Positions 1-64,000 of a stretch of 64,000 bases of DNA are shown here, one piece after another. A model generated the notes under the pieces. The model was not told where the DNA came from. It did not search any database and saw only the letters and a program-made list of their open reading frames with translations. Each line of letters opens with the position of its first letter. Within the stretch, counting starts at the first letter, position 1. The translations under genes were made by a program, and so were the position numbers. This stretch comes from Heyndrickxia acidiproducens DSM 23148. Its GTDB lineage: Bacteria; Bacillota; Bacilli; Bacillales; Bacillaceae_C. The stretch spans positions 1-64,000 of the forward strand of contig NZ_KB893979.1 in the NCBI RefSeq assembly GCF_000374345.1, read 5' to 3'.

Positions 1-2
1 GC

Positions 3-188
3 ACAAGATTTTATTGGCTCAAGAAATTAGGGATCAATAAAAGTAAAGCTTGGGAATGGGCAAACACAAGAAAAGGCTACTGGAGAATTGCCGGCAGCCA
101 TATCTTAACCAGAACCTTAACAAACGAACTCTTCCGAAGAGCAAGGTATATAAGTTTTCTGGATTATTATCTGTCTGTAAGGTCGTAA
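3..188 (+). CDS. ltrA: Group II intron-encoded reverse transcriptase/maturase, C-terminal fragment
   Basis: Partial gene; the start is outside the window. The 61 visible residues (TRFYWLKKLGINKSKAWEWA at the left edge, then a KGYWRIAGSHIL block and a final FLDYYLSVRS) match the C-terminal maturase/DNA-binding end of group II intron proteins. These bind the intron RNA, assist splicing and drive retrohoming. The protein ends right after the YY-LS block with no HNH endonuclease domain, so it is probably of an endonuclease-less class. The stop codon is 186-188, only a few bases before domain V, as is normal for these introns. Confidence 0.82.
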   Translation, partial: TRFYWLKKLGINKSKAWEWANTRKGYWRIAGSHILTRTLTNELFRRARYISFLDYYLSVRS

Positions 189-194
189 ACTTTA

Positions 195-272
195 GAACCG
201 CCGTGTACGGAACCGTACGCACGGTGGTGTGAGAGGTCGGCTAATCAAATAATGATTAGCCTCCTACTCGAT
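195..272 (+). ncRNA. Group II intron domains V and VI
   Basis: Domain V: ACCGCCGTG pairs with CACGGTGGT, and an inner TACG/CGTA stem is capped by GAAC. The 2-nt CG bulge after CGTA is the catalytic-bulge position. Domain VI: GGCTAATCA/TGATTAGCC stem with a lower GAG-AGG / CCT-A-CTC helix that leaves A266 unpaired. That A lies 6 nt before the intron's last base (272), the expected place of the lariat branch point. The helices can be drawn directly from the sequence. Confidence 0.85.
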
Positions 273-438
273 TAACATTTGCAACTTTTCAGGGACAGCC
301 ATGCAGTGCAGGTGGCATGGGCGGGAATCATCCCGGTTAAAGCCGGTACATATTGTAACATTTGCAACTTTTCAGGGACAGCCATGCAGTGCAGGTGGCA
401 TGGGCGGGAATCATCCCGGTTAAAGCCGGTACATATTG
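273..438 (+). repeat. Two exact 83-bp tandem repeats
   Basis: 273-355 and 356-438 are identical copies with period 83. Each contains a CGGGA-ATCA-TCCCG hairpin and a CCGG..CCGG-rich tail. Identity stops exactly at the intron boundary on the left (T272 versus G355) and at 438/439 on the right, so there are exactly 2.0 units after the intron. An open frame across the copies has no coding character. The rest of the gap (439-562) holds only the rdgB ribosome binding site (AGGGGGAA). Confidence 0.9.
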
Positions 439-562
439 AAAGCGATTGTTTCATTCACGCGGAAGGATCTGTCCTGATTTTATGCCGGCAATACGCAGGT
501 GATTTGCGCGGCAAGCAGTAGCAAACATACATAAAATAAATTATGAAAAATAGGGGGAACGA

Positions 563-1171
563 ATGGTGCCGGTTGTTATCATTGCAACGAAAAATAAAGG
601 GAAAGCGAAGGAATTTGAAGCGCTGTTTTCCCGGTACGGGTTAGAAGTAAAAACGCTGCTGGACTTTAAAGATGCGATGGATGTGGAGGAAACGGGGCGC
701 ACATTTGAAGAAAATGCCATTTTAAAAGCGGAGGCTGTTTCCAAAGCGTTCGGTATTACGGCGATCGCGGATGATTCAGGGCTGGTGATTGACGCGCTCG
801 ATGGCAGGCCAGGTGTATTTTCGGCCCGTTATGCCGGGGAAGATAAAAATGACGAAGCCAATATTGACAAGGTGCTTGCTGAAATGGAGAAAGTGCCGGA
901 TGATAAGCGTACAGCAGCATTTTACTGTACGCTGGCGGTGGCGCAGCCGGGCAAACAAACGTTTACCGTTTCAGGAAGTTTAAAGGGAATCATTACACGT
1001 GAACGGAGAGGCGGTAACGGCTTCGGCTACGATCCCATTTTCATGCTGCCGTCCGGAAAAACATTGGCCGAGCTCCCTCCGCACGAAAAAAACAAAATCA
1101 GCCACCGGGCGAACGCATTGACGAAATTAGCGGATTCCTTGCATCTTATTTTCGGGGAGGGAAAAAAATGA
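563..1171 (+). CDS. rdgB: dITP/XTP pyrophosphatase (RdgB/HAM1 family)
   Basis: Hydrolyses non-canonical purine nucleoside triphosphates (XTP, dITP) to monophosphates, keeping deaminated purines out of DNA and RNA; cytosolic. Length 202 aa is usual. Visible motifs are the N-terminal nucleotide-binding ATKNKGKAKE (residues 8-17), the metal-binding DDSG (70-73), GRPGVFSARYAG, the GNGFGYDPIF substrate loop and a C-terminal SHRANAL. The ATG follows AGGGGGAACGA. It overlaps the next gene by 4 bp (ATGA), so the two are cotranscribed and translationally coupled, as in the B. subtilis ysnA-ysnB pair. In B. subtilis rph lies upstream; here the upstream space holds the intron and repeats. Confidence 0.95.
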   Translation: MVPVVIIATKNKGKAKEFEALFSRYGLEVKTLLDFKDAMDVEETGRTFEENAILKAEAVSKAFGITAIADDSGLVIDALDGRPGVFSARYAGEDKNDEANIDKVLAEMEKVPDDKRTAAFYCTLAVAQPGKQTFTVSGSLKGIITRERRGGNGFGYDPIFMLPSGKTLAELPPHEKNKISHRANALTKLADSLHLIFGEGKK

Positions 1172-1677
1172 AATTGCTGATTGTTAGTGACAGCCATGGT
1201 TTGACAGATGAACTGTTTGAACTTGAAAACCGTTACCGCGATCAAGTGGATGCCATGATCCACTGCGGGGATTCTGAACTCAGGGCGGGGCAGAAAGAAA
1301 TCAAGGATTTTCTCACGGTCCGCGGCAACTGTGATTACGAAAGAAAATTTCCGCTTGATATTACGGAAGAAATCGGCGGCAATACGATTTTTGTGACGCA
1401 TGGCCATCATTATAATGTGAAAATGACCTTAATGAATTTGTCCTATAAAGCGAAAGAAGTCGGTGCTCATTTTGTATTTTTCGGTCATTCCCATATGCTC
1501 GGTGCTGAAATCATTGACAACCGCCTGTTTCTCAATCCGGGGAGCCTCTTGATGCCAAGGGGGAGGGTTGAAAAAACCTATGCGATCGTTGAGAAAGAAG
1601 GCAATGCCATCCGCGTCTCTTTTTACACGGACAAGCACCGCGAATTGCAGGACTTGCGCCAGGTCTTTACGATCTAA
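1168..1677 (+). CDS. ysnB: YsnB-like metallophosphoesterase
   Basis: Calcineurin-like phosphodiesterase of the YfcE/MJ0936 type, 169 aa. The full metal-binding set is visible: SDSHG near the N-terminus, HCGDSE, VRGNCD, THGHHY, and FFGHSHM followed by NPGS. Proteins of this family hydrolyse phosphodiesters with Mn2+ or similar metals; the natural substrate is not known for most members. It starts inside rdgB (4-bp overlap). After the stop is a hairpin at 1703-1738. Confidence 0.92.
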   Translation: MKLLIVSDSHGLTDELFELENRYRDQVDAMIHCGDSELRAGQKEIKDFLTVRGNCDYERKFPLDITEEIGGNTIFVTHGHHYNVKMTLMNLSYKAKEVGAHFVFFGHSHMLGAEIIDNRLFLNPGSLLMPRGRVEKTYAIVEKEGNAIRVSFYTDKHRELQDLRQVFTI

Positions 1678-1702
1678 TCTTATGTTTATTTCAGTCAAAC
1701 AT

Positions 1703-1738
1703 TCCGATTGCTGCTTATTTTTTAGGAGCGCAATCGGA
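1703..1738 (+). terminator. Inverted repeat after ysnB
   Basis: TCCGATTGC (1703-1711) and GCAATCGGA (1730-1738) form a 9-bp perfect stem. The T-rich stretch sits in the loop rather than after the stem, so this is not a textbook intrinsic terminator, though its position after ysnB and before the tRNA promoter fits transcription termination. Confidence 0.5.
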
Positions 1739-1764
1739 GATATAGGGAAGGCAAAAAATTTTTA

Positions 1765-1793
1765 TTGACAATACATTGTTTGCTCAGTATAAT
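1765..1793 (+). promoter_or_regulatory. Consensus sigma-A promoter of tRNA-Arg
   Basis: A perfect TTGACA (1765-1770), 17-bp spacer and perfect TATAAT (1788-1793), 32 bases before the tRNA, as expected for a strong stable-RNA promoter. Confidence 0.92.
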
Positions 1794-1825
1794 AATAGAT
1801 GTTCCTGAGAAAAAATTTGAAAAAT

Positions 1826-1899
<74 letters not shown>

Positions 1900-2232
1900 T
1901 ATCCACGTCCAGTTAGGACAAATTGAGCATTTTTTATTTTTCTGGGAAGAGATTGAAAACATCACATACTGGCCAAATATAATGGTCGCTGCAAAAAAGA
2001 GAAAGAAATATTCTTACATCAGAAACAATCTTATTCACATGGAGCATGTTTATGACCTTGTTAGCACTAAAAAACTTTTTACAAAACCATTGGCAGCATG
2101 ATTAAACACTGCAGGTATTCTAAATCAAACGACCATAAAGCAAACAGGGCTTTAATTAAAGCCCTGTTTGCTTAAGTATTGAATTTAGGTTATTGTCCTC
2201 ATTCTTCACTTGCCACAAGATAAATTTTATTT
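1900..2232. other. Intergenic region after tRNA-Arg with an open frame but no convincing gene
   Basis: From 1901 to 2101 the plus strand is open for 66 codons in a protein-like composition, ending in TGA at 2099-2101. The first in-frame ATG is at 1982, giving only 39 aa, and no ribosome binding site precedes it. It may be the tail of a decayed gene left beside the tRNA, a common integration site, but I recognise no family. A perfect 36-bp palindrome lies at 2138-2173. Confidence 0.35.
2138..2173. terminator. Perfect 36-bp palindrome, likely bidirectional terminator
   Basis: AAGCAAACAGGGCTTTAA is followed directly by its exact reverse complement. The GC core is flanked by A/T-rich arms, so an RNA from either strand would form a hairpin ending in a short U-rich arm. 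It lies between the tRNA region and the 3' end of the minus-strand gene at 2233. Confidence 0.55.
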
Positions 2233-2519
2233 TCATTCTTCTTTTTCCAGCTCTTTCATCTTTTGATGGGTTTGCGGAAAGCCGTTTGCGACCCATTCGG
2301 AGCGGTGGGTGGAATCAAGTTGTGTCAGCCCTTTTTCATCCGGATCTTTTCCGGCATCGACGCTTTCCATCCGGTCGATTTTTTGCTGTTTCTCATATCT
2401 GTATCCTCAAGTGTTTCGTATTGATCTTTCCGCAGTTTGCTGCAAGCGGCCATTGCCAGTACAGCCCCGCCTGCTGAAAGTAAAGCACCCGAAATGAGAT
2501 TCGCCGTTGATTTTTTCAT
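2233..2519 (-). pseudogene. Small secreted/lipoprotein-like gene with a -1 frameshift
   Basis: On the minus strand an ATG at 2519 follows a good site (TGGAGGGATACA). Its frame begins MKKSTANLISGALLSAGGAV, then AMAACSKL, an N-terminal hydrophobic stretch resembling a lipoprotein signal. That frame stops early at 64 aa (2325), but a second frame continues smoothly from about 2390 with KQQKIDRMES... through GLTQLDSTHRSEWVANGFPQ to KELEKEE and a stop at 2233. The total length is one base short of 96 codons. Adding one base to the T-run at 2389-2391 (an A-run in the gene) restores a single 95-aa protein. I see this as a broken gene or a sequencing error. The function is unknown. Confidence 0.65.
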
Positions 2520-2705
2520 TGTATCCCTCCATTAAAAAAATATCTGCCGGTACTGCTTTACCCTTTTTTACAGCCGTTAAAAAGATAATCAGATGAAATT
2601 TCGTGTTTAATCACCGCCAAATTGGACAAACTAAAAGTAAAACTGTCCAGCAAAAACGAAAAAATTCCTGTTTTGGCTGTAAGTTTAAAAAGGGAGGACT
2701 TTATT

Positions 2706-3158
2706 TTGCGATATGCTACAGCGCTTATAATGAAATTAGTTGTTGCAATCATTGCCTTTGCGATTGCACTTGATTTATTTTTTGACGCAAACATTACGGA
2801 TATTCTGTCATTCAGTCTGCTTGTTACCGTTGTTTCATTTATTATTGGTGATTTGCTGCTTTTGCCGCGGATTGGGAACTGGAAAGCAACAGTAGTGGAT
2901 TTTCTGCTGGTCTATGCGGCCGTATGGATTTTCGGAAGCGTGGTACTGAATCATTATCTGCAGATTGCCTGGGGCAGCATCATTGCCGCCATCATCATTT
3001 CTGCTTCGGAAGTGTTTGTGCACCGGTATTTGCTGAAATCAGACACGGAAAAATCCGGACGCCCGGCACAATCGAAACGGCAGCAACTTGCTTACAGTAC
3101 AGAATTTGCCAAAGATGAAGATGCGACCAACATAAAACCGAAAAAAGATGAAGAATAA
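2706..3158 (+). CDS. YndM-like (DUF2512) membrane protein
   Basis: 150 aa with four closely spaced hydrophobic helices (about residues 5-25, 30-50, 55-80 and 85-110) and a charged C-terminal tail. The GDLLLLPRIGNWKATVVDF block after helix 2 is typical of the DUF2512/YndM family of Bacillaceae, whose function is unknown. The longer frame opens at 2622, but the strong GGGAGG at 2692-2697 points to TTG 2706 as the start. It is a single gene followed by its own terminator. Confidence 0.8.
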   Translation: MRYATALIMKLVVAIIAFAIALDLFFDANITDILSFSLLVTVVSFIIGDLLLLPRIGNWKATVVDFLLVYAAVWIFGSVVLNHYLQIAWGSIIAAIIISASEVFVHRYLLKSDTEKSGRPAQSKRQQLAYSTEFAKDEDATNIKPKKDEE

Positions 3159-3170
3159 GCCGGATCGTAC

Positions 3171-3216
3171 AGGCCGAACACTTAAGGGAATGGTTACGGT
3201 GTTTGGCCTTTTTGTT
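3171..3216 (+). terminator. Intrinsic terminator after the YndM-like gene
   Basis: AGGCCGAACAC pairs with GTGTTTGGCCT across a 17-nt loop, followed by TTTTTGTTTT. Confidence 0.85.
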
Positions 3217-3295
3217 TTGCCGGAAAGCCCGTTTTTTGTCAAATAGAGGCCGTCATGCTACACTAGTGACGGATGATGAAGAAGGCGGTCGAAAG

Positions 3296-4300
3296 ATGAA
3301 AAATGAAGAAAAAGAACCGAAAAAAAGCAATGTAGTGCTGTTTCCGCAGTTGAAAGAACGATTGCTGAAGCGGGGGCTGGACTGCATTGAAGAAAAAGCG
3401 TATAAAGAAGCTGCCGATTTGCTGCGCCAGGCCCGCAGCCTGGACGCGGACGATGCGGAAGTCGGGAAGGCCTTGATGATTACACTATACCAAATCGGTG
3501 ATTATCAAGAGGCGAAAGAACAAGGAAGGGACTTGCTGCACCGGGGCATTGGCGATTACTTCGAGATCATGGACTTATTTCTGATGATTCTTGTACAATT
3601 GGGTGAGCATGAAGAAATCGTAAGCATGATCAATGTGCTGCTGGAAGAAAAAGAATTGCCGCCTGAAAAAAAGGGGCATTATGAAAAGCTGCTGGTTTTC
3701 AGCGAAAAACGCCTCCCAGGCAAGGATGCGATGCCGGAATCCGGTTCACATGCAAAACTTTTTGATTCGGACGATTTGCAGGAACAGATATTCAGAATTT
3801 CAAAACTGGTTCATGAAAATATTCAGCCCTATCTGGATGAAATCAAGGCGTATATTCAGGACCCTAACCAGCATCCGTTTATTCAAACCCTGTTGATCAA
3901 TGTATTAAAAGAACAGCAAAATACAGATGTATTTGAAATTCAGAAATTCGGCAGACGGGATACCATCAGCCCGGCTGAACTCATGCCGATTTTTGAAACG
4001 CCTTTGTACAATCTCCTGCTCCATCAACTGTCAAAAGACGTTGAACAAAAGAATCCCACGCTTTTCACCCACATTAAAACGATGATGGACCGGCATTTTT
4101 TCCTGTTGTACCCGTTTGAACCGGATCCTTTTGATGTCGAGCTTTGGGCGGCGGCTTACTACAGCCTGGGGCTCCGTTTATACGGCCAGGATGAGTATAT
4201 GGAAAAAATTGCGATGTACTATTCCGTTAATTGGGAGGCACTCCAGGACGCGATTGCGTATCTTGATGAATTAGAACAAATTTCTTTGCCGAATCTGTAG
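3296..4300 (+). CDS. ysoA: TPR-repeat protein YsoA
   Basis: 334 aa starting MKNEEKEPKKSN. The N-terminal half contains tetratricopeptide-type helical repeats (around residues 20-130: EEKAYKEAADLLRQARSLDA, then QIGDYQEAKEQGRDLLHRG and LGEHEEIVSMINVLL). The C-terminal half is a helical domain with conserved acidic and aromatic residues. Its place directly before tig matches B. subtilis ysoA. The precise function is unknown; TPR proteins are usually scaffolds. The start at 3296 was chosen because GAAGGCGG lies just upstream and earlier in-frame codons lack a site. Confidence 0.82.
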   Translation: MKNEEKEPKKSNVVLFPQLKERLLKRGLDCIEEKAYKEAADLLRQARSLDADDAEVGKALMITLYQIGDYQEAKEQGRDLLHRGIGDYFEIMDLFLMILVQLGEHEEIVSMINVLLEEKELPPEKKGHYEKLLVFSEKRLPGKDAMPESGSHAKLFDSDDLQEQIFRISKLVHENIQPYLDEIKAYIQDPNQHPFIQTLLINVLKEQQNTDVFEIQKFGRRDTISPAELMPIFETPLYNLLLHQLSKDVEQKNPTLFTHIKTMMDRHFFLLYPFEPDPFDVELWAAAYYSLGLRLYGQDEYMEKIAMYYSVNWEALQDAIAYLDELEQISLPNL

Positions 4301-4307
4301 CGGATTC

Positions 4308-4335
4308 TTGAAAGACAAAAAACCTATGTTATAAT
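4308..4335 (+). promoter_or_regulatory. Likely tig promoter
   Basis: TTGAAA (4308-4313), 16-bp spacer, perfect TATAAT (4330-4335), just after the ysoA stop and about 130 bp before tig. Confidence 0.7.
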
Positions 4336-4468
4336 TAAATGGTTGCATACTGTCTTTTTTCAATTAAAATCATTTGGAAAAAGCCGATAGATAAGGAATA
4401 TCGACAAAGAGCCTATCTATTTATTTTTGTGATTCCATTACTATTTATAGATTGTTGGAGGGAAATGT

Positions 4469-5755
4469 ATGTCTGCAAAATGGGAAAAAACAGAAGGCAA
4501 CCAAGGCGTTCTGACAGTTGAAGTAGATGCTGCAGCTGTTGATGAAAGCTTGGATAAGGCCTTTAAAAAAGTAGTTAAACAAATCAATGTGCCGGGTTTC
4601 CGAAAAGGAAAAATGCCGCGTGCACTTTTTGAAAAACGTTTCGGCGTAGAATCTCTGTACCAGGATGCACTTGATATGCTGGTTCCAAAAGAATATGCAA
4701 AAGCAATTGACGAAACCGGCATCGAACCAGTCGATACGCCAAATATTGATGTGGAACAAATCGAAAAAGGAAAAACTTTAATCTTCAAAGCGACTGTGAC
4801 AGTTAAACCTGAAGTTAAATTAGGCGAATACAAAGGCTTGGAAGTTGAAGAGCCGGATACAGAAGTAACCGATGAAGATGTTGAAAAAGAATTAAAGAAT
4901 ATGCAGGAACGCCTTGCTGAGCTCGTTGTTAAAGAAGACGGGAAAGCTGAAATGGGTGACACGGTTGTGATCGATTTCGAAGGCTTTGTCGATGGCGAAG
5001 CATTCGATGGCGGCGCAGCTGAAAACTATTCCCTTGAATTGGGTTCAAACAGCTTCATCCCCGGCTTTGAAGAACAATTAGTGGGCGTTGCAACCGGCGA
5101 TGAAAAAGAGGTTGAAGTGACATTTCCTGAAGAATACCATGCTGCCGATCTTGCCGGCAAACCTGCTGTATTCAAGGTGAAAGTCCATGAAATCAAGTCA
5201 AAACATCTGCCTGAACTTGATGATGAATTCGCACAGGATGCGGATGATGAAGTCGAAACTTTGGATGCCCTGAAAGAAAAAATCAAGCAAAACCTGAAAC
5301 ATTCCAAAGAACATGCCGCTAAACATGCCATTGAAGATGCAGTGGTCATGAAGGCAGCTGAAAATGCAGAAATTGATATTCCTGAAGCAATGGTAAACAC
5401 AGAAGTAAACCGGATGATGCAGGAATTTGAACAAAACTTGTCTCAACAGGGTCTGAACCTGGATCTGTATTATCAATTCTCCGGCCAAAAAGAATCCGAA
5501 CTCCGCGATCAAATGAAAGAAGATGCGGAAAAACGTGTCCGCTATAGTTTAACGCTTGAAGCGATTGCCGATGCGGAAAATCTGGAAGTATCGGACGAAG
5601 AAGTCGAAGCAGAACTCGCCAACATGTCTGAAATGTACAAGATGTCTGTAGAAGACATCAAACGTGCGCTGGGTTCTTTAGAAGGCATTCAATCCGATTT
5701 AAAAACGCGCAAGGCAATCGAATTCCTTGTGCAAAACAGCAAAACTATTGCATAA
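4469..5755 (+). CDS. tig: Trigger factor (ribosome-associated chaperone and peptidyl-prolyl isomerase)
   Basis: 428 aa, the usual length. It binds ribosomal protein L23 at the exit tunnel through the GFRKGK signature (residues 43-48, visible) and shields nascent chains. The middle FKBP-type PPIase domain (about 160-245; [14 protein letters not shown], then [15 protein letters not shown]) is intact, and the C-terminal helical chaperone arms follow. The ATG follows TTGGAGGGAAATGT. It precedes clpX as in most bacteria, separated by a terminator and a 330-bp gap. Confidence 0.98.
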
Positions 5756-5771
5756 TATAGATAGAGAAATC

Positions 5772-5803
5772 AAGGCACGGCAAAAGTTCGTGTCTTGTTT
5801 TCT
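5772..5803 (+). terminator. Terminator after tig
   Basis: AAGGCACG pairs with CGTGTCTT (8 bp, one G-U) across a 9-nt loop, followed by GTTTTCT. Confidence 0.75.
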
Positions 5804-6091
5804 AAAATGGTACAAACTGCCCGTTTAAAAGTATACATAGAGAAGAATATAAAGCCTGTTTTAGGGAAAATCTTGATTAAGTAGGATTTTTACATAAGCG
5901 TGTAGAATAGTATAGACAGCATTATATTACCTGTTCGTTGTTATTTTGTGTTACAATCCAAATACATATTGATGAATCCATGGCAAATCAGTTGTATGGT
6001 GAGTGGGGGGTATAAGAAATGGTGCCCGGATATTTGGCACACAGTGGCTGTCAATCCATTTTGAAGAAGTTAAAATTAAGGGGTGAATGGA
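5804..6091 (+). promoter_or_regulatory. tig-clpX intergenic region with candidate clpX promoter
   Basis: A/T-rich, non-coding. The best promoter-like match is TTTACA (5889-5894), 16 bp, TATAGA (5911-5916). A second, poorer -10-like TACAAT lies near 5950. No riboswitch, repeat or small gene was recognised. The clpX ribosome binding site AAGGGG is at 6078-6083. Confidence 0.4.
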
Positions 6092-7360
6092 ATGTTTAAA
6101 TTCAGCGATGAAAAACAACAGTTAAAATGTTCTTTCTGTGGTAAATCACAGGACCAAGTGCGTAAATTAGTCGCTGGTCCTGGCGTCTATATATGTGATG
6201 AGTGCATTGAACTTTGCACGGAAATTGTAGAAGAAGAATTTGGCACCGAAGAAGAAGTGGAATTCAAAGATATTCCGAAACCGCAGGAAATCCGCGAAAT
6301 TCTGGCTGAATATGTAATCGGCCAGGAAGAGGCGAAAAAATCGCTTGCGGTAGCCGTGTATAACCACTATAAACGGATCAACTCCAACAGCAAAGTCGAT
6401 GAAGTCGAACTTACAAAGAGCAACATCTGTCTAATCGGGCCGACCGGGAGCGGGAAAACCCTGCTTGCGCAAACACTGGCGCGTATTCTCAATGTGCCGT
6501 TTGCGATTGCCGATGCGACCTCGTTAACTGAAGCAGGTTATGTCGGGGAAGATGTGGAAAATATTTTGCTGAAGCTGATCCAGGCAGCGGATTACGATGT
6601 GGAAAGAGCCGAAAAAGGCATCATCTACATTGATGAAATCGATAAAATTGCCCGCAAATCGGAAAATCCGTCCATTACGCGTGATGTGTCCGGCGAAGGT
6701 GTACAACAGGCGCTGCTGAAGATCCTTGAAGGAACAGTTGCCAGCGTGCCGCCTCAAGGCGGACGCAAACACCCGCATCAGGAATTTATCCAAATTGATA
6801 CCACGAATATTCTATTTATATGCGGCGGCGCATTTGACGGCATTGACCAAATTATCAAACGCCGCCTTGGCAAGAAAGTCATTGGTTTCGGCAGTGATTC
6901 GAAGCATGATGATCTGGACGAAAAAACGCTGCTGAAACATGTGCTGCCGGAAGACTTGCTCCAATTCGGGCTGATTCCGGAATTTATCGGCCGCCTGCCG
7001 GTCATTGCGACTTTGGAACAATTGGATGAACAGGCGCTGATTCAAATTTTGACGAAACCAAAAAATGCGCTCGTCAAGCAGTACAAAAAAATGCTTGAGC
7101 TGGATCATGTTGAACTGGAATTCGACGATGAAGCTTTAAAAGAAATCGCGAAAAAAGCAATTGAAAGAAAAACCGGCGCCCGCGGTTTACGGTCGATTAT
7201 TGAAGGCATTATGCTGGATGTCATGTTTGATCTGCCATCCCGTGAAGACATTGAAAAATGTATCGTTACAAAAGAATCCGTGCTTACAAAAGAGTTTCCA
7301 AAACTCATTCTCAAAGACGGCACGATCATTGAAGGCAGCGACCAAACCAAAACAGCGTAA
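6092..7360 (+). CDS. clpX: ClpX, ATPase subunit of the ClpXP protease
   Basis: 422-aa AAA+ unfoldase that recognises tagged substrates and feeds them into ClpP. The N-terminal zinc-binding domain has its four cysteines (CSFC at 13-16, CDEC at about 35-38). Walker A GPTGSGKT, Walker [14 protein letters not shown], the pore-loop GYVGEDVE, the IGF-type ClpP-docking loop (VIGFGS) and sensor 2 (TGARGLR) are visible. An upstream GTG at 6083 is in frame, but ATG 6092 gives the conserved MFKF start and the better spacing from AAGGGG. Confidence 0.97.
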
Positions 7361-7506
7361 CCCGAAAATGCTGCATCAGCCCCGGCAAGTGCATGTTCCC
7401 TGCCTCTATGTAAGCCGTTTTATGACGGGATGGGGATGATGGAATTCAGGGGTTTGGCACTGCAGCCGGGCGCTGTCTTATTAGAAAACAAGTATGATTT
7501 CAAGAA

Positions 7507-7540
7507 AAGGGGCAGCAATCTCGCTTGCCTCTTTTTTCTT
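7507..7540 (+). terminator. Terminator between clpX and lonB
   Basis: AAGGGGCAGC pairs with GCTTGCCTCTT (one bulged T, one G-U pair) across AATCTC and runs into TTTTTTCTT. The rest of the clpX-lonB gap (7361-7677) shows nothing else I can support. A forespore (sigma-F) promoter is expected for lonB from B. subtilis, but I could not pick one out. Confidence 0.85.
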
Positions 7541-7677
7541 CCCGCCAATCCGGCAGATCCTTAAAAACTGCGTTTATTCCTTTTTCCCTGCGGAGATACT
7601 ACATGTATAAAAATAACGGCAGTACTTCAGCCAAAACCAAAACATGTCAGTATGAAAAAACGCTTGGAGGGAACTGG

Positions 7678-9315
7678 ATGAGCTGGACTGGGATTGCTTT
7701 ATTCATTCAATTATTTTTTGGTGTGATTATCGGGCTTTATTTTTGGAATCTGCTCAAAAACCAAAAAACGCAAAAAGTTACCATAGACCGTGAATCAAAG
7801 AAAGAAATGGAACAGCTTCGCAAAATGAGGGATATCTCATTATCGGCGCCTCTGGCTGAACGGGTGCGGCCTTCCTCATTCAATGATATCGTCGGGCAGG
7901 AAGACGGCATTAAAGCCCTGCAGGCAGCTTTATGCGGCCCCAATCCGCAGCATGTGATTATCTACGGACCTCCAGGGGTGGGGAAAACCGCTGCAGCCAG
8001 GCTGGTGTTGGAAGAGGCTAAAAAAAATCCAAAATCCCCGTTCAACAGCCAGTCCGTGTTTATTGAACTGGATGCAACCACGGCCCGCTTTGATGAAAGG
8101 GGCATTGCCGACCCGTTAATCGGTTCGGTCCACGATCCGATTTACCAGGGGGCGGGCGCCATGGGGCAGGCCGGCATTCCACAGCCGAAACAGGGAGCGG
8201 TAACCCATGCACATGGCGGCGTCTTATTTATCGATGAAATCGGGGAATTGCATCCGGTCCAAATGAATAAATTATTGAAAGTACTGGAAGACAGAAAAGT
8301 CTTTTTGGAAAGCGCCTATTACAGCCCCGAAAACCGGGATATCCCGAATCATATTCACGATATTTTCCAAAACGGGCTGCCGGCTGATTTCAGGCTGATC
8401 GGGGCAACAACACGGACACCCAATGAGATTCCGCCTGCCATCCGTTCCCGCTGTATGGAAGTCTTCTTCCGCGAATTGGACCGCCGCGAAATTGCTCAAG
8501 TTGCAAAAAAAGCAGCCGATAAAATACAGGTTGCGATCAATGAGCATGGGTTAAATATTTTAGCACAGTATACGAGAAACGGCAGGGAAGCTGTTAATAT
8601 GGTGCAGATCGCAGCCGGGCTTGCTATCCAGGCGGAACGGGATCATATCCTCAATGAAGACCTTGAATGGGTTGTCCAATCCAGCCAGCTGTCCCCGCGC
8701 TACGATAAAAAGATTGCGGATCAGCCGAAAGTCGGGCTTGTCAATGGGTTGGCCGTAAGCGGACCAAACATGGGGATGCTTTTGGAAATCGAAGTTGCGG
8801 CGATCCCGGCAAAAGAAAAAGGCACGATTAATATTACCGGCATCGTCGAAGAAGAAAGCATCGGCGGGCAGGGCAAATCCGTCCGCAGAAAAAGCATGGC
8901 AAGAGGGTCCATTGAGAATGTCATCACAGTGCTGAGAACAATGGGGGTCCCTGCCGACCAATACGATATCCATGTTAATTTCCCGGGCGGCATTCCGATT
9001 GACGGTCCGTCAGCGGGGATTGCGATGGCAACAGGTATTTATTCGGCCATTTATAAAATTCCGGTTGACCATACGGTGGCCATGACAGGAGAAATCAGTA
9101 TTCACGGAAATGTCAAACCGATCGGCGGCGTTTATGCGAAAGTTAAAGCAGCGGCACAGTCCGGGGCAAAAACGGTCATCATACCTGCCGAAAACATGCA
9201 GACGTCCTTAAAAGAAATAAAAGGAATTTCAATCCTGCCTGTATTCAAACTGGAAGAAGTGCTGGACATCGCTTTAAATAAACATTTTAATGACAATGCG
9301 TTATTAGGGGGTTAA
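7678..9315 (+). CDS. lonB: LonB, membrane-anchored Lon-like ATP-dependent protease
   Basis: 545 aa. One N-terminal membrane helix (residues about 5-25, ALFIQLFFGVIIGLYFWNLL) anchors it. A AAA+ domain with Walker A GPPGVGKT (97-104) and Walker B GVLFIDEIGELH follows, then a C-terminal Lon protease domain with the Ser-Lys dyad S445 (DGPSAG) and K488 (PIGGVYAK), 43 residues apart as in Lon. In B. subtilis LonB is made in the forespore. A longer frame opens at 7525, but CTTGGAGGGAACTGG before ATG 7678 decides the start. lonA follows 45 bp later. Confidence 0.95.
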   Translation: MSWTGIALFIQLFFGVIIGLYFWNLLKNQKTQKVTIDRESKKEMEQLRKMRDISLSAPLAERVRPSSFNDIVGQEDGIKALQAALCGPNPQHVIIYGPPGVGKTAAARLVLEEAKKNPKSPFNSQSVFIELDATTARFDERGIADPLIGSVHDPIYQGAGAMGQAGIPQPKQGAVTHAHGGVLFIDEIGELHPVQMNKLLKVLEDRKVFLESAYYSPENRDIPNHIHDIFQNGLPADFRLIGATTRTPNEIPPAIRSRCMEVFFRELDRREIAQVAKKAADKIQVAINEHGLNILAQYTRNGREAVNMVQIAAGLAIQAERDHILNEDLEWVVQSSQLSPRYDKKIADQPKVGLVNGLAVSGPNMGMLLEIEVAAIPAKEKGTINITGIVEEESIGGQGKSVRRKSMARGSIENVITVLRTMGVPADQYDIHVNFPGGIPIDGPSAGIAMATGIYSAIYKIPVDHTVAMTGEISIHGNVKPIGGVYAKVKAAAQSGAKTVIIPAENMQTSLKEIKGISILPVFKLEEVLDIALNKHFNDNALLGG

Positions 9316-9333
9316 TCAGGCAGCCCCCTTTTA
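9306..9333 (+). terminator. Weak terminator-like hairpin at the lonB stop
   Basis: AGGGGG (inside the last lonB codons) pairs with CCCCCT across a 12-nt loop and is followed by TTT. It could reduce read-through from lonB into lonA, which are differently regulated in B. subtilis. Confidence 0.5.
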
Positions 9334-9360
9334 AACAGTGAAGAGATAGGGGTGCTTTTT

Positions 9361-11685
9361 ATGAAAGTTCAAACCGGATATCATGTGCCTTTGCTTCCTT
9401 TAAGAGGAGTACTCGTGTTTCCCTCCATGGTTCTGCATCTGGATGTGGGAAGGGATTATTCTGTCCAGGCCCTTGAAAAAGCGATGATTAATGGCAATGA
9501 AATCTTTTTAACGGCACAGAAAGATGTGTCCATTGATGAACCGCAGCAGGAAGATCTGTATCAAATCGGCACGCTCACAAAAGTAAATCAAATGATGAAA
9601 CTTCAAAACGGGACAATCCGTGTTCTGGTTGAAGGCGTGCAGCGTGCGAAAATTACCCGTTTCAAGGATTTAGGTACTTATTACTCCGTTCATGTCCAAA
9701 CATTTGATGACCATTTCGTTTCGGAGCCGGAATCAGAAGCACTCATGCGGACGATGCTGGATTTTTTCAGCCAATATATCAGCCAGTCTAAAAAAATAAC
9801 AAGTGAAACATTTGCATCCGTGTCAGATATGGAAGACGGCGGCAGGGCTGCGGATGTCATCGCCTCCCACCTGCCGCTCAAGCTGTCGCAAAAGCAGGAA
9901 ATTCTTGAAACGATTGATGTCAAAGAACGCATGCAAAAATTGATCGATTTGATCAAAAATGAGCAGGAAATTTTAAATCTGGAAAAATCAATCAGCCAGC
10001 GCGTAAAAAAATCGATGGAGCGGACGCAAAAAGAATATTATTTGCGCGAGCAGATGAAAGCGATCCAGAAAGAGCTGGGGGATAAAGAAGGTAAAACGGC
10101 GGAAGTAAATGAATTGAAAGAAAAAATCCTGCAAGCGGGTATGCCCGAGCAGGTTGCCAATACCGCTTTCAAAGAATTAGACCGCTATGAAAAAATCCCG
10201 GCCACTTCCTCTGAAAGCTCGGTGATCCGCAATTATTTGGAATGGCTGATTTCATTGCCATGGTCACAGGCAACGACAGACGATTTAAATATTGCCAAAG
10301 CCGAAAGAATCCTTAATGAAGACCATTATGGTTTGGAAAAAGTAAAGGAGCGCGTGCTCGAATATTTGGCCGTCCAGCAGCTGACCCAATCGATCAAGGG
10401 GCCAATCCTCTGTCTGGTCGGACCGCCGGGAGTCGGGAAAACAAGCCTTGCCCGCTCAATTTCCAAATCACTCGGCCGGAAATTTGTCCGTGTATCGCTT
10501 GGCGGCGTCCGCGATGAATCGGAAATCCGCGGCCACCGGCGGACCTATGTCGGCGCGATGCCGGGCAGGATCATCCAGGGTATGAAAAAAGCCGGTACAA
10601 TCAATCCGGTATTTTTGCTGGACGAAATCGATAAGATGTCCAATGTTTTTCGCGGCGACCCGTCCGCTGCTATGCTGGAAGTACTGGATCCGGAACAAAA
10701 CCATACGTTCAGTGACCACTATATTGAAGAACCGTACAATTTATCAAAAGTGATGTTCATTGCAACCGCCAATGATTTAACCACCATTCCCGGCCCGTTG
10801 CGCGACCGTATGGAAATCATTTCAATTGCCGGCTATACAGAGCTGGAAAAAATTGAAATTGCGAAAACCCATCTGCTTGCGAAACAAATCAAAGAAAACG
10901 GTTTGAACCGCAACCAGCTGCGCGTGAATGTAGATGCGCTGCAATTGATTGTGCGCCGCTATACACGTGAGGCGGGTGTCCGCAGCCTTGAAAGGAAACT
11001 GGCAGAGATTTGCAGGAAAACGGCAAAAATTATCGTTTCCGGCAAAAGAAAACGTGTCACGGTGAATGCGAAAAATCTTGAAGAATTTCTTGGCAAGCCG
11101 GTCTTCCACTATGGCCAGGCCGAGATGGAAGACCAGGTCGGTGTCGCAACCGGCTTGGCCTATACGACAGTTGGCGGTGATACGCTGCAGATTGAAGTAT
11201 CCCTGTCGCCAGGAAAAGGGAAGCTCGTTTTGACCGGGAAACTAGGGGATGTCATGAAAGAATCCGCGCAAACTGCTTTCAGCTTTGTCCGCTCAAAAGC
11301 GCAGGAGCTTGGCTTGCCGGAAGATTTCCATGAAACATACGATATTCACATCCATGTTCCGGAGGGCGCCGTGCCGAAAGACGGGCCGTCCGCGGGAATT
11401 ACGATCGCAACTGCCCTGATTTCGGCACTGACAAAGCACGCCGTCCATAAAGAAGTCGGCATGACCGGTGAAATAACGTTGCGCGGCCGGGTACTGCCAA
11501 TCGGCGGACTGAAAGAAAAATCGCTGGGCGCGCACCGGGCCGGTCTGAAAAAAATCGTGATCCCAAAAGAAAATGAAAAAGATTTAGATGACATTCCAGA
11601 AAGCGTGCGCGAGGATTTAACGTTTTATCCCGTTTCGCATATGGACGAAGTGATCGAAATCGCGATTGCAGGTGAAGAGAGATGA
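9361..11685 (+). CDS. lon: LonA, ATP-dependent protease La
   Basis: 774 aa, the same length as B. subtilis LonA. The N-terminal LAN domain ([20 protein letters not shown]), a coiled-coil linker, the AAA+ module (Walker A GPPGVGKT, Walker [11 protein letters not shown]) and the protease domain with S677 (KDGPSAGIT) and K720 (PIGGLKEK) are all present. It degrades misfolded and regulatory proteins in the cytosol. GATAGGGGTG precedes ATG 9361; the in-frame GTG at 9352 is part of that site. The engB start overlaps its stop by 4 bp. Confidence 0.97.
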
Positions 11686-12266
11686 AAGTAAACGAGGCAG
11701 AACTGGTGATAAGTGCGGTGAAGAAAGAACAGTATCCGAATGACCGCCTGCCGGAATTCGCGCTTGCGGGCCGGTCAAATGTGGGGAAGTCTTCTTTTAT
11801 CAATAAAATGATTAACCGGAAAGCGCTGGCCCGGACCTCATCAAAGCCTGGAAAAACGCAAACCTTGAATTTTTATAAAATCGAAAACAGCATGTATTTT
11901 GTCGATGTTCCAGGCTATGGTTTTGCGAAAGTATCAAAACTGGAGCGGGAAAAATGGGGAAAAATGATTGAAACCTATATCACCATAAGAGAACAGCTAA
12001 AAGCCGTTCTGTTAATTGTTGACCTCAGGCATCCGCCGACAAATGACGATTGCCTGATGTATGATTTTTTAAAACACCATCAGATCCCTTGCATCGTGGT
12101 GGCAACAAAAGCCGATAAAATCCCAAAAGGAAAGTGGGCAAGCCATCTGAAAACGGCAAGGGACACGCTGAAATTAAGAAGCGGAGACGAAATCATCCTG
12201 TTTTCATCCGAAACAGGGGAAGGCAAAGATAAAATCTGGGCCACCCTCAAAAAAAGACAAGCATAA
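11682..12266 (+). CDS. engB: Ribosome-biogenesis GTPase EngB/YsxC
   Basis: 194-aa circularly simple GTPase needed for 50S subunit assembly. G1 [12 protein letters not shown], the G2 region with a conserved Thr (GKTQTLNFY), G3 [11 protein letters not shown]4 TKADK and a G5-like SSETGEG are visible. It starts within lon (ATGA overlap), so it is translationally coupled, and it ends at a strong terminator that closes the ysoA-tig-clpX-lon block. Confidence 0.96.
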
Positions 12267-12308
12267 AAAACCCGGGTTCCGGCATCTTGCCGCGGCCCGG
12301 GCTTTTTT
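12265..12308 (+). terminator. Strong terminator after engB
   Basis: A-rich arm plus CCCGGG, an inner CCGGC/GCCG-type structure, then CCCGGGC followed by six T. Confidence 0.92.
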
Positions 12309-12372
12309 GGATTTTAAAAATAGAAAAACATCCAAATGCATAAGCTTGTATTATACAGCAATGATCAGCTTT

Positions 12373-12867
12373 TTAGCGCCGCCCTTTCCGCTTAAAAAGC
12401 AGCAGATAAAGGCCGATCACAACAAGCACTGCCGGCCAGAAATTTACGAGGGATGTGACATGATTTTCAAACAGGCCGAACCAGGCTATCGCTTTATCTG
12501 AGAATAACAGTAAGACAGAAAGGGCCAAAAATAAAATCCCATAAAAAATGCCGTCACCGGTTTTTTGGTAGCGCAGCAAAAAGCCGAGGGCAATGATCAA
12601 AATGAAAATCCCGATATTGTCGGGCCAAATGGCAACTTTACCGGCAACGTGGAAATGGAGCCCGAACCCAACGAGAATCACGCCAGGCAAAATCGATTCG
12701 GATTCGCGCCCCCAGTAACCCTGCCCGAGAAAAGCCAGCCCGACAATGATAAGGAGTGTCGGCCAGGTAAAATATTCTTGAAAACCGCTTTGTTCATAGC
12801 GCTGCAGATAAAAATACAAGCCAAATCCAATTAAGATAATAGCGGGAAAAATCTTCCGGCTTTTCAT
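12373..12867 (-). CDS. ysxD: YsxD-like multi-spanning membrane protein with LiaF-type helices
   Basis: 164 aa on the minus strand from MKSRKIFPAII. It has about six hydrophobic helices in pairs (IFPAIILIGFGLYFYL, FTWPTLLIIVGLAFL, ILPGVILVGFGLHF, NIGIFILIIALGFLL and two more), each pair resembling the LiaI/LiaF-like membrane module. Its place between engB and hemA and its length match B. subtilis ysxD, which has no known function. The frame is open to 12912, but the earlier codons add an uncharacteristic hydrophilic leader. No strong ribosome binding site decides the start. Confidence 0.72.
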   Translation of the reverse strand: MKSRKIFPAIILIGFGLYFYLQRYEQSGFQEYFTWPTLLIIVGLAFLGQGYWGRESESILPGVILVGFGLHFHVAGKVAIWPDNIGIFILIIALGFLLRYQKTGDGIFYGILFLALSVLLLFSDKAIAWFGLFENHVTSLVNFWPAVLVVIGLYLLLFKRKGRR

Positions 12868-13072
12868 CGAATCACTGCTTTCAACAATACGAGATACTTG
12901 AACATACCGCATATTTTTGTTATTTTACAGTAAGGGAAACATTTTTCCTGTACAAAAAGGGAAAATGATTGAAAGGGTTCTATATGTATGATGATAACAT
13001 AAGTGATGATGAAATTTCATTGCAAATCATCTATTTTTTGGAGAATGATGTTTGGGGGTGCCTCTATAGATT

Positions 13073-14416
13073 ATGAGGACAATGGTAGTCGGCTTAAATT
13101 ATAAAACGGCTCCGGTTGAAATTCGCGAAAGGCTGTCTTTTGATGAGGCGGAACTTAAAGACGCCATGACGGCGCTGAAGCATAAAAAAAGCATTTTGGA
13201 AAATGTGATTGTCTCAACCTGCAACCGTACGGAAATTTATGCCGTTGTTGATCAGGCTCACACCGGACGCTATTATATTAAAGATTTTCTTTCTGAATGG
13301 TTCCATATTGATAAAGAAGAATTTACCCCGTACTTGTTTATTTATGAAGAGAATGAAGCGATTGAGCATTTATGCAGCGTTATTTGCGGGCTTGATTCGA
13401 TGGTGCTCGGGGAAACACAGATACTCGGCCAGGTAAAGGACAGCTTTTTGGCGGCACAGCAATTGAAAACAACGGGAACAATCTTTAATCGTTTATTTAA
13501 AGATGCGGTGACTGTCGCGAAAAAAGCGCATACAGAAACAGAAATTGCTTCGAACGCGGTTTCTGTCAGCTATGCGGCAGTTGAGCTTGCCAAAAAAATC
13601 TTCGGTTCGCTGGAAAACAGGCAGGTGCTGATTGTTGGTGCCGGAAAGATGGGCGAGCTGGCGATTGAAAATATCTATGGCAGCGGCGCCCAACATATCA
13701 AGGTGATCAATCGCACCTATGAAAAAGCACAGAAACTTGCTGCCCGTTTTAATGGAAAGGCGGATACGGTCCAGCAGCTCAATCAGGCGCTTGCGGAAGC
13801 AGATATTGTGATTTCTTCCACATCGTCAAAAGATTATGTACTGACCAATGATCTGCTGGAGAAAGCGGTAAAGCAAAGGAGCAGCCGCCCGCTTCTTCTG
13901 GTGGATATCGCTGTACCGCGCGATATTGATCCATCAGCAGGCAAACTGGATTCGGTTTTCCTCTATGATATCGATGATTTGGAAGATGTCGTTGCATCCA
14001 ATTTGCGGGAACGGGAAAAAGCCGCGCAAAAAATCAGGAGCATGATCCGGGAAACCGTTGAAAGCTTTAACGAATGGGTGAATATGCTTGGCGTTGTCCC
14101 GATCATAACTGCTTTGCGCGAACAGGCGCTATCGATCCAGGCGGAAACGATGAAAAGCATCGAACGCAAACTGCCCGATTTATCCGAACGTGAACGCAAA
14201 GTGATCAGCAAGCATACGAAAAGCATTATCAATCAGATGCTGAAAAGCCCGATCACGCAGGCGAAGGAGCTGGCAGGGGGGCCAAATGCGGCGCAAAACC
14301 TTGAACTGTTCCAACAAATTTTTAATCTGCAGGAAACAAAGGCGGAACGGTCCCCTGAAACCGCGGCGGAAAGCAGGCCAAATGATTTCAGGGCCCAACC
14401 TTCTTATTCTAATTAA
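13073..14416 (+). CDS. hemA: Glutamyl-tRNA reductase
   Basis: 447 aa. Reduces glutamyl-tRNA(Glu) to glutamate-1-semialdehyde with NADPH, the first committed step of C5-pathway heme synthesis. The catalytic Cys50 lies in STCNRTEIY. The glutamate-binding [17 protein letters not shown] block, the Rossmann [13 protein letters not shown] and the C-terminal dimerisation helices are visible. The start [10 protein letters not shown] matches the family; GGGGGTG lies 12 bases upstream. First gene of hemAXCDBL. I looked for a PerR box, the B. subtilis regulator here, and found no convincing one. Confidence 0.97.
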
Positions 14417-14431
14417 ACGGAGCCGGGCGCG

Positions 14432-15262
14432 ATGTATTTACTTGAGTTGACAAGATTGCATGAGGTGATGATTGTCCTCTATGCAGCCAGTATCCTGCTG
14501 TACTTTCTGGACTTTCTGTACCAGAACCGGAAGGCAAATCAGATTGCCTTCCGCTGCCTTTTTATTGTGTGGGCGCTGCAAACCGTGTTTTTATGTTTAT
14601 ACATGTACAGCACCGGCCGCTTTCCGGTTTTGACCTTGTCGGAGGGGCTTTATTTTTATGCCTGGGTGCTTGTTTCTTTGTCACTTGTCATCAATCGCCT
14701 GCTGCGCAACGACTTTACCGTATTCTTTACGAATGTGATCGGGTTTTTCGTGATGACCATTCATACTTTTGCTCCCGAACGGATGGCTGAAAGTGCGATT
14801 GGCAATCAGATGGTTTCGGAACTTTTGCTGCTCCATATTACGATGGCTTTGCTGTCCTATGTTTTATTTTCTATATCCTTTGTTTTTTCACTGCTTTATT
14901 TATTACAATATAAGTGGCTAAAAGAAAAAAAGTGGAGCCACCGGTTATGGCGCCTCCAGGATCTTTCAAAGCTGGAAAAACTGGCAAAATCCCTGATCGC
15001 TATCGCGGTTCCGATACTGCTCCTTGGTTTAATCCTCGGGCTGCGGTGGGCATATTTAAAACTGCCGGGAATTCACTGGTTTGATCCGAAAATTATCGGC
15101 TCATTCATCGTGCTGTTTGTGTATGGCATGCTTTTATATGCTGCAGAGCGGCGCCTGGTTTATGGAAAAGGGCTGGCCTATTGGAATACGGCCGCTTTTT
15201 TGATTGTGTTTGTCAATTTCTTTTTCATCACGGGATTATCCGGTTTTCATTTGTATTTTTAA
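14432..15262 (+). CDS. hemX: HemX, cytochrome c assembly-family membrane protein
   Basis: 276 aa, about eight membrane helices, in the CcsA/CcmC-like family. In B. subtilis HemX lowers the level of HemA protein, giving feedback on heme synthesis. The start [19 protein letters not shown] resembles B. subtilis HemX closely. A WxWD-type heme-handling loop is not clearly present, in line with a regulatory rather than heme-export role. It lies 15 bp after hemA. Confidence 0.9.
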
Positions 15263-15278
15263 AAAGGGGGCTTCTAAA

Positions 15279-16214
15279 GTGAGAACAATTACTGTCGGCA
15301 CGAGACGGAGCAAGCTCGCCATAACGCAGACAAAATGGGTCGTGGCGCAGCTTGAACAACTCGGGCTGCCGTTCCGCTTTGAAATCAAAGAAATCGTGAC
15401 TAAAGGCGATAAAGTGCTGAATGTGACATTATCCAAAGTCGGCGGGAAAGGCTTGTTTGTCAAAGAAATTGAAGAAGCCATGCTGAACCATGAGATTGAC
15501 ATGGCTGTACATAGTATGAAAGATATGCCTGCAGTGCTGCCTGAAGGACTCGTTATCGGCTGCGTGCCTGAGCGGGAAGACTGCAGGGACGCGCTGATCT
15601 CAAAGAACCATGTCAAATTTGCTGACCTTCCAAAAGGGGCAAAAGTCGGGACAAGCAGTTTGCGGCGCGGTGCCCAGCTGCTTGCGGCGCGCGGGGATTT
15701 AGAGATGAAATGGATCCGCGGCAATATTGATACAAGGCTTGAAAAATTAAGAAACGGGGACTATGATGCGATTATCCTCGCAGCTGCAGGCTTGAAACGG
15801 ATGGGGTGGAGCGCAGAAACAGTGACGGAATTCCTTGATCCTGCTGTGTGCCTGCCAGCCGTCGGGCAAGGCGCGCTCGCAGTCGAATGCCGGGCAGATG
15901 ACGCAATACTTCTGGAAGGACTTGCAAAATTAAACCATGAAGAAACAGCTGTAACCGTCCGCGCCGAGCGGGTGTTCCTTGATAAAATGGAGGGCGGCTG
16001 CCAGGTTCCGATCGCGGGGCTTGCGAAGCTGACTGATGAAGGCGCCGTTTCGCTGGCCGCGCTTGTCGCCTCGCCGGATGGAAAAACCGTGTTGAAAGAA
16101 ACCGTATCAGGCAGCGACCCGCAGGCTGCAGGTGAGCAAGCTGCCGGCATTCTGGGCAGGCGGGGTGCTAAAACATTAATTGAGCGCGTGAAAGCGGAGC
16201 TTGATCAATCATGA
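15279..16214 (+). CDS. hemC: Porphobilinogen deaminase (hydroxymethylbilane synthase)
   Basis: 311 aa. Joins four porphobilinogens into hydroxymethylbilane. Cys241 in [10 protein letters not shown] carries the dipyrromethane cofactor. The substrate-binding [17 protein letters not shown] and GTSSLRR motifs are intact. The frame opens earlier inside hemX, but AAAAGGGGG before GTG 15279 fixes the start. It ends in an ATGA overlap with hemD. Confidence 0.97.
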
Positions 16215-16993
16215 CAGCTCCCGGCCCGTTAAGCGGAAAAAATATTCTTGTCACACGGGGCGGCAAAGGCGGGGAAGAACTGGCGGAACAAATCCGTGCA
16301 CGCGGCGGCAAAGCTTTTCTCGTGCCGATGATTGAATTCAGGGCATATGAGGATCCGCACGCTGCCGAATATATACAAACGCTGCCGCAATATGACTGGA
16401 TCATTTTTACGAGTAAAAACGGCGTCAAATTTTTTCTGCAGCAATGCCGGCAAAACGGAGTGGTATGTGAGAATTTGAACATAAACTGGGCGGCTGTCGG
16501 GAAAAAGACAGCTGTTTATATGGAAAATAACGGATTAAAAGTGGCATTTACACCAAGACATTTTACCGCAAAAGATTTTGCCGCCGAATTTTTAGCCGAA
16601 GTGCGGGGCGCCGGAGAGGTTTTGCTCCCAAAAGGAAATTTGGCGGGCACAATGATTGCAGATTCTTTGCGGAATAGCGGTATAATGGTAAAGGAATGGA
16701 CTGTGTATGAAACGTATTTGCCCAAGGAAAATAAAGAAAAACTTGCGGAAGTTTTAAAAACGGTGAAGCTCGACTATGCGATGTTTGCAAGTCCATCGTC
16801 CTTTCGCCATTTTAAAGAAACAGCCGATGACAGCGGGATCGATCTGCACCGGTTAACAACCGGGATTGTCTGCATTGGCCCTGTGACAAGCCGGACCGTT
16901 GAAGCATATGGCTGCAAAGTTTCTGTGGCCCCGAAGGAATACACGATCCAGGCAATGCTTGAAGCATTATGCCAGTATATAAAGAGAAACTGA
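16211..16993 (+). CDS. hemD: Uroporphyrinogen-III synthase
   Basis: 260 aa. Closes hydroxymethylbilane with inversion of ring D. The family is poorly conserved; supporting blocks are [19 protein letters not shown] at the N-terminus, [14 protein letters not shown], and a C-terminal [10 protein letters not shown] then [13 protein letters not shown] (the usual GxxTA/S block). Position in the heme operon and the two-domain length agree. It overlaps hemC by 4 bp. Confidence 0.93.
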
Positions 16994-17010
16994 GTTTGGA
17001 GGAAACGAAA

Positions 17011-17988
17011 ATGAAAGAATTGCAGTTTACACGCCACCGCAGGCTCCGCCAAAGTGCGAATATGCGGGCATTGGTACGCGAAACAAATGTTACGGTCAAT
17101 GATTTGATTTACCCGCTCTTTGCCGTGGAAGGCGAAAATATCAAAACTGAAATTTCATCGATGCCAGGGGTATATCATTATTCGGTTGACCGCCTGCATG
17201 AAATCATGGATGAAGTGGCATCATCAGGCATAAAATCCGTGCTGCTGTTCGGTGTTCCGGCCCATAAAGATGCAACCGGCACAGAAGCCTACCATGACCA
17301 TGGCATTGTCCAGGAAGCAACCCGCTTTATTAAGAAGAATTACCCGGAAATTCTTGTAATTGCCGATACCTGCCTGTGTGAATACACAGACCACGGCCAT
17401 TGCGGCGTTGTAAAAGACGGAAAAATTTTAAATGATCCGAGCCTCGACCTGCTTGTAAAAACAGCCGTCAGCCAGGCGGAGGCCGGAGCCGACATTATTG
17501 CGCCTTCCAACATGATGGACGGCTTTGTCGCTGCCATTCGCCAGGGGCTTGATGAAGCAGGGTTTGAAGACGTGCCGGTCATGAGTTACGCAGTCAAATA
17601 TGCATCTGCTTTTTACGGGCCGTTTCGTGAAGCTGCCGACAGTGCGCCGGCATTTGGCGACCGCAAAACATACCAGATGGATCCGGCCAACCGCCTCGAA
17701 GCTTTGCGTGAAGCGGAATCTGATGTCGAAGAAGGAGCCGACTTCCTGATTGTAAAACCAACGCTATCCTATCTTGATGTTGTGCGCGAAGTCCGTAATG
17801 AATGCCGTCTGCCTGTCGTTGGGTATAATGTGAGCGGGGAGTATGCTATGGTAAAAGCGGCTGCGCAAAACGGCTGGATTGATGAAAAGGCGATCGTGCA
17901 GGAAATGATCACCAGCATGAAGCGCGCCGGTTGTGATCTGATTATTACTTACTTTGCTCTCGATCTGGCAAGATGGCTCGCGGAATAA
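17011..17988 (+). CDS. hemB: Delta-aminolevulinic acid dehydratase (porphobilinogen synthase)
   Basis: 325 aa. Condenses two 5-aminolevulinates into porphobilinogen. Both active-site lysines are visible: K196 ([13 protein letters not shown]) and the Schiff-base K249 ([10 protein letters not shown]). The cysteine-rich zinc loop [14 protein letters not shown] is complete, so this is a zinc-type enzyme. The start was chosen from GGAGGAAACGAAA before ATG 17011. The TAA stop lies within the end of a dispersed palindromic repeat (17985-18039). Confidence 0.97.
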
Positions 17989-18039
17989 AATGAAACTTCC
18001 ATCAGCGGGGGATTTTTTTCTCGTCCCGCTGATTGGAAG
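17985..18039 (-). repeat. Dispersed palindromic element between hemB and hemL
   Basis: CTTCCATCAGCGGG (17996-18009) pairs with CCCGCTGATTGGAAG (18025-18039), one bulge, with a T-rich loop. On the minus strand, 17985-18011 matches 54650-54676 (obg-pheB gap) over 27 bases with one mismatch, so the two are copies of one repeat in opposite orientation. As a transcript of the heme operon the hairpin lacks a T-tail, so it is more likely an mRNA structure or attenuating hairpin than a full terminator. Confidence 0.75.
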
Positions 18040-18115
18040 CTGTACGTGCGGAATAAAAAGATTTGGAAGATTTACGGGTAACAGATCATAAAGCAATATT
18101 ATTGGAGGTTGAAGC

Positions 18116-19405
18116 ATGCGCACATATGAAAAATCCATCGAAGCCTATAAGGAAGCCGTCACGCTGATGCCGGGCGGGGTCAACAGTCCGGTCCGCGCAT
18201 TTAAAGCAGTGGGGATGAATCCGATATTTATGGACCACGGCAAAGGCTCTAAAATATATGATATTGATGGCAATGAATATATTGATTATGTTTTGTCCTG
18301 GGGGCCGCTGATTCTCGGCCACGCGAATGGGCAGGTCGTTGAAGCGATTAAAAGCGTGACCGAAAACGGCACCAGCTTCGGTACGCCGACCCTTATTGAA
18401 AATAAACTGGCAGCGCTCGTGAAAGAACGTGTCCCGTCGATTGAAATCATCCGCATGGTATCCTCGGGCACAGAGGCGACGATGAGTGCGCTGCGTCTGG
18501 CAAGGGGTTATACCGGCAGAAACAAAATACTAAAATTTGAAGGCAGCTACCACGGCCATGGGGATTCACTGCTGATCAAAGCCGGCTCGGGCGTGGCCAC
18601 GCTCGGTCTTCCGGACAGTCCCGGCGTTCCGGCCGGCATTGCGCAAAATACAATTGCTGTTCCTTATAATGATCTGGAAGCGGTCCACACTGCATTCCAG
18701 GAGTTCGGCGAAGACATTGCCTGTATTATCGTTGAGCCGGTCGCCGGGAATATGGGGGTTGTGCCGCCAAAACCGGGATTTTTAAAAGGCCTGCGCGAAG
18801 TGACCAGGGAGTATGGGGCATTGTTAATTTTCGATGAAGTCATGACAGGATTCCGCGTTGACTATCATTGTGCGCAAGGGTTTTTTGATGTCACACCTGA
18901 TTTAACCTGCTTAGGGAAAGTCATTGGCGGCGGCCTTCCGGTGGGCGCATTCGGCGGCAGGGCTGACATTATGGAAAAAATTGCCCCGACCGGTCCTGTG
19001 TACCAGGCGGGCACTTTGTCCGGCAATCCGCTCGCAATGACAGCCGGCTACGAAACACTGAAGCAGCTGACAACGGAAACGTACAAGGAATTTATCCGTA
19101 AAGCGGACCGGTTTGAATCCGGATTCCACGAAGCTGCCTTGAAATATGAAATTCCGCATACGTTTAACCGTGCAGGCTCGATGATTGGTGTCTTCTTCAC
19201 GAATGAAGAGGTCTATAATTTTGCGACTGCGCAGACATCTGATCTTGATCTGTTTGCCCAGTACTACCGCGGCATGGCTGAAAATGGGGTTTTCCTGCCG
19301 CCATCCCAATTCGAAGGCATTTTCTTATCTGCTGCCCACACGGACGAAGACATTGACCGCACGATTGAAGTGGCAGAAAAAACGTTCCGTGCCATCCGTG
19401 GATAA
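18116..19405 (+). CDS. hemL: Glutamate-1-semialdehyde 2,1-aminomutase
   Basis: 429 aa, PLP enzyme that isomerises glutamate-1-semialdehyde to 5-aminolevulinate, the substrate of HemB. Visible: [12 protein letters not shown] substrate gate, [27 protein letters not shown] (Asp for the pyridine nitrogen) and the PLP lysine K268 ([16 protein letters not shown]). TTGGAGGTTGAAGC precedes the ATG. It is the last gene of the heme operon, closed by a strong terminator. Confidence 0.97.
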
Positions 19406-19432
19406 AGTTGTTTTAAATGATGAAATTTATTA

Positions 19433-19479
19433 GCCTGCTCCCCGTTTCAGAATTTCTGGAACAGGGGGCAGGCATTTTT
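19433..19479 (+). terminator. Terminator closing the heme operon
   Basis: GCCTGCTCCCCGTT.. pairs with ..AACAGGGGGCAGGC with an inner CAG/CTG pairing, followed by ATTTTTG. Confidence 0.93.
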
Positions 19480-19538
19480 GTGTGGTTGTTTGTTCATCAT
19501 GAGTGGACCATAAAGCAAGACTTTCTGTTTAATGAGAA

Positions 19539-19567
19539 TCATATTTTCCCAATTTCCTTCATACAGT
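19539..19567 (+). promoter_or_regulatory. Sigma-E-type promoter of spoVID
   Basis: TCATATT (19539-19545), 14-bp spacer, CATACAGT (19560-19567). This agrees with the mother-cell sigma-E consensus (ATA-rich -35; CATACAnT -10). spoVID is sigma-E dependent in B. subtilis. Confidence 0.85.
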
Positions 19568-19619
19568 GTAAATGACATATTGAAAGATGGTTTTGGAGGA
19601 ATTGAAGGGAGGAGCCAAC

Positions 19620-21227
19620 TTGTCGCAAAGTCAATCGTCGATACGATTTTCATTAGAAGAATTGATTTGGTTTAAAAAAGGACAGGAAGTAGAAGAACTC
19701 TTATCCATCTCGCTGGATCCCCATATTACCATTCTGGAGCGCGACCAATTTGTTGTGATCAAAGGCAATCTTCATTTATCAGGTGAATACATTGGCTGTG
19801 GGGAAGAAGAAGGGGAAGAGGTTTTGTTCCGGAAATATGTGCAATCCGTACAGTACCGCCAGGAGGATGGCGTATTTGAATTTTACCAGTCGTTTCCGGT
19901 CGATGTAACGATTCCGATTGCAAGAATTACAAGTTTAGATGAGCTGGATGTCAATATCGAAGGATTTGATTACCAGTTTCACGGTACAGACTGCTTAAAA
20001 TTGAACGCGGATTTGGCAATTGAAGGGATTGCCGACTCTGATATAGAGGAAGACGAGGAAGAAACGGCGTCCTTTCCGCTGCGGGATGATTCAGTGATCC
20101 ATCCTGCACATATTGAGGATGGGAAAGAGTTTGCGATTGAATCCCCTGAAGAGCAGGTATACGGCATTCCAGATTGGCCGCAGCCTGAATTTGAAAACCA
20201 AACCTTTGCTGACGATTCACCCCGGGAGGAAAAGGAAGAGTCCTGGACAGCGATTCCGGAAATCGGGCAGCAGGCAACAGACGATGTTGCGGAAGAAAGC
20301 ATCGAAAACTATGAAGAAGTCCGCGCCGGGCATGCGGAAGAATCGTCTGCAGAAAAAGATGAGGCGAAAGAGAGTGGCGATGATGGCCTTTATGAACCGT
20401 TTACCGTAGAGGCGCGGGCACAACCGCAGGCAGAACCGGAGCAAGCTTGGAAGCAGGAAACGCAGCAACAGGAACCAAATATTTTACAGCCCGTCAATTT
20501 GCTGGAGGATGAAGAAGAATCAGCAGAATCCGTGCTCCATCCGGTCCATAGGGAGCAGGAAACAAAGGAAGAATCAGAACCCTTTCCGATCCGCACGGAA
20601 GAGGAACCGGAGGAAGAGCCGGCACCCCCTGTGATCCAAGTGGCACAGGAAACGCAGGAACCGGAGGAAGAGCCGGCATCCCACCCCGTCCGAGTGGAGC
20701 AGGAATTGAAAGAAGCATCGAAACCCCATGCAGTCCACGTGGAAGAGGAACTGCAGGGAGAACCGGAATTGCATGCGGTCCACGCGGAGCAGGAACCGGA
20801 GGAAGAACCGGAATTATATGCGGTGCGAGCAGAAAAGGAATGGAAGGAAGAAACAGTCTCCCCTACGATTCGCGTGAAGCAGAATGAAGAGCCGGAAACT
20901 GAAGAATCGTCTTCGTCCTCGTCTGTTGAAAAGGCTGAAGCGGAAGAAGAATCATCGGAAAAAGAAGAGACTCCGAAGAAGAAAAAGAAATCAAAGTTCG
21001 AGTCGATTTCACTTACCGATTTCTTTGCCCGGAAAATTGAAGAAAAGCCTGCCAAACTCAAGATTTGTATCGTGCAGGAGGGGGAGACGCTGGACCTCCT
21101 GGCAGAGAAATACGACATCAATGTTCAGCAAATTTTGCGGATGAATCATTTGGAAGTCAACCAGGATGTGTATGCCGGCCAGGTTCTATACGTGCCGTCC
21201 TATGCCAGGGCAGAGAATCATAAATAG
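19620..21227 (+). CDS. spoVID: SpoVID, spore coat encasement protein
   Basis: 535 aa. In B. subtilis SpoVID binds SpoIVA and SafA and drives the coat around the forespore. The N-terminal domain (FSLEELIWFKKGQEVEELLS, SLDPHITI..) matches SpoVID. A long acidic, proline-rich middle contains irregular repeats of about 20 residues built on E-EPEEEP-AVH (around residues 310-430). The C-terminal LysM domain is at about 480-530 (CIVQEGETLDLLAEKYDINV). TTG 19620 follows GGGAGGAGCCAAC; the frame is open from 19587. A sigma-E promoter lies upstream and ysxE follows. Confidence 0.92.
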   Translation: MSQSQSSIRFSLEELIWFKKGQEVEELLSISLDPHITILERDQFVVIKGNLHLSGEYIGCGEEEGEEVLFRKYVQSVQYRQEDGVFEFYQSFPVDVTIPIARITSLDELDVNIEGFDYQFHGTDCLKLNADLAIEGIADSDIEEDEEETASFPLRDDSVIHPAHIEDGKEFAIESPEEQVYGIPDWPQPEFENQTFADDSPREEKEESWTAIPEIGQQATDDVAEESIENYEEVRAGHAEESSAEKDEAKESGDDGLYEPFTVEARAQPQAEPEQAWKQETQQQEPNILQPVNLLEDEEESAESVLHPVHREQETKEESEPFPIRTEEEPEEEPAPPVIQVAQETQEPEEEPASHPVRVEQELKEASKPHAVHVEEELQGEPELHAVHAEQEPEEEPELYAVRAEKEWKEETVSPTIRVKQNEEPETEESSSSSSVEKAEAEEESSEKEETPKKKKKSKFESISLTDFFARKIEEKPAKLKICIVQEGETLDLLAEKYDINVQQILRMNHLEVNQDVYAGQVLYVPSYARAENHK

Positions 21228-21267
21228 CAGATGCAGTCATTTATTAGATTAAGTGAGCCGGGTGATC

Positions 21268-22281
21268 ATGTTGAATCATTTGTCGCAGCAGGATATGAAA
21301 GATTTACTGAAAGCGTACGGGTTGCAGGCAAATTACATGGAACGGTACGGGAAAGCCTATAAAATTTATGCGGATCAGGGGATGTTTGCATTAAAAAGAA
21401 TCTCCCCGCAGGCCGGAATGGACTTTATCCGCCAGGTACAGTTTTTATACCAGCGGGGCTATAACCGGATCATCCCGGTTTACCCCGCTTTAGACGGCCG
21501 CTACGGCGTGCTGTACAACGGGGGATTGTATTACTTAATGCCATGGCTGCCCAATGAAGAGAAAGAGGACCGCGGCGAAAAGCACCAAAAGATGTTCCGT
21601 GAATTGGCACGCCTCCATGGCCTCTCAGCAAAAGAAGTTACAATTTCAAAAGAGAAACGCCAGGAACATTATGATGAAACGGCCGGAAGCTGGGACCGGC
21701 AGCAGGAATTTCTCGCAGAATTCCTTGAACGCTGTGAAAAACAGGTATATATGTCGCCGTTTGAACTGCTGTATTGCACCTTTTATAATGAAATCAGCCA
21801 GGCGCTTGGATTTGCAAAAAAACAACTGGAATCTTGGCTCGAACAATCGAAGGAGACGGAAAAAGCCCGCACCGTCATCGCCCACGGAAAAATTTCGACG
21901 GAGCATTTTCTGTATGACGAACGCGGGCTTGGCTATTTTGCTAATTTTGAACAGTCAAGAATTGCCGCGCCGTTTTACGATCTGCTGCCATTCTTGTCAA
22001 GAACGCTTCATACCTATCCAAAACGGTTTGACGAGTGCGTTGACTGGGTTCGCACATACTTCAGCTATTTTCCGCTTCATGAAGATGAGAAGCATTTATT
22101 TTTCAGCTATTTGTCCCACCCCGGCCCGATTATTCAGGTGGTTGAGGACTATTACACCGGCCAAAAGCGCCACGAGGTAAGATCCGTTGCAAAATTGCAG
22201 GAAAAATACTGGCTTTTGAAAAACACAGAATATGTTGTCATGCAATTGACAAAGGGGCCTGAGCCCGCTTCAAGCGATTAG
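21268..22281 (+). CDS. ysxE: YsxE, CotS-family spore coat kinase-like protein (likely inactive)
   Basis: 337 aa from ATG 21268; GTG 21253 or TTG 21271 are alternatives, since the site GGGTG is close. It has the aminoglycoside-phosphotransferase-like fold of the CotS family: an N-terminal Lys (MFALKRI), LMPWLP hinge, FRELARLHGLS helix. The catalytic loop reads HGKISTEHFLYD (HGD expected), and the metal-binding DFD/DFE position reads ANFEQSR, so the catalytic Asp residues are missing. It is therefore probably a pseudokinase coat component. It follows spoVID as in B. subtilis. Confidence 0.85.
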   Translation: MLNHLSQQDMKDLLKAYGLQANYMERYGKAYKIYADQGMFALKRISPQAGMDFIRQVQFLYQRGYNRIIPVYPALDGRYGVLYNGGLYYLMPWLPNEEKEDRGEKHQKMFRELARLHGLSAKEVTISKEKRQEHYDETAGSWDRQQEFLAEFLERCEKQVYMSPFELLYCTFYNEISQALGFAKKQLESWLEQSKETEKARTVIAHGKISTEHFLYDERGLGYFANFEQSRIAAPFYDLLPFLSRTLHTYPKRFDECVDWVRTYFSYFPLHEDEKHLFFSYLSHPGPIIQVVEDYYTGQKRHEVRSVAKLQEKYWLLKNTEYVVMQLTKGPEPASSD

Positions 22282-22305
22282 ATGGCTTAAAGCGGGGCCG
22301 GCCCC
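22264..22305. terminator. Possible bidirectional terminator between ysxE and the minus-strand gene
   Basis: CCCGCTT near the ysxE stop pairs with AAGCGGG, and next to it lies the palindrome GGGGCCGGCCCC flanked by TAAAA on one side. The two genes converge here. No long T-run follows, so the call is tentative. Confidence 0.4.
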
Positions 22306-22496
22306 TAAAACCATTCATACTGAAAACCAAGATAAATGAAGATGAAAACCGCAAGCAGCAGGACATCAAATGTTGTCGGGAAAATGATGGTGCGAATGGC
22401 CTGGAAAATGGCAAAGGGAAGGATCAGCTGTTTGCATACGCTTTTTGCATTACGGCCCCAGTTGCGGATGGTGTATTTATTAAAGTTTTTTTTCAA
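22305..22496 (-). CDS. Small membrane protein of unknown function
   Basis: 63 aa on the minus strand, starting at a TTG preceded by AAGGGGTGAAAACGA, a good site. A basic N-terminus (KKNFNKYTIRNWGRN) is followed by two hydrophobic segments (about residues 24-40 and 43-60, QLILPFAIFQAIRTIIFP then TTFDVLLLAVFIFIYLGF). The composition and ribosome binding site support a real gene. I do not recognise the family. It converges on ysxE. Confidence 0.68.
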   Translation of the reverse strand: MKKNFNKYTIRNWGRNAKSVCKQLILPFAIFQAIRTIIFPTTFDVLLLAVFIFIYLGFQYEWF

Positions 22497-22614
22497 TCGT
22501 TTTCACCCCTTAAAAAACATCCATTATGAATAATGTATGATACGGTTATCCATTGGGTGAACCCATCATTTTTAAGGCAGGGATGAATATTTTCAGCAAA
22601 ATCGGGCAATCATA

Positions 22615-22643
22615 TTGACGTTTACTGAAAAAATCGATACGAT
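22615..22643 (+). promoter_or_regulatory. valS promoter
   Basis: TTGACG (22615-22620), 17-bp spacer, TACGAT (22638-22643), directly upstream of the T-box leader. Confidence 0.75.
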
Positions 22644-22672
22644 AAACTATATTGAATTGAAAAAGCAATAAA

Positions 22673-22928
22673 TACAAGGAATGGGAAGAGTATAATCGCG
22701 GTTCCGTTTAGAGAGGGAAATCAAATGCTGAAAGATTTCCTATGTGAATAACGATTAGAAGGTCGCCCAAGAGTAGCTTTTGTGAAACGTTGGAGTAGCA
22801 AAAGCCGGTGAAGTGCCGTTATCAACCCCAAAGTGCCGGGCATGATCGTTTTTAGCCCGTGAAAAAAGGTGGTACCGCGAATTTGGCTCCCTTCGTCCTT
22901 TTATGGCGAAGGGAGCTTTTGCTTTTTC
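22673..22928 (+). promoter_or_regulatory. T-box riboswitch of valS
   Basis: Canonical T-box leader: a long stem I containing an AGTA element (22686 region), a probable specifier GTC (Val) at 22762-22764 in GAAGGTCGCCC, the conserved T-box AGGTGGTACCGCG (22867-22879), and a terminator GCTCCCTTCG/CGAAGGGAGC followed by T-rich sequence (22886-22928). Uncharged tRNA-Val is expected to pair with specifier and T-box and stabilise the antiterminator, turning on valS when valine is short. Confidence 0.93.
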
Positions 22929-22957
22929 GAGAATGTTTTTTGAAAGGAATGATTGAA

Positions 22958-25603
22958 GTGGAGCAGCAGGAAACGAGTATGCCAACGAAGTATGATCCCA
23001 AATCGATTGAAGAGGGGCGCTACGAATGGTGGGTGAAAGGCAAATTTTTTGAAGCTAAAGATGACCCGGCAAAACAGCCGTACACGATTGTCATCCCGCC
23101 GCCAAATGTAACCGGGAAACTGCATCTGGGACATGCCTGGGATACAACTTTGCAAGATATTTTAACACGGATGAAACGGATGCAGGGCAGAGACGTGCTG
23201 TGGCTGCCGGGCATGGACCACGCCGGCATTGCTACCCAGGCAAAAGTGGAAGCAAAACTCCGCAGCAAGGGCAAATCCCGTTATGACCTCGGCCGCGAAA
23301 AGTTTGTCGAAGAAACGTGGAAATGGAAAGAAGAATATGCCGGCTTTATCCGCAGGCAATGGGCGAAACTCGGCCTCGGACTCGACTACTCCCGCGAACG
23401 TTTTACGCTTGATGAAGGGTTGTCAAAAGCGGTGAAAGAAGTATTCGTTTCACTGTACAAAAAAGGGCTGATCTATCGCGGTGAATACATCATTAACTGG
23501 GATCCGGCGACAAAGACGGCATTATCCGATATTGAGGTCGTTTACAAAGAGGTGCAGGGTGCATTTTACCACCTCGCTTATCCTTTAAGCGACGGGTCAG
23601 GTACGATAGATATTGCGACAACACGGCCGGAAACAATGCTTGGTGATACGGCTGTCGCTGTCCATCCAAAAGATGAACGGTATCAGCATCTCATCGGCAA
23701 AATGATCATCCTGCCGATCGTCGGCCGTGAAATTCCGATCGTTGCCGATGAATATGTGGATATGGAGTTCGGCTCCGGCGCGGTAAAAATTACGCCTGCC
23801 CATGACCCGAATGACTTTGAAGTCGGCAACCGCCACAATCTTGAACGCATCCTCGTGATGAATGAAGATGGGACGATGAATGAGCGTGCCGGCAAATACG
23901 AAGGCATGGACCGTTTTGAATGCCGCAAGCAGATCGTAAAAGACTTAAAAGATTTAGGCGTTTTGATTAAAATCGAGGATCATATGCACTCGGTCGGCCA
24001 TTCCGAACGCAGCGGCGCTGTTGTTGAACCATACCTTTCCACACAATGGTTTGTGAAAATGCAGCCGCTCGCAGATGCCTCAATAAAAATGCAGCAATCG
24101 GAAGGCAAAGTCCATTTCGTTCCGGACCGTTTTGAAAAGACGTACTTGCACTGGATGGAAAATATCCGCGACTGGTGTATTTCGCGCCAGCTCTGGTGGG
24201 GCCACAGAATTCCGGCCTGGTACCATAAAGAAACCGGCGAAATTTATGTGGATGTCAAGCCGCCGAAAGATCCTGAAAACTGGGAACAGGACCCGGACGT
24301 TTTAGATACATGGTTCAGCTCCGCACTCTGGCCATTTTCGACAATGGGCTGGCCGGACAAAGACGCGAAAGATTATGCGCGCTATTATCCGACCGATGCG
24401 CTTGTTACCGGCTACGACATTATTTTCTTCTGGGTATCACGGATGATCTTCCAAGGGCTTGAGTTTACCGGCAAACGCCCGTTCAAAGATGTACTCATCC
24501 ACGGCTTGGTTCGTGATGAACAGGGCCGGAAAATGAGCAAGTCGCTCGGCAACGGGGTTGACCCGATGGATGTCATTGACAAGTATGGTGCTGATTCCTT
24601 GCGTTACTTCCTGGCAACCGGCAGCTCACCGGGGCAGGATTTGCGCTTCAGCTATGAAAAAGTCGAATCAATTTGGAATTTTGCCAATAAAATATGGAAC
24701 GCGTCCCGCTTTGCATTGATGAACATGAATGGGCTCAAATACGAAGAAATTGATTTAAACGGTGAAAAATCGGTTGCGGACAAATGGATTTTAACCCGTT
24801 TGAATGAAACAATTGATACGGTCACAAAACTTGCAGATAAATATGAATTTGGCGAAGTGGGCCGTGCGTTATACAATTTCATTTGGGACGATTTCTGTGA
24901 CTGGTACATTGAAATGGCGAAACTGCCGCTCTATGGCGACAACGAAGCCGCGAAGAAAACGACGCGCTCGATCCTTGCTTACGTGCTGGACCAGACAATG
25001 AGATTGCTGCATCCGTTCATGCCATTTATTACGGAGGAAATATGGCAGAATCTGCCGCACCAGGGGGAATCGATCACAACGGCTGCCTGGCCGCAAGTGG
25101 ACGACAGCCTTTCCGATTTGGCTGCAAGTGAAGAAATGAAGCTTCTGGTCGAAATCATCCGTTCAGTGCGGAATATCCGAGCTGAAGTCAATACACCATT
25201 AAGCAAAAAGATCAAACTTCATTTAAAAGCGAAGAACGAACAAATTTTAGCAGTACTAAAACGCAACGAAGCATACATCACCCGTTTTTGCAACCCGGAA
25301 GAACTGAAAATGGGGCTTGACCTTGTTGCACCGGACAAAGCCATGACGGCGGTCGTTTCCGGCGTTGAATTGTTCCTGCCGCTCGAAGGCTTGATCAATT
25401 TTGAGGAAGAACTGGCCCGCCTCAAAAAAGAACTGGAAAAATGGAACAAAGAAGTTGAACGTGTCCAGAAGAAACTCGGCAATGAAGGCTTTATGAAAAA
25501 AGCGCCTGAAAAAGTCATTGCCGAAGAACGCGCAAAAGAAAAAGACTATCTTGAAAAATGCAGTATGGTTGAAGCACGCATCAAAGAACTGCAAAACCAG
25601 TAA
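22958..25603 (+). CDS. valS: Valyl-tRNA synthetase
   Basis: 881 aa class I synthetase charging tRNA-Val. The ATP-binding HLGH ([14 protein letters not shown]) and KMSKS ([11 protein letters not shown]) motifs, the CP1 editing domain ([18 protein letters not shown]) and a C-terminal coiled coil ([21 protein letters not shown]...) are present. GTG 22958 is favoured because AAAGGA lies 9 bases before it and the resulting length matches B. subtilis (880). ATG 22949, within that site, is the alternative. It is controlled by the T-box upstream. Confidence 0.96.
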
Positions 25604-25746
25604 AAGCCTGCATGCGCGGCATACGGGAAAGGGGACCTTTTCCGTTGCCGCCATTAATAACCAGGGCTGCCCCAAAAGCCGGCTCATTCTATTGATTCAC
25701 TAAAACTTTTTTTATGACCAATAAGTACATTCCCCGAGCTTGGTTC

Positions 25747-26263
25747 ACGGTGAACTGTCCTGCATAGGGCGTATGAAACTGATGAAGGCCATTGTGAAGA
25801 GTTAAAACAGGTGAGAAGGCGTTCATAAGGCGGATGAAAGCCATTGTAAAGAGAAAATATAGGTGAGAAGGCGTTCATAAGGGCAATGAAAGCTATCTTG
25901 AAGAGAAAAAACAGGCAAACTGTCGTTCATAAGGCGGATGAAAGCCATTGTAAAGAGAAAATATAGGTGAGAAGGCGTTCATAAGGGCAATGAACGCCAT
26001 CTTGAAGAGAAAAGGCAAGGGGAACGGTGTTCAAATGTAAAATAAACCCAAATGAACGCCAATTTAACCAAAAATCCCGGGCCACTTGTTCTTCATCATC
26101 ATGATGAACGCCATTTTCGAGAAAAAAAGGCGGCAAACTGTCGTTCATAAGGCGGATGAACGCCATTGTAAAGAGAAAAAACAGGTGAGAAGGCGTTCAT
26201 AAGGGCAATGAACGCCATCTTGAAGAGAAAAAACAGGTGAGATGTCGTTCATAAGATAGATAA
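25747..26263. repeat. Tandem array of about 52-bp hairpin repeats between valS and folC
   Basis: Clear 52-bp units at 25809-25860, 25861-25912, 25913-25964, 25965-26016 and 26183-26234, a slightly longer unit at about 26129-26182, a divergent longer one at 26017-26128, and partial ends. Each unit is built on an inverted repeat GGCGTTCAT-(7 nt)-ATGAACGCC or a decayed form, followed by an A-rich GAGAAAA linker. Two unit types alternate (AAGGCGG-ATGAA..CCATTGTAAAG and AAGGGCA-ATGAA..CCATCTTGAAG), giving a 104-bp higher-order period. Nothing else coding lies in 25604-26340. Confidence 0.9.
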
Positions 26264-26340
26264 ATTGCCAGACTGCCTGGCAGCGGGGATTCTTTGCCGG
26301 CTTTTGGCCCAGCTTTTACATATAAGGGGGATTGGACATC

Positions 26341-27645
26341 ATGATACAAACATATGAAGCAGCCGTTGACTGGATTCAATCGCGACTGAAATTCGGGATC
26401 AAACCGGGGCTGGAAAGAATGCAGTGGCTGATGGCGAAATTAAACCATCCTGAGCGGAGAATGAAAACGATTCATGTTGCCGGTACAAACGGAAAAGGGT
26501 CAACGGTTTGCTATTTACGCAATATTTTGCAGCAGGCCGGGTTTACAGTTGGAACGTTTACTTCCCCGTATATTGAGCAGTTTAACGAAAGAATCAGCAT
26601 CAATGGTATACCGGTTGGCGATACGGAACTTGTACTTCTGGTGAACCGTATTCGTCCATTAACAGAAGAACTGGAGCAAACGGAACTCGGGTCGCCGACA
26701 GAATTCGAAGTGATCACAGCGATGTCGCTTTATTATTTTGCCGATGTCCACCCGGTTGACTTTGTCATTTATGAAGTTGGTCTCGGCGGCAGGCTTGATT
26801 CAACAAACGTGATCACCCCGCTTATCAGCCTGATTACAAATATCGGGCATGACCATATGAAGATACTGGGGAACACAATTGCCGAGATTGCCTGCGAAAA
26901 AGCGGGCATTATCAAAGCGGGCATTCCCGTTATCACAACAGCCATGCAAAAAGAAGCGGTTGACGTCATAAAAAACAAAGCAACGGTAAAACAGGCACCC
27001 CTTTACCGGATTGGGGATGATTTTTCAGTGGCCAACCATCAGCCGCTTGCCAATGGCGAAATGTTCACCCTGATAAATCAACAGCAAAACATCGAAAACC
27101 TCTTGATTTCAATGAACGGACAGCACCAGGTCTATAATGCTGCTTTAGCTGTGATGGGCGCATTGCAGTTGGAAAGCCGTTATCAAATTCCTATCGGGCA
27201 GGAAGCAATCCGGGAAGGCTTGAAAAACAGTAAATGGATCGGACGCTTTGAACAGCTGATTGAAAAACCGCGCGTCATAATCGACGGCGCCCACAACCCG
27301 GAAGGCATCGACAGCCTGATTGAAACCATGAAAACCCATCTGCAAGGGAAAAAAATCCGCATGGTCTTCTCAGCCTTGGGTGATAAAGATTTGCAGCATA
27401 TGATTCCAAAATTAGACCAAGTGGCGGACAGCATTGTATTTACAACTTTTGATTTTCCAAGAGCCATTCCGGCGAAAGCATTGTATAATAGGAGTGGACA
27501 TCCTCATAAGAGTTTTAGCGAAAATTGGCAGGCCGTTTTGAAACAGACAATGGCTGATATCAATGAAGACGAGGTTTTAGTTATTACGGGTTCATTATAC
27601 TTTATCTCGCAAGTCCGGAAATGGGTGTTTCATACTTACGCGTAA
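26341..27645 (+). CDS. folC: Folylpolyglutamate synthase / dihydrofolate synthase
   Basis: 434 aa. Adds glutamates to folate and, in the bifunctional form, makes dihydrofolate from dihydropteroate. Mur-ligase fold: P-loop GTNGKGSTV, SPYIEQFNERI, GLGGRLDSTNV, the Mg-binding NIGHDHMKILGNT and the ligand-binding DGAHNPEG are visible. ATG 26341 is 10 bases after AAGGGGG; the TTG at 26332 sits too near that site. A terminator follows, so the pilus genes have separate transcription. Confidence 0.95.
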   Translation: MIQTYEAAVDWIQSRLKFGIKPGLERMQWLMAKLNHPERRMKTIHVAGTNGKGSTVCYLRNILQQAGFTVGTFTSPYIEQFNERISINGIPVGDTELVLLVNRIRPLTEELEQTELGSPTEFEVITAMSLYYFADVHPVDFVIYEVGLGGRLDSTNVITPLISLITNIGHDHMKILGNTIAEIACEKAGIIKAGIPVITTAMQKEAVDVIKNKATVKQAPLYRIGDDFSVANHQPLANGEMFTLINQQQNIENLLISMNGQHQVYNAALAVMGALQLESRYQIPIGQEAIREGLKNSKWIGRFEQLIEKPRVIIDGAHNPEGIDSLIETMKTHLQGKKIRMVFSALGDKDLQHMIPKLDQVADSIVFTTFDFPRAIPAKALYNRSGHPHKSFSENWQAVLKQTMADINEDEVLVITGSLYFISQVRKWVFHTYA

Positions 27646-27666
27646 AATGATTTAATTACATAGGCA

Positions 27667-27726
27667 GAGGCTGTTCTGCTTTCTTATACGCAGAGTGTTC
27701 TGTATCATGAACAGCTCTCTTTTTTA
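27667..27726 (+). terminator. Terminator after folC
   Basis: GAGGCTGTTC pairs with GAACAGCTCTC, with a second TCTGC/GCAGA pairing in the loop, followed by TTTTTT. Confidence 0.85.
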
Positions 27727-27822
27727 TCCACAAGATGGGCCTTTTGTCATGGGAAATACGGCCTTTTGGTGGATGATTCATGCAAATTTCACGATCAACT
27801 GTCTGCTTATTGGAGGTTTCCG

Positions 27823-28236
27823 ATGAAACAACTTATCTTAAAAAGCCGTGGTTTTACGCTTGTTGAAGTTTTATTGTCGATTACGATCCTTGGAATGGTG
27901 ATACTTGTTGCAGGCTCGGTTTTGGCCAATCATGCTGGCCATACGAGAATGGCGGAAGAAAAATTGTCAGGCATCCAACTGGCAAACAGCATTTTAAGAG
28001 CTTATCAGAAAAAGAGTTTCTCAGAAATTGAGGCAAAAGTGGGTACAACGGAAACCGTTGATATCAAAAGTCTGCTCGGAACGGATGCTGCAGAAGTGTC
28101 ATATTTTACCGCGATGGCAACCATTTCTAAGCCGGCTGACAGCAGATTATCCAACCGCCTGCTGCTTGTCAAAATCACTGTGAAAAGCAGTAGAGACCAG
28201 CAAACGGATGAAGTGGAAGGATATGTCAAACAATGA
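27823..28236 (+). CDS. Type IV prepilin-like minor pilin (PilV/GspI type)
   Basis: 137 aa. Short basic leader MKQLILKSRG is followed by FTLVEVLLSITILGMVIL: the prepilin peptidase site after Gly10, Phe+1 and Glu+5, then the hydrophobic N-terminal helix that packs into the pilus core. The rest is a small globular domain with no recognised family. Size and first place in an I-J-K-like trio suggest a GspI/PilV role. TTGGAGGTTTCCG precedes ATG 27823. This is the first gene of the pilus locus; no clear promoter was seen in the 96 bp after the folC terminator. Confidence 0.85.
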   Translation: MKQLILKSRGFTLVEVLLSITILGMVILVAGSVLANHAGHTRMAEEKLSGIQLANSILRAYQKKSFSEIEAKVGTTETVDIKSLLGTDAAEVSYFTAMATISKPADSRLSNRLLLVKITVKSSRDQQTDEVEGYVKQ

Positions 28237-28757
28237 GGGTACAGAATGAAAGAGGGGTAACTTTAGTTGAATTACTGGCAGCCATTTTCATTTCGTTCCT
28301 TATTATTGGCGGAATTTATGCCGTTTTTATAAACTTGGTGAAGCAATCTGAAGCAGATTTAAGCAAAAAAAATTTGGTAATCGAACAGACGGCGATTCTA
28401 AAAAATATGAACAGGGCGATGGAAAATGTTGACCAGGTGGAAGTTTCCGGTGATGAGGATGCTAATGGCACTTTTACAAGTTTCATAGCAATTGATCATA
28501 AAATGGTCGAACAAAATGGCGGCCGATCTTACACAACAAAAAAAACAAGTATCCCAATCACGACGACAAATGGCAACTTGAGCATTGATGGTATGATCAT
28601 CAACAGCGATCATGTTTCATTGGACCATACGGCTTTTAAACTGGACAAAGACATTCTGCAATGCCATTTTGTCATAAAAGATAAAAAACACGATCAGATC
28701 AAAAAACTGTTTGTTTCTTACCAATTATCCGGCCGATCACCGGATGAGGGGGATTAG
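28233..28757 (+). CDS. Type IV prepilin-like minor pilin (PilW/GspJ type)
   Basis: 174 aa. Leader MRVQNERG, then VTLVELLAAIFISFLIIGG with cleavage after Gly8 and Glu+5. The C-terminal part is predicted beta-rich (VEVSGDEDANGTFTSF, KTSIPITTTNGNLSIDG). It overlaps the previous gene by 4 bp (ATGA). Length and order agree with a GspJ/PilW-like subunit of the pilus-initiating tip complex. The assignment within the pilin classes is an inference. Confidence 0.82.
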   Translation: MRVQNERGVTLVELLAAIFISFLIIGGIYAVFINLVKQSEADLSKKNLVIEQTAILKNMNRAMENVDQVEVSGDEDANGTFTSFIAIDHKMVEQNGGRSYTTKKTSIPITTTNGNLSIDGMIINSDHVSLDHTAFKLDKDILQCHFVIKDKKHDQIKKLFVSYQLSGRSPDEGD

Positions 28758-28760
28758 CTT

Positions 28761-30338
28761 ATGAAATGGTTGAAGGATGAAAAAGGTTATACGCTTGTCA
28801 CCGTACTATTGATCCTTGCTGTTGTTTCCGTTATTTCGGTCAGCCTGATGACGGCATCCTATTCCTCTTTTAAAGCCGCCAAATCAGCGGAAACCGATAC
28901 GCAGGATAAATTGAAAGCGGAAAGAGTGGTAGATGAGGTAACGGCCATGATCGAAAATGATCTGGAAACGATTAACACCCGGATCAGCAGCAGTTCCATG
29001 ACATCAAGCGAGCTGCTCACAAATCTTCATAATGACCTCAACAGCATTGCTTCAGAAAAACAATCGGATTGTACCCTTACTTATAAAACATTACAAGATG
29101 GTACAAATGCTGACGGGACCAATCCCAACGGTTCAATAACAGTGAAGGTTGTAATTGAAGTGCCTGTTGGAAACGCGCGGAAAACGCTGAAAAAAGTAAT
29201 GACCTTGTCGACGATATCGGATGTATTTCAGTACACAGTTGTAACCCCGGGTAATCTTATTTTATACGGAGCGCCATACATAGAAGGGGATGTAAATGTT
29301 GGAGGAGATTTGTACTCCAGTAATTATGCAACATATGTGTTTGGTTTACCCGAGACAAAGAAAACTTCCTTTCCTGCGATTAACGGGAATTTGACGACAA
29401 GAGGAAAATATTACAGCTTTGATACTTCGCTATCAGAATGCAGGGCATTTACAGTTGGAGAAATAGCAAAACATTTCTCTGTTGTTCCGACTGTTAAAAC
29501 CAGGCAATTGATCATTGATACAATTGATGTTGGCAAAACAATTGATGATCATACCCTGTCATGGCCAAGGGATCATTTTGTAAACCAAAAACAATCAATT
29601 TCGGGGACTTATACGTACCCGGGGAGTGTCTTCCTTGACTCATTAACCATAAAGCGCAATGCCAAGGTAACTGTTGAAGGAGACTTGTATATAAGCGGGA
29701 GTCTGAGCTGTTATGGCTCACTGACTGTTTCCGGAAACATTTACGTAGGTGGAGAAGCAACGTTAAGCGGAACCGTTACACTCTTAAATTCCAGTAAATA
29801 TATTTATCTTGCTAACAATGCCGAATTAAGCGCGCTGAATTTAAATGGCGTCATGTATATTAACCATTCGGCAACATTAACCGATGATGTTAATACGAAC
29901 GGCAGTATTTATGCACGCAGCAGCATTACGGCCCAAAACTTTTCCAATCATGATGGTACACTCATTTTACTCTGTGATGGAAATATAACAATCTCTAATA
30001 ATAACGAATTTGAAGACGATCCTAAAGTTATGAACGCCTACTTTTATTCGAATAGCGAGCTATTTATTTACGGGGTTGGTTCAAATATCAGAATAAATGG
30101 CGGAATTTATGGAAATCCAATAAAATTAAGTGCTACGAAAGGGACAACTTACGAAAGATGGTGGCTGTTAATCCATTATTTGGATTTCCAGGATAATCAG
30201 GATTCTATTGATGCGAACAAATCCAGACTGTCTATTTATTTTAAAAAAAACCTTGTTCTAAACCCGCCAAAGGGCATCCCGACAGTCAACAAAGTGTCCT
30301 TAACGGAAATAGACACCTCTTATGTGGATAGCCACTGA
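28761..30338 (+). CDS. Large PilX/GspK-like pilin with a beta-solenoid head
   Basis: 525 aa. Leader MKWLKDEKG and YTLVTVLLILAVVSVISVSL form a prepilin N-terminus, but +5 is Thr, not Glu; lack of Glu5 is a mark of GspK-type tip pseudopilins. After a helical stalk (to about 150) come repeated short strands with Gly turns (YIEGDVNVGGDLY, then INGNLTTRG, VEGDLYISGS, YGSLTVSGNIYVGGEATL, MYINHSATLTDD) at about 170-215 and 285-410, resembling a right-handed beta-helix of the bactofilin-like kind. A unique C-terminal region (about 410-525) follows. Expected at the pilus tip, outside the cell. It lies 3 bp after the previous gene. Confidence 0.8.
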   Translation: MKWLKDEKGYTLVTVLLILAVVSVISVSLMTASYSSFKAAKSAETDTQDKLKAERVVDEVTAMIENDLETINTRISSSSMTSSELLTNLHNDLNSIASEKQSDCTLTYKTLQDGTNADGTNPNGSITVKVVIEVPVGNARKTLKKVMTLSTISDVFQYTVVTPGNLILYGAPYIEGDVNVGGDLYSSNYATYVFGLPETKKTSFPAINGNLTTRGKYYSFDTSLSECRAFTVGEIAKHFSVVPTVKTRQLIIDTIDVGKTIDDHTLSWPRDHFVNQKQSISGTYTYPGSVFLDSLTIKRNAKVTVEGDLYISGSLSCYGSLTVSGNIYVGGEATLSGTVTLLNSSKYIYLANNAELSALNLNGVMYINHSATLTDDVNTNGSIYARSSITAQNFSNHDGTLILLCDGNITISNNNEFEDDPKVMNAYFYSNSELFIYGVGSNIRINGGIYGNPIKLSATKGTTYERWWLLIHYLDFQDNQDSIDANKSRLSIYFKKNLVLNPPKGIPTVNKVSLTEIDTSYVDSH

Positions 30339-30469
30339 AATTTCCAAAAACAAATGGAACAATCTTCCCAAGCAGGGAGATTTATACTACAATAGTCTTA
30401 GCCATATTTCGACGATTTTAGTGCTTTTTTACTAGAATACGTTCTGAAACAATAGAAAGAGTTGAGAAA

Positions 30470-31237
30470 ATGGATCTGCTTACATTAGGTGTTTCCGTGA
30501 TTGCTTTTTTAATTGTTTTGGTTATCCTGTTTGTTTTTCCTTTCTGCTTTACCAAAAAAGGGATTATTTTACTGGTTTCAACTTCTTTTTTGCTTGCGCT
30601 TTTCAGCTTGGTGGCGAACAGCGTGCTGCCTCTATGGGAAAGCAGCCTGATTACTTTTCTTTTGGTGCTTTGCTGCTCCTATCTGCTGGAGAAAAGAATC
30701 CCGTTTTTGTTTGCAGAGACAGATCATACCCCGAATGTATTGCCGGGTATGAACGGGCAGGAAACATTACTTGCGCAGCCTCCAGCGAAACCGGCTATGA
30801 CAGAACCTGAAGTTTTTGAAAATTTGAATGCGGGCGCGGGGAAGACGGTCTCGCAAGCTGGCGGATCAGAAGGACAAACTCCAGTGGCGGCTTTTAAAGA
30901 AAAAGCCGAACCGGTGCCGGACTGGGAAGAAATTAAAGAACCTGCTTCTGCAGCCAATACGGAAAAAAGAAAAGCTGAAGGAAAGGAAACCGATTCGGAC
31001 GATTTCTCATTTTCCCAGGCGGATAAAGACGAAATCAGCTTTCTGGAGGACCGGCTGTCATTCGTTGATGATGATATGCACGCCGGGCAGGCAGAAAAAG
31101 AAGCGGATCAGGAAACGATACCGATTGAAGACTGGATCATGGCATTGGAAAATCCGGATACATCTTTGCCGGACACCCATTCTGTAAAAGAACCCGCAGG
31201 AAAAAACTGTGCAAAAGATAAGGAAAGGCAGGGGTGA
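30470..31237 (+). CDS. Acidic membrane protein of unknown function in the pilus locus
   Basis: 255 aa. Three hydrophobic segments at about residues 4-28, 30-50 and 58-75 (LGVSVIAFLIVLVILFVFPF; KKGIILLVSTSFLLALFSLV; SSLITFLLVLCCSYLL) are followed by about 175 residues rich in Glu, Asp, Ala and Pro with no recognised domain. AAAGAGTTGAG precedes ATG 30470. The 131-bp gap before it is the largest break in the first half of the locus and could hold a promoter, but none is clear. I do not recognise the family. The position suggests a pilus accessory or assembly role. Confidence 0.72.
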   Translation: MDLLTLGVSVIAFLIVLVILFVFPFCFTKKGIILLVSTSFLLALFSLVANSVLPLWESSLITFLLVLCCSYLLEKRIPFLFAETDHTPNVLPGMNGQETLLAQPPAKPAMTEPEVFENLNAGAGKTVSQAGGSEGQTPVAAFKEKAEPVPDWEEIKEPASAANTEKRKAEGKETDSDDFSFSQADKDEISFLEDRLSFVDDDMHAGQAEKEADQETIPIEDWIMALENPDTSLPDTHSVKEPAGKNCAKDKERQG

Positions 31238-31240
31238 AGT

Positions 31241-32632
31241 GTGGGAAACAACCGCTTTGTAAAAGTGTTTATAGTCCTGTTTACGAGTACAGCTTTTATA
31301 TTAGGTTTCTCACATTTCGGGGTTCTTGCATTGGAAAAAGGTTTCGGGCATGCGGCCCAACTTTCTAATGGCACATCTGCCGGAGGAGTCAGCCTGTCCG
31401 GAATGGAAAAAGACAAGGCCGGGCAAAAACTGGAAAATGCTGTGCAAAACTGGAAATCGTCCCATCCCATTATGATTACCTATTTGAACCATTCTGCAAA
31501 GCTTCCGGCCGATCGCTTACAGTTTGATATAAAGGAAACCCTGAAACACATACGGGATGGCGGTTCAACACCGCTTTTTGTAACATTGAACAACCGCGTG
31601 CTAATGAATGTGCTTTCGAAAGCTTTCCCGGCAATCAGCCTTGAAGACTGGAATATTGATCGTTTAAATGCGGATATCTGCAAAGCGGCTGCCCGCCTGG
31701 AAACTGGAAAAACCAGTTTTGATCTGTCAGCTTACACGCTGTCGGACCAAACGGAAAAAGTTGTCTCCAAAGCAACGTTAACTAGTATTCCTGCAGCAGA
31801 CCGGTATGAATTGGAAACCTGGGTGAAAGAATTTCCAAAACTGAATATCCCTGCAGCGTCTTCGTTTTCTTTATTAAAAACTGCAGGGGAAACCGGCTCC
31901 TATTTTTCCAATACAGCGCTTAGTATCGTTGCCAGCGCCATTTACGAAGCGGTGCTGCCGACAAACTTTGAATGCATTGAAAGGTATACAAGTAGCGAAC
32001 TGCCAGGCTATGCCACACCTGGAAAGGAAGCACGGGTTGTGCAGGATAAACTGGATTTTGCTTTTATCAACCCGAACCACTCGGCCTATACCTTGCAGTT
32101 TGCCTATAAAAACGGAGCATTAACTGTTTCTGTAACCGGCCGGCCTTTTGCGGAAAAATATAAAATCATCTCTAAAAATGCCCAGACCATTGAACCGAAA
32201 ACAGCTGTCCACTACACCAGCACATTAACGGCAAAACAGTCCGTTGTGCTGCAGTACGGAAAAACCGGGCACTATGTGAAAATCTACCGGAATGTATACA
32301 GCCGGCACAACAGCCTGCTGAAATCCGTTCCTGTATCAGAAGATTTTTATCCGGCTGTATCTGAAATTATTGCAAAAGGTTACCCGGAAGAGGACAATTC
32401 GGGTGCGGAGGATGAAACAGATGCAAACGCGTCCGGTGATTCAAAAACTTCCGGAAACGCATCATCAACAGATCAAAACCGTTCAACAGAATCGAACGAA
32501 TCTACAGCTGATGGGCAAACCGGTGCTGCACAGCCCGGCAGTTCAGCCGGCAAAAATGCGCCTTCAAACAGCAAGGATTCAAATGATAACAGCAGGACGG
32601 CAAATTCAGGCAGCACTAACAACGAGAGCTGA
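31241..32632 (+). CDS. VanW-family protein with wall-linker-like tail in the pilus locus
   Basis: 463 aa. An N-terminal membrane anchor (about 7-30) is followed by a domain resembling the peptidoglycan-binding module of VanW/YoaR proteins (GVSLSGMEKDKAGQKLENAV) and then a VanW-like core (about 205-310: FSLLKTAGE, ALSIVASAIYEAVLPTNFEC, ERYTSSELPGYATPGKEARV, LDFAFINPNHSAYTLQF). The last 80 residues are almost wholly Ser/Asn/Thr/Asp/Gly, like a cell-wall-spanning linker. GTG 31241 follows AGGGGTGAA. VanW proteins lack a settled function. A role in letting the pilus cross or attach to peptidoglycan is my inference. Confidence 0.75.
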   Translation: MGNNRFVKVFIVLFTSTAFILGFSHFGVLALEKGFGHAAQLSNGTSAGGVSLSGMEKDKAGQKLENAVQNWKSSHPIMITYLNHSAKLPADRLQFDIKETLKHIRDGGSTPLFVTLNNRVLMNVLSKAFPAISLEDWNIDRLNADICKAAARLETGKTSFDLSAYTLSDQTEKVVSKATLTSIPAADRYELETWVKEFPKLNIPAASSFSLLKTAGETGSYFSNTALSIVASAIYEAVLPTNFECIERYTSSELPGYATPGKEARVVQDKLDFAFINPNHSAYTLQFAYKNGALTVSVTGRPFAEKYKIISKNAQTIEPKTAVHYTSTLTAKQSVVLQYGKTGHYVKIYRNVYSRHNSLLKSVPVSEDFYPAVSEIIAKGYPEEDNSGAEDETDANASGDSKTSGNASSTDQNRSTESNESTADGQTGAAQPGSSAGKNAPSNSKDSNDNSRTANSGSTNNES

Positions 32633-32709
32633 TCTGCAGTGGCGGGCTACGGGAATGAAAGTGATTGAAACTGGCACATCTAACATGAAGCAAAAAGCGG
32701 GGAATCAAA

Positions 32710-34371
32710 ATGAAACAAGTACGGAAACGGCTCGGGGATCTATTGATTGAGTCAGGCTTGATTACAGAAGAACAATTACAGCAGGCCCTGAAGGAAAAAG
32801 AGGCAGGCCAGAAGCTGGGTGATGTACTTCTAAAGCACGGTTACATCACCGAGCAGCAGCTGATCGAAGCGCTTGAATTCCAGTTGGGCATTCCGCATAT
32901 CAGTCTGTATCGCTATCCTTTTGACCAGAACATCATGAACCTTGTACCGAAAGAAATGGCAAAAAGAAACCTGCTGATTCCGCTGAAAAAAGACGGAGAC
33001 CAATTATTTGTTGCAATGGCGGACCCGATGGATTTTAATGCAATTGATGATCTGAGGCTGTCGACCGGCTTCCGGATTGAACCGGCCATTGCGTCAAAAG
33101 ATGATATTTTGCGCGCAATCAGTAAGTACTACGACCTGAATGACGGTGTTAAAGACATTTTAAATGACATTGTTGAAAACGAAGAAACGGCAGCTGTTCC
33201 GGCAGGCGATGATGATTCCCCGGTCGTGCAGCTTGTGAACCAGATCCTGCAAACTGCTGTCCAACAACGGGCGAGCGATATCCATCTCGACCCGCAGGAA
33301 ACAAGTTTTATTGTCCGCTACCGCGTTGATGGGATTTTGCGGACAGAACGGGTGCTGCCCAAGCATATGCAAAATGTACTGACGGCACGCATCAAAATCA
33401 TGGCGAATCTCGATATAACAGAGCACCGCATACCGCTTGACGGGCGGATCAAGATTGACCTGGATTTTCATCCGGTCGATATCAGGGTTTCCACGCTGCC
33501 AACGATTTACGGGGAAAAAATCGTGTTGCGGATTCTTGATCTGACAAGTGCAATCAACGATATCCGCCAGCTTGATTTTAACAAATTGAATTTACAGCGT
33601 TTTTCACAGTTGATCCAGCGTCCGAACGGGATTGTCCTGATTACAGGGCCGACCGGTTCAGGGAAATCATCCACATTATATGCGGCTTTGAACCATCTGA
33701 ACAGCGAACAAGTGAACATCATTACCATTGAAGATCCGGTTGAATACCAGCTTGAAGGCATCAACCAGATCCAGGTTAATAATTCAGTCGGGATGACATT
33801 TGGCAAGGGGTTGCGGGCAATATTGCGGCAGGATCCGAATATTATTATGGTCGGGGAAATCCGCGACAAAGAGACTGCTGAAATTGCCGTCCGCGCCTCG
33901 CTGACCGGCCATCTTGTCTTGAGCACGCTGCACACGAATGATGCACTCGGCACCATTACGAGATTAATAGATATGGGGGTCGAGCCCTTCCTTGTTGCAG
34001 CATCATTAAGCGGGGTCGTTTCCCAGCGGCTCGTGCGCAAGGTGTGCCGCGACTGCGCAGAAGAACAGGAACCGACCAAACGGGAGGCCGAAATTTTTGC
34101 AAGGCGCGGCATGAAAGTTGAAAAAATTATGCGCGGGCGCGGCTGCGGCAACTGCAATATGACCGGTTATAAAGGCAGAATGGCGATCCAGGAACTGCTG
34201 GTGATTAATGATCATATCCGGCGCGGTATTATGAATGGGGAGCCGCTTTCGAAACTCAGGGAGTATGCCGTCCATCATAAAACGATTTTCCTGCTGGATG
34301 ACGGATTATTAAAAGTGAAACAGGGCTTTACGACGACAGAAGAAATTTTGCGCGTGGCCCTGGCGGAGTAG
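32710..34371 (+). CDS. pilB: Type IV pilus extension ATPase PilB
   Basis: 553 aa GspE/PilB ATPase that powers pilin polymerisation from the cytoplasm. Contains an N-terminal MshEN/GspE-N domain (RLGDLLIESGLITEEQL, 6-140), Walker A GPTGSGKS (313-320), Asp box ITIEDPVEYQ (339-347), Walker B VGEIRDKETAEIA, His box LSTLHTNDA, and the zinc tetracysteine C446, C449, C479, C482. This is a full pilus ATPase, unlike the short ComGA of competence systems, which lacks the N-terminal module. AGCGGGGAATCAAA precedes the ATG. pilT begins right after its stop. Confidence 0.95.
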   Translation: MKQVRKRLGDLLIESGLITEEQLQQALKEKEAGQKLGDVLLKHGYITEQQLIEALEFQLGIPHISLYRYPFDQNIMNLVPKEMAKRNLLIPLKKDGDQLFVAMADPMDFNAIDDLRLSTGFRIEPAIASKDDILRAISKYYDLNDGVKDILNDIVENEETAAVPAGDDDSPVVQLVNQILQTAVQQRASDIHLDPQETSFIVRYRVDGILRTERVLPKHMQNVLTARIKIMANLDITEHRIPLDGRIKIDLDFHPVDIRVSTLPTIYGEKIVLRILDLTSAINDIRQLDFNKLNLQRFSQLIQRPNGIVLITGPTGSGKSSTLYAALNHLNSEQVNIITIEDPVEYQLEGINQIQVNNSVGMTFGKGLRAILRQDPNIIMVGEIRDKETAEIAVRASLTGHLVLSTLHTNDALGTITRLIDMGVEPFLVAASLSGVVSQRLVRKVCRDCAEEQEPTKREAEIFARRGMKVEKIMRGRGCGNCNMTGYKGRMAIQELLVINDHIRRGIMNGEPLSKLREYAVHHKTIFLLDDGLLKVKQGFTTTEEILRVALAE

Positions 34372-34380
34372 GTGAATAGA

Positions 34381-35433
34381 ATGAAAGAAAAAATCGAATA
34401 TCTGCTGCGCGCGGCTTTTGAACTAAAAGCCTCGGATCTTCATTTGACCGTCGGTGTGCCGCCGATTATGCGCTTGAACGGGCAATTGAAGCGATATGGA
34501 AAAGAGCCGATGACACCGCAATTGACAGCAGGCATGGCAAAAGCGATCATTTCGGAAACGATGTGGCCTGCATTTTTGGAACGGGGGGAGATTGATTTTT
34601 CATACGGCATTCCGGGCGTGTCACGTTTCCGGATTAATGCCTACCGCCAGCGCAATTGTATTTCACTGGCGATCCGCGTCGTGCCAACAAGAATTCCCAC
34701 GGTTGAGGAACTGCATCTGCCGCCGGTTTTGTACACTTTTACGGAAAAACCGCAGGGCCTCATTCTTGTAACTGGCCCGACCGGCAGCGGCAAGTCTACC
34801 ACACTCGCTGCCATGATCGACCATATGAACAAAACAATGCATAAGCATATCATTACACTCGAAGACCCGATTGAATATTTACATAAACACCAAAATTGTA
34901 TCATTGACCAGCGTGAAGTGGGGTTTGACACGCAGAATTTTGCAAACGGGCTGCGTGCGGCGCTGCGCCAGGATCCGGATGTGATTTTAGTCGGTGAGAT
35001 GCGTGATTTGGAAACGATTCACACGGCAATTACAGCCGCGGAAACCGGCCATCTCGTGCTCGGGACGCTGCATACGTCAAGCGCGCCGTCCACCATCGAC
35101 CGGATCATTGATGTATTTCCGCCGTCCCAGCAGCCGCAAATCCGTATTCAGCTGGCATCTGTTTTGGTCAGTATCATTTCGCAGCGGCTTTTCCCGACAC
35201 CAGATCAAAAGGGGCGCCGGGCCGCAACAGAAATTTTGGTGAATAATCCGGCGGTTGCAAATCTGATCCGCAATGAAAAAATCCATCAGATTGTGAACGT
35301 TTTGCAGACAAGCCGCGCCCTCGGCATGCATACGCTGGAAACCGATGTGAAGGATTTGCTGCACAGCGGTGCGATTTCAAAAGAAGCGGCAGAACCTTAT
35401 TTACTGGAGATTGTTCAAAATGCCACGATTTAA
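34381..35433 (+). CDS. pilT: Pilus retraction ATPase PilT
   Basis: 350 aa hexameric ATPase that disassembles the pilus, giving twitching motility and DNA pulling. Starts MKEKIEYLLRAAFELKASDLHL. Walker A GPTGSGKS is at 132-139, Asp box ITLEDPIEYLH, Walker B VGEMRDLETIHTA, His box LGTLHTSSA. The PilT-type C-terminal block ILVNNPAVANLIRNEKIHQI matches the AIRNLIRE-type retraction signature. AGGTG overlaps the pilB stop; the GTG at 34372 is too close to be the start. Its presence predicts retractile pili. Confidence 0.95.
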   Translation: MKEKIEYLLRAAFELKASDLHLTVGVPPIMRLNGQLKRYGKEPMTPQLTAGMAKAIISETMWPAFLERGEIDFSYGIPGVSRFRINAYRQRNCISLAIRVVPTRIPTVEELHLPPVLYTFTEKPQGLILVTGPTGSGKSTTLAAMIDHMNKTMHKHIITLEDPIEYLHKHQNCIIDQREVGFDTQNFANGLRAALRQDPDVILVGEMRDLETIHTAITAAETGHLVLGTLHTSSAPSTIDRIIDVFPPSQQPQIRIQLASVLVSIISQRLFPTPDQKGRRAATEILVNNPAVANLIRNEKIHQIVNVLQTSRALGMHTLETDVKDLLHSGAISKEAAEPYLLEIVQNATI

Positions 35434-36625
35434 ATACCAGGGAAGAAATAAAACCGGCAGAAAAAACGGCACCATCACCGCAGACTCCAAACGGGATGCA
35501 ATTTTAAAATTGCACGAACAGGGCATCCGCGTTTTGCAGGCGGATGAGCTCCCCGAAACGCTGATGACGATGGAAATCAGCCTTGGCAATCATGTCAAGC
35601 TCCAGGATTTTGTGATTTTTCTGCGCCAGTTCTCGACGCTCCTGAAAGCCGGTGTCACGGTTGTCGATTCGACAAGCATTCTGGCCAGCCAAACGAGCAG
35701 CAAAACACTCAGAAAAACGCTTTTGGAAGTCGAAGAGGACCTGCGCGGCGGAATCGCGTTGTCGCAGGCGGCCGCGAAGCATAAAAAAGTGTTTACAACG
35801 ATGTTTATCAATATGGTCTATGCCGGTGAAGCAAGCGGCAGTCTGGATGACACATTGGAACGCCTTGCCACTTATTACGAGAAGCAGCACCGCACCCGGC
35901 AGAAAGTTAAATCAGCGCTGACATATCCCGCGTTTGTCGGAGTGATGTCGATTGCGGTTGTGATTTTTATGCTGATTAAAGTAGTGCCCACTTTTGTTTC
36001 CATGTTAAAAGATTATAATGCACAGCTTCCTGCAGTCACGCGTTTTGTGCTGGCGGCGAGCGGCTTTATGCAGCAGTACTGGTGGCTGATCCTTTTGCTG
36101 GCCACCGGTCTGTATCTGCTGCTCGTGATCATGCGGAAAAATCAGGCGGCCAAGTATTATTTGGATTATGCGCTATTAAAAATTCCCGTATTCGGCAAGC
36201 TCGTTCAAAAATCGTTAATCGCCCGCATGACGCGGACGTTAAGTTCCCTTTTTTCCAGTTCAGTGCCGATTTTGCAGGCATTATCGATCGTCGCGAAGAT
36301 TGTTGAAAACGAAGTCATTTCAAAAGTGATCCGTGAATCAAGAGATGCGTTAGAAAAAGGGCAGTCAATGACTGATCCGATGCGGCGCCACTGGGTATTT
36401 CCGCCGCTTGTGACACAGATGATTGCGATCGGTGAAGAAACCGGCGCGCTTGACGGGATGCTTTCAAAAGTCGCAGATTTTTACGAAGCCGAGGTGGAAG
36501 CGGCAACCGACCAGTTAAAAGCACTGGTTGAGCCGTTTATGATCATCATCCTCGCGGGGCTGGTCGGAACCATCATCGCGTCGATCATGATCCCCATGTT
36601 TGAAATTTATAATAATGTTCAATAA
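35420..36625 (+). CDS. pilC: Type IV pilus platform protein PilC
   Basis: 401 aa GspF/PilC inner-membrane platform that couples the ATPases to the pilin. Two tandem GspF domains (residues about 65-190 and 270-395; FLRQFSTLLKAGVTVVDSTS.. and MTRTLSSLFSSSVPILQALS..) and three membrane helices (about 165-190, 215-235, 370-395) are visible. It begins 14 bp inside pilT, so the pair is translationally coupled. It ends 70 bp before the major pilin. Confidence 0.95.
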   Translation: MPRFKYQGRNKTGRKNGTITADSKRDAILKLHEQGIRVLQADELPETLMTMEISLGNHVKLQDFVIFLRQFSTLLKAGVTVVDSTSILASQTSSKTLRKTLLEVEEDLRGGIALSQAAAKHKKVFTTMFINMVYAGEASGSLDDTLERLATYYEKQHRTRQKVKSALTYPAFVGVMSIAVVIFMLIKVVPTFVSMLKDYNAQLPAVTRFVLAASGFMQQYWWLILLLATGLYLLLVIMRKNQAAKYYLDYALLKIPVFGKLVQKSLIARMTRTLSSLFSSSVPILQALSIVAKIVENEVISKVIRESRDALEKGQSMTDPMRRHWVFPPLVTQMIAIGEETGALDGMLSKVADFYEAEVEAATDQLKALVEPFMIIILAGLVGTIIASIMIPMFEIYNNVQ

Positions 36626-36652
36626 AGTGAACAAAAAAATGGAAAAATCATG

Positions 36653-36658
36653 TATAAT
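36653..36658 (+). promoter_or_regulatory. Possible -10 element before the major pilin gene
   Basis: A perfect TATAAT lies 39 bp before pilA, in the only longer gap of this part of the operon. No good -35 lies at 16-18 bp, so an extra pilin promoter is suggested but not proven. Confidence 0.4.
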
Positions 36659-36696
36659 AATATAGGTAAAATGATCTAGGACAAATGGAGGGGAAC

Positions 36697-37164
36697 ATGT
36701 TGGAAAAGAAACACAAGTTATTAAAAAGTCAAAAAGGTTTTACATTAATTGAATTGCTGGCAGTGATTGTCATTTTGGCGATTATTGCAGCAATTGCGGT
36801 TCCGGCAATTGGGAATGTCATTAAACATTCGCGTATTGATGCTGTTAAAGCGGATGCTATACAAGTACTGAATGGGGCAAAATTGTATGTTGCTGGTAGT
36901 TCCCTTGAATTTGGTGAAAGTAACACAATTACTTTGAAAAAAGCTCAATTGGAACCTTATCTAGATGATGAAGCCGGTAAGTTAACTTCTTATTCTGTAA
37001 CTGTAACGAACAACAATAATAAATATACTTATACAATTACTGGAAAAGGTAAATATGGGTCTAAAGGTGACGAAACAGTTACATTTAAAAATGCTAGTTT
37101 GAAAGCAATTAGTAATGCCGGTAAAGGAGATACAAGAATTACGCCAGCCGATGCCGGAAAGTAA
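36697..37164 (+). CDS. pilA: Major type IV pilin
   Basis: 155 aa. Leader of 14 residues (MLEKKHKLLKSQKG), then FTLIELLAVIVILAIIAAIA with Glu+5, the classic type IVa N-terminus; mature length about 141. The C-terminal domain is Thr/Asn/Lys-rich and beta-prone (SYSVTVTNNNNKYTYTITG) with no cysteine, so no disulfide D-loop. It is visibly more A/T-rich than neighbours. TGGAGGGGAAC precedes ATG 36697. A strong hairpin follows (37251-37283) that may favour pilin mRNA over downstream genes. The name rests on sequence type and position. Confidence 0.88.
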   Translation: MLEKKHKLLKSQKGFTLIELLAVIVILAIIAAIAVPAIGNVIKHSRIDAVKADAIQVLNGAKLYVAGSSLEFGESNTITLKKAQLEPYLDDEAGKLTSYSVTVTNNNNKYTYTITGKGKYGSKGDETVTFKNASLKAISNAGKGDTRITPADAGK

Positions 37165-37250
37165 AAATTACTACGCTTTTATCATTTTATCGGTATCCAT
37201 ATTCTTATGAGCAGATGTAAGTTTATTGAATTAACGTTTGTTCTCCGAAT

Positions 37251-37283
37251 GTAAGGTCTGCCCCCAACTGGGCCAGGCCTTAC
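37251..37283 (+). terminator. Intra-operon hairpin between pilA and pilM
   Basis: GTAAGGTCTGCCCC pairs with GGGCCAGGCCTTAC (one mismatch, one G-U) around a small AACT loop, ending 38 bp before pilM. There is no T-run, so a partial terminator or 3' stabilising structure for the abundant pilin mRNA is more likely than full termination. Confidence 0.65.
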
Positions 37284-37321
37284 ATACTAATTTGCTAGAT
37301 TTCAGTTAAGGAGCATTCCCA

Positions 37322-38323
37322 ATGGCATTCTCATTTCTACCATCTACCAAAAAAATCGGTAATATCATCATCAAAGATCATGTCGTCCGCTATCTTGAAC
37401 TGAGACAGGCCAATCCGCCTGTAATCCAGAAGTTTGGGGAACATGATCTTCCGGAAGGGCTTATCCGTGACGGAAAGATTGCCGATGCAGAGACACTTGC
37501 GATGATTATGGAAGAATGCCTCGATGATTGGGGGGTGAAACGGGGAAAGCACCCGATCCGTTTCACCATCCCTGATCATTATGTGATTGTGCGCAAGGTG
37601 GCGATTCCTAAAGAAGTCGCTGTTGATGAAATCGAAGGATATATTTACATCGAACTTGGCTCCACGATCCATCTGCCATTTGAAGATCCGGTATTTGACT
37701 ACACATTCCTGTCCCAAACCGGTAATGAAAAGCAAATTCTCTTATTTGCTGCGCCCGAAGTGATCGTCCGCGAGTATGTGGATTTTTTTAACGGGTTCCA
37801 TCTCAATCCGGTTGCTGCCGATCTCTCCCCTTTATGTGTTTACCGCGCTTTTTATCATTTGAATGCTATTAACCCGGCGGACCATATCCTGCTGCTGCAG
37901 TTTGATTTAACGGCGGTGAATGCTGCGGTTTTTCATCAGCACTACCCGTTTCTTACGAGAGAGATAGAGATTGATTTGCCGGTTTCTAAATGGGAATCCA
38001 GTACCGATGCTTTCGGGGAGAAAAAGTACCGCTGGCCGGAAAAAGATCCAACCCTGCGGTACGAAATCGTGAATCTCATGAAAGAACTGGACAGGATCGT
38101 CAATTATTACCAGTTTTCGATACGGCAGGGCAAGGCCAAAATCACTAAAATTTTACTGAATGGCGATTATCCGTATTTGTCTAAAATGGAACACGATTTA
38201 ACGGAACAAATCGGCCTGCCGGTTGAAACGCTCCGGACGGAAATGGTTTCAACGTCTGCAGGCGCAGGATTTTCCGCACGCTATGCACCTGTTTTGGGGC
38301 TGGCGCTGAAAGAGGTGAACTAG
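37322..38323 (+). CDS. pilM: PilM, actin-like pilus assembly ATPase
   Basis: 333 aa cytoplasmic actin-fold protein that binds the N-terminus of PilN and links the ATPase to the membrane alignment complex. The actin-like pieces are diverged but the order fits PilM (IGNIIIKDHVVRYLEL, IPKEVAVDEIEGYIYIELGS, LLLQFDLTAVNAAVF phosphate-2-like, LNGDYPYLSKMEHDL adenosine-like). TAAGGAGCATTCCC precedes the ATG. pilN starts directly at its stop. Confidence 0.88.
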   Translation: MAFSFLPSTKKIGNIIIKDHVVRYLELRQANPPVIQKFGEHDLPEGLIRDGKIADAETLAMIMEECLDDWGVKRGKHPIRFTIPDHYVIVRKVAIPKEVAVDEIEGYIYIELGSTIHLPFEDPVFDYTFLSQTGNEKQILLFAAPEVIVREYVDFFNGFHLNPVAADLSPLCVYRAFYHLNAINPADHILLLQFDLTAVNAAVFHQHYPFLTREIEIDLPVSKWESSTDAFGEKKYRWPEKDPTLRYEIVNLMKELDRIVNYYQFSIRQGKAKITKILLNGDYPYLSKMEHDLTEQIGLPVETLRTEMVSTSAGAGFSARYAPVLGLALKEVN

Positions 38324-39100
38324 ATGCTGGTTGACATTAATCTGCTGCCGAAAAAAGAGCTGAAAAATATTGCGCTTCTCTTTTGGGGAGGTATTTTAAT
38401 CGTTGCTGTCATTATTTTTCTGATTGTCTTCTATTTCGCGCTCCATGCCGCAAAGCAGGAACTGGACAGCACCAGCCAAAAGATCAGGCAGGTTGAATCC
38501 GCGCAGGCAATAGAACAGGCAAAACAAAAGAGCAATACGAACGCGCAGGATTTGCAAAAACTCGAGGCAGCCGTGAACTGGGCAAACGACTATCCGGTAA
38601 AAGCGGTGCCAATTCTGGAACAGCTCACAACATTACTTCCCAAATACGGCTACATCCGGCAATTTTCCTGCTCGGAAACCAGCGCAGAAGCCACCATCCA
38701 ATTCGATTCAAATGATGAGGCTGCATATTATCTGAAACGTTTAAATGACAGCAAATACTTCAGCGATGCTGTCCTCACCAGCATCCAAACGGAAGAAATG
38801 CAAAGCGGAGCGGCTTCAAATTCCGGGACGCCAGCTGCAAATACAAAAGCAGCTTCGGAAACGAAAACGGCTGCACAATCCGCTTCAAATACCAGAGCAA
38901 ACCCGGATGGCCCGAAAAATTCAGAAACCTCATCCGGCATCAGCTCCGATGCAAACGCAAGTACAGCTTCGTCATCAAATACAGATGCCGCCGTTTCTGC
39001 AGGCTCAAGCCATATACTGCCGGTTTATTTAGCCAGCTATACGATGCAGCTGAATAAAGATGCGCTCAACGCGGCGGAAAAGGAGGAGAAAAATAATTGA
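38324..39100 (+). CDS. pilN: PilN, pilus alignment membrane protein
   Basis: 258 aa. MLVDINLLPKKE contains the INLLP motif that docks into PilM. One membrane helix (about 17-40, IALLFWGGILIVAVIIFLIV), then a coiled coil and a small alpha/beta domain (to about 155). Residues about 160-230 are a Ser/Ala/Thr/Asn-rich low-complexity stretch, then a short ordered end (ILPVYLASYTMQLNKDA). The long linker is unlike Gram-negative PilN. It starts the base after the pilM stop. Confidence 0.9.
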   Translation: MLVDINLLPKKELKNIALLFWGGILIVAVIIFLIVFYFALHAAKQELDSTSQKIRQVESAQAIEQAKQKSNTNAQDLQKLEAAVNWANDYPVKAVPILEQLTTLLPKYGYIRQFSCSETSAEATIQFDSNDEAAYYLKRLNDSKYFSDAVLTSIQTEEMQSGAASNSGTPAANTKAASETKTAAQSASNTRANPDGPKNSETSSGISSDANASTASSSNTDAAVSAGSSHILPVYLASYTMQLNKDALNAAEKEEKNN

Positions 39101-39852
39101 ACCTCCGATTGAATCAAAAACAGATGATCCTTATGATTTCCCTGCTGCTCGTCTGCATTGCCGGTGCGGCTGCCCTGTACTGGTATGTGCTGGCGCCGGT
39201 AAAAACCGAAACGGCAACGAAAAAGTCTACTTTAAAGTCGGAACAGCAGGTGCTCTCGTCTTTGCAGTCCCGTGAGCAGGAGAATCCGGATATGCAGTTG
39301 GCCACGATTGTAAACCTGTTGAAAAAAGTGCCGGCAGAACCGCTGACAGAACAATTTCTGCTTGACTTTCAAATGGCAGAGTCTCTTTCAGACAGTTTAA
39401 TAACCGAAACGGAATACAATCAGGAGGCAGATTCGGATAGCGGTTCATCGTCTGCCGGCCAATCTCAAGGCACGCAAAATAAGCAGCCCGCATCATCAGA
39501 AACAGCAGCTGCCGCGTTGCCGTCCGGCATAAAAAAACTGACCTACACGTTAACAGTAGCGTCACCGGACTATAAAAGCATGACCACTTTTTTAAAAACG
39601 ATTGAAAACCTTTCACGGATTACGGCGATTGAGTCGATTGATTTTAATCAGTCTGAAGATACAGGCGCCGCTTCAAGCAGCAGCACGGCGTCTGATGCAA
39701 GTTTGAAATATACTGTGACGGTTTCCACCTTTTATGATCCGCAATTAAGCCATTATGCCGATTATTTGCCGGAGATTATGGTGCCGTCGCCAAGCCATAA
39801 GCGTGATCCGGTTTCCGGCCAACACACCCGAGCGGCTGATGCCTTGCAATAA
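39097..39852 (+). CDS. pilO: PilO, pilus alignment membrane protein
   Basis: 251 aa. One membrane helix near the N-terminus (about 10-30, MILMISLLLVCIAGAAALYW), a coiled coil, then a ferredoxin-like fold interrupted by a Ser/Gln/Ala-rich insert (about 108-145). The strands KLTYTLTVASPDYKSMTTFLKTIENLSRITAIESI are typical of the PilO core. Partner of PilN. TTG 39097 overlaps the pilN stop; the site is AAAAGGAGGA. Confidence 0.87.
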   Translation: MNLRLNQKQMILMISLLLVCIAGAAALYWYVLAPVKTETATKKSTLKSEQQVLSSLQSREQENPDMQLATIVNLLKKVPAEPLTEQFLLDFQMAESLSDSLITETEYNQEADSDSGSSSAGQSQGTQNKQPASSETAAAALPSGIKKLTYTLTVASPDYKSMTTFLKTIENLSRITAIESIDFNQSEDTGAASSSSTASDASLKYTVTVSTFYDPQLSHYADYLPEIMVPSPSHKRDPVSGQHTRAADALQ

Positions 39853-39918
39853 GTGAATGGAATCGACGGGAAAACCGGTCATATAGTATAAACAAGCTGA
39901 TGAATGGGAGGGATGCGT

Positions 39919-40680
39919 ATGAGTACGGTATGGATCATTTATTTTGCAGCGATGGGCCTTGTGTTCGGTTCGTTTTACAATGTGGTCGGCCTGCGTGTGC
40001 CCAAGCACGAATCAATTGCTTATCCCGGTTCGCACTGCCCGAAATGCGGCCATCCATTAAGCTGGTATGAAAATATTCCGGTGTTTTCTTTTCTGTTTTT
40101 AAAAGGAAGATGCCGCGGCTGCAAGGCCCCGATTTCTGTAATTTATCCGGTTTTTGAGGCGATTACAGGCCTCCTGTTTGCTTATGCGTTTTACCGGTTC
40201 GGCTGGAGCATGGAGCTTTTGCTTGCCTGCTTATTCATTTCATTGCTCGTGATTATTACCATATCCGATTTGGCGTATATGCTGATTCCTGATAGAGTGC
40301 TGCTTCCTTTTGCAATTGCCATCGCAGCGGTCCGGCTGTTTTACCCGGCAATGCCATGGTGGTCGGCCTGGGCCGGAGCCATACTTGGATTCGGCCTGCT
40401 TTATTTGATTGCGGCCGTAACAAAAGGCGGGATGGGTGGCGGCGATATTAAACTGTACTTTGTGATCGGTTTGGCCTTAGGGGTGGAACGGACTTTTTTG
40501 TCTTTTTTCCTGGCGTGCCTGTTCGGTGCGCTCTACGGGATTGGCGTGCTGGCTGCCGGCAGGTTTAAAAAGCGCAGCCCGATTCCTTTTGGGCCTTTTA
40601 TTGCAGCAGGTTCCTTGATTGCCTATTTTTTCGGGCATACCCTGATTGGCATTTATATGCAGTTTTCCGGGCTGCGCTGA
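39919..40680 (+). CDS. pilD: Prepilin leader peptidase PilD/ComC
   Basis: 253 aa aspartyl protease of the membrane that cleaves prepilins after the leader Gly and N-methylates the new end. The zinc tetracysteine CPKCGHP...CRGCKAP near residues 40-70, catalytic aspartates in SDLAYMLIPD and the GxGD-type GGMGGGDIKLYF, and about eight helices are seen. GGGAGGG precedes ATG 39919. Its location just before spoIIB is that of comC in B. subtilis, so it probably also processes competence pseudopilins. Confidence 0.95.
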   Translation: MSTVWIIYFAAMGLVFGSFYNVVGLRVPKHESIAYPGSHCPKCGHPLSWYENIPVFSFLFLKGRCRGCKAPISVIYPVFEAITGLLFAYAFYRFGWSMELLLACLFISLLVIITISDLAYMLIPDRVLLPFAIAIAAVRLFYPAMPWWSAWAGAILGFGLLYLIAAVTKGGMGGGDIKLYFVIGLALGVERTFLSFFLACLFGALYGIGVLAAGRFKKRSPIPFGPFIAAGSLIAYFFGHTLIGIYMQFSGLR

Positions 40681-40833
40681 TAGAAAAACAGACTCTTTCT
40701 GCGGCTGCAAAAAAGCCTCCGCTTATTGGCGGAAAATGCCGGAAAACAGCGAATTCCTTTTCCAACAAGGCGACAAAAGTCTTGTTCTTTTTTTTGCAAA
40801 TTATGTTAGCATAAAGCAAATCGGGGGCGAGAG

Positions 40834-41832
40834 GTGAAAAAATTGGACAAAGCGAACAAACCTGCAAAAGTGATCGTGAAAATTAATGGTAAAGCTGGCG
40901 GCGGAAACCGAGAAGTAGAAGTCTGCGATTGGAAAAATGCCGAGCATGAAGCTGCGGCTGCAGCTGATGGAAAAAAGGAAGATGAATCTTTTGACTGGGT
41001 GCTGCCGGAGCTCGATGCGGAAGAGGTAAAGGAATTCCAAATCATCAACTACACACCCGAGCCCAAGAAGAAAAAAGTGTTAAAAAAACTGAAATCTTCC
41101 AAATCGGTGCCGGCCATCTTTTTTTCTGTGGCTGCTGCGGTTGTGGTCGGGGCTGTATTGGGGTTGATTATTTTGAAAATCACGCAATACCAGGAAGGAC
41201 AAACCGCAAAATCCGCTTCACCGGCTGCCGGCATCTCCCTGCAAAGCGGGGCAGGAAAGGCAGCCCAGGCACAGCTGCCAAAGCTGAGTGTCGGCATTAT
41301 CCAGGCGGGCGTCTTCAGCAGCAAGGAGGCAGCTGATGCGGCACAGAAAGACCTGGCAGCCAAAGATCTTCCCGCCATGCAGCTTTCCATGAATGGCAGC
41401 CGGTTTATTTTTATGGGGACTGCCGGAAGTATCGAGTTGGCAAAAAAAATGGAAAATTATTTTTCCGCTGAAAATGTCGAGGCCTATGCAAAAGAAATCA
41501 GCTTTGCCAGCAAAAAAATTCAAACTGTGACAAGTCATGACCAAAACTTTGTGAAACAAACGGAACCGTTTTTTCAAAAGCTTTTACATGCTGCAGCAGG
41601 CGCCATGCAAAACGGCGAGCTGCCTTCCAAAGATCTGGAAGGCATGAAGCCCCTCTTTCAAAAAATCAGCGCGCTGGATAACGTAAAACAGCCAACATTG
41701 CAAAAGCTGAAAAAATATGAAACAGCCGGTTATGAATCTCTTCTGTCATACCAAAAAAACGGCAATAAACAGGATTTAATGGAAGCACAGCAAAACTTGC
41801 TTGACTATATTAAAGTATACAGCGGGCAATAA
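40834..41832 (+). CDS. spoIIB: SpoIIB, septal sporulation protein with SPOR-like domain
   Basis: 332 aa, the same length as B. subtilis SpoIIB, which acts at the polar septum in engulfment. N-terminal cytoplasmic region with VKINGKAGGGNREVEV and FDWVLPEL, a single membrane helix (about 88-110, AIFFSVAAAVVVGAVLGLII), and an extracellular part beginning with a SPOR-like fold (about 150-225, VGIIQAGVFSSKEAADAAQK) followed by helices. GTG 40834 is 6 bases after GGGGG; TTG 40843 is an alternative. Position between comC/pilD and maf is conserved. Confidence 0.88.
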   Translation: MKKLDKANKPAKVIVKINGKAGGGNREVEVCDWKNAEHEAAAAADGKKEDESFDWVLPELDAEEVKEFQIINYTPEPKKKKVLKKLKSSKSVPAIFFSVAAAVVVGAVLGLIILKITQYQEGQTAKSASPAAGISLQSGAGKAAQAQLPKLSVGIIQAGVFSSKEAADAAQKDLAAKDLPAMQLSMNGSRFIFMGTAGSIELAKKMENYFSAENVEAYAKEISFASKKIQTVTSHDQNFVKQTEPFFQKLLHAAAGAMQNGELPSKDLEGMKPLFQKISALDNVKQPTLQKLKKYETAGYESLLSYQKNGNKQDLMEAQQNLLDYIKVYSGQ

Positions 41833-41883
41833 TATTCTTTCTATCTTTCTTTAACTGCAGAGCGGATATTGGAATTTTAATTG

Positions 41884-41927
41884 AAAAAGCGGTGTGCATC
41901 TGAAAAGTCCATGCCCGCCGCTTTTTT
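41884..41927 (+). terminator. Terminator after spoIIB
   Basis: AAAAAGCGG..GCAT pairs with ATGC..CCGCTTTTTT (small internal bulges), ending in a T-run. Confidence 0.9.
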
Positions 41928-41968
41928 CGCGCTGTAAAAAAATTTTGGCAAAAGGTTTTCAAATGTGA

Positions 41969-41997
41969 TTGTCTGATTGTTCTATTTTTGGTATCAT
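41969..41997 (+). promoter_or_regulatory. Likely maf-radC promoter
   Basis: TTGTCT (41969-41974), 17-bp spacer, TATCAT (41992-41997), 42 bp before maf. Confidence 0.65.
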
Positions 41998-42038
41998 GCA
42001 CTTGTATCTCCCTATTTTATCGTAAAGGACTTGTGAAG

Positions 42039-42629
42039 ATGATGGACCTCATTTTGGCTTCCGGATCTCCCCGCAGAAAAGAACTTCTTGAAAAATTACA
42101 GCTTCCATTTGTAACCGTTCCAAGTGATGAAGATGAACAAATTGATCTAAACCGGCCGTCCGATGCAGTAGTGATCGAGCTTGCACGCAGAAAGGCAGAA
42201 AGTGTCGCCGCGCGTTTCCCGGCAGGCATCGTAATCGGCGCGGATACGATCGTAGTCTTTGACGGGCAGATCCTTGGCAAACCGAAAGACCGCGGACATG
42301 CCCGCACCATGCTGCGAAGCTTATCCGGGCGCACGCATTCTGTTTATACGGGCGTTGCCATTTGCAGCTGGGGCGGAACCGAAACCTTTTTTGAAAAAAC
42401 GGATGTCACTTTTTGGGCGTTGTCCCAAGCAGAAATTGAACGTTATCTGGACAGCGGTGAACCGTTTGATAAGGCCGGCGCTTACGGCATTCAAGGTTTG
42501 GGCGCGTTATTGGTTGAAAAAATCCGCGGTGATTTCTATACCGTTATGGGGCTTCCGATTGCCCGCCTGCACCGGGTACTGTCAACAAACCCGAAATATG
42601 CTGCACTTTACGGCCCCTCCACCTCCTGA
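42039..42629 (+). CDS. maf: Maf family nucleotide pyrophosphatase
   Basis: 196 aa. Hydrolyses dTTP/UTP and modified pyrimidine triphosphates; implicated in septum control in B. subtilis. The LILASGSPRRKELLEKL N-terminus (substrate loop), PSDEDEQ, GADTIVVFDGQILGKPKD and the DKAGAYGIQGLGA block are intact. AAAGGA lies 9 bases before ATG 42039. radC follows 23 bp downstream. Confidence 0.95.
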   Translation: MMDLILASGSPRRKELLEKLQLPFVTVPSDEDEQIDLNRPSDAVVIELARRKAESVAARFPAGIVIGADTIVVFDGQILGKPKDRGHARTMLRSLSGRTHSVYTGVAICSWGGTETFFEKTDVTFWALSQAEIERYLDSGEPFDKAGAYGIQGLGALLVEKIRGDFYTVMGLPIARLHRVLSTNPKYAALYGPSTS

Positions 42630-42652
42630 CCGCAAAAAAGGAGGAAACCCAT

Positions 42653-43336
42653 TTGCAAAAATTATTGATCAAAGATTTTCCCGCTGATGAACGCCCGCGT
42701 GAAAGATTGATTCAAAACGGCGCGGGCAGCCTCTCTAACCAGGAACTGCTTGCCATCCTGCTCAGAACCGGAACAAAAGAAGATTCGGTCCTCCAGCTCG
42801 CCAATCAGCTGCTGCACAATTTTGATGGCCTGCGCCTTTTAAAGGATGCCTCACTGGAAGAAATGACAGCAATGAAGGGCATCGGGACGGCTAAAGCAGT
42901 GCAGATTCTGGCTGCGATCGAGCTGGGCAGAAGAATCAGCAATTTAAAGCATAATGACCGTTATGTGATCCGGACCCCGCAGGATGGGGCAAACTATGTG
43001 ATGGACGATATGCGTTTTCTTGCCCAGGAACATTTTGTCTGTCTGTATTTAAATGTCAAAAACCAGGTCATCCACCGCCAAACCCTCTTTATCGGCAGCT
43101 TGAATGCATCGATCGTACACCCGCGCGAAGTATTTAAAGAAGCACTCCGGCGCTCTGCCGCTTCTATCATCTGCTTCCATAATCATCCATCCGGAGATCC
43201 TTCACCGTCAAAAGAAGACATTGAAGTTACCAAACGCCTCGCCGAGTGTGGTAAAATAATGGGGGTTGAAATACTTGACCATTTGATCATCGGCGAGAAA
43301 AAATTTGTAAGTCTTAAAGAAAAAGGGTATTTGTAA
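42653..43336 (+). CDS. radC: RadC-family JAB/MPN protein
   Basis: 227 aa. N-terminal helix-hairpin-helix-like part (NQELLAILLRTGT, MKGIGTAKAVQILAAIELG) and a C-terminal JAMM metalloprotease-like domain with HNHPSGDPSPSKED. Named for radiation resistance, but the true role is unsettled. TTG 42653 follows a near-perfect AAAAAAGGAGGAAACCCA. Position between maf and mreB is conserved in Bacillaceae. Confidence 0.94.
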   Translation: MQKLLIKDFPADERPRERLIQNGAGSLSNQELLAILLRTGTKEDSVLQLANQLLHNFDGLRLLKDASLEEMTAMKGIGTAKAVQILAAIELGRRISNLKHNDRYVIRTPQDGANYVMDDMRFLAQEHFVCLYLNVKNQVIHRQTLFIGSLNASIVHPREVFKEALRRSAASIICFHNHPSGDPSPSKEDIEVTKRLAECGKIMGVEILDHLIIGEKKFVSLKEKGYL

Positions 43337-43340
43337 GGCT

Positions 43341-43368
43341 TTGATTTTCGATTTGGTTAAGATATAAT
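43341..43368 (+). promoter_or_regulatory. Possible upstream mreB promoter
   Basis: TTGATT (43341-43346), 16-bp spacer, perfect TATAAT (43363-43368), starting just after the radC stop. Confidence 0.6.
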
Positions 43369-43462
43369 AAAACGTATGATTTTTACTGCTTGTTTTGCTG
43401 CCGAAACATTCAAAATGGATGCGGAAAGTTGCAATTGCTTCCAATTGATATAGGTTCTTGAT

Positions 43463-43490
43463 TTGACACAAATAATGGTTATTGTAAATT
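43463..43490 (+). promoter_or_regulatory. Possible proximal mreB promoter
   Basis: Perfect TTGACA (43463-43468), 16-bp spacer, TAAATT (43485-43490), 26 bp before the mreB start. Confidence 0.55.
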
Positions 43491-43495
43491 TATGA

Positions 43496-44533
<1,038 letters not shown>

Positions 44534-44542
44534 TTGGAAAGC

Positions 44543-44598
44543 GGAGAATGTATCGTAAAATCCAATTCTCCTGCCGTCATAAGTCTTGTACCGGCAGG
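44543..44598 (+). terminator. Two overlapping hairpins between mreB and mreC
   Basis: GGAGAAT (44543-44549) pairs with ATTCTCC (44565-44571), and CCTGCCG (44570-44576) with CGGCAGG (44592-44598). They share two bases, so they are mutually exclusive at the edge. A CTCTTTT follows shortly after. Probably a partial terminator or processing structure that sets the mreB:mreCD ratio. Confidence 0.55.
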
Positions 44599-44663
44599 GG
44601 AACTCTTTTGGGATTTGGCACTTATTTAAGAGGTGAACAGAGTTTTATATAGGAGTGGGTTCC

Positions 44664-45530
44664 ATGCCACAATTTTTTCTCAATAAGCGATTGATTGTAC
44701 TATTAATTAGTGTTATTTTGCTGGTTGCGATGATTGGATTTTCGTTAAGGGAGCGCGAACATATTTCAAAACCCGAGCAATTTGTGCGCGATATCGTTGG
44801 GCTCGGCCAATCCGTCATTGCCAAACCTGCCAACGGGCTTGCCGGATTTTTTGAAAATGTGCAGGACCTGAAAAATACATATACCGAAAATAAAAAACTG
44901 AAATCCCATTTGGACCAACTGACAAGCCTGGAAGCAGAGAACCGTGAACTTAAAAATGAGAACGAAAATTTAAAAGCGGCCATTAAGGAAAAAAATAGTC
45001 TCAGAGATTCTGAATCGATTCATGCCCAGGTCATTGCCCGCAATCCTGATAGCTGGTATGAGCAAGTTGTTATCGATAAAGGCGAAGTGAACGGCGTTTC
45101 AAAAAACATGGCGGTTATCACGGCCAGTGGTTTTATTGGAAAAGTGACCCAGGTTGATAAGTTTTATTCGACGGTCGAACTGCTAAGCTCTCCGGACAAA
45201 ACCAACCGCGTTTCCGCCAAGGTGCAAGGTACAAAAGATGTCTTCGGGTTAATTGAAGGGTATGATAAGAAGTCAAAATTGCTTCTTTTAAAACAGCTGG
45301 ATTTCGACATCAAAATTAAAAAGGGCCAGCATGTTGTGACATCCGGACTGAGCGGAATGTTCCCGAGCGGGCTTTTAATCGGCGATGTACAAAAGGTTGT
45401 GCCGGATGAAAACGGGCTGACACAAACGGCATATGTAAAACCGGCTGCTGATTTTTATGATGTGGCGAATGTTTTAATCATTAACCGGAAAGCGGAAAAA
45501 TTAAGTTCCATCACAGGGGGAAGAGAATAA
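44664..45530 (+). CDS. mreC: MreC, rod-shape determining protein
   Basis: 288 aa. N-terminal membrane helix (about 10-27), periplasm-side coiled coil (about 60-108, NKKLKSHLDQLTSLEAENRELK) and the beta-barrel domains (VIARNPDSWYEQVVIDKGEVNGV.., MAVITASGFIGKVTQV, TSGLSGMFPSGLLIGDV). Scaffolds the elongasome with MreD and PBP2-type enzymes. AGGAG 8 bases before ATG 44664 decides the start over GTG 44655. Its last base is the first of mreD. Confidence 0.96.
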   Translation: MPQFFLNKRLIVLLISVILLVAMIGFSLREREHISKPEQFVRDIVGLGQSVIAKPANGLAGFFENVQDLKNTYTENKKLKSHLDQLTSLEAENRELKNENENLKAAIKEKNSLRDSESIHAQVIARNPDSWYEQVVIDKGEVNGVSKNMAVITASGFIGKVTQVDKFYSTVELLSSPDKTNRVSAKVQGTKDVFGLIEGYDKKSKLLLLKQLDFDIKIKKGQHVVTSGLSGMFPSGLLIGDVQKVVPDENGLTQTAYVKPAADFYDVANVLIINRKAEKLSSITGGRE

Positions 45531-46048
45531 TGAAACGTATCATTCTCCCTCTGATCCTAAGTTTATGCTATATTGCGGAAAGTTTATTCGTACAATTTAT
45601 TTCGCCCCAATCCTTTGGCGCCAACTATATCATGGTTCCCCATTTCCTTCTGGCCGCACTGATTTTAATGGGGATGTACTACCGGCATAGAAGCACAGTG
45701 ATTTATGCTTTTGTTTTCGGAATGTTATTTGATGCGTTTTACACAGGCGTTTTGGGCATTTACTTGTTCTTCTTCCCGCTTGCAGTTTATCTCACAACAC
45801 GGCTGATGAAGATTCTCCAATCGAATCTGTTGATTGATACAGGGGTTGCTTTGCTCGGCATTGTGGTTGTTGAATTTCTTGTTTATGGCGTGAATGCATT
45901 GATTAATCCCCGAATTATGGGATTTAATGAGTTTCTCAATTGGAGGCTGTGGCCGACACTGATTTTAAATGCGGCTTTTTTTATATTGGCCTGGTATCCG
46001 TTGCGGAATTTTCTAATGCGCAGAATGAGAGAAGAACAGCAGGAATAA
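45530..46048 (+). CDS. mreD: MreD, rod-shape membrane protein
   Basis: 172 aa with five to six membrane helices and the usual MreD features (FGMLFDAFYTGVLGIYLFFFPLAVYL). Works with MreC in the elongasome. Start codon overlaps the mreC stop (TAATG), indicating coupling. Confidence 0.92.
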   Translation: MKRIILPLILSLCYIAESLFVQFISPQSFGANYIMVPHFLLAALILMGMYYRHRSTVIYAFVFGMLFDAFYTGVLGIYLFFFPLAVYLTTRLMKILQSNLLIDTGVALLGIVVVEFLVYGVNALINPRIMGFNEFLNWRLWPTLILNAAFFILAWYPLRNFLMRRMREEQQE

Positions 46049-46184
46049 GCGCGATGTCCGGAATCGTGATAAAATGAAAAAAGAGGAATTTCAGATACAT
46101 TTGTCGAATAGTAGATTACCTGTATGTCTGTAAGAGGGATTCGGGCACAGTACAGTTATCAGCCACTGAGGTGAGCAGTTTGAA

Positions 46185-46868
46185 ATGAAGAAAACGCAAA
46201 ATGTAACCATAAAGGGAACAAAAGACGGGTTAACCCTGCACTTAAACGATCTTTGCTCGTATGAAGATTTAAAATCAGAGCTGAAACATAAATTATTGGC
46301 GCATTCATCTGTTAAAGATGTGGAAAGCCCGATCATTACGGTTAAAATCCAGCTTGGAAACCGGTATTTGACTGCTGAACAGGAAGAAGAGATCAAAGAC
46401 CTGGTGCGTGCCCAGCGCAACCTGGTTGTTGATGAGATCATTAGCAATGTCGTGACAAAAGAAGCCGCAGCCAAAGCCAAACTGGAAAATGAAATTGTCC
46501 CGGTTTCGGCCATCGTCCGCTCCGGCCAGGTTCTGAAAGTGGAAGGCGATATGCTGCTTGTCGGGGATGTCAATCCTGGCGGTACGGTCATTGCAAATGG
46601 CAATATTTTTGTCATGGGGAACCTGCGGGGAATTGCCCATGCCGGACACAGCGGCAGGAGGGACGCAGTGATTGTGGCTTCGAATATGGTTCCTTCCCAG
46701 CTGCGGATTGCGGATTGTTTAAATCGTGCGCCTGACCATTATGCGAAAGAAGAGCGCCACGAAATGGAATGTGCTTACATAGATTCTTCCGATCAAATCA
46801 TCATTGACAGATTGCAAGTTTTAAAACATCTGCGGCCGAATATAACGAGATTACAAGGAGGGTTCTAA
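46185..46868 (+). CDS. minC: MinC, septum-site inhibitor
   Basis: 227 aa FtsZ inhibitor. N-terminal domain [16 protein letters not shown] and C-terminal beta-helix with [45 protein letters not shown], which binds MinD. GAGGTGA lies about 12 bases before the ATG. The 136-bp gap after mreD shows no clear promoter. minD starts one base after its stop. Confidence 0.95.
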
Positions 46869-46869
46869 T

Positions 46870-47679
46870 ATGGGTGAAGCGATTGTCATTACTTCCGGAA
46901 AAGGCGGCGTCGGAAAAACGACCACATCAGCAAATCTCGGCACTGCGCTGGCGCTTTTGGATAAAAAAGTCTGCCTCGTTGACACAGATATCGGGCTTCG
47001 GAATCTGGATGTGGCGCTGGGGCTTGAAAACCGGATCATTTATGATTTAGTCGATGTCGTGCAAGGCAGGTGTAAAATTCATCAGGCAATTGTGAAAGAT
47101 AAACGCTTCGATGATAAACTCTTTTTGCTGCCGGCTGCGCAAACAAGCGACAAATCAGCTGTGATGCCGGAGCAGATGAAACAGCTGATTCATGAATTAA
47201 AACAGGAATATGATTATATTTTGATCGATTGCCCGGCAGGCATTGAGCAGGGTTATAAAAATGCAGTTGCAGGAGCGGATCAGGCAATCGTCGTGGCGAC
47301 CCCTGAAACCTCCGCCGTTCGGGATGCAGACAGAATTATCGGGCTGCTTGAAAAAGAAGAGCATATTGAGCCCCCAAAACTGATCATTAACCGCATACGC
47401 AACCATATGATGAAAAGCGGGGACATGCTGGATATTGACGAGGTGACCAGCCATTTATCGATCGACCTGATCGGCGTGGTGGAAGATGATGAAGAAGTGA
47501 TCCGCGCCTCCAATCAGGGCGAGCCGATTGCGCTCAATCCGAATAACCGCGCCTCGATCGCATACCGGAACATTGCACGCAGGATTTTGGGCGAAACCAT
47601 CCCGCTGCAGCCGCTCGAAAACCCAAAAACCGGCATGTTTGCCAAATTTAAAAAATTATTCAGTTCAAAAACCTCCTAA
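46870..47679 (+). CDS. minD: MinD, septum-site ATPase
   Basis: 269 aa. Deviant Walker A KGGVGKTTTSANLG with the signature Lys, switch I/II (DTDIGLRNLDVALGLENR, IDCPAGIEQGY), and a C-terminal amphipathic membrane-targeting helix (AKFKKLFSS). Recruits MinC to the membrane to block polar division; also involved in asymmetric septation. GGAGGGTTCTAAT precedes the ATG. A terminator follows. Confidence 0.97.
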   Translation: MGEAIVITSGKGGVGKTTTSANLGTALALLDKKVCLVDTDIGLRNLDVALGLENRIIYDLVDVVQGRCKIHQAIVKDKRFDDKLFLLPAAQTSDKSAVMPEQMKQLIHELKQEYDYILIDCPAGIEQGYKNAVAGADQAIVVATPETSAVRDADRIIGLLEKEEHIEPPKLIINRIRNHMMKSGDMLDIDEVTSHLSIDLIGVVEDDEEVIRASNQGEPIALNPNNRASIAYRNIARRILGETIPLQPLENPKTGMFAKFKKLFSSKTS

Positions 47680-47757
47680 CTTGAGATAGCTGCAAGGCAT
47701 CCCGTTTCGAATCACGGGAATTGCGCAATTGAAATAGATAAGTAACTGATGTAAAAC

Positions 47758-47788
47758 GTCCTTTATCAAAATGGTAAAGGACATTTTT
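47758..47788 (+). terminator. Terminator after minD
   Basis: GTCCTTTAT pairs with GTAAAGGAC around a short loop, followed by ATTTTT. Closes the mre-min cluster. Confidence 0.88.
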
Positions 47789-47920
47789 GATTCGTGGGGA
47801 GGAAACGCCGGGTTTTCAAACCCGTGATAAATTCCCACATCGCCTTCATCTTTGGAGGATTGTGTACGCCACGCGGTTGAAGTCCTGCCGCCAACGAACA
47901 GCCGCCTCGCTTTTTACAGG

Positions 47921-47948
47921 CATATCCCGCCCGGACAGGTCATACATT
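47921..47948 (+). promoter_or_regulatory. Sigma-E-type promoter of spoIVFA-spoIVFB
   Basis: CATATC (47921-47926), 14-bp spacer, CATACATT (47941-47948), 40 bp before the spoIVFA start. It has the same layout as the spoVID promoter. In B. subtilis this operon is sigma-E dependent. Confidence 0.82.
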
Positions 47949-47987
47949 AGTACAAACCATATGCCTGGACAAAAAGGGGGGAGTTGT

Positions 47988-48752
47988 TTGGCAAACCGTG
48001 CAGACCAAATCAGAAAAGAGATGGCAAAACGCAGAAAGACAAGGAAAGCGCCGGCAAAGCCGGGAAAAGAAGCGATTTATTCCAGTTTAATACAAGATGA
48101 AGACCCGTTGATTTATGAGCCGCCCGGTCCAAAGTCAGCCCACCCGCTGTTTTCAAAAGAAGCCGTATTGTTTAAAATTCTGGCTTCAGCCTGCCTCGTG
48201 CTTTTGATTGCGATCATGTATAAATCGTCCAACCCGGCTTTTGACAAAGCAAAAATGGTTGTGCAGCAATCTATGGCCACCGAATTCCAATTTGCAAAAG
48301 CGGCAAGCTGGTATGAAGAGAAATTCGGCAAGCCAGCTGCCCTGCTTCCGCAGAAAGAATCCAAAACAGAAACGGCTGCTGCCGGCGATAAGCAGGCATA
48401 TGCCATGCCGGTATCAGGAAAAATTCTTACCAGTTTCTCGGCAGACGGAAGAGGCGTGATGATCGAAACAAAATCGGGCGCGAGCGTAAAAGCCATGAAC
48501 GGGGGGACCGTCATTTTTGCCGGAAAGAAGAAAAATATCGGCAACACGGTCATTATCCAGCATGCGGATTCGACTGAATCATGGTATGGGGACCTGGACA
48601 AAGTGGAAGTCAAACAATATGATCAAATCAAATCAGGGGAGCAGGTTGGTACGGCGCAGAGGGAGAAAAACAACGGAAAAGGGGAATTTTACTTTGCCAT
48701 TAAAAAAGGCAAGGATTTCATTGATCCGATTCAGGTGATCAAGTTTGAATGA
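47988..48752 (+). CDS. spoIVFA: SpoIVFA, regulator of the pro-sigma-K protease
   Basis: 254 aa. Holds SpoIVFB and BofA in a complex in the outer forespore membrane and keeps the protease inactive until the forespore signal. ANRADQIRKEMAKRRK at the N-terminus, one membrane helix (about 62-78, ILASACLVLLIAIMY) and a C-terminal M23/LytM-like domain (about 140-250, MPVSGKILTSFSADGRGVMI) without the usual HxH metal ligands. TTG 47988 follows AAAAAGGGGGGAGTTGT; the frame is open from 47787, but that part has no start signal. Confidence 0.92.
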   Translation: MANRADQIRKEMAKRRKTRKAPAKPGKEAIYSSLIQDEDPLIYEPPGPKSAHPLFSKEAVLFKILASACLVLLIAIMYKSSNPAFDKAKMVVQQSMATEFQFAKAASWYEEKFGKPAALLPQKESKTETAAAGDKQAYAMPVSGKILTSFSADGRGVMIETKSGASVKAMNGGTVIFAGKKKNIGNTVIIQHADSTESWYGDLDKVEVKQYDQIKSGEQVGTAQREKNNGKGEFYFAIKKGKDFIDPIQVIKFE

Positions 48753-49611
48753 CTGGGTTGCGTTAGGCAGGAAAATCAGAATCCACCCCCTGTTTTGGCT
48801 TGTAGCTGCCGCTTCAATTGCGATTGCCCAATTTCAGGAACTGTTGATTTTGTTTGCCATCGTCATGGTTCATGAAATGGGGCATGCCACAGCGGCGCAT
48901 TTTTTTTCCTGGAGGATCAGAAAAATCGTCATTTTGCCGTTTGGCGGTGTGGCGGAAACAGACGAGCATGGCAACCGGCCGTTAAAAGAAGAATTGATTG
49001 TCACGATTGCCGGCCCTTTTCAGCATGTATGGATCGGCCTCTGCGCCTATTTGCTGCATCAAGCTCAGGTTTTACCCCCCGGACTTTACGGGCAGATCAT
49101 GGAAGCAAACCTGACCGTTCTGTTGTTTAACCTGATTCCGGTATGGCCGCTTGATGGCGGAAAAATCATGAATCTCGCCTTCTCGATGTATTTGCCGTTT
49201 TTAAAGGCTTTCCGGCTGACTGTATACAGTTCACTTGCAGCCCTTTTGGTATTCCATTGTACGGCACTTTGGCTCACGCCTGCAAATCTCAGTATCTGGG
49301 CCGTTGTTCTTTATTTGTATGTGTCCTTATGGAAAGAATGGAAACAGCTTTATTTCGTGTTTATGCGGTTTTTGCTGGAACGGTATTACGGAAAAGGCGA
49401 CCCGCTCCGGTATTTAAAAACCCTCCAGGTAGAGGGAAATGCGTACTTATATGAAGTGCTGGAAAATTTCAAACGCGGCTGCAAACATCCGCTGATTGTG
49501 TTGCAAAATGGTATAGAGATCGGGCAACTTGACGAAAATGAATTGCTGCATGCCTATTTTTCCGAAAAGCAAACACATGCGAAAGTAAAAGATATCATGT
49601 ATAGTTATTAA
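48745..49611 (+). CDS. spoIVFB: SpoIVFB, intramembrane metalloprotease for pro-sigma-K
   Basis: 288-aa site-2-type protease that cleaves pro-sigma-K in the mother cell. Zinc site H43-E44-..-H47 (VHEMGH) and D137 (WPLDGGK) are both present; about six membrane helices and a C-terminal CBS domain (from about 220: FKRGCKHPLIVLQNG, QLDENELLHAYF). TTG 48745 (MNDW) overlaps spoIVFA by 8 bp and follows AGGTGATC, as in B. subtilis where it starts MNKW. Confidence 0.96.
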   Translation: MNDWVALGRKIRIHPLFWLVAAASIAIAQFQELLILFAIVMVHEMGHATAAHFFSWRIRKIVILPFGGVAETDEHGNRPLKEELIVTIAGPFQHVWIGLCAYLLHQAQVLPPGLYGQIMEANLTVLLFNLIPVWPLDGGKIMNLAFSMYLPFLKAFRLTVYSSLAALLVFHCTALWLTPANLSIWAVVLYLYVSLWKEWKQLYFVFMRFLLERYYGKGDPLRYLKTLQVEGNAYLYEVLENFKRGCKHPLIVLQNGIEIGQLDENELLHAYFSEKQTHAKVKDIMYSY

Positions 49612-49689
49612 GGAAAGCCAATACCCCGGCAGGATGAAAAATGCTCCGGAATTTTTGGCAATAGAGATACGTTGTGTGGTGGTAAACAG

Positions 49690-51177
49690 TTGTCCCAGTC
49701 TTTAATTATCAATTTTAAGTCAAGAGAAAAACGCTATGCGATTGTGGAAAACGGCGAAGTCAGCATGATTAAAATCCAGCAGCCGGCCGGCACCAGCAAA
49801 GTCGGCAATATTTATTTAGGAAAAGTTGCCGCCATTAAACCCGGAATCAATGCCGCGTTTATTGATATCGGGGAAGGCCGGCACGGGTATTTGCACCGCG
49901 ACCAGCTGCCTGCCTTTTTGCAGCAGGACGGCCCGGAAAAAGAACATGTGTTGATTTCAAACTATTTAACGGTTGGGCAAAAGATAATGGTTCAGGTGAA
50001 AAAAGATGAAACGGCATTAAAAGGCCCGTTATTAACGGGCATTATTGAACTGCCGGGCGAGCGCATCATCTATCTCCCGGAAGGACGATATGCCGCCGTT
50101 TCCAAAAAAGCAGACGAAAACAAAAGAAGAGCATGGCGCAATCTGGCCCGCGGGCAGCTTCACCCTCCGGAAGGCATCATTATCCGGACCGCTGCTTTTC
50201 AAACACATGGCAGCGAATGGCTCCAGGAATTGGACAGGCTGAGAAAGAGGTACCATGTTTTAGCAAGCCAGGCACGCGCAAAAAAAGCGCCGGCAGTTTT
50301 ATATGAAAAAAGCATCGTTGAGACTGAAATTTACCGGGAACTTGTGCGCCTGAAAAGCGGGACCGTGGTGTCGGATGATTCAGAAACACTCCGGCAGCTG
50401 AAGTCAATGGCACAGACGGACCCGGAGCTGGACTGGTCGTTTCAATATTATAATCAGCGTACTGCTATTTTTACTTATTACCATGTCGAAAATGCCCTCG
50501 AAAATGCGCTTAAACGGGTGGTCTGGCTGGAAAATGGATCCTACCTCGTTATTGACGAGACCGAAGCTTTGATCAGTATTGATGTCAATACCGGAAAATT
50601 CACAGGTCAGCTCAATCAGCATGACACTGTATTAAAAACCAATTTGCTGGCTGCAAAAGAAATCGGGCGGCAGATCATGCTTCGTGATTATGGCGGGATC
50701 ATCCTTGTCGATTTCATTGATATGCAGAATGAGCAGGAACGCGGGCGGGTGAAGCACACCTTGCAGGAAGCATTGGAACATGACCCGAAGCAAACCCGCA
50801 TCGTCGGCTTTACGGCGCTCGGGATCCTGCAGATTACGCGGAAAAAAACGCGTAAAACTTTATCTGAGACATTGCTTTCCCCATGCCCGGTATGCAATGG
50901 GACCGGCAGAATCGAAAGCCCGGAAACACTGGCATTCAGACTGGAACGGGAATTATGGGAAGCCCCGTTTGGAGAGCATGAAGCTGTTATGATTGCATGC
51001 TCGGAAAATGTAAGGGACTGTTTCTGCGGGGAAAATGACCGCCATTTAAAACGGCTGGAAAGCATGCTCCATGTCAAATTGTTTTTTCAAACAGGGCACA
51101 ATCCGCACCCGTATTATTCGATCCGCCAGTTTGGGACGGTTGAAGAACTGGCAGCTAAAGAGAACAATTTTCATTGA
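49690..51177 (+). CDS. rng: Ribonuclease G / E-type endoribonuclease
   Basis: 495 aa. Single-strand endoribonuclease of the RNase E/G family acting on rRNA and mRNA. S1-like domain (VGNIYLGKVAAIKPGINAAFIDIGEGRHGYL), catalytic Mg-binding aspartates in LISIDVNTGKF and IILVDFIDM, and the zinc-link CPVCNGTGR. B. subtilis itself lacks this enzyme and relies on RNase Y, though other bacilli keep it at this spot. TTG 49690 after GTGGTGGTAAACAG is chosen; TTG 49672 is possible. Its stop codon lies within the -35 box of the rplU promoter. Confidence 0.92.
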   Translation: MSQSLIINFKSREKRYAIVENGEVSMIKIQQPAGTSKVGNIYLGKVAAIKPGINAAFIDIGEGRHGYLHRDQLPAFLQQDGPEKEHVLISNYLTVGQKIMVQVKKDETALKGPLLTGIIELPGERIIYLPEGRYAAVSKKADENKRRAWRNLARGQLHPPEGIIIRTAAFQTHGSEWLQELDRLRKRYHVLASQARAKKAPAVLYEKSIVETEIYRELVRLKSGTVVSDDSETLRQLKSMAQTDPELDWSFQYYNQRTAIFTYYHVENALENALKRVVWLENGSYLVIDETEALISIDVNTGKFTGQLNQHDTVLKTNLLAAKEIGRQIMLRDYGGIILVDFIDMQNEQERGRVKHTLQEALEHDPKQTRIVGFTALGILQITRKKTRKTLSETLLSPCPVCNGTGRIESPETLAFRLERELWEAPFGEHEAVMIACSENVRDCFCGENDRHLKRLESMLHVKLFFQTGHNPHPYYSIRQFGTVEELAAKENNFH

Positions 51178-51202
51178 CAATGGCGGATTCTTATGGTAAG
51201 AT
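51174..51202 (+). promoter_or_regulatory. Promoter of rplU
   Basis: Perfect TTGACA (51174-51179), 17-bp spacer, TAAGAT (51197-51202). The -35 overlaps the rng stop codon (51175-51177). Confidence 0.85.
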
Positions 51203-51209
51203 TTTAATG

Positions 51210-51310
51210 TTATGTTTGTGGCCTCGTGCTGCAACCGCACAGGAACAGGCTTGAAAAGTTTTTGCTTCCGGGCAGAACGCCTGTCTTTGGCGAGTCTGAG
51301 TCTTAAGGAG
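51210..51310 (+). ncRNA. L21 leader, autoregulatory rplU 5' UTR
   Basis: The sequence between promoter and rplU folds into stem-loops typical of the Bacillota ribosomal L21 leader (GTGGCCTCGTGCTGCAACCG at its start, then AACAGGC../..GCCTGT pairing and a conserved CGAGTCTGAGTCTTAAGGAG end). Members are thought to bind L21 and repress the operon. Recognition is from memory of the family layout; a covariance search would confirm it. Confidence 0.75.
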
Positions 51311-51318
51311 GTGCAGTG

Positions 51319-51627
51319 ATGTACGCAATTATTGAAACAGGTGGAAAACAAATCAAAGTTGAAGAAGGCCAAGCCATTTACGTTGAAAAACTGAATGCTG
51401 CTGAAGGCGATGCTGTTACATTTGATCGTGTTCTTTTCGTCGGCGGGGATGCAGTGAAAGTGGGCAGCCCGGTTGTTGAAGGCGCAACCGTTACAGGTAA
51501 AGTCGAAAAACAAGGCCGTGCGAAAAAAATCGTCGTATTCAAATATAAAGCAAAGAAAAACTATCATAAAAAGCAAGGTCACCGTCAGCCATACTCTAAA
51601 GTTGTCATTGAAAAAATCAATGCGTAA
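51319..51627 (+). CDS. rplU: 50S ribosomal protein L21
   Basis: 102 aa, standard length: [18 protein letters not shown] start, [23 protein letters not shown]-binding block. AAGGAGGTGCAGTG precedes ATG 51319; the in-frame GTG at 51316 is part of the spacer. Forms an operon with prp and rpmA. Confidence 0.98.
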
Positions 51628-51639
51628 GGCGTTATCCAT

Positions 51640-51972
51640 ATGATTCAGGTTCATATTGAAAAGCGTGCAGCAGACGGAAAAATACTGGCTTTTAAAATGA
51701 AAGGCCACGCCGATTTTGCTGAGTATGGGGAAGACATTGTCTGTGCGGGCGCATCTGCTGTTTCCTTTGGGACAGTGAATGCAATTATGGCACTGGCAAA
51801 TGTGGAGCCTGTTATCAAGCAATCGGAAAGCGGCCTGCTTGAATGCAGAATTCCGGAGGGGATTTCGAAAGAAGCAGACGAAAAGGTCCAGACCTTATTG
51901 GAAGGGATGGTCGTATCACTGCAGACGATCGAAAGGGACTACGGAAAGCATATTAAAATCAACTTCCAATAG
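51640..51972 (+). CDS. ysxB: Prp, cysteine protease that processes ribosomal protein L27
   Basis: 110 aa. The catalytic dyad is visible as H23 (KGHADFAEYGEDIVC) and C35 (VCAGASA). In Bacillota Prp removes the N-terminal extension of L27 before ribosome assembly. Encoded between its operon partners L21 and L27, 12 bp after rplU and 12 bp before rpmA. The L27 encoded next carries the matching cleavage sequence. Confidence 0.95.
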   Translation: MIQVHIEKRAADGKILAFKMKGHADFAEYGEDIVCAGASAVSFGTVNAIMALANVEPVIKQSESGLLECRIPEGISKEADEKVQTLLEGMVVSLQTIERDYGKHIKINFQ

Positions 51973-51984
51973 GAGGTGAATCAA

Positions 51985-52275
51985 ATGCTAAGATTAGATC
52001 TTCAATTTTTCTCATCTAAAAAAGGTGTAGGTTCTTCGAAAAACGGCCGTGACTCTGTCGCAAAACGCCTTGGCGCAAAACGCGCGGATGGCCAATTGGT
52101 TTCCGGCGGGGCGATTCTTTTCCGCCAGCGCGGAACAAAAATCTATCCGGGTGAAAACGTAGGCCGCGGCGGTGATGACACTTTATTCGCAAAAGTTGAC
52201 GGCGTTGTTCGTTTCGAACGTTTCGGCCGCGACAAGAAAAAAGTGAGCGTATATCCGGCAGCTCAAGAAGCATAA
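51985..52275 (+). CDS. rpmA: 50S ribosomal protein L27
   Basis: 96 aa. Begins [20 protein letters not shown]: the first nine residues are the cleavable extension recognised by Prp (consensus MLxLxLQxF, cut after the F), so mature L27 should begin at Ser10. AGGAGGTGAATCAA precedes ATG 51985. The in-frame GTG at 51976 would add residues before the conserved start. Confidence 0.98.
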
Positions 52276-52292
52276 GCAGCCTTGGCTTTGCG

Positions 52293-52332
52293 AAAAAGCT
52301 CTAATCGCATTTTATGCGGTTAGGGCTTTTTT
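52293..52332 (+). terminator. Terminator of the rplU-prp-rpmA operon
   Basis: AAAAAGCTCTAATCGCAT pairs with ATGCGGTTAGGGCTTTTTT (two G-U pairs) around TTT. Confidence 0.95.
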
Positions 52333-52470
52333 CTTACTTTCCCTTCTCGAAAGCGGGTACGGCCTGAAACCGCAGCCGGATGTACTGCTTTAGGTGCAAA
52401 CGGCTGTGCATCATGGAAAAATATTTGTTATACTTTAAAATAACATATTCTGTGCAAATGGGAGCAATAG

Positions 52471-52998
52471 ATGATGGAAAACTGGACGACGGTGGAAGTG
52501 CTCCGGCATGCGCGCCATGATTGGCTGAACAAACTTCAGCTCATTAAAGGGTATGCCAGCTTAAATAAAATGGAAAATATCAAAGGCATTGTGGAAGAAA
52601 TCATCCAGGAAGCACAGCAGGAGTCAAAGTTATCTAATTTGCATTTGCCCGGATTTGCAGAGCTCTTGCTTACATATAATTGGGAACCGCATACTTTTCA
52701 GATTGAATTTGAAATTTTGGACGTTGATACATCCCTTCTGCCGGATGACGGGCGGCTGGCTGCATGGACGAAAGAATTTTTCTCCTGTGTTGACCGTTTG
52801 GCGGCGCCTTATGATGATAACCGCCTGTATGTCTCAATTGAAACTTTTCAATCGTTTGTTCGTTTTATATTTGAATTTAGCGGTACAATAAAAACAGCCG
52901 GGGTCCTGGAAGATTGGCTGAAACAGCAGGAACAGAGCCGTGTTTTCTTACACGGACTTTCACCATCTTCATTTCGGATAGAAGCGATGTTTTCATGA
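52471..52998 (+). CDS. spo0B: Spo0B, sporulation phosphotransferase
   Basis: 175 aa. Passes phosphate from Spo0F~P to Spo0A in the sporulation phosphorelay. The phosphorylated His is H16 in RHARHDWLNKLQLIKGY, in a helical-hairpin dimer domain; the rest is a degenerate kinase-like ATPase fold. GGGAG lies 6 bases before ATG 52471 (a second ATG is next to it). A weak TATACT lies 40 bp upstream. Followed by obg, as in B. subtilis. Confidence 0.92.
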   Translation: MMENWTTVEVLRHARHDWLNKLQLIKGYASLNKMENIKGIVEEIIQEAQQESKLSNLHLPGFAELLLTYNWEPHTFQIEFEILDVDTSLLPDDGRLAAWTKEFFSCVDRLAAPYDDNRLYVSIETFQSFVRFIFEFSGTIKTAGVLEDWLKQQEQSRVFLHGLSPSSFRIEAMFS

Positions 52999-53093
52999 GT
53001 TCAGAATTCATTTCCAATTAAACCAAATGCCCGCTTGAAAGGGCGTTTTTCTTAAAAAACACAGCGTTGCATGCTGTAAAGGTGGTTCTTTTT

Positions 53094-54386
53094 ATGTTTG
53101 TCGATCAGGTTAAAGTTTATGTGAAGGGCGGGGACGGCGGCAACGGAATGGTCGCGTTCCGCCGCGAAAAATATGTGCCGAACGGCGGCCCGGCCGGCGG
53201 GGATGGCGGCCGCGGCGGTAATGTTATTTTTGAAGTGGATGAAGGCTTGCGGACACTGATGGATTTCCGTTACAAACGCCATTTTAAAGCAGACCGCGGT
53301 GAACACGGCATGAGCAAAGGCATGCACGGCCGCGGCGCAGCGGACATGATTGTCAAAGTTCCGCCTGGTACGGTTGTGATTGATGACGATACGAAACAAG
53401 TGATTGCTGATTTAACGAGGCACGGGGAACGGGCGGTGATCGCAAAAGGCGGGCGCGGCGGAAGAGGAAACAGCCGTTTTGCGACGCCTGCCAATCCCGC
53501 CCCCGAAATCGCCGAGAACGGGGAACCGGGGCAGGAACGTTATATTGTGCTGGAACTAAAAGTGCTCGCGGATGTCGGGCTTGTCGGTTTTCCAAGTGTC
53601 GGAAAATCGACGCTGCTTTCCGTTGTGTCTTCCGCAAGGCCAAAAATCGCGGAATACCATTTTACAACGATTGTCCCGAATTTAGGCGTTGTCGAAACGG
53701 ATGACGGCAGAAGTTTTGTCATGGCCGATCTCCCCGGCCTGATTGAAGGCGCGCATGAAGGAGCCGGGCTTGGCCACCAGTTTCTGCGCCATATTGAGCG
53801 GACAAGGGTGATTGTCCATGTGCTGGACATGGCGGCTACAGAAGGCCGCGATCCGTACCAGGATTACGTAACGATTAATGAGGAATTGAAAGCATACAAT
53901 CTCCGGTTAACCGAACGCCCGCAGATCATTGTTGCCAATAAAATGGACATGCCGGGGGCGGAGGAAAACCTTGCGCATTTTAAGGAGCAGCTTAAGGAAG
54001 ACTACCCGGTCTTTCCGATTTCCGCTGTAACCAGAAAAGGGCTGAAAGATTTACTTTACGCCATCAGCGATCAATTGGAGCAAACACCTGCCTTCCCGCT
54101 TTTCGAAGAAGAAAAAGAAGAAGCCGGCGTCCATCGTGTGATTTATAAGCATGAGCAGAAAAAAGCTGATTTTGCGATTACAAGGGATCCGGATGGCAGC
54201 TTTGTCGTGAGCGGCGAGAAAGTCGAGAAGCTGTTTAAAATGACGAATTTTGACCACGATGAGTCCGTGCGCCGATTTTCCCGCCAGCTCCGCGGAATGG
54301 GCATTGATGAAGCGCTGCGCAAACGCGGGGCAAAAAATGGCGATACCGTCCGCCTGATGGACTACGAATTTGAATTTGTAGACTAA
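53094..54386 (+). CDS. obg: Obg/CgtA, essential ribosome-associated GTPase
   Basis: 430 aa. Glycine-rich Obg fold (1-158: [40 protein letters not shown]), GTPase domain (G1 [13 protein letters not shown]3 [10 protein letters not shown]4 ANKMDM, G5 SAVT) and a C-terminal OCT domain. Needed for 50S assembly and linked to stress and sporulation control. AAAGGTGGTTCTTTTT precedes ATG 53094; the earlier frame is not used. Confidence 0.97.
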
Positions 54387-54461
54387 TCGGACATGCACAG
54401 CCGTCAGGTAAAGGGGCTTTTTCGGACAAGCTGTTCTTCCCGCGGTCCGCTGCTCTTTTAT

Positions 54462-54676
54462 CCCAACATAACGGGCAGTAAGACTCCCACCTCAAGATTC
54501 AAGGTACGAAGAAGGATAGGTGGGAGATCAAACTGCCCGTAAAGTTCCGATTGGTTAGGCCTGCAGGAAGCAGGTCACAAAGGCGTTGCAACAAGACGTT
54601 GCGATTTTAGCCTTTGTTCAGATTTTTGTCAGTGGGGGATGAAGGAAAACCCCCGCTGATGGAAGTTTCACTTTAT
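54462..54676 (+). repeat. Structured intergenic element between obg and pheB, possible non-autonomous mobile element or structured RNA
   Basis: A run of hairpins fills the gap: ACGGGCAG..CTGCCCGT (54471-54540) enclosing CTCCCACCT..AGGTGGGAG; CCTGC..GCAGG (54560-54574); CAAAGGC..GCCTTTG (54578-54616); TCAGTGGGGG..CCCCCGCTGA (54629-54659). The block is bounded by TTTAT on the left (54457-54461) and ends in TTTAT (54672-54676). Its right 27 bases recur, with one mismatch and inverted, at 17985-18011. No coding frame. The IS200/IS605-type (palindrome-ended) or guide-RNA-like reading is a hypothesis. In 54387-54461, before it, I see no clear terminator. Confidence 0.6.
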
Positions 54677-54726
54677 AAAGGATGCTGGTTGCTGTATGGA
54701 GGCAAGTCTATTGGAGGAAGGGCAAT

Positions 54727-55179
54727 TTGGAAAAGAAAGCAGACTATAAATTTATACTCGTTCGTGAAGATGTGCTGCCGGAAGCCATGAAGAAAACATT
54801 GCAGGCGAAAGACCTGCTGGAAAGGGGCGCTGCGGTTTCTGTCGGCGATGCCGCGCAAAAAGTCGATTTAAGCCGCAGCGCATTTTATAAATACCGGGAT
54901 ACTGTTTTCCCTTTCCACTCTGTTGTAAAAGAAAAAATTGTCACGCTGTTTTTTTACCTGGAGGACCGTTCGGGGACTTTGTCTGAAATCTTAAGGATTA
55001 TCGCATCTTATTCCTGCAATGTGCTGACGATCCACCAGACGATCCCGATCCAGGGAAGGGCAAATGTAACCATTTCATTGAATGTATCAGATATTCATAC
55101 GAGTTTAAATGATTTATTGGATGAGCTCAGCGAGTTTGAGTTTGTAAATAAAGTAGAAATTTTAGGATCCGGAGCATAA
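54727..55179 (+). CDS. pheB: PheB, ACT-domain protein
   Basis: 150 aa. N-terminal helix-turn-helix-like part ([19 protein letters not shown], then [18 protein letters not shown]) and a C-terminal ACT domain ([31 protein letters not shown]) ending VEILGSGA as in B. subtilis PheB. ACT domains bind amino acids, so a regulatory role in phenylalanine synthesis fits; the exact function is unknown. TTG 54727 follows TTGGAGGAAGGGCAAT. pheA follows 28 bp later. Confidence 0.92.
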
Positions 55180-55207
55180 GTTCTTCGGCCTGCGGGGGAG
55201 AAAACAG

Positions 55208-56050
55208 ATGAAAGCAGCTTTCTTTGGACCGGAAGCAACATTCACCGATATCGCGGTGCGGTCGATTTTTCCGGAGGTGGACCGGGTTGCATACCGGACG
55301 ATCCCGGACTGTTTGGAAGCAGTTAAAGAAAAATGTGTAAATATGGCGGTCGTCCCTTTGGAAAATGCCCTTGAGGGATCTGTCAACTTAACGGTGGATT
55401 ATTTGTATCATGAGGCACATCCTCCGATCCGGGCAGAAATCATTGTGCCGATTGAGCAGCATTTTATGGTGCACCCGGATCATGCGGAGTCGTGGCAGCA
55501 GGTTGAAAAAATCGTCTCCCATCCGCATGCTTTGGCACAATGCCACAAATTCTTATACCGCAAAATGAAAACAGCGGCAGTTGAACAAATGGGCTCGACT
55601 GCTGCTGCGGCCAAATATGTCAGCGAACATCCCGAACTAAAATGGGGGGCCATTGCCAACGAGATGGCGGCACAACTGTACGGACTGGAGATCGTCCAGC
55701 CTTGTGTCCATGATTATCCATTTAACCATACGCGCTTCATTGCCCTTTCGGATGAAGTGCTCGAGATCAAGGCAGCCCCGTCTTTATTAAAGTCAACCAT
55801 CATGGTAACGCTGCCGTCAGACCGGGCAGGCGCCCTGCATCAAGTGCTGTCCGCGTTTGCGTGGCGGAAAATCAACTTGAGTAAATTGGAATCACGGCCT
55901 TTGAAAACGGGGCTTGGAAACTACTTTTTTATGATCGATTTAAACCATTCTCTTGAGGAAAAGCTTGTCCAGTATGCATTGGAGGAGATCCGCGCGCTCG
56001 GCTGCTCGGTGAAAGAGCTCGGGAGTTATTCCCGTTATCTGGTTGAGTAA
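55208..56050 (+). CDS. pheA: Prephenate dehydratase
   Basis: 280 aa. Converts prephenate to phenylpyruvate in phenylalanine synthesis. Catalytic-domain signatures FFGPEATFTDIAV, VPLENALEGSVN and the key NHTRFIALS are present; the C-terminal ACT domain (GALHQVLSAFAWRKINLSKL, ESRP) binds phenylalanine for feedback inhibition. CGGGGGAGAAAACAG precedes the ATG. A terminator shared with niaR follows. Confidence 0.96.
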   Translation: MKAAFFGPEATFTDIAVRSIFPEVDRVAYRTIPDCLEAVKEKCVNMAVVPLENALEGSVNLTVDYLYHEAHPPIRAEIIVPIEQHFMVHPDHAESWQQVEKIVSHPHALAQCHKFLYRKMKTAAVEQMGSTAAAAKYVSEHPELKWGAIANEMAAQLYGLEIVQPCVHDYPFNHTRFIALSDEVLEIKAAPSLLKSTIMVTLPSDRAGALHQVLSAFAWRKINLSKLESRPLKTGLGNYFFMIDLNHSLEEKLVQYALEEIRALGCSVKELGSYSRYLVE

Positions 56051-56056
56051 ACAATG

Positions 56057-56085
56057 GCCCGGCATGATGCCGGGCTTTTAATTTT
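56057..56085. terminator. Terminator shared by pheA and niaR
   Basis: GCCCGGCAT pairs with ATGCCGGGC, followed by TTTTAATTTT, at the point where pheA (+) and niaR (-) converge. The T-run overlaps the niaR stop. Confidence 0.92.
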
Positions 56086-56620
56086 CCATAAACAGAATCC
56101 CTTTTTCTTTCAGCGCCTGTTCGGCAGATTCAATCTGCTGATGGCTGGGCGCTTCAACGGTATGGAGATGGATGCCGCCAGTCAGTTCGGATAAATAGCT
56201 TGCCTTTGTTTTTTTTATATGCCGGATAAACTGTGCAACTTCCGCGCGGTTTGAAACCATGATGGATGCGGTCAGGTCCCCGTAGACCGGGTGTTCGATT
56301 TTTACATCTTTTACAGTGACGCCGTGTTCGACCAAAAGATTTAATTCTTCTTCAACGCGTTCCGGCGGATGATTACAAACAATTGTTTTTTCAATCGCTG
56401 TTTTCGGCTGTGAAGGCTGTATGTACAGGTATCCCTGGCTGGTCGCGAGAATCGGTTCACTTTTCGCCTTTAATAAGGTAATGTCATTTACAATAATCTG
56501 GCGGCTGACATTGGTTTCTTTGGCCAGTTCGCCGCCTGTAATCGGGGCATTGCTTTTTTGCAGCAGCTGCAGGATAAAATTTCGCCTTTCTTCCCCGAGC
56601 ATTTTTTTCTTTTCAGCCAA
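56078..56620 (-). CDS. niaR: NiaR (YrxA), nicotinate-responsive transcriptional repressor
   Basis: 180 aa. N-terminal winged helix (NFILQLLQKSNAPITGGELA, NVSRQIIVNDITLLKAK) and a C-terminal 3H domain with conserved histidines (DVKIEHPVYGDLTASIMV, FIRHIKKTK, GIHLHTVEAPSHQ) that bind metal and nicotinate. It represses NAD synthesis and niacin uptake genes in Bacillota. The frame opens at 56668, but GGGAGG followed by TTG 56620 gives the best start. An imperfect palindrome AAGTGTACTT lies just before the ribosome site and might be an operator. The nad genes are not next to it here. Confidence 0.92.
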   Translation of the reverse strand: MAEKKKMLGEERRNFILQLLQKSNAPITGGELAKETNVSRQIIVNDITLLKAKSEPILATSQGYLYIQPSQPKTAIEKTIVCNHPPERVEEELNLLVEHGVTVKDVKIEHPVYGDLTASIMVSNRAEVAQFIRHIKKTKASYLSELTGGIHLHTVEAPSHQQIESAEQALKEKGILFMEN

Positions 56621-56776
56621 TTTTTTCTTACCTCCCAAACAAGTACACTTTACCTCGGATTTTACCATAGGAGCGCGCGGGATGAAAAGGAAAGCCCTTT
56701 TCGGATTTTAAAAACGGCCAATCAGCTGAGGCGACATAGCCGTCCCGTGCCGGCGCTTCTCCCCTTACGGCAAAGT

Positions 56777-56804
56777 CATATTTGTACCTTAGCCATCATA
56801 AATT
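56777..56804 (+). promoter_or_regulatory. Sigma-E-type promoter of safA
   Basis: CATATT (56777-56782), 14-bp spacer, CATAAATT (56797-56804). It has the same spacing and -35 as the spoVID and spoIVFA promoters, with a weaker -10. safA is sigma-E dependent in B. subtilis. Confidence 0.7.
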
Positions 56805-56878
56805 ATTATGTAAATCAATAGCACTTTACCCGGATCAACATAGAATGTATGGACTTATGCCTTGAGGAGGGGAAATGT

Positions 56879-58105
56879 GTGAAAATCCATATTGTTCAAA
56901 AAGGCGACACGCTATGGAAAATTGCCAAAAAATATGACGTTGATTTTGACGAACTGAAAAAAATGAATGCGCAATTATCCAATCCGGAAATGATCATGCC
57001 AGGGATGAAAATAAAAGTTCCAACAACAGGCGGCACGGTAAAAAAAGAACTGAACATAGGAAAAAAAGAGGTGCCGCATGCAGTCAATCCATACCAGCAA
57101 TTGCCAACAGCGCCCATGCCTGCCCAAAAAGAAAAACCCGTGAAAAAAGAAGTCCCGAAAGAAACGCCTGTAAAAGAAAAGGTCATTGAAAAAAAAGAAA
57201 CGATTTACAAGCCGGTGATGCCGCAGCCCCTTGTGCCTGAAATTGATATCAACAATTATTATCTGACCAATATGACGGAGATTGAAACGCACACCCATAC
57301 GCCGCCCCCGCCGCAGCCGGTACACTATAACAAGGAAAGTGAGTCTTCATCATCCAGTGAATCCTATAAAATGCCTGTCCAGGAGGAGTGTTATGAAGCG
57401 ATGTACCCACCTTTTGATCCCTGCCCGCCGGTGATGCCAATTCCGGATTGCGGATGCGGCGGCCCCGTGATGCACCAGCATGGTTTTGAGCCCTATCCAT
57501 ATGGCATGGCAGCACCGCATCCCAATGTACCGTATCCGATGCCGTACCAGCAGGCGCCAATGATGATGCCTGCGCAGGGCTTTGTTCCGCCGCAGCCAGT
57601 GTGGCAGGGCCAGTCTCCGCAAATGGGCCCGGCACAGGATTGGGAGGATGAATCCTCTTCATCGTTCCCATACCACCCTGTTACAAGCGGCGGTTACCCG
57701 ATGCAGACTCCGCAAATGTACCCGCAGCCAATGCCCGGTATGGAGGATATGCCGGAGATGCAAGAGATGGAGGATATGCCGAATATGCCGGGAACACAAG
57801 GCATGCCCGGCATGCAGCATGGGGGAGCATATGGCGCAAATCCTGAAACGCTGCCGTATCTGCCGCCATATGGTATGCAGCAAAATGTGCAGAGCTATGT
57901 ACCGTATCAAAATCCATACCAGCCAATGCCGTACCAGGCGCCATACGGCTACGGACAGCAGCCATTTGGCGGTTATGGTATGCAGCCTTATTACGGGGGC
58001 CACGGGGGCTGGAGCCAATACCCGACGCCATCCAGCCCGCAGCAGCCTTACAGGGACCAAAATCAGGCCGGCAAAAATCCAAATCCGTCAGGCGAAGATC
58101 AATAA
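56879..58105 (+). CDS. safA: SafA, spore inner-coat morphogenetic protein
   Basis: 408 aa. N-terminal LysM domain (2-48, VKIHIVQKGDTLWKIAKKYD) that targets the cortex-coat interface, a Lys/Pro-rich linker, a DINNYY box, then a long low-complexity region rich in Pro, Met, Tyr, Gln and Gly with MPGM/MPxM-type repeats (about 285-320) and YQ-PMPYQ repeats. It organises the inner coat with SpoVID, also encoded in this window. GAGGAGGGGAAATGT precedes GTG 56879. Confidence 0.94.
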   Translation: MKIHIVQKGDTLWKIAKKYDVDFDELKKMNAQLSNPEMIMPGMKIKVPTTGGTVKKELNIGKKEVPHAVNPYQQLPTAPMPAQKEKPVKKEVPKETPVKEKVIEKKETIYKPVMPQPLVPEIDINNYYLTNMTEIETHTHTPPPPQPVHYNKESESSSSSESYKMPVQEECYEAMYPPFDPCPPVMPIPDCGCGGPVMHQHGFEPYPYGMAAPHPNVPYPMPYQQAPMMMPAQGFVPPQPVWQGQSPQMGPAQDWEDESSSSFPYHPVTSGGYPMQTPQMYPQPMPGMEDMPEMQEMEDMPNMPGTQGMPGMQHGGAYGANPETLPYLPPYGMQQNVQSYVPYQNPYQPMPYQAPYGYGQQPFGGYGMQPYYGGHGGWSQYPTPSSPQQPYRDQNQAGKNPNPSGEDQ

Positions 58106-59092
58106 ATGGGCGGACGGAATAAAAATGAAGGGGACGATTTTCAAAAACGTCTCCTTCTTTATGCAGAAAAACGGCTGGATGAACCGGTAACCAAAATAAA
58201 ACGGCTTCGAAAGCAGGTTTGGTTCGTTGAAACGAAACGAAAAAAATGGGTACTGAAAGAATTTTCGGATCTGGAGCGCCTGAACAGGCAGATCGTGCTG
58301 ACGGAAGCGCTGCATCAGGCAGGGTTTAAGAGGACGTACCGGTTTTTGCCTGCTGAAGAAGAGGCTGTTTTTATGTTTGGCGGCAGGGTATGGGGCATCA
58401 TGGAATACATTGAACCCGGGGCTGTCCCGCTTCGATACGAATCCGAAAAAGAGATTTTAGCAGCATACCGCCTGCTTAAAATCTACCATGGGGTGACTGC
58501 CCGGTTTCCGCGCGCTTTACAAACCGAATTTCCCCGTTTCTTTCAAATTAAAAAATGGCAGCAAAGGTACCGGGAATTTGCCGAACATGAGACAGAACTG
58601 CTGCAATACATGCCGGCCTATTATTTTGAATCCTATTTGTCCTGGGCGGAAACGGCATTAGAAGAATTGGAGGCAAGGCAGCGCGTTTTCCATCTGCCGC
58701 CGTATTGCATCACGCATGGGGATGTTGCCCACCATAATTTTTTAAAAGGGAAAGACGGGAAGCTGTATTTGATAGATTTTGACCTTGCCCGCATGGCCCC
58801 CGCCTGGACGGATGATTTACAATTTTGCAACCGTATCCTGCCCTCAATTTCCTGGTCGCTTCGGAAACTATTAAGCTGGAATATCGTTCAACAGGCCGCA
58901 GATCCGAACCTGTTCCTCAAAGCCCTGGCCTATCCGACCGATGTCCTTCGCGAATGGAACCGGTTCTTAAAAAGCGGCAGCCGGGAAAAGGAAAAACAAT
59001 GGCCGGAGCTTCATGACCTCACCTTTTCGCAATTTGAAGAAAGAAAAGCATTTGTGAAGGAAATGAAAAGGCTGGGCGGATCAGGCGCGTAA
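58106..59092 (+). CDS. CotS-family spore coat kinase-like protein
   Basis: 328 aa. Aminoglycoside-phosphotransferase/CotS fold: ATP-binding Lys in KKWVLKEFS, hinge WGIMEYIEPG, catalytic loop ITHGDVAHHNFLKG and metal-binding LYLIDFDLARMAP, all intact, in contrast to the YsxE protein in this window. Bacillus CotS/CotH-like enzymes modify coat proteins. ATG 58106 begins the base after the safA stop, so it is probably in the safA transcript and made in the mother cell. No strong ribosome binding site is visible. Confidence 0.85.
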   Translation: MGGRNKNEGDDFQKRLLLYAEKRLDEPVTKIKRLRKQVWFVETKRKKWVLKEFSDLERLNRQIVLTEALHQAGFKRTYRFLPAEEEAVFMFGGRVWGIMEYIEPGAVPLRYESEKEILAAYRLLKIYHGVTARFPRALQTEFPRFFQIKKWQQRYREFAEHETELLQYMPAYYFESYLSWAETALEELEARQRVFHLPPYCITHGDVAHHNFLKGKDGKLYLIDFDLARMAPAWTDDLQFCNRILPSISWSLRKLLSWNIVQQAADPNLFLKALAYPTDVLREWNRFLKSGSREKEKQWPELHDLTFSQFEERKAFVKEMKRLGGSGA

Positions 59093-59140
59093 ATCGCACA
59101 TCATAAGCCGGAAAAACTTGTAAAGAAAAATGCATGCATT

Positions 59141-59191
59141 TTGGTGCATAAACCAGATGAAAAAATTGGTGCATAAAACCGGATGAAAAAA
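59141..59191. repeat. Two tandem copies of a 25/26-bp repeat
   Basis: TTGGTGCATAAA(A)CC[A/G]GATGAAAAAA occurs at 59141-59165 and 59166-59191, just before the yrbC promoter region. A third TGCATGCATT lies directly upstream. Function unknown. Confidence 0.7.
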
Positions 59192-59292
59192 AGGAATCGC
59201 AAGTTTACCAGGCATTTTCGTTTTCTTCCTATTTATGATATATTACAAATGTATGATTTTGTTTTTTGATTGAATGGAGAGGAGAATGAATT

Positions 59293-60015
59293 ATGTCTGG
59301 CCATTCTAAGTGGAAAAATATTCAAGGCAGGAAAAACGCGCAGGATGCCAAACGCGGAAAGATTTTCCAAAAATTAGCGAAAGAAATCTATGTTGCGGCA
59401 AAAAACGGGCCGGATCCGGAAATGAATCCATCGCTCCGCCTCGTTATCGATAAAGCAAAAGCGGTAAATATGCCGAATGATAATATTAAACGCGCCATTC
59501 ATAAAGCAAGCGGCAACCAAAATGCTGAAAACTACGAAGAAATCACCTATGAAGGTTACGGCCCGGGTGGTGCGGCGATCATGGTAACCGCGCTTACGGA
59601 TAATAAAAACCGGACAGCTTCCAATGTACGCGTTGCATTTTCAAGAAATGGCGGAAACCTGGGCGAAACGGGCTGTGTTTCCTATCTGTTTGACCGCAAA
59701 GGCTATCTTGTCATTGAACGGGAAAATCTCGACATCGACGAAGATGATATGCTGCTGCAGGCCATTGAAGCAGGCGCCGAAGAAATGGAAACAAGTGATG
59801 AAGTATTTGAAATTTATACCGAACCGGAAAGCTTCATGGAAGTGAAGAAAAATCTGGAAAACAGCGGCTTTACTTTTGTTACTGCTGAAATCACAATGGT
59901 GCCGCAAACCTATATCACATTAGACGAAGAACAATCAGATAAAATGGAAAGATTATTGGACAGGCTTGAAGATGATGACGATGTCCAAAATATTTACCAC
60001 AATGTCGAAGGATAA
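59293..60015 (+). CDS. yrbC: YebC/PmpR-family translation or transcription factor
   Basis: 240 aa. [20 protein letters not shown] is the highly conserved family start; [18 protein letters not shown] and a C-terminal acidic domain complete the three-domain TACO1/YebC fold. Members have been described as DNA-binding regulators and, more recently, as factors easing ribosome stalling at proline runs. TGGAGAGGAGAATGAATT precedes the ATG. Single gene with its own terminator. Confidence 0.95.
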
Positions 60016-60032
60016 TTTCAGGGCGATGTTTT

Positions 60033-60079
60033 AAAAAAGCATTTTCTGCAGGCAAGCTCCTGCAGAAAGTGCTTTTTTT
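60033..60079 (+). terminator. Strong terminator after yrbC
   Basis: AAAAAAGCATTTTCTGCAGG pairs with CCTGCAGAAAGTGCTTTTTTT around a short loop. Confidence 0.95.
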
Positions 60080-60158
60080 GCTGCAAGAGGATATGCCTGC
60101 CAAAAACTGGCCACACTATAAACAGCCTTTTGATTTTTTTAGTAGGGGTGATTTGAAA

Positions 60159-60707
60159 ATGTTGGCCTTGATCATTCGCACCGGTTTTATCATGGCATTG
60201 ATTTTTGGATTATGGAATATTCCTGCCCGGGAGCAAAGCCATCCGCAGCCGTTCACCACAGATCGGGGCCGCTCTCATCCCGCAGCCGCTGCGGATCAGA
60301 AACCGTTCACAATTCTTTTGGAGCGTGTCTATTTGGACGGCGAAATGAGTGAAGAAGTGATTAAAACCAAAACATCCCTGGAAGAAGCACTCGATGCCTA
60401 TCCTGACTGGCAAATTGCGGATATAGAAGAAGACCGGCTCGTGCTGCAGAAACAATTGAATGATATTTCACCGCTTTTAAAAGCAAATGGGTATTTTGGC
60501 GTGACAAAAGACGGGGTGTTGTCGATTTTTCAAGGCAAGCCGCAGGACAAAGACATTATCCATTCTTTTTTTCAGCTCAATATGAAAAAGCTGGAAAGCC
60601 GCCGCCAGCAAGAACTGAAAAACGGCATTCCAATTAAAACAAAGGAAGATTATCAAAAGCTCCTGAAGACATTCAAACCCTATTCCGCGTCCAAAAAGGA
60701 AAATTAA
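60159..60707 (+). CDS. bofC: BofC, bypass-of-forespore protein C
   Basis: 182 aa. An N-terminal signal/membrane segment (about 3-20, LALIIRTGFIMALIFGLW) leads to an intermembrane-space domain (FTILLERVYLDGEMSEEVIK, DISPLLKANGYFGVTKDGVL). In B. subtilis BofC, made in the forespore, restrains SpoIVB signalling to SpoIVFA/FB, also encoded here. AGGGGTGATTTGAAA gives ATG 60159 the right spacing. Location before ruvA is conserved. Confidence 0.88.
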   Translation: MLALIIRTGFIMALIFGLWNIPAREQSHPQPFTTDRGRSHPAAAADQKPFTILLERVYLDGEMSEEVIKTKTSLEEALDAYPDWQIADIEEDRLVLQKQLNDISPLLKANGYFGVTKDGVLSIFQGKPQDKDIIHSFFQLNMKKLESRRQQELKNGIPIKTKEDYQKLLKTFKPYSASKKEN

Positions 60708-60800
60708 ACAGCGGGCAACGGCGGGGCGCGATTCCCCAAAATCGGTGTGATCTATGGTACAATGATTGATAGCAAGTTTTTGAGGAGCGTGTGGAAAAAT

Positions 60801-61406
60801 TTGTATGAATATATAAAAGGAACGATCGACAGCGTCTGTCCGGATTATGTTGTCGTTGATAATCAGGGGATCGGCTACCAGATTTTAACGCCAAACCCGT
60901 TTGTTTTTACAAAAAATATCGGGAAAGTCTGTAAAATATATACGTATCAGCATGTGCGCGAAGATATGATTGCACTGTTCGGTTTTGAAACGGCAGAAGA
61001 AAAAATGCTATTCAAAAAGCTTTTAAATGTTTCCGGAATCGGACCAAAGGGTGCGCTGGCAATTTTGGCGTACGGCCAGCCTGCGCAGGTGATTGAAGCG
61101 ATTGAAAACGAAAATGAATCGTTTTTGACAAAATTTCCGGGCGTCGGGAAAAAGACGGCGCGGCAAATGATTCTCGATTTAAAAGGAAAGCTCTTGGATA
61201 TCGTATCGGATCTGCCGGATCTGTTTAACCAGGAACAAACGGCTTTGAAGGCCGAAACCAACCGTAATTTGGAAGAAGCCATGCTTGCATTGCAGGCGCT
61301 CGGCTATTCGGAAAAAGAAATCGGCAAAGTATCCGCCGGGCTGCAGCAGGAAGGGCTGTCTACGGATGAATATATTAAACTAGCTTTAAAAGCCATGGTA
61401 AAATAG
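60801..61406 (+). CDS. ruvA: RuvA, Holliday junction DNA-binding subunit
   Basis: 201 aa, the same as B. subtilis when started at TTG 60801 ([11 protein letters not shown]). OB-fold domain I, two helix-hairpin-helix motifs ([38 protein letters not shown]) and domain III that contacts RuvB. GAGGAG lies 13 bases before the TTG, longer than usual; GTG 60789 is nearer but breaks family length. The frame upstream to 60747 is not conserved. ruvB follows 22 bp later. Confidence 0.95.
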
Positions 61407-61428
61407 CTTGATGCAAGGAGGGGAGAAC

Positions 61429-62427
61429 ATGGATGACCGTGTTGTATCCGGCGAGACGAATGAACAGGAACTTTCGTTTGAAATGAGCCTGCGCCCGCAA
61501 ACCCTGGCACAGTATATCGGCCAGGAAAAGGTGAAAAACAATCTCGCTATATTTATCGAGGCGGCAAAGCAAAGAAGCGAATCGTTGGATCATGTGCTGC
61601 TGTACGGTCCGCCGGGGCTTGGAAAAACCACGCTGGCGATGGTGATTGCCAATGAAATGGGCGTGAAAATCCGGACAACCTCGGGACCGGCAATCGAGCG
61701 GCCGGGGGATCTGGCGGCGATCCTCGCTTCTTTAGAACCCGGGGAAGTATTGTTCATAGATGAGATACACCGCCTGCCGAAAGCGATTGAAGAGGTGCTG
61801 TACCCGGCTATGGAAGATTTTTGCCTGGATATTGTCATTGGCAAGGGACAAGGCGCGCGCTCCATCCGGCTTGATTTGCCCCCGTTTACATTAATCGGGG
61901 CAACAACAAGGGCCGGGTCGGTTTCAGCGCCTTTACGGGACCGGTTCGGCGTAATCTCAAGGCTTGAGTATTATGACCAGGCACAGCTGACGGAAATTGT
62001 GTTGCGGACGGCCGATATTTTACAAACCGATATTAAGCCGGACGGGGCCGGGGAAATTGCCAGGCGTTCACGGGGAACACCGCGGATTGCCAACCGGCTA
62101 TTAAGGCGTGTCCGCGATTTTGCCCAGGTCAAAGGCGACGGCACGATCACGCTTGAAGTCGCAGAGTATGCCCTCGGGCTGCTCCAGGTCGATCAGCTTG
62201 GACTTGACCATATTGACCACAAACTGTTGAAAGCGATTGTTGAACGTTTCCGCGGCGGACCGGTCGGCCTGGATACGATTGCCGCAAGCATCGGGGAAGA
62301 AGCGGGTACCATTGAAGACGTGTATGAGCCGTATTTGCTGCAAATCGGCTTTCTGCAGCGGACGCCGCGGGGCAGGGTTGCCACCCACTTGGTCTATGAG
62401 CATTTTCATTTGGAGGTGCCGAAATGA
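61429..62427 (+). CDS. ruvB: RuvB, Holliday junction branch-migration ATPase
   Basis: 332 aa AAA+ motor. Walker [13 protein letters not shown], Walker [11 protein letters not shown], sensor 1 LIGATTRAG, arginine finger region APLRDRFG, sensor 2 [15 protein letters not shown], and a C-terminal winged helix. AAGGAGGGGAGAAC precedes ATG 61429. Ends in an ATGA overlap with the next gene. Confidence 0.98.
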
Positions 62428-62630
62428 GCGGATTTGGAAAAGTGCTGATGACGATTGCGGCCGTTCTTTTTTTTATCGGCCTGCTCATGCAGTTTACAAA
62501 AATCGGGCGGCTCCCGGGCGATATTTTCATAAAAAAAGGAAATACCACCTTTTACTTTCCCATTGCGACTTCAATCATTTTAAGTATTGTCTTGTCTGTG
62601 ATACTATATATAATCGGGCGTATGAAGTAA
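62424..62630 (+). CDS. DUF2905 small membrane protein
   Basis: 68 aa with two membrane helices (about 7-24 and 46-64) flanking a conserved [20 protein letters not shown] segment, the hallmark of DUF2905. Function unknown. It overlaps the ruvB stop by 4 bp, so it is translated with the Ruv operon; the same gene pair is seen in many bacilli. Confidence 0.88.
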
Positions 62631-62692
62631 TGTACGCTCCATGAAACGGAAACGAAAGCGTGCTCAACTAATCAATGAAGGGGAACCAAAGC

Positions 62693-63721
62693 ATGAAACT
62701 GGATTTATTTGATTATGAACTGCCGGAAGAATTAATTGCCCAAACACCCTTAAAAAACCGTTCGGACAGCCGGCTGATGGTACTCGATAAAAAAACGGGG
62801 GAAATCGAACATACTGTATTTAAAAACATTACATCATACCTTCGGCCGGGCGACTGCCTTGTATTAAATGACACAAAAGTGCTGCCGGCAAGGCTGTTCG
62901 GCACAAAGGATGATACGGGTGCAAAAATTGAAGTGCTGCTTCTCAAACAGCAGGAAGGCGACCAGTGGGAAACCCTTGTTAAACCGGCAAAACGCGTAAA
63001 AGCCGGGGCAACGGTCCATTTTGGGGACGGGCGCTTGAAAGCGGTCTGCGTCAAGGAACTGGACCACGGCGGCCGGATCATGGAATTCAAATATGACGGG
63101 ATCTTCTATGAAGTATTGAATGAACTGGGAAGAATGCCGCTCCCGCCTTATATTAAAAAACAATTGGACGACCAGGACCGCTATCAGACGGTGTATGCGA
63201 AAGAATTGGGTTCTGCCGCTGCGCCGACAGCCGGGCTGCATTTTACCGAATCCCTGCTGAAAGAAATTGAAGAAATGGGCGTGAAGATTGTTTTCATCAC
63301 ACTCCATGTCGGGCTGGGTACATTCCGCCCCGTCAATACGGATGATATTGAAAAACATGATATGCATGCGGAATTTTACCAGGTTTCCGAGGAAGCGGCG
63401 CAAACGATCATGGATGTGAAAAACAGCGGCGGGCGTGTCTTTTCTGTCGGGACAACATCAACACGGACGCTTGAAACGGTTGCGGCCGCCCATGACGGAA
63501 AGATTGTTGCTGCAAGCGGCTGGACCGATATTTTTATTTATCCCGGTTTTGAATATAAAGCGATTGATGCGCTGATTACGAACTTCCACCTGCCAAAATC
63601 CACACTGATTATGCTCGTGAGCGCACTGGCGGGCAGGGAGCATGTGCTGCATGCCTATGAGACAGCGGTGAAAGAAAAATACCGTTTCTTCAGTTTCGGG
63701 GATGCGATGTTAATCAAATAA
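62693..63721 (+). CDS. queA: S-adenosylmethionine:tRNA ribosyltransferase-isomerase
   Basis: 342 aa. Converts 7-aminomethyl-7-deazaguanine in tRNA to epoxyqueuosine, using SAM as ribosyl donor. [13 protein letters not shown]-type start ([15 protein letters not shown]), [34 protein letters not shown] and GTTSTRTLE are diagnostic. AAGGGGAACCAAAGC precedes ATG 62693. Followed by tgt, its pathway partner. Confidence 0.97.

Positions 63722-64000
<279 letters not shown>

Follow-up and report, generated by a model that had tools for sequence, protein, structure and literature searches.

Which protein sits at the tip of a type IV pilus in the Bacillales, and what might it present there? These questions are raised by a prepilin gene, here called the solenoid pilin gene, in a 64,000-nucleotide stretch of Heyndrickxia acidiproducens DSM 23148 (contig NZ_KB893979.1) that was analysed as a whole and is referred to as the window. 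Our analysis suggests that the product is probably a GspK/PilX-type tip subunit, which caps a complex of minor pilins and presents a solenoid adhesin on a retractable type IV pilus of the Bacillales. The features on which this reading draws are listed in Table 1.

The open reading frame, the prepilin start and the Thr at +5 can all be read from the sequence, as the first-pass annotation had claimed. The ORF is preceded by GGGGG, and a gap of 3 bases separates its start from the stop of the upstream prepilin gene. The N-terminus is MKWLKDEKG followed by YTLVTVLLILAVV, and the run of EKG and then YTLVTVLL places Thr at mature +5. This Thr is conserved in all 4 homologues of the genus. Glu at mature +5 is found in 0 of the 47 family loci; the residue is Thr in 23, Leu in 10, Asn in 4, Val in 4, Ile in 2, Ser in 2, Phe in 1 and Met in 1. 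The Gly-turn strands quoted in the first-pass annotation (EGDLYISGS, SGNIYVGG and NGSIYARS) occur as well. Their motif, G-x-[ILVM]-Y-[ILVAG], is present 5 times in residues 160-460, twice at a spacing of 18 residues, against a mean of 0.17 and a maximum of 3 in 20,000 shuffles. The enrichment of the motif exceeds chance.

The solenoid pilin gene is the third in a run of prepilin genes, after those at 27823 and 28233 (both Glu5). The protein of 27823 scores below the cut-offs of the PilV and GspI profiles, and the 42 aligned orthologues match PilV in 35 cases, ComGE in 34 and GspI in 21 (E<=1e-3). The GspJ identity of the second trio gene is weak, with 1 match among 42 aligned orthologues. The trio is placed between valS-folC (valS named by sight, folC from its Mur ligase domains) and the genes of a membrane protein, a VanW/G5 protein and the pil machinery. 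With PilB, PilT, PilC, PilM, PilN, PilD and prepilins among its products, the cluster is a type IV pilus (pil) locus that includes the ATPase for retraction. The gene at 39097 owes its name, PilO, to its position only; its product matches no family at E<=1e-3. Pil operons in Bacillales, including Geobacillus and Bacillus sp. NRRL B-14911, were reported earlier (PMC3244431), and a Paenibacillus pil cluster with an MshEN-containing PilB has been studied (PMC9765702). On another contig (C6) the same genome carries comG-like genes: first one that resembles ComGB (23% identity to PilC, E 1.2e-12), then prepilin-like matches and ComGF above cut-off. Rfam gave zero families above the gathering score in 25500-43500, and promoter-like and terminator-like sites in 27500-33000 are at chance level (11 against 10.2 and 8 against 6.1). 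A tandem array with a 52-nt unit, also readable as 104 nt, lies between valS and folC (25781-26255).

Table 1. Features of the solenoid pilin gene and of the surrounding pil locus (positions in the window; residues refer to the solenoid pilin)
Feature	Position	Strand	Basis or remark
Solenoid pilin gene	28761-30338	+	525-aa ORF; probable GspK/PilX-type tip pilin, beta-solenoid predicted to be inserted
Prepilin leader, residues 1-9, Gly9 last	28761-28787	+	sequence; Gly9 invariant (47-row alignment)
Long pilin helix alpha1, residues 10-77, Thr at +5	28788-28991	+	models; N-terminal half partly pLDDT <50
Three pilin-sheet strands, residues 105-152	29073-29216	+	DSSP 105-113, 126-136, 141-152; equivalents in second model
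Predicted beta-solenoid head, residues 153-497	29217-30251	+	range aligned to ice-binding solenoids
Last long strand, residues 511-523, proposed closer of pilin sheet	30291-30329	+	DSSP, both models; low pLDDT
First minor prepilin of trio, PilV/GspI-like, Glu5	27823-28236	+	ORF, ATG at 27823; N_methyl above cut-off
Second minor prepilin of trio, PilW/GspJ position, Glu5	28233-28757	+	ORF; N_methyl above cut-off
Membrane protein	30470-31237	+	adjoins trio in many relatives; no family assigned
VanW/G5 protein	31241-32632	+	Pfam VanW and G5 above cut-off; adjoins trio in many relatives
PilB-type extension ATPase with MshEN (c-di-GMP-binding)	32710-34371	+	T2SSE and MshEN above cut-off; NF053729 motif above cut-off
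PilT retraction ATPase	34372-35433	+	TIGR01420 above cut-off
PilC platform protein	35417-36625	+	T2SSF above cut-off
Likely major pilin PilA	36694-37164	+	N_methyl and TIGR02532 above cut-off; 'major' inferred
PilM, PilN, PilO-positioned and PilD genes	37322-40680	+	PilM_2, PilN, A24_N_bact and Peptidase_A24 above cut-off

The gene is not a one-off. An 8-row profile was used for a search of the genomes of the order; 209 of 397 match at E<=1e-4, and about 110 of the 397, counted by hand, give strong matches (E<=1e-20). In a sample of the phylum 60 of 398 genomes match at E<=1e-4, and the best match outside the class is partial (E 5e-11). From the strong matches 47 homologue loci (7 and 40, with the window uncounted) were picked across family codes, a non-random choice; L102-L105 repeat the genes of four of the 47 and were dropped before counting. 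A scan of genome contigs with the single sequence gave zero matches, and a scan with an alignment returned the four genus homologues and a weak archaeal match (L106). The latter, at 4371-4616 in a Methanomicrobiales MAG, is 30% identical to head residues 301-384, perhaps through no more than a shared solenoid repeat.

Sequence tools show that the trio and its location are conserved across this family. Glu5 is present in the nearest upstream prepilin at all 47 loci, and in the second at all 42 where it was recognised, the other 5 loci having one recognised prepilin. Pil-side genes lie beside 45 of the 47 loci, folC or valS beside 38, and at least one of the two kinds beside all 47. Within the protein, residues 396-460 at the end of the solenoid are the most conserved (2.38 bits per column, versus 1.02 for 278-340). 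The stretch between two head landmarks ranges from 230 to 450 residues (CV 0.16), and lengths vary less in the N-terminal part (147-200, CV 0.09) and in the C-terminal tail (32-42, CV 0.06). One locus, L130, has a second pilV/pilW-like pair beyond the solenoid pilin gene. PilM was tried as a marker of co-occurrence and dropped; PF11104 matches 336 of the 397 genomes as well as 6 of the 14 controls, among which are B. subtilis and E. coli, and is therefore too unspecific to carry a claim of co-occurrence.

Existing family models hardly cover these proteins. The best Pfam or NCBIfam model matches at most 3 of 47 members (window included, E<=1e-3), the counts being PilX_N 3, bactofilin 3, GspK 2, and DUF7305, ComGG and MinC 1 each. 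For the window protein, the best family for the N-terminus is NCBIfam GspK (E 1.9e-4, 21.1 bits against a cut-off of 130), PilX_N reaches 21.6 bits against a cut-off of 25.5, and DUF7305 (PF23981) gives zero matches at E<=1. The GspK/PilX-like N-terminus without Glu5 that had been proposed therefore stands for the absent Glu5 and the third position in the run, whereas its profile scores fall below the curated cut-offs. For this reason we regard the protein as a functional counterpart of GspK/PilX and not as a filed member of either family. The bactofilin-like head of the first-pass annotation was rejected as the best description. PF04519 scores 15.1 bits against a cut-off of 27.9 (E 0.028), and further bactofilin matches are weak (2n3d at E 0.31 with the family profile against PDB sequences; 6ria at E 1.5 with Foldseek and the second model). 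Ice-binding solenoids give higher and longer matches, and the best folds are those of ComZ and DUF3494.

The solenoid and its insertion point are predictions from AlphaFold2 models of the window protein and of its H. ginsengihumi homologue. Both models rest on the same five-sequence alignment and are thus not fully independent. The window model has a mean pLDDT of 73.8 and a pTM of 0.68 (five AlphaFold models spanning 58.6 to 73.8), and the homologue's has a mean pLDDT of 73.1 and a pTM of 0.63 (53.8 to 73.1). Both agree in the order of their elements: one helix ends at residue 77 and another follows it, three strands reach 152, numerous short ones run up to about 458, and a final long strand occupies 511-523 (window numbering). 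In the head, block means of pLDDT are 82 to 96 in 281-380 and low at 190-201 and 460-480. The parallel beta-helix that had been foreseen is present in both models, which match known beta-solenoids with best Z scores of 15.2 and 13.8. The higher value belongs to the window model, in which DUF3494 ice-binding solenoids superimpose at 2.5 Å over 175 residues; for the H. ginsengihumi model the figures are Z 13.8 and 2.7 Å over 175 residues. The modelled head shares the solenoid fold of DUF3494 proteins, which does not imply that it binds ice. A viral fold library gave zero matches at E<=0.001. The tapirins of Caldicellulosiruptor, which are linked to cellulose and to pili, share a solenoid with these models (4WA0, 6N2B and 6N2C; Z 9.7 and 9.6 with the second model, 8.9 with the window model). 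They differ in being C-terminal domains of adhesins, and many unrelated solenoids score similarly.

Over its whole length, the window model finds its best structural match in ComZ of Thermus thermophilus (6QVI). ComZ is the top Foldseek match (E 8.3e-4, TM-scores about 0.2, rmsd 16.8). VIA-align superimposes it on 316 residues of the window model, between 39 and 525 (Z 14.2, rmsd 12.8 Å), and on 305 residues of the H. ginsengihumi model, between 47 and 560 (Z 12.3, rmsd 9.3 Å), and the alignments extend to the C-terminus of both. ComZ is absent among the 50 Foldseek matches listed for the H. ginsengihumi model. The large rmsd and the TM-scores of about 0.2 mean that the domain arrangement of ComZ is not reproduced, or that the arrangement in the model is wrong. 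Together with the DUF3494 matches, the ComZ matches place the modelled head among solenoids of the ComZ/ice-binding kind. In the models the solenoid is predicted to be an insert between the third sheet strand and the last C-terminal strand, which is the strand order of ComZ. Both modules of the proposed pilin-solenoid architecture are supported, but the head does not simply follow the pilin, because the models place a strand, of low confidence, after it. The first-pass annotation would have abandoned its reading for a fold without a beta-helix or for homologues characterised as non-pilus proteins; neither was found.

The ComZ paper describes a solenoid between the penultimate and last strands, models the protein at the pilus tip and names an ice-binding protein as the nearest solenoid fold (PMC6561018). 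Our protein resembles ComZ in pairing a pilin-like domain with a large solenoid of the ice-binding type, predicted here to precede the last strand, in its proposed tip location, and in the GspI-like pilin encoded alongside (PilA2 for ComZ). It differs in that ComZ belongs to the competence pilus of a diderm, whereas the present family is encoded in the pil locus of monoderms in which comG-like genes occur as well. The two domains are arranged differently in the models. A profile of the 47 family rows run against PDB sequences does not return ComZ at E<=10, and we therefore say that the protein may work like ComZ, not that it is ComZ. A beta-solenoid tip pilin is already known from Thermus (PMC6561018), and what is described here is a widespread, unnamed family of the Bacillales. 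A literature search of titles and abstract starts found no described Bacillus example, in line with the earlier claim, and no account of this Bacillales family. GspK/PilX (PilK) proteins are likewise without Glu5, are encoded after an I-like and another Glu5 prepilin, and carry a large insert in the pilin fold. The reported GspK insert is alpha-helical and lies at another place (PMC6561018), and the profile scores here are below cut-off. A profile comparison (hhalign) with PilX_N proteins from other genera in the order (L030-L037) gives 99.4% over residues 2-224, which take in the pilin module and the solenoid's first turns. The rest of their head does not align, and the window protein is set apart by its lack of a DUF7305 match and its PilX_N score below cut-off. 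Three of these proteins were scanned, and all three have DUF7305 above cut-off; at the locus L032 there are two copies of the PilX_N protein. PilB and PilC of Streptococcus sanguinis offer another parallel, as minor pilins that carry a bulky functional module, probably at the tip; their modules are of the vWA or lectin type and sit at the C-terminus instead of being an inserted solenoid (PMC8179133). Modular pilins are described as widespread (PMC8179133), and one paper groups GspK, CofB and ComZ as tip adhesins (PMC9556784).

How might such a protein work? PilD would process all three prepilins of the trio, cleaving the solenoid prepilin after Gly9. Because it lacks Glu5, the mature protein would need no subunit above it and could occupy the top of the complex, consistent with a review in which the subunit without Glu5 caps tip complexes (PMC10191384) and with a model of the monoderm Com pilus in which four minor pilins form the cap (PMC12153270). 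There it would cap a complex with its two Glu5-bearing neighbours and may help to start assembly. The tip-type location claimed at the outset remains the best inference from the missing Glu5, the gene position and the pil locus. The predicted solenoid would project from the tip and may bind a surface or a polymer, and retraction by PilT would then pull on this attachment. Through MshEN, extension of the pilus may answer to c-di-GMP.

Other roles have to be weighed against that of a tip adhesin. The predicted topology is the same as that of ComZ, a DNA binder, and Clostridioides difficile, also Gram-positive, is reported to bind extracellular DNA via minor pilins (PMC9556784). The solenoid pilin could therefore be a tip DNA receptor that serves DNA uptake or the retention of extracellular DNA in biofilms. 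We consider this unlikely. The comG-like genes elsewhere in the genome make a role in DNA uptake less probable, and there is no sequence match to ComZ at the threshold above. The head is acidic (pI 5.3 in the window protein; over 51 heads, which include four duplicates, the median is 4.7 and the values run from 4.1 to 9.1), a weak point since ComZ is also described as having no positive patch. An equally improbable role is that of a mainly structural cap or initiator, whose solenoid either has no ligand of its own or docks, for example, the VanW/G5 product. The solenoid end being the most conserved segment would suit it, as would the VanW/G5 and membrane-protein genes that adjoin the trio in many loci, but the variable length of the head stretch suits a binding module better. 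The GspK match at the N-terminus, far below cut-off as it is, also brings to mind a secretion-type filament, with the protein as a pseudopilin for the recognition of secreted proteins. This is very unlikely, since the same cluster encodes PilT, which has been used to separate type IV pili from type II secretion (PMC9765702).

The history of the trio differs from that of its surroundings. In a tree built from 47 rows of the solenoid pilin, the genus of the window groups (100, starred) with rows of six other family codes, f2, f7, f30, f37, f39 and f43, and apart from G001 and G005, which belong to its own family. Trees of the two trio partners, with 42 rows each, recover these 11 rows as a clade (99 in both). 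A grouping of the rows of this trio clade is rejected by folC with 10 of them among 38 rows (p 0.0036), by pilB with 9 among 22 (p 4.9e-6) and 6 among 19 (p 3.3e-4), and by pilT with 9 among 22 (p 2.8e-10). These p values are optimistic, as the groups were chosen after the first tree had been seen. The pilB and pilT tests were run without L130, a long branch, and L119 has no usable PilB; the trees are quick ones, three branches in the one for folC are long (L132, L110 and L116), and the VanW tree is too poorly resolved for use. Pairs that share a family code are also torn apart by the solenoid pilin tree (f30, p 3e-13; f43, p 3e-5), whereas folC keeps the f30 pair together (92, not starred) and does not reject the f43 pair (p 0.59). 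Holding f1 together is rejected by the solenoid pilin (PilX) tree (p 1.3e-62) and weakly by folC (p 0.035), so that f1 is no clean yardstick.

The direction of the trio relative to the pil-side genes varies as well: it is opposite in 37 of the 47 loci, the same in 8 and undetermined in 2, and the tree asks for at least four changes of orientation, with rows that have no pil-side gene set by hand. Co-directional trios are found in the genus of the window, in L114-L116 and in L141-L142, and 27823-30338 can be compared with L110, L119 and L144. Because the trio clade conflicts with folC, pilB and pilT, the three genes seem to share, as a unit, a history of their own at a site that stays fixed. 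This conflict, which is new here, suggests that whole tip cassettes have been exchanged at that site. We give a little less than an even chance to the proposal that Bacillales swap tip cassettes at the folC side of the pil locus, with the tip complex and head refitted and the motor unchanged. In the same tentative sense, at not quite even chances, the trio may come in two deeply separated versions, each moved and inverted as a whole with the machinery left in place. Ancient duplication with loss could also have produced such a pattern.

Our analysis bears on the tip subunit of monoderm type IV pili and on its target, and the family provides a concrete tip candidate. Since one recognisable architecture is frequent in the Bacillales, it gives such a candidate in species like Heyndrickxia coagulans. 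If the exchange of cassettes is true, natural tip variants on unchanged machinery would separate the jobs of the tip complex from those of the motor.
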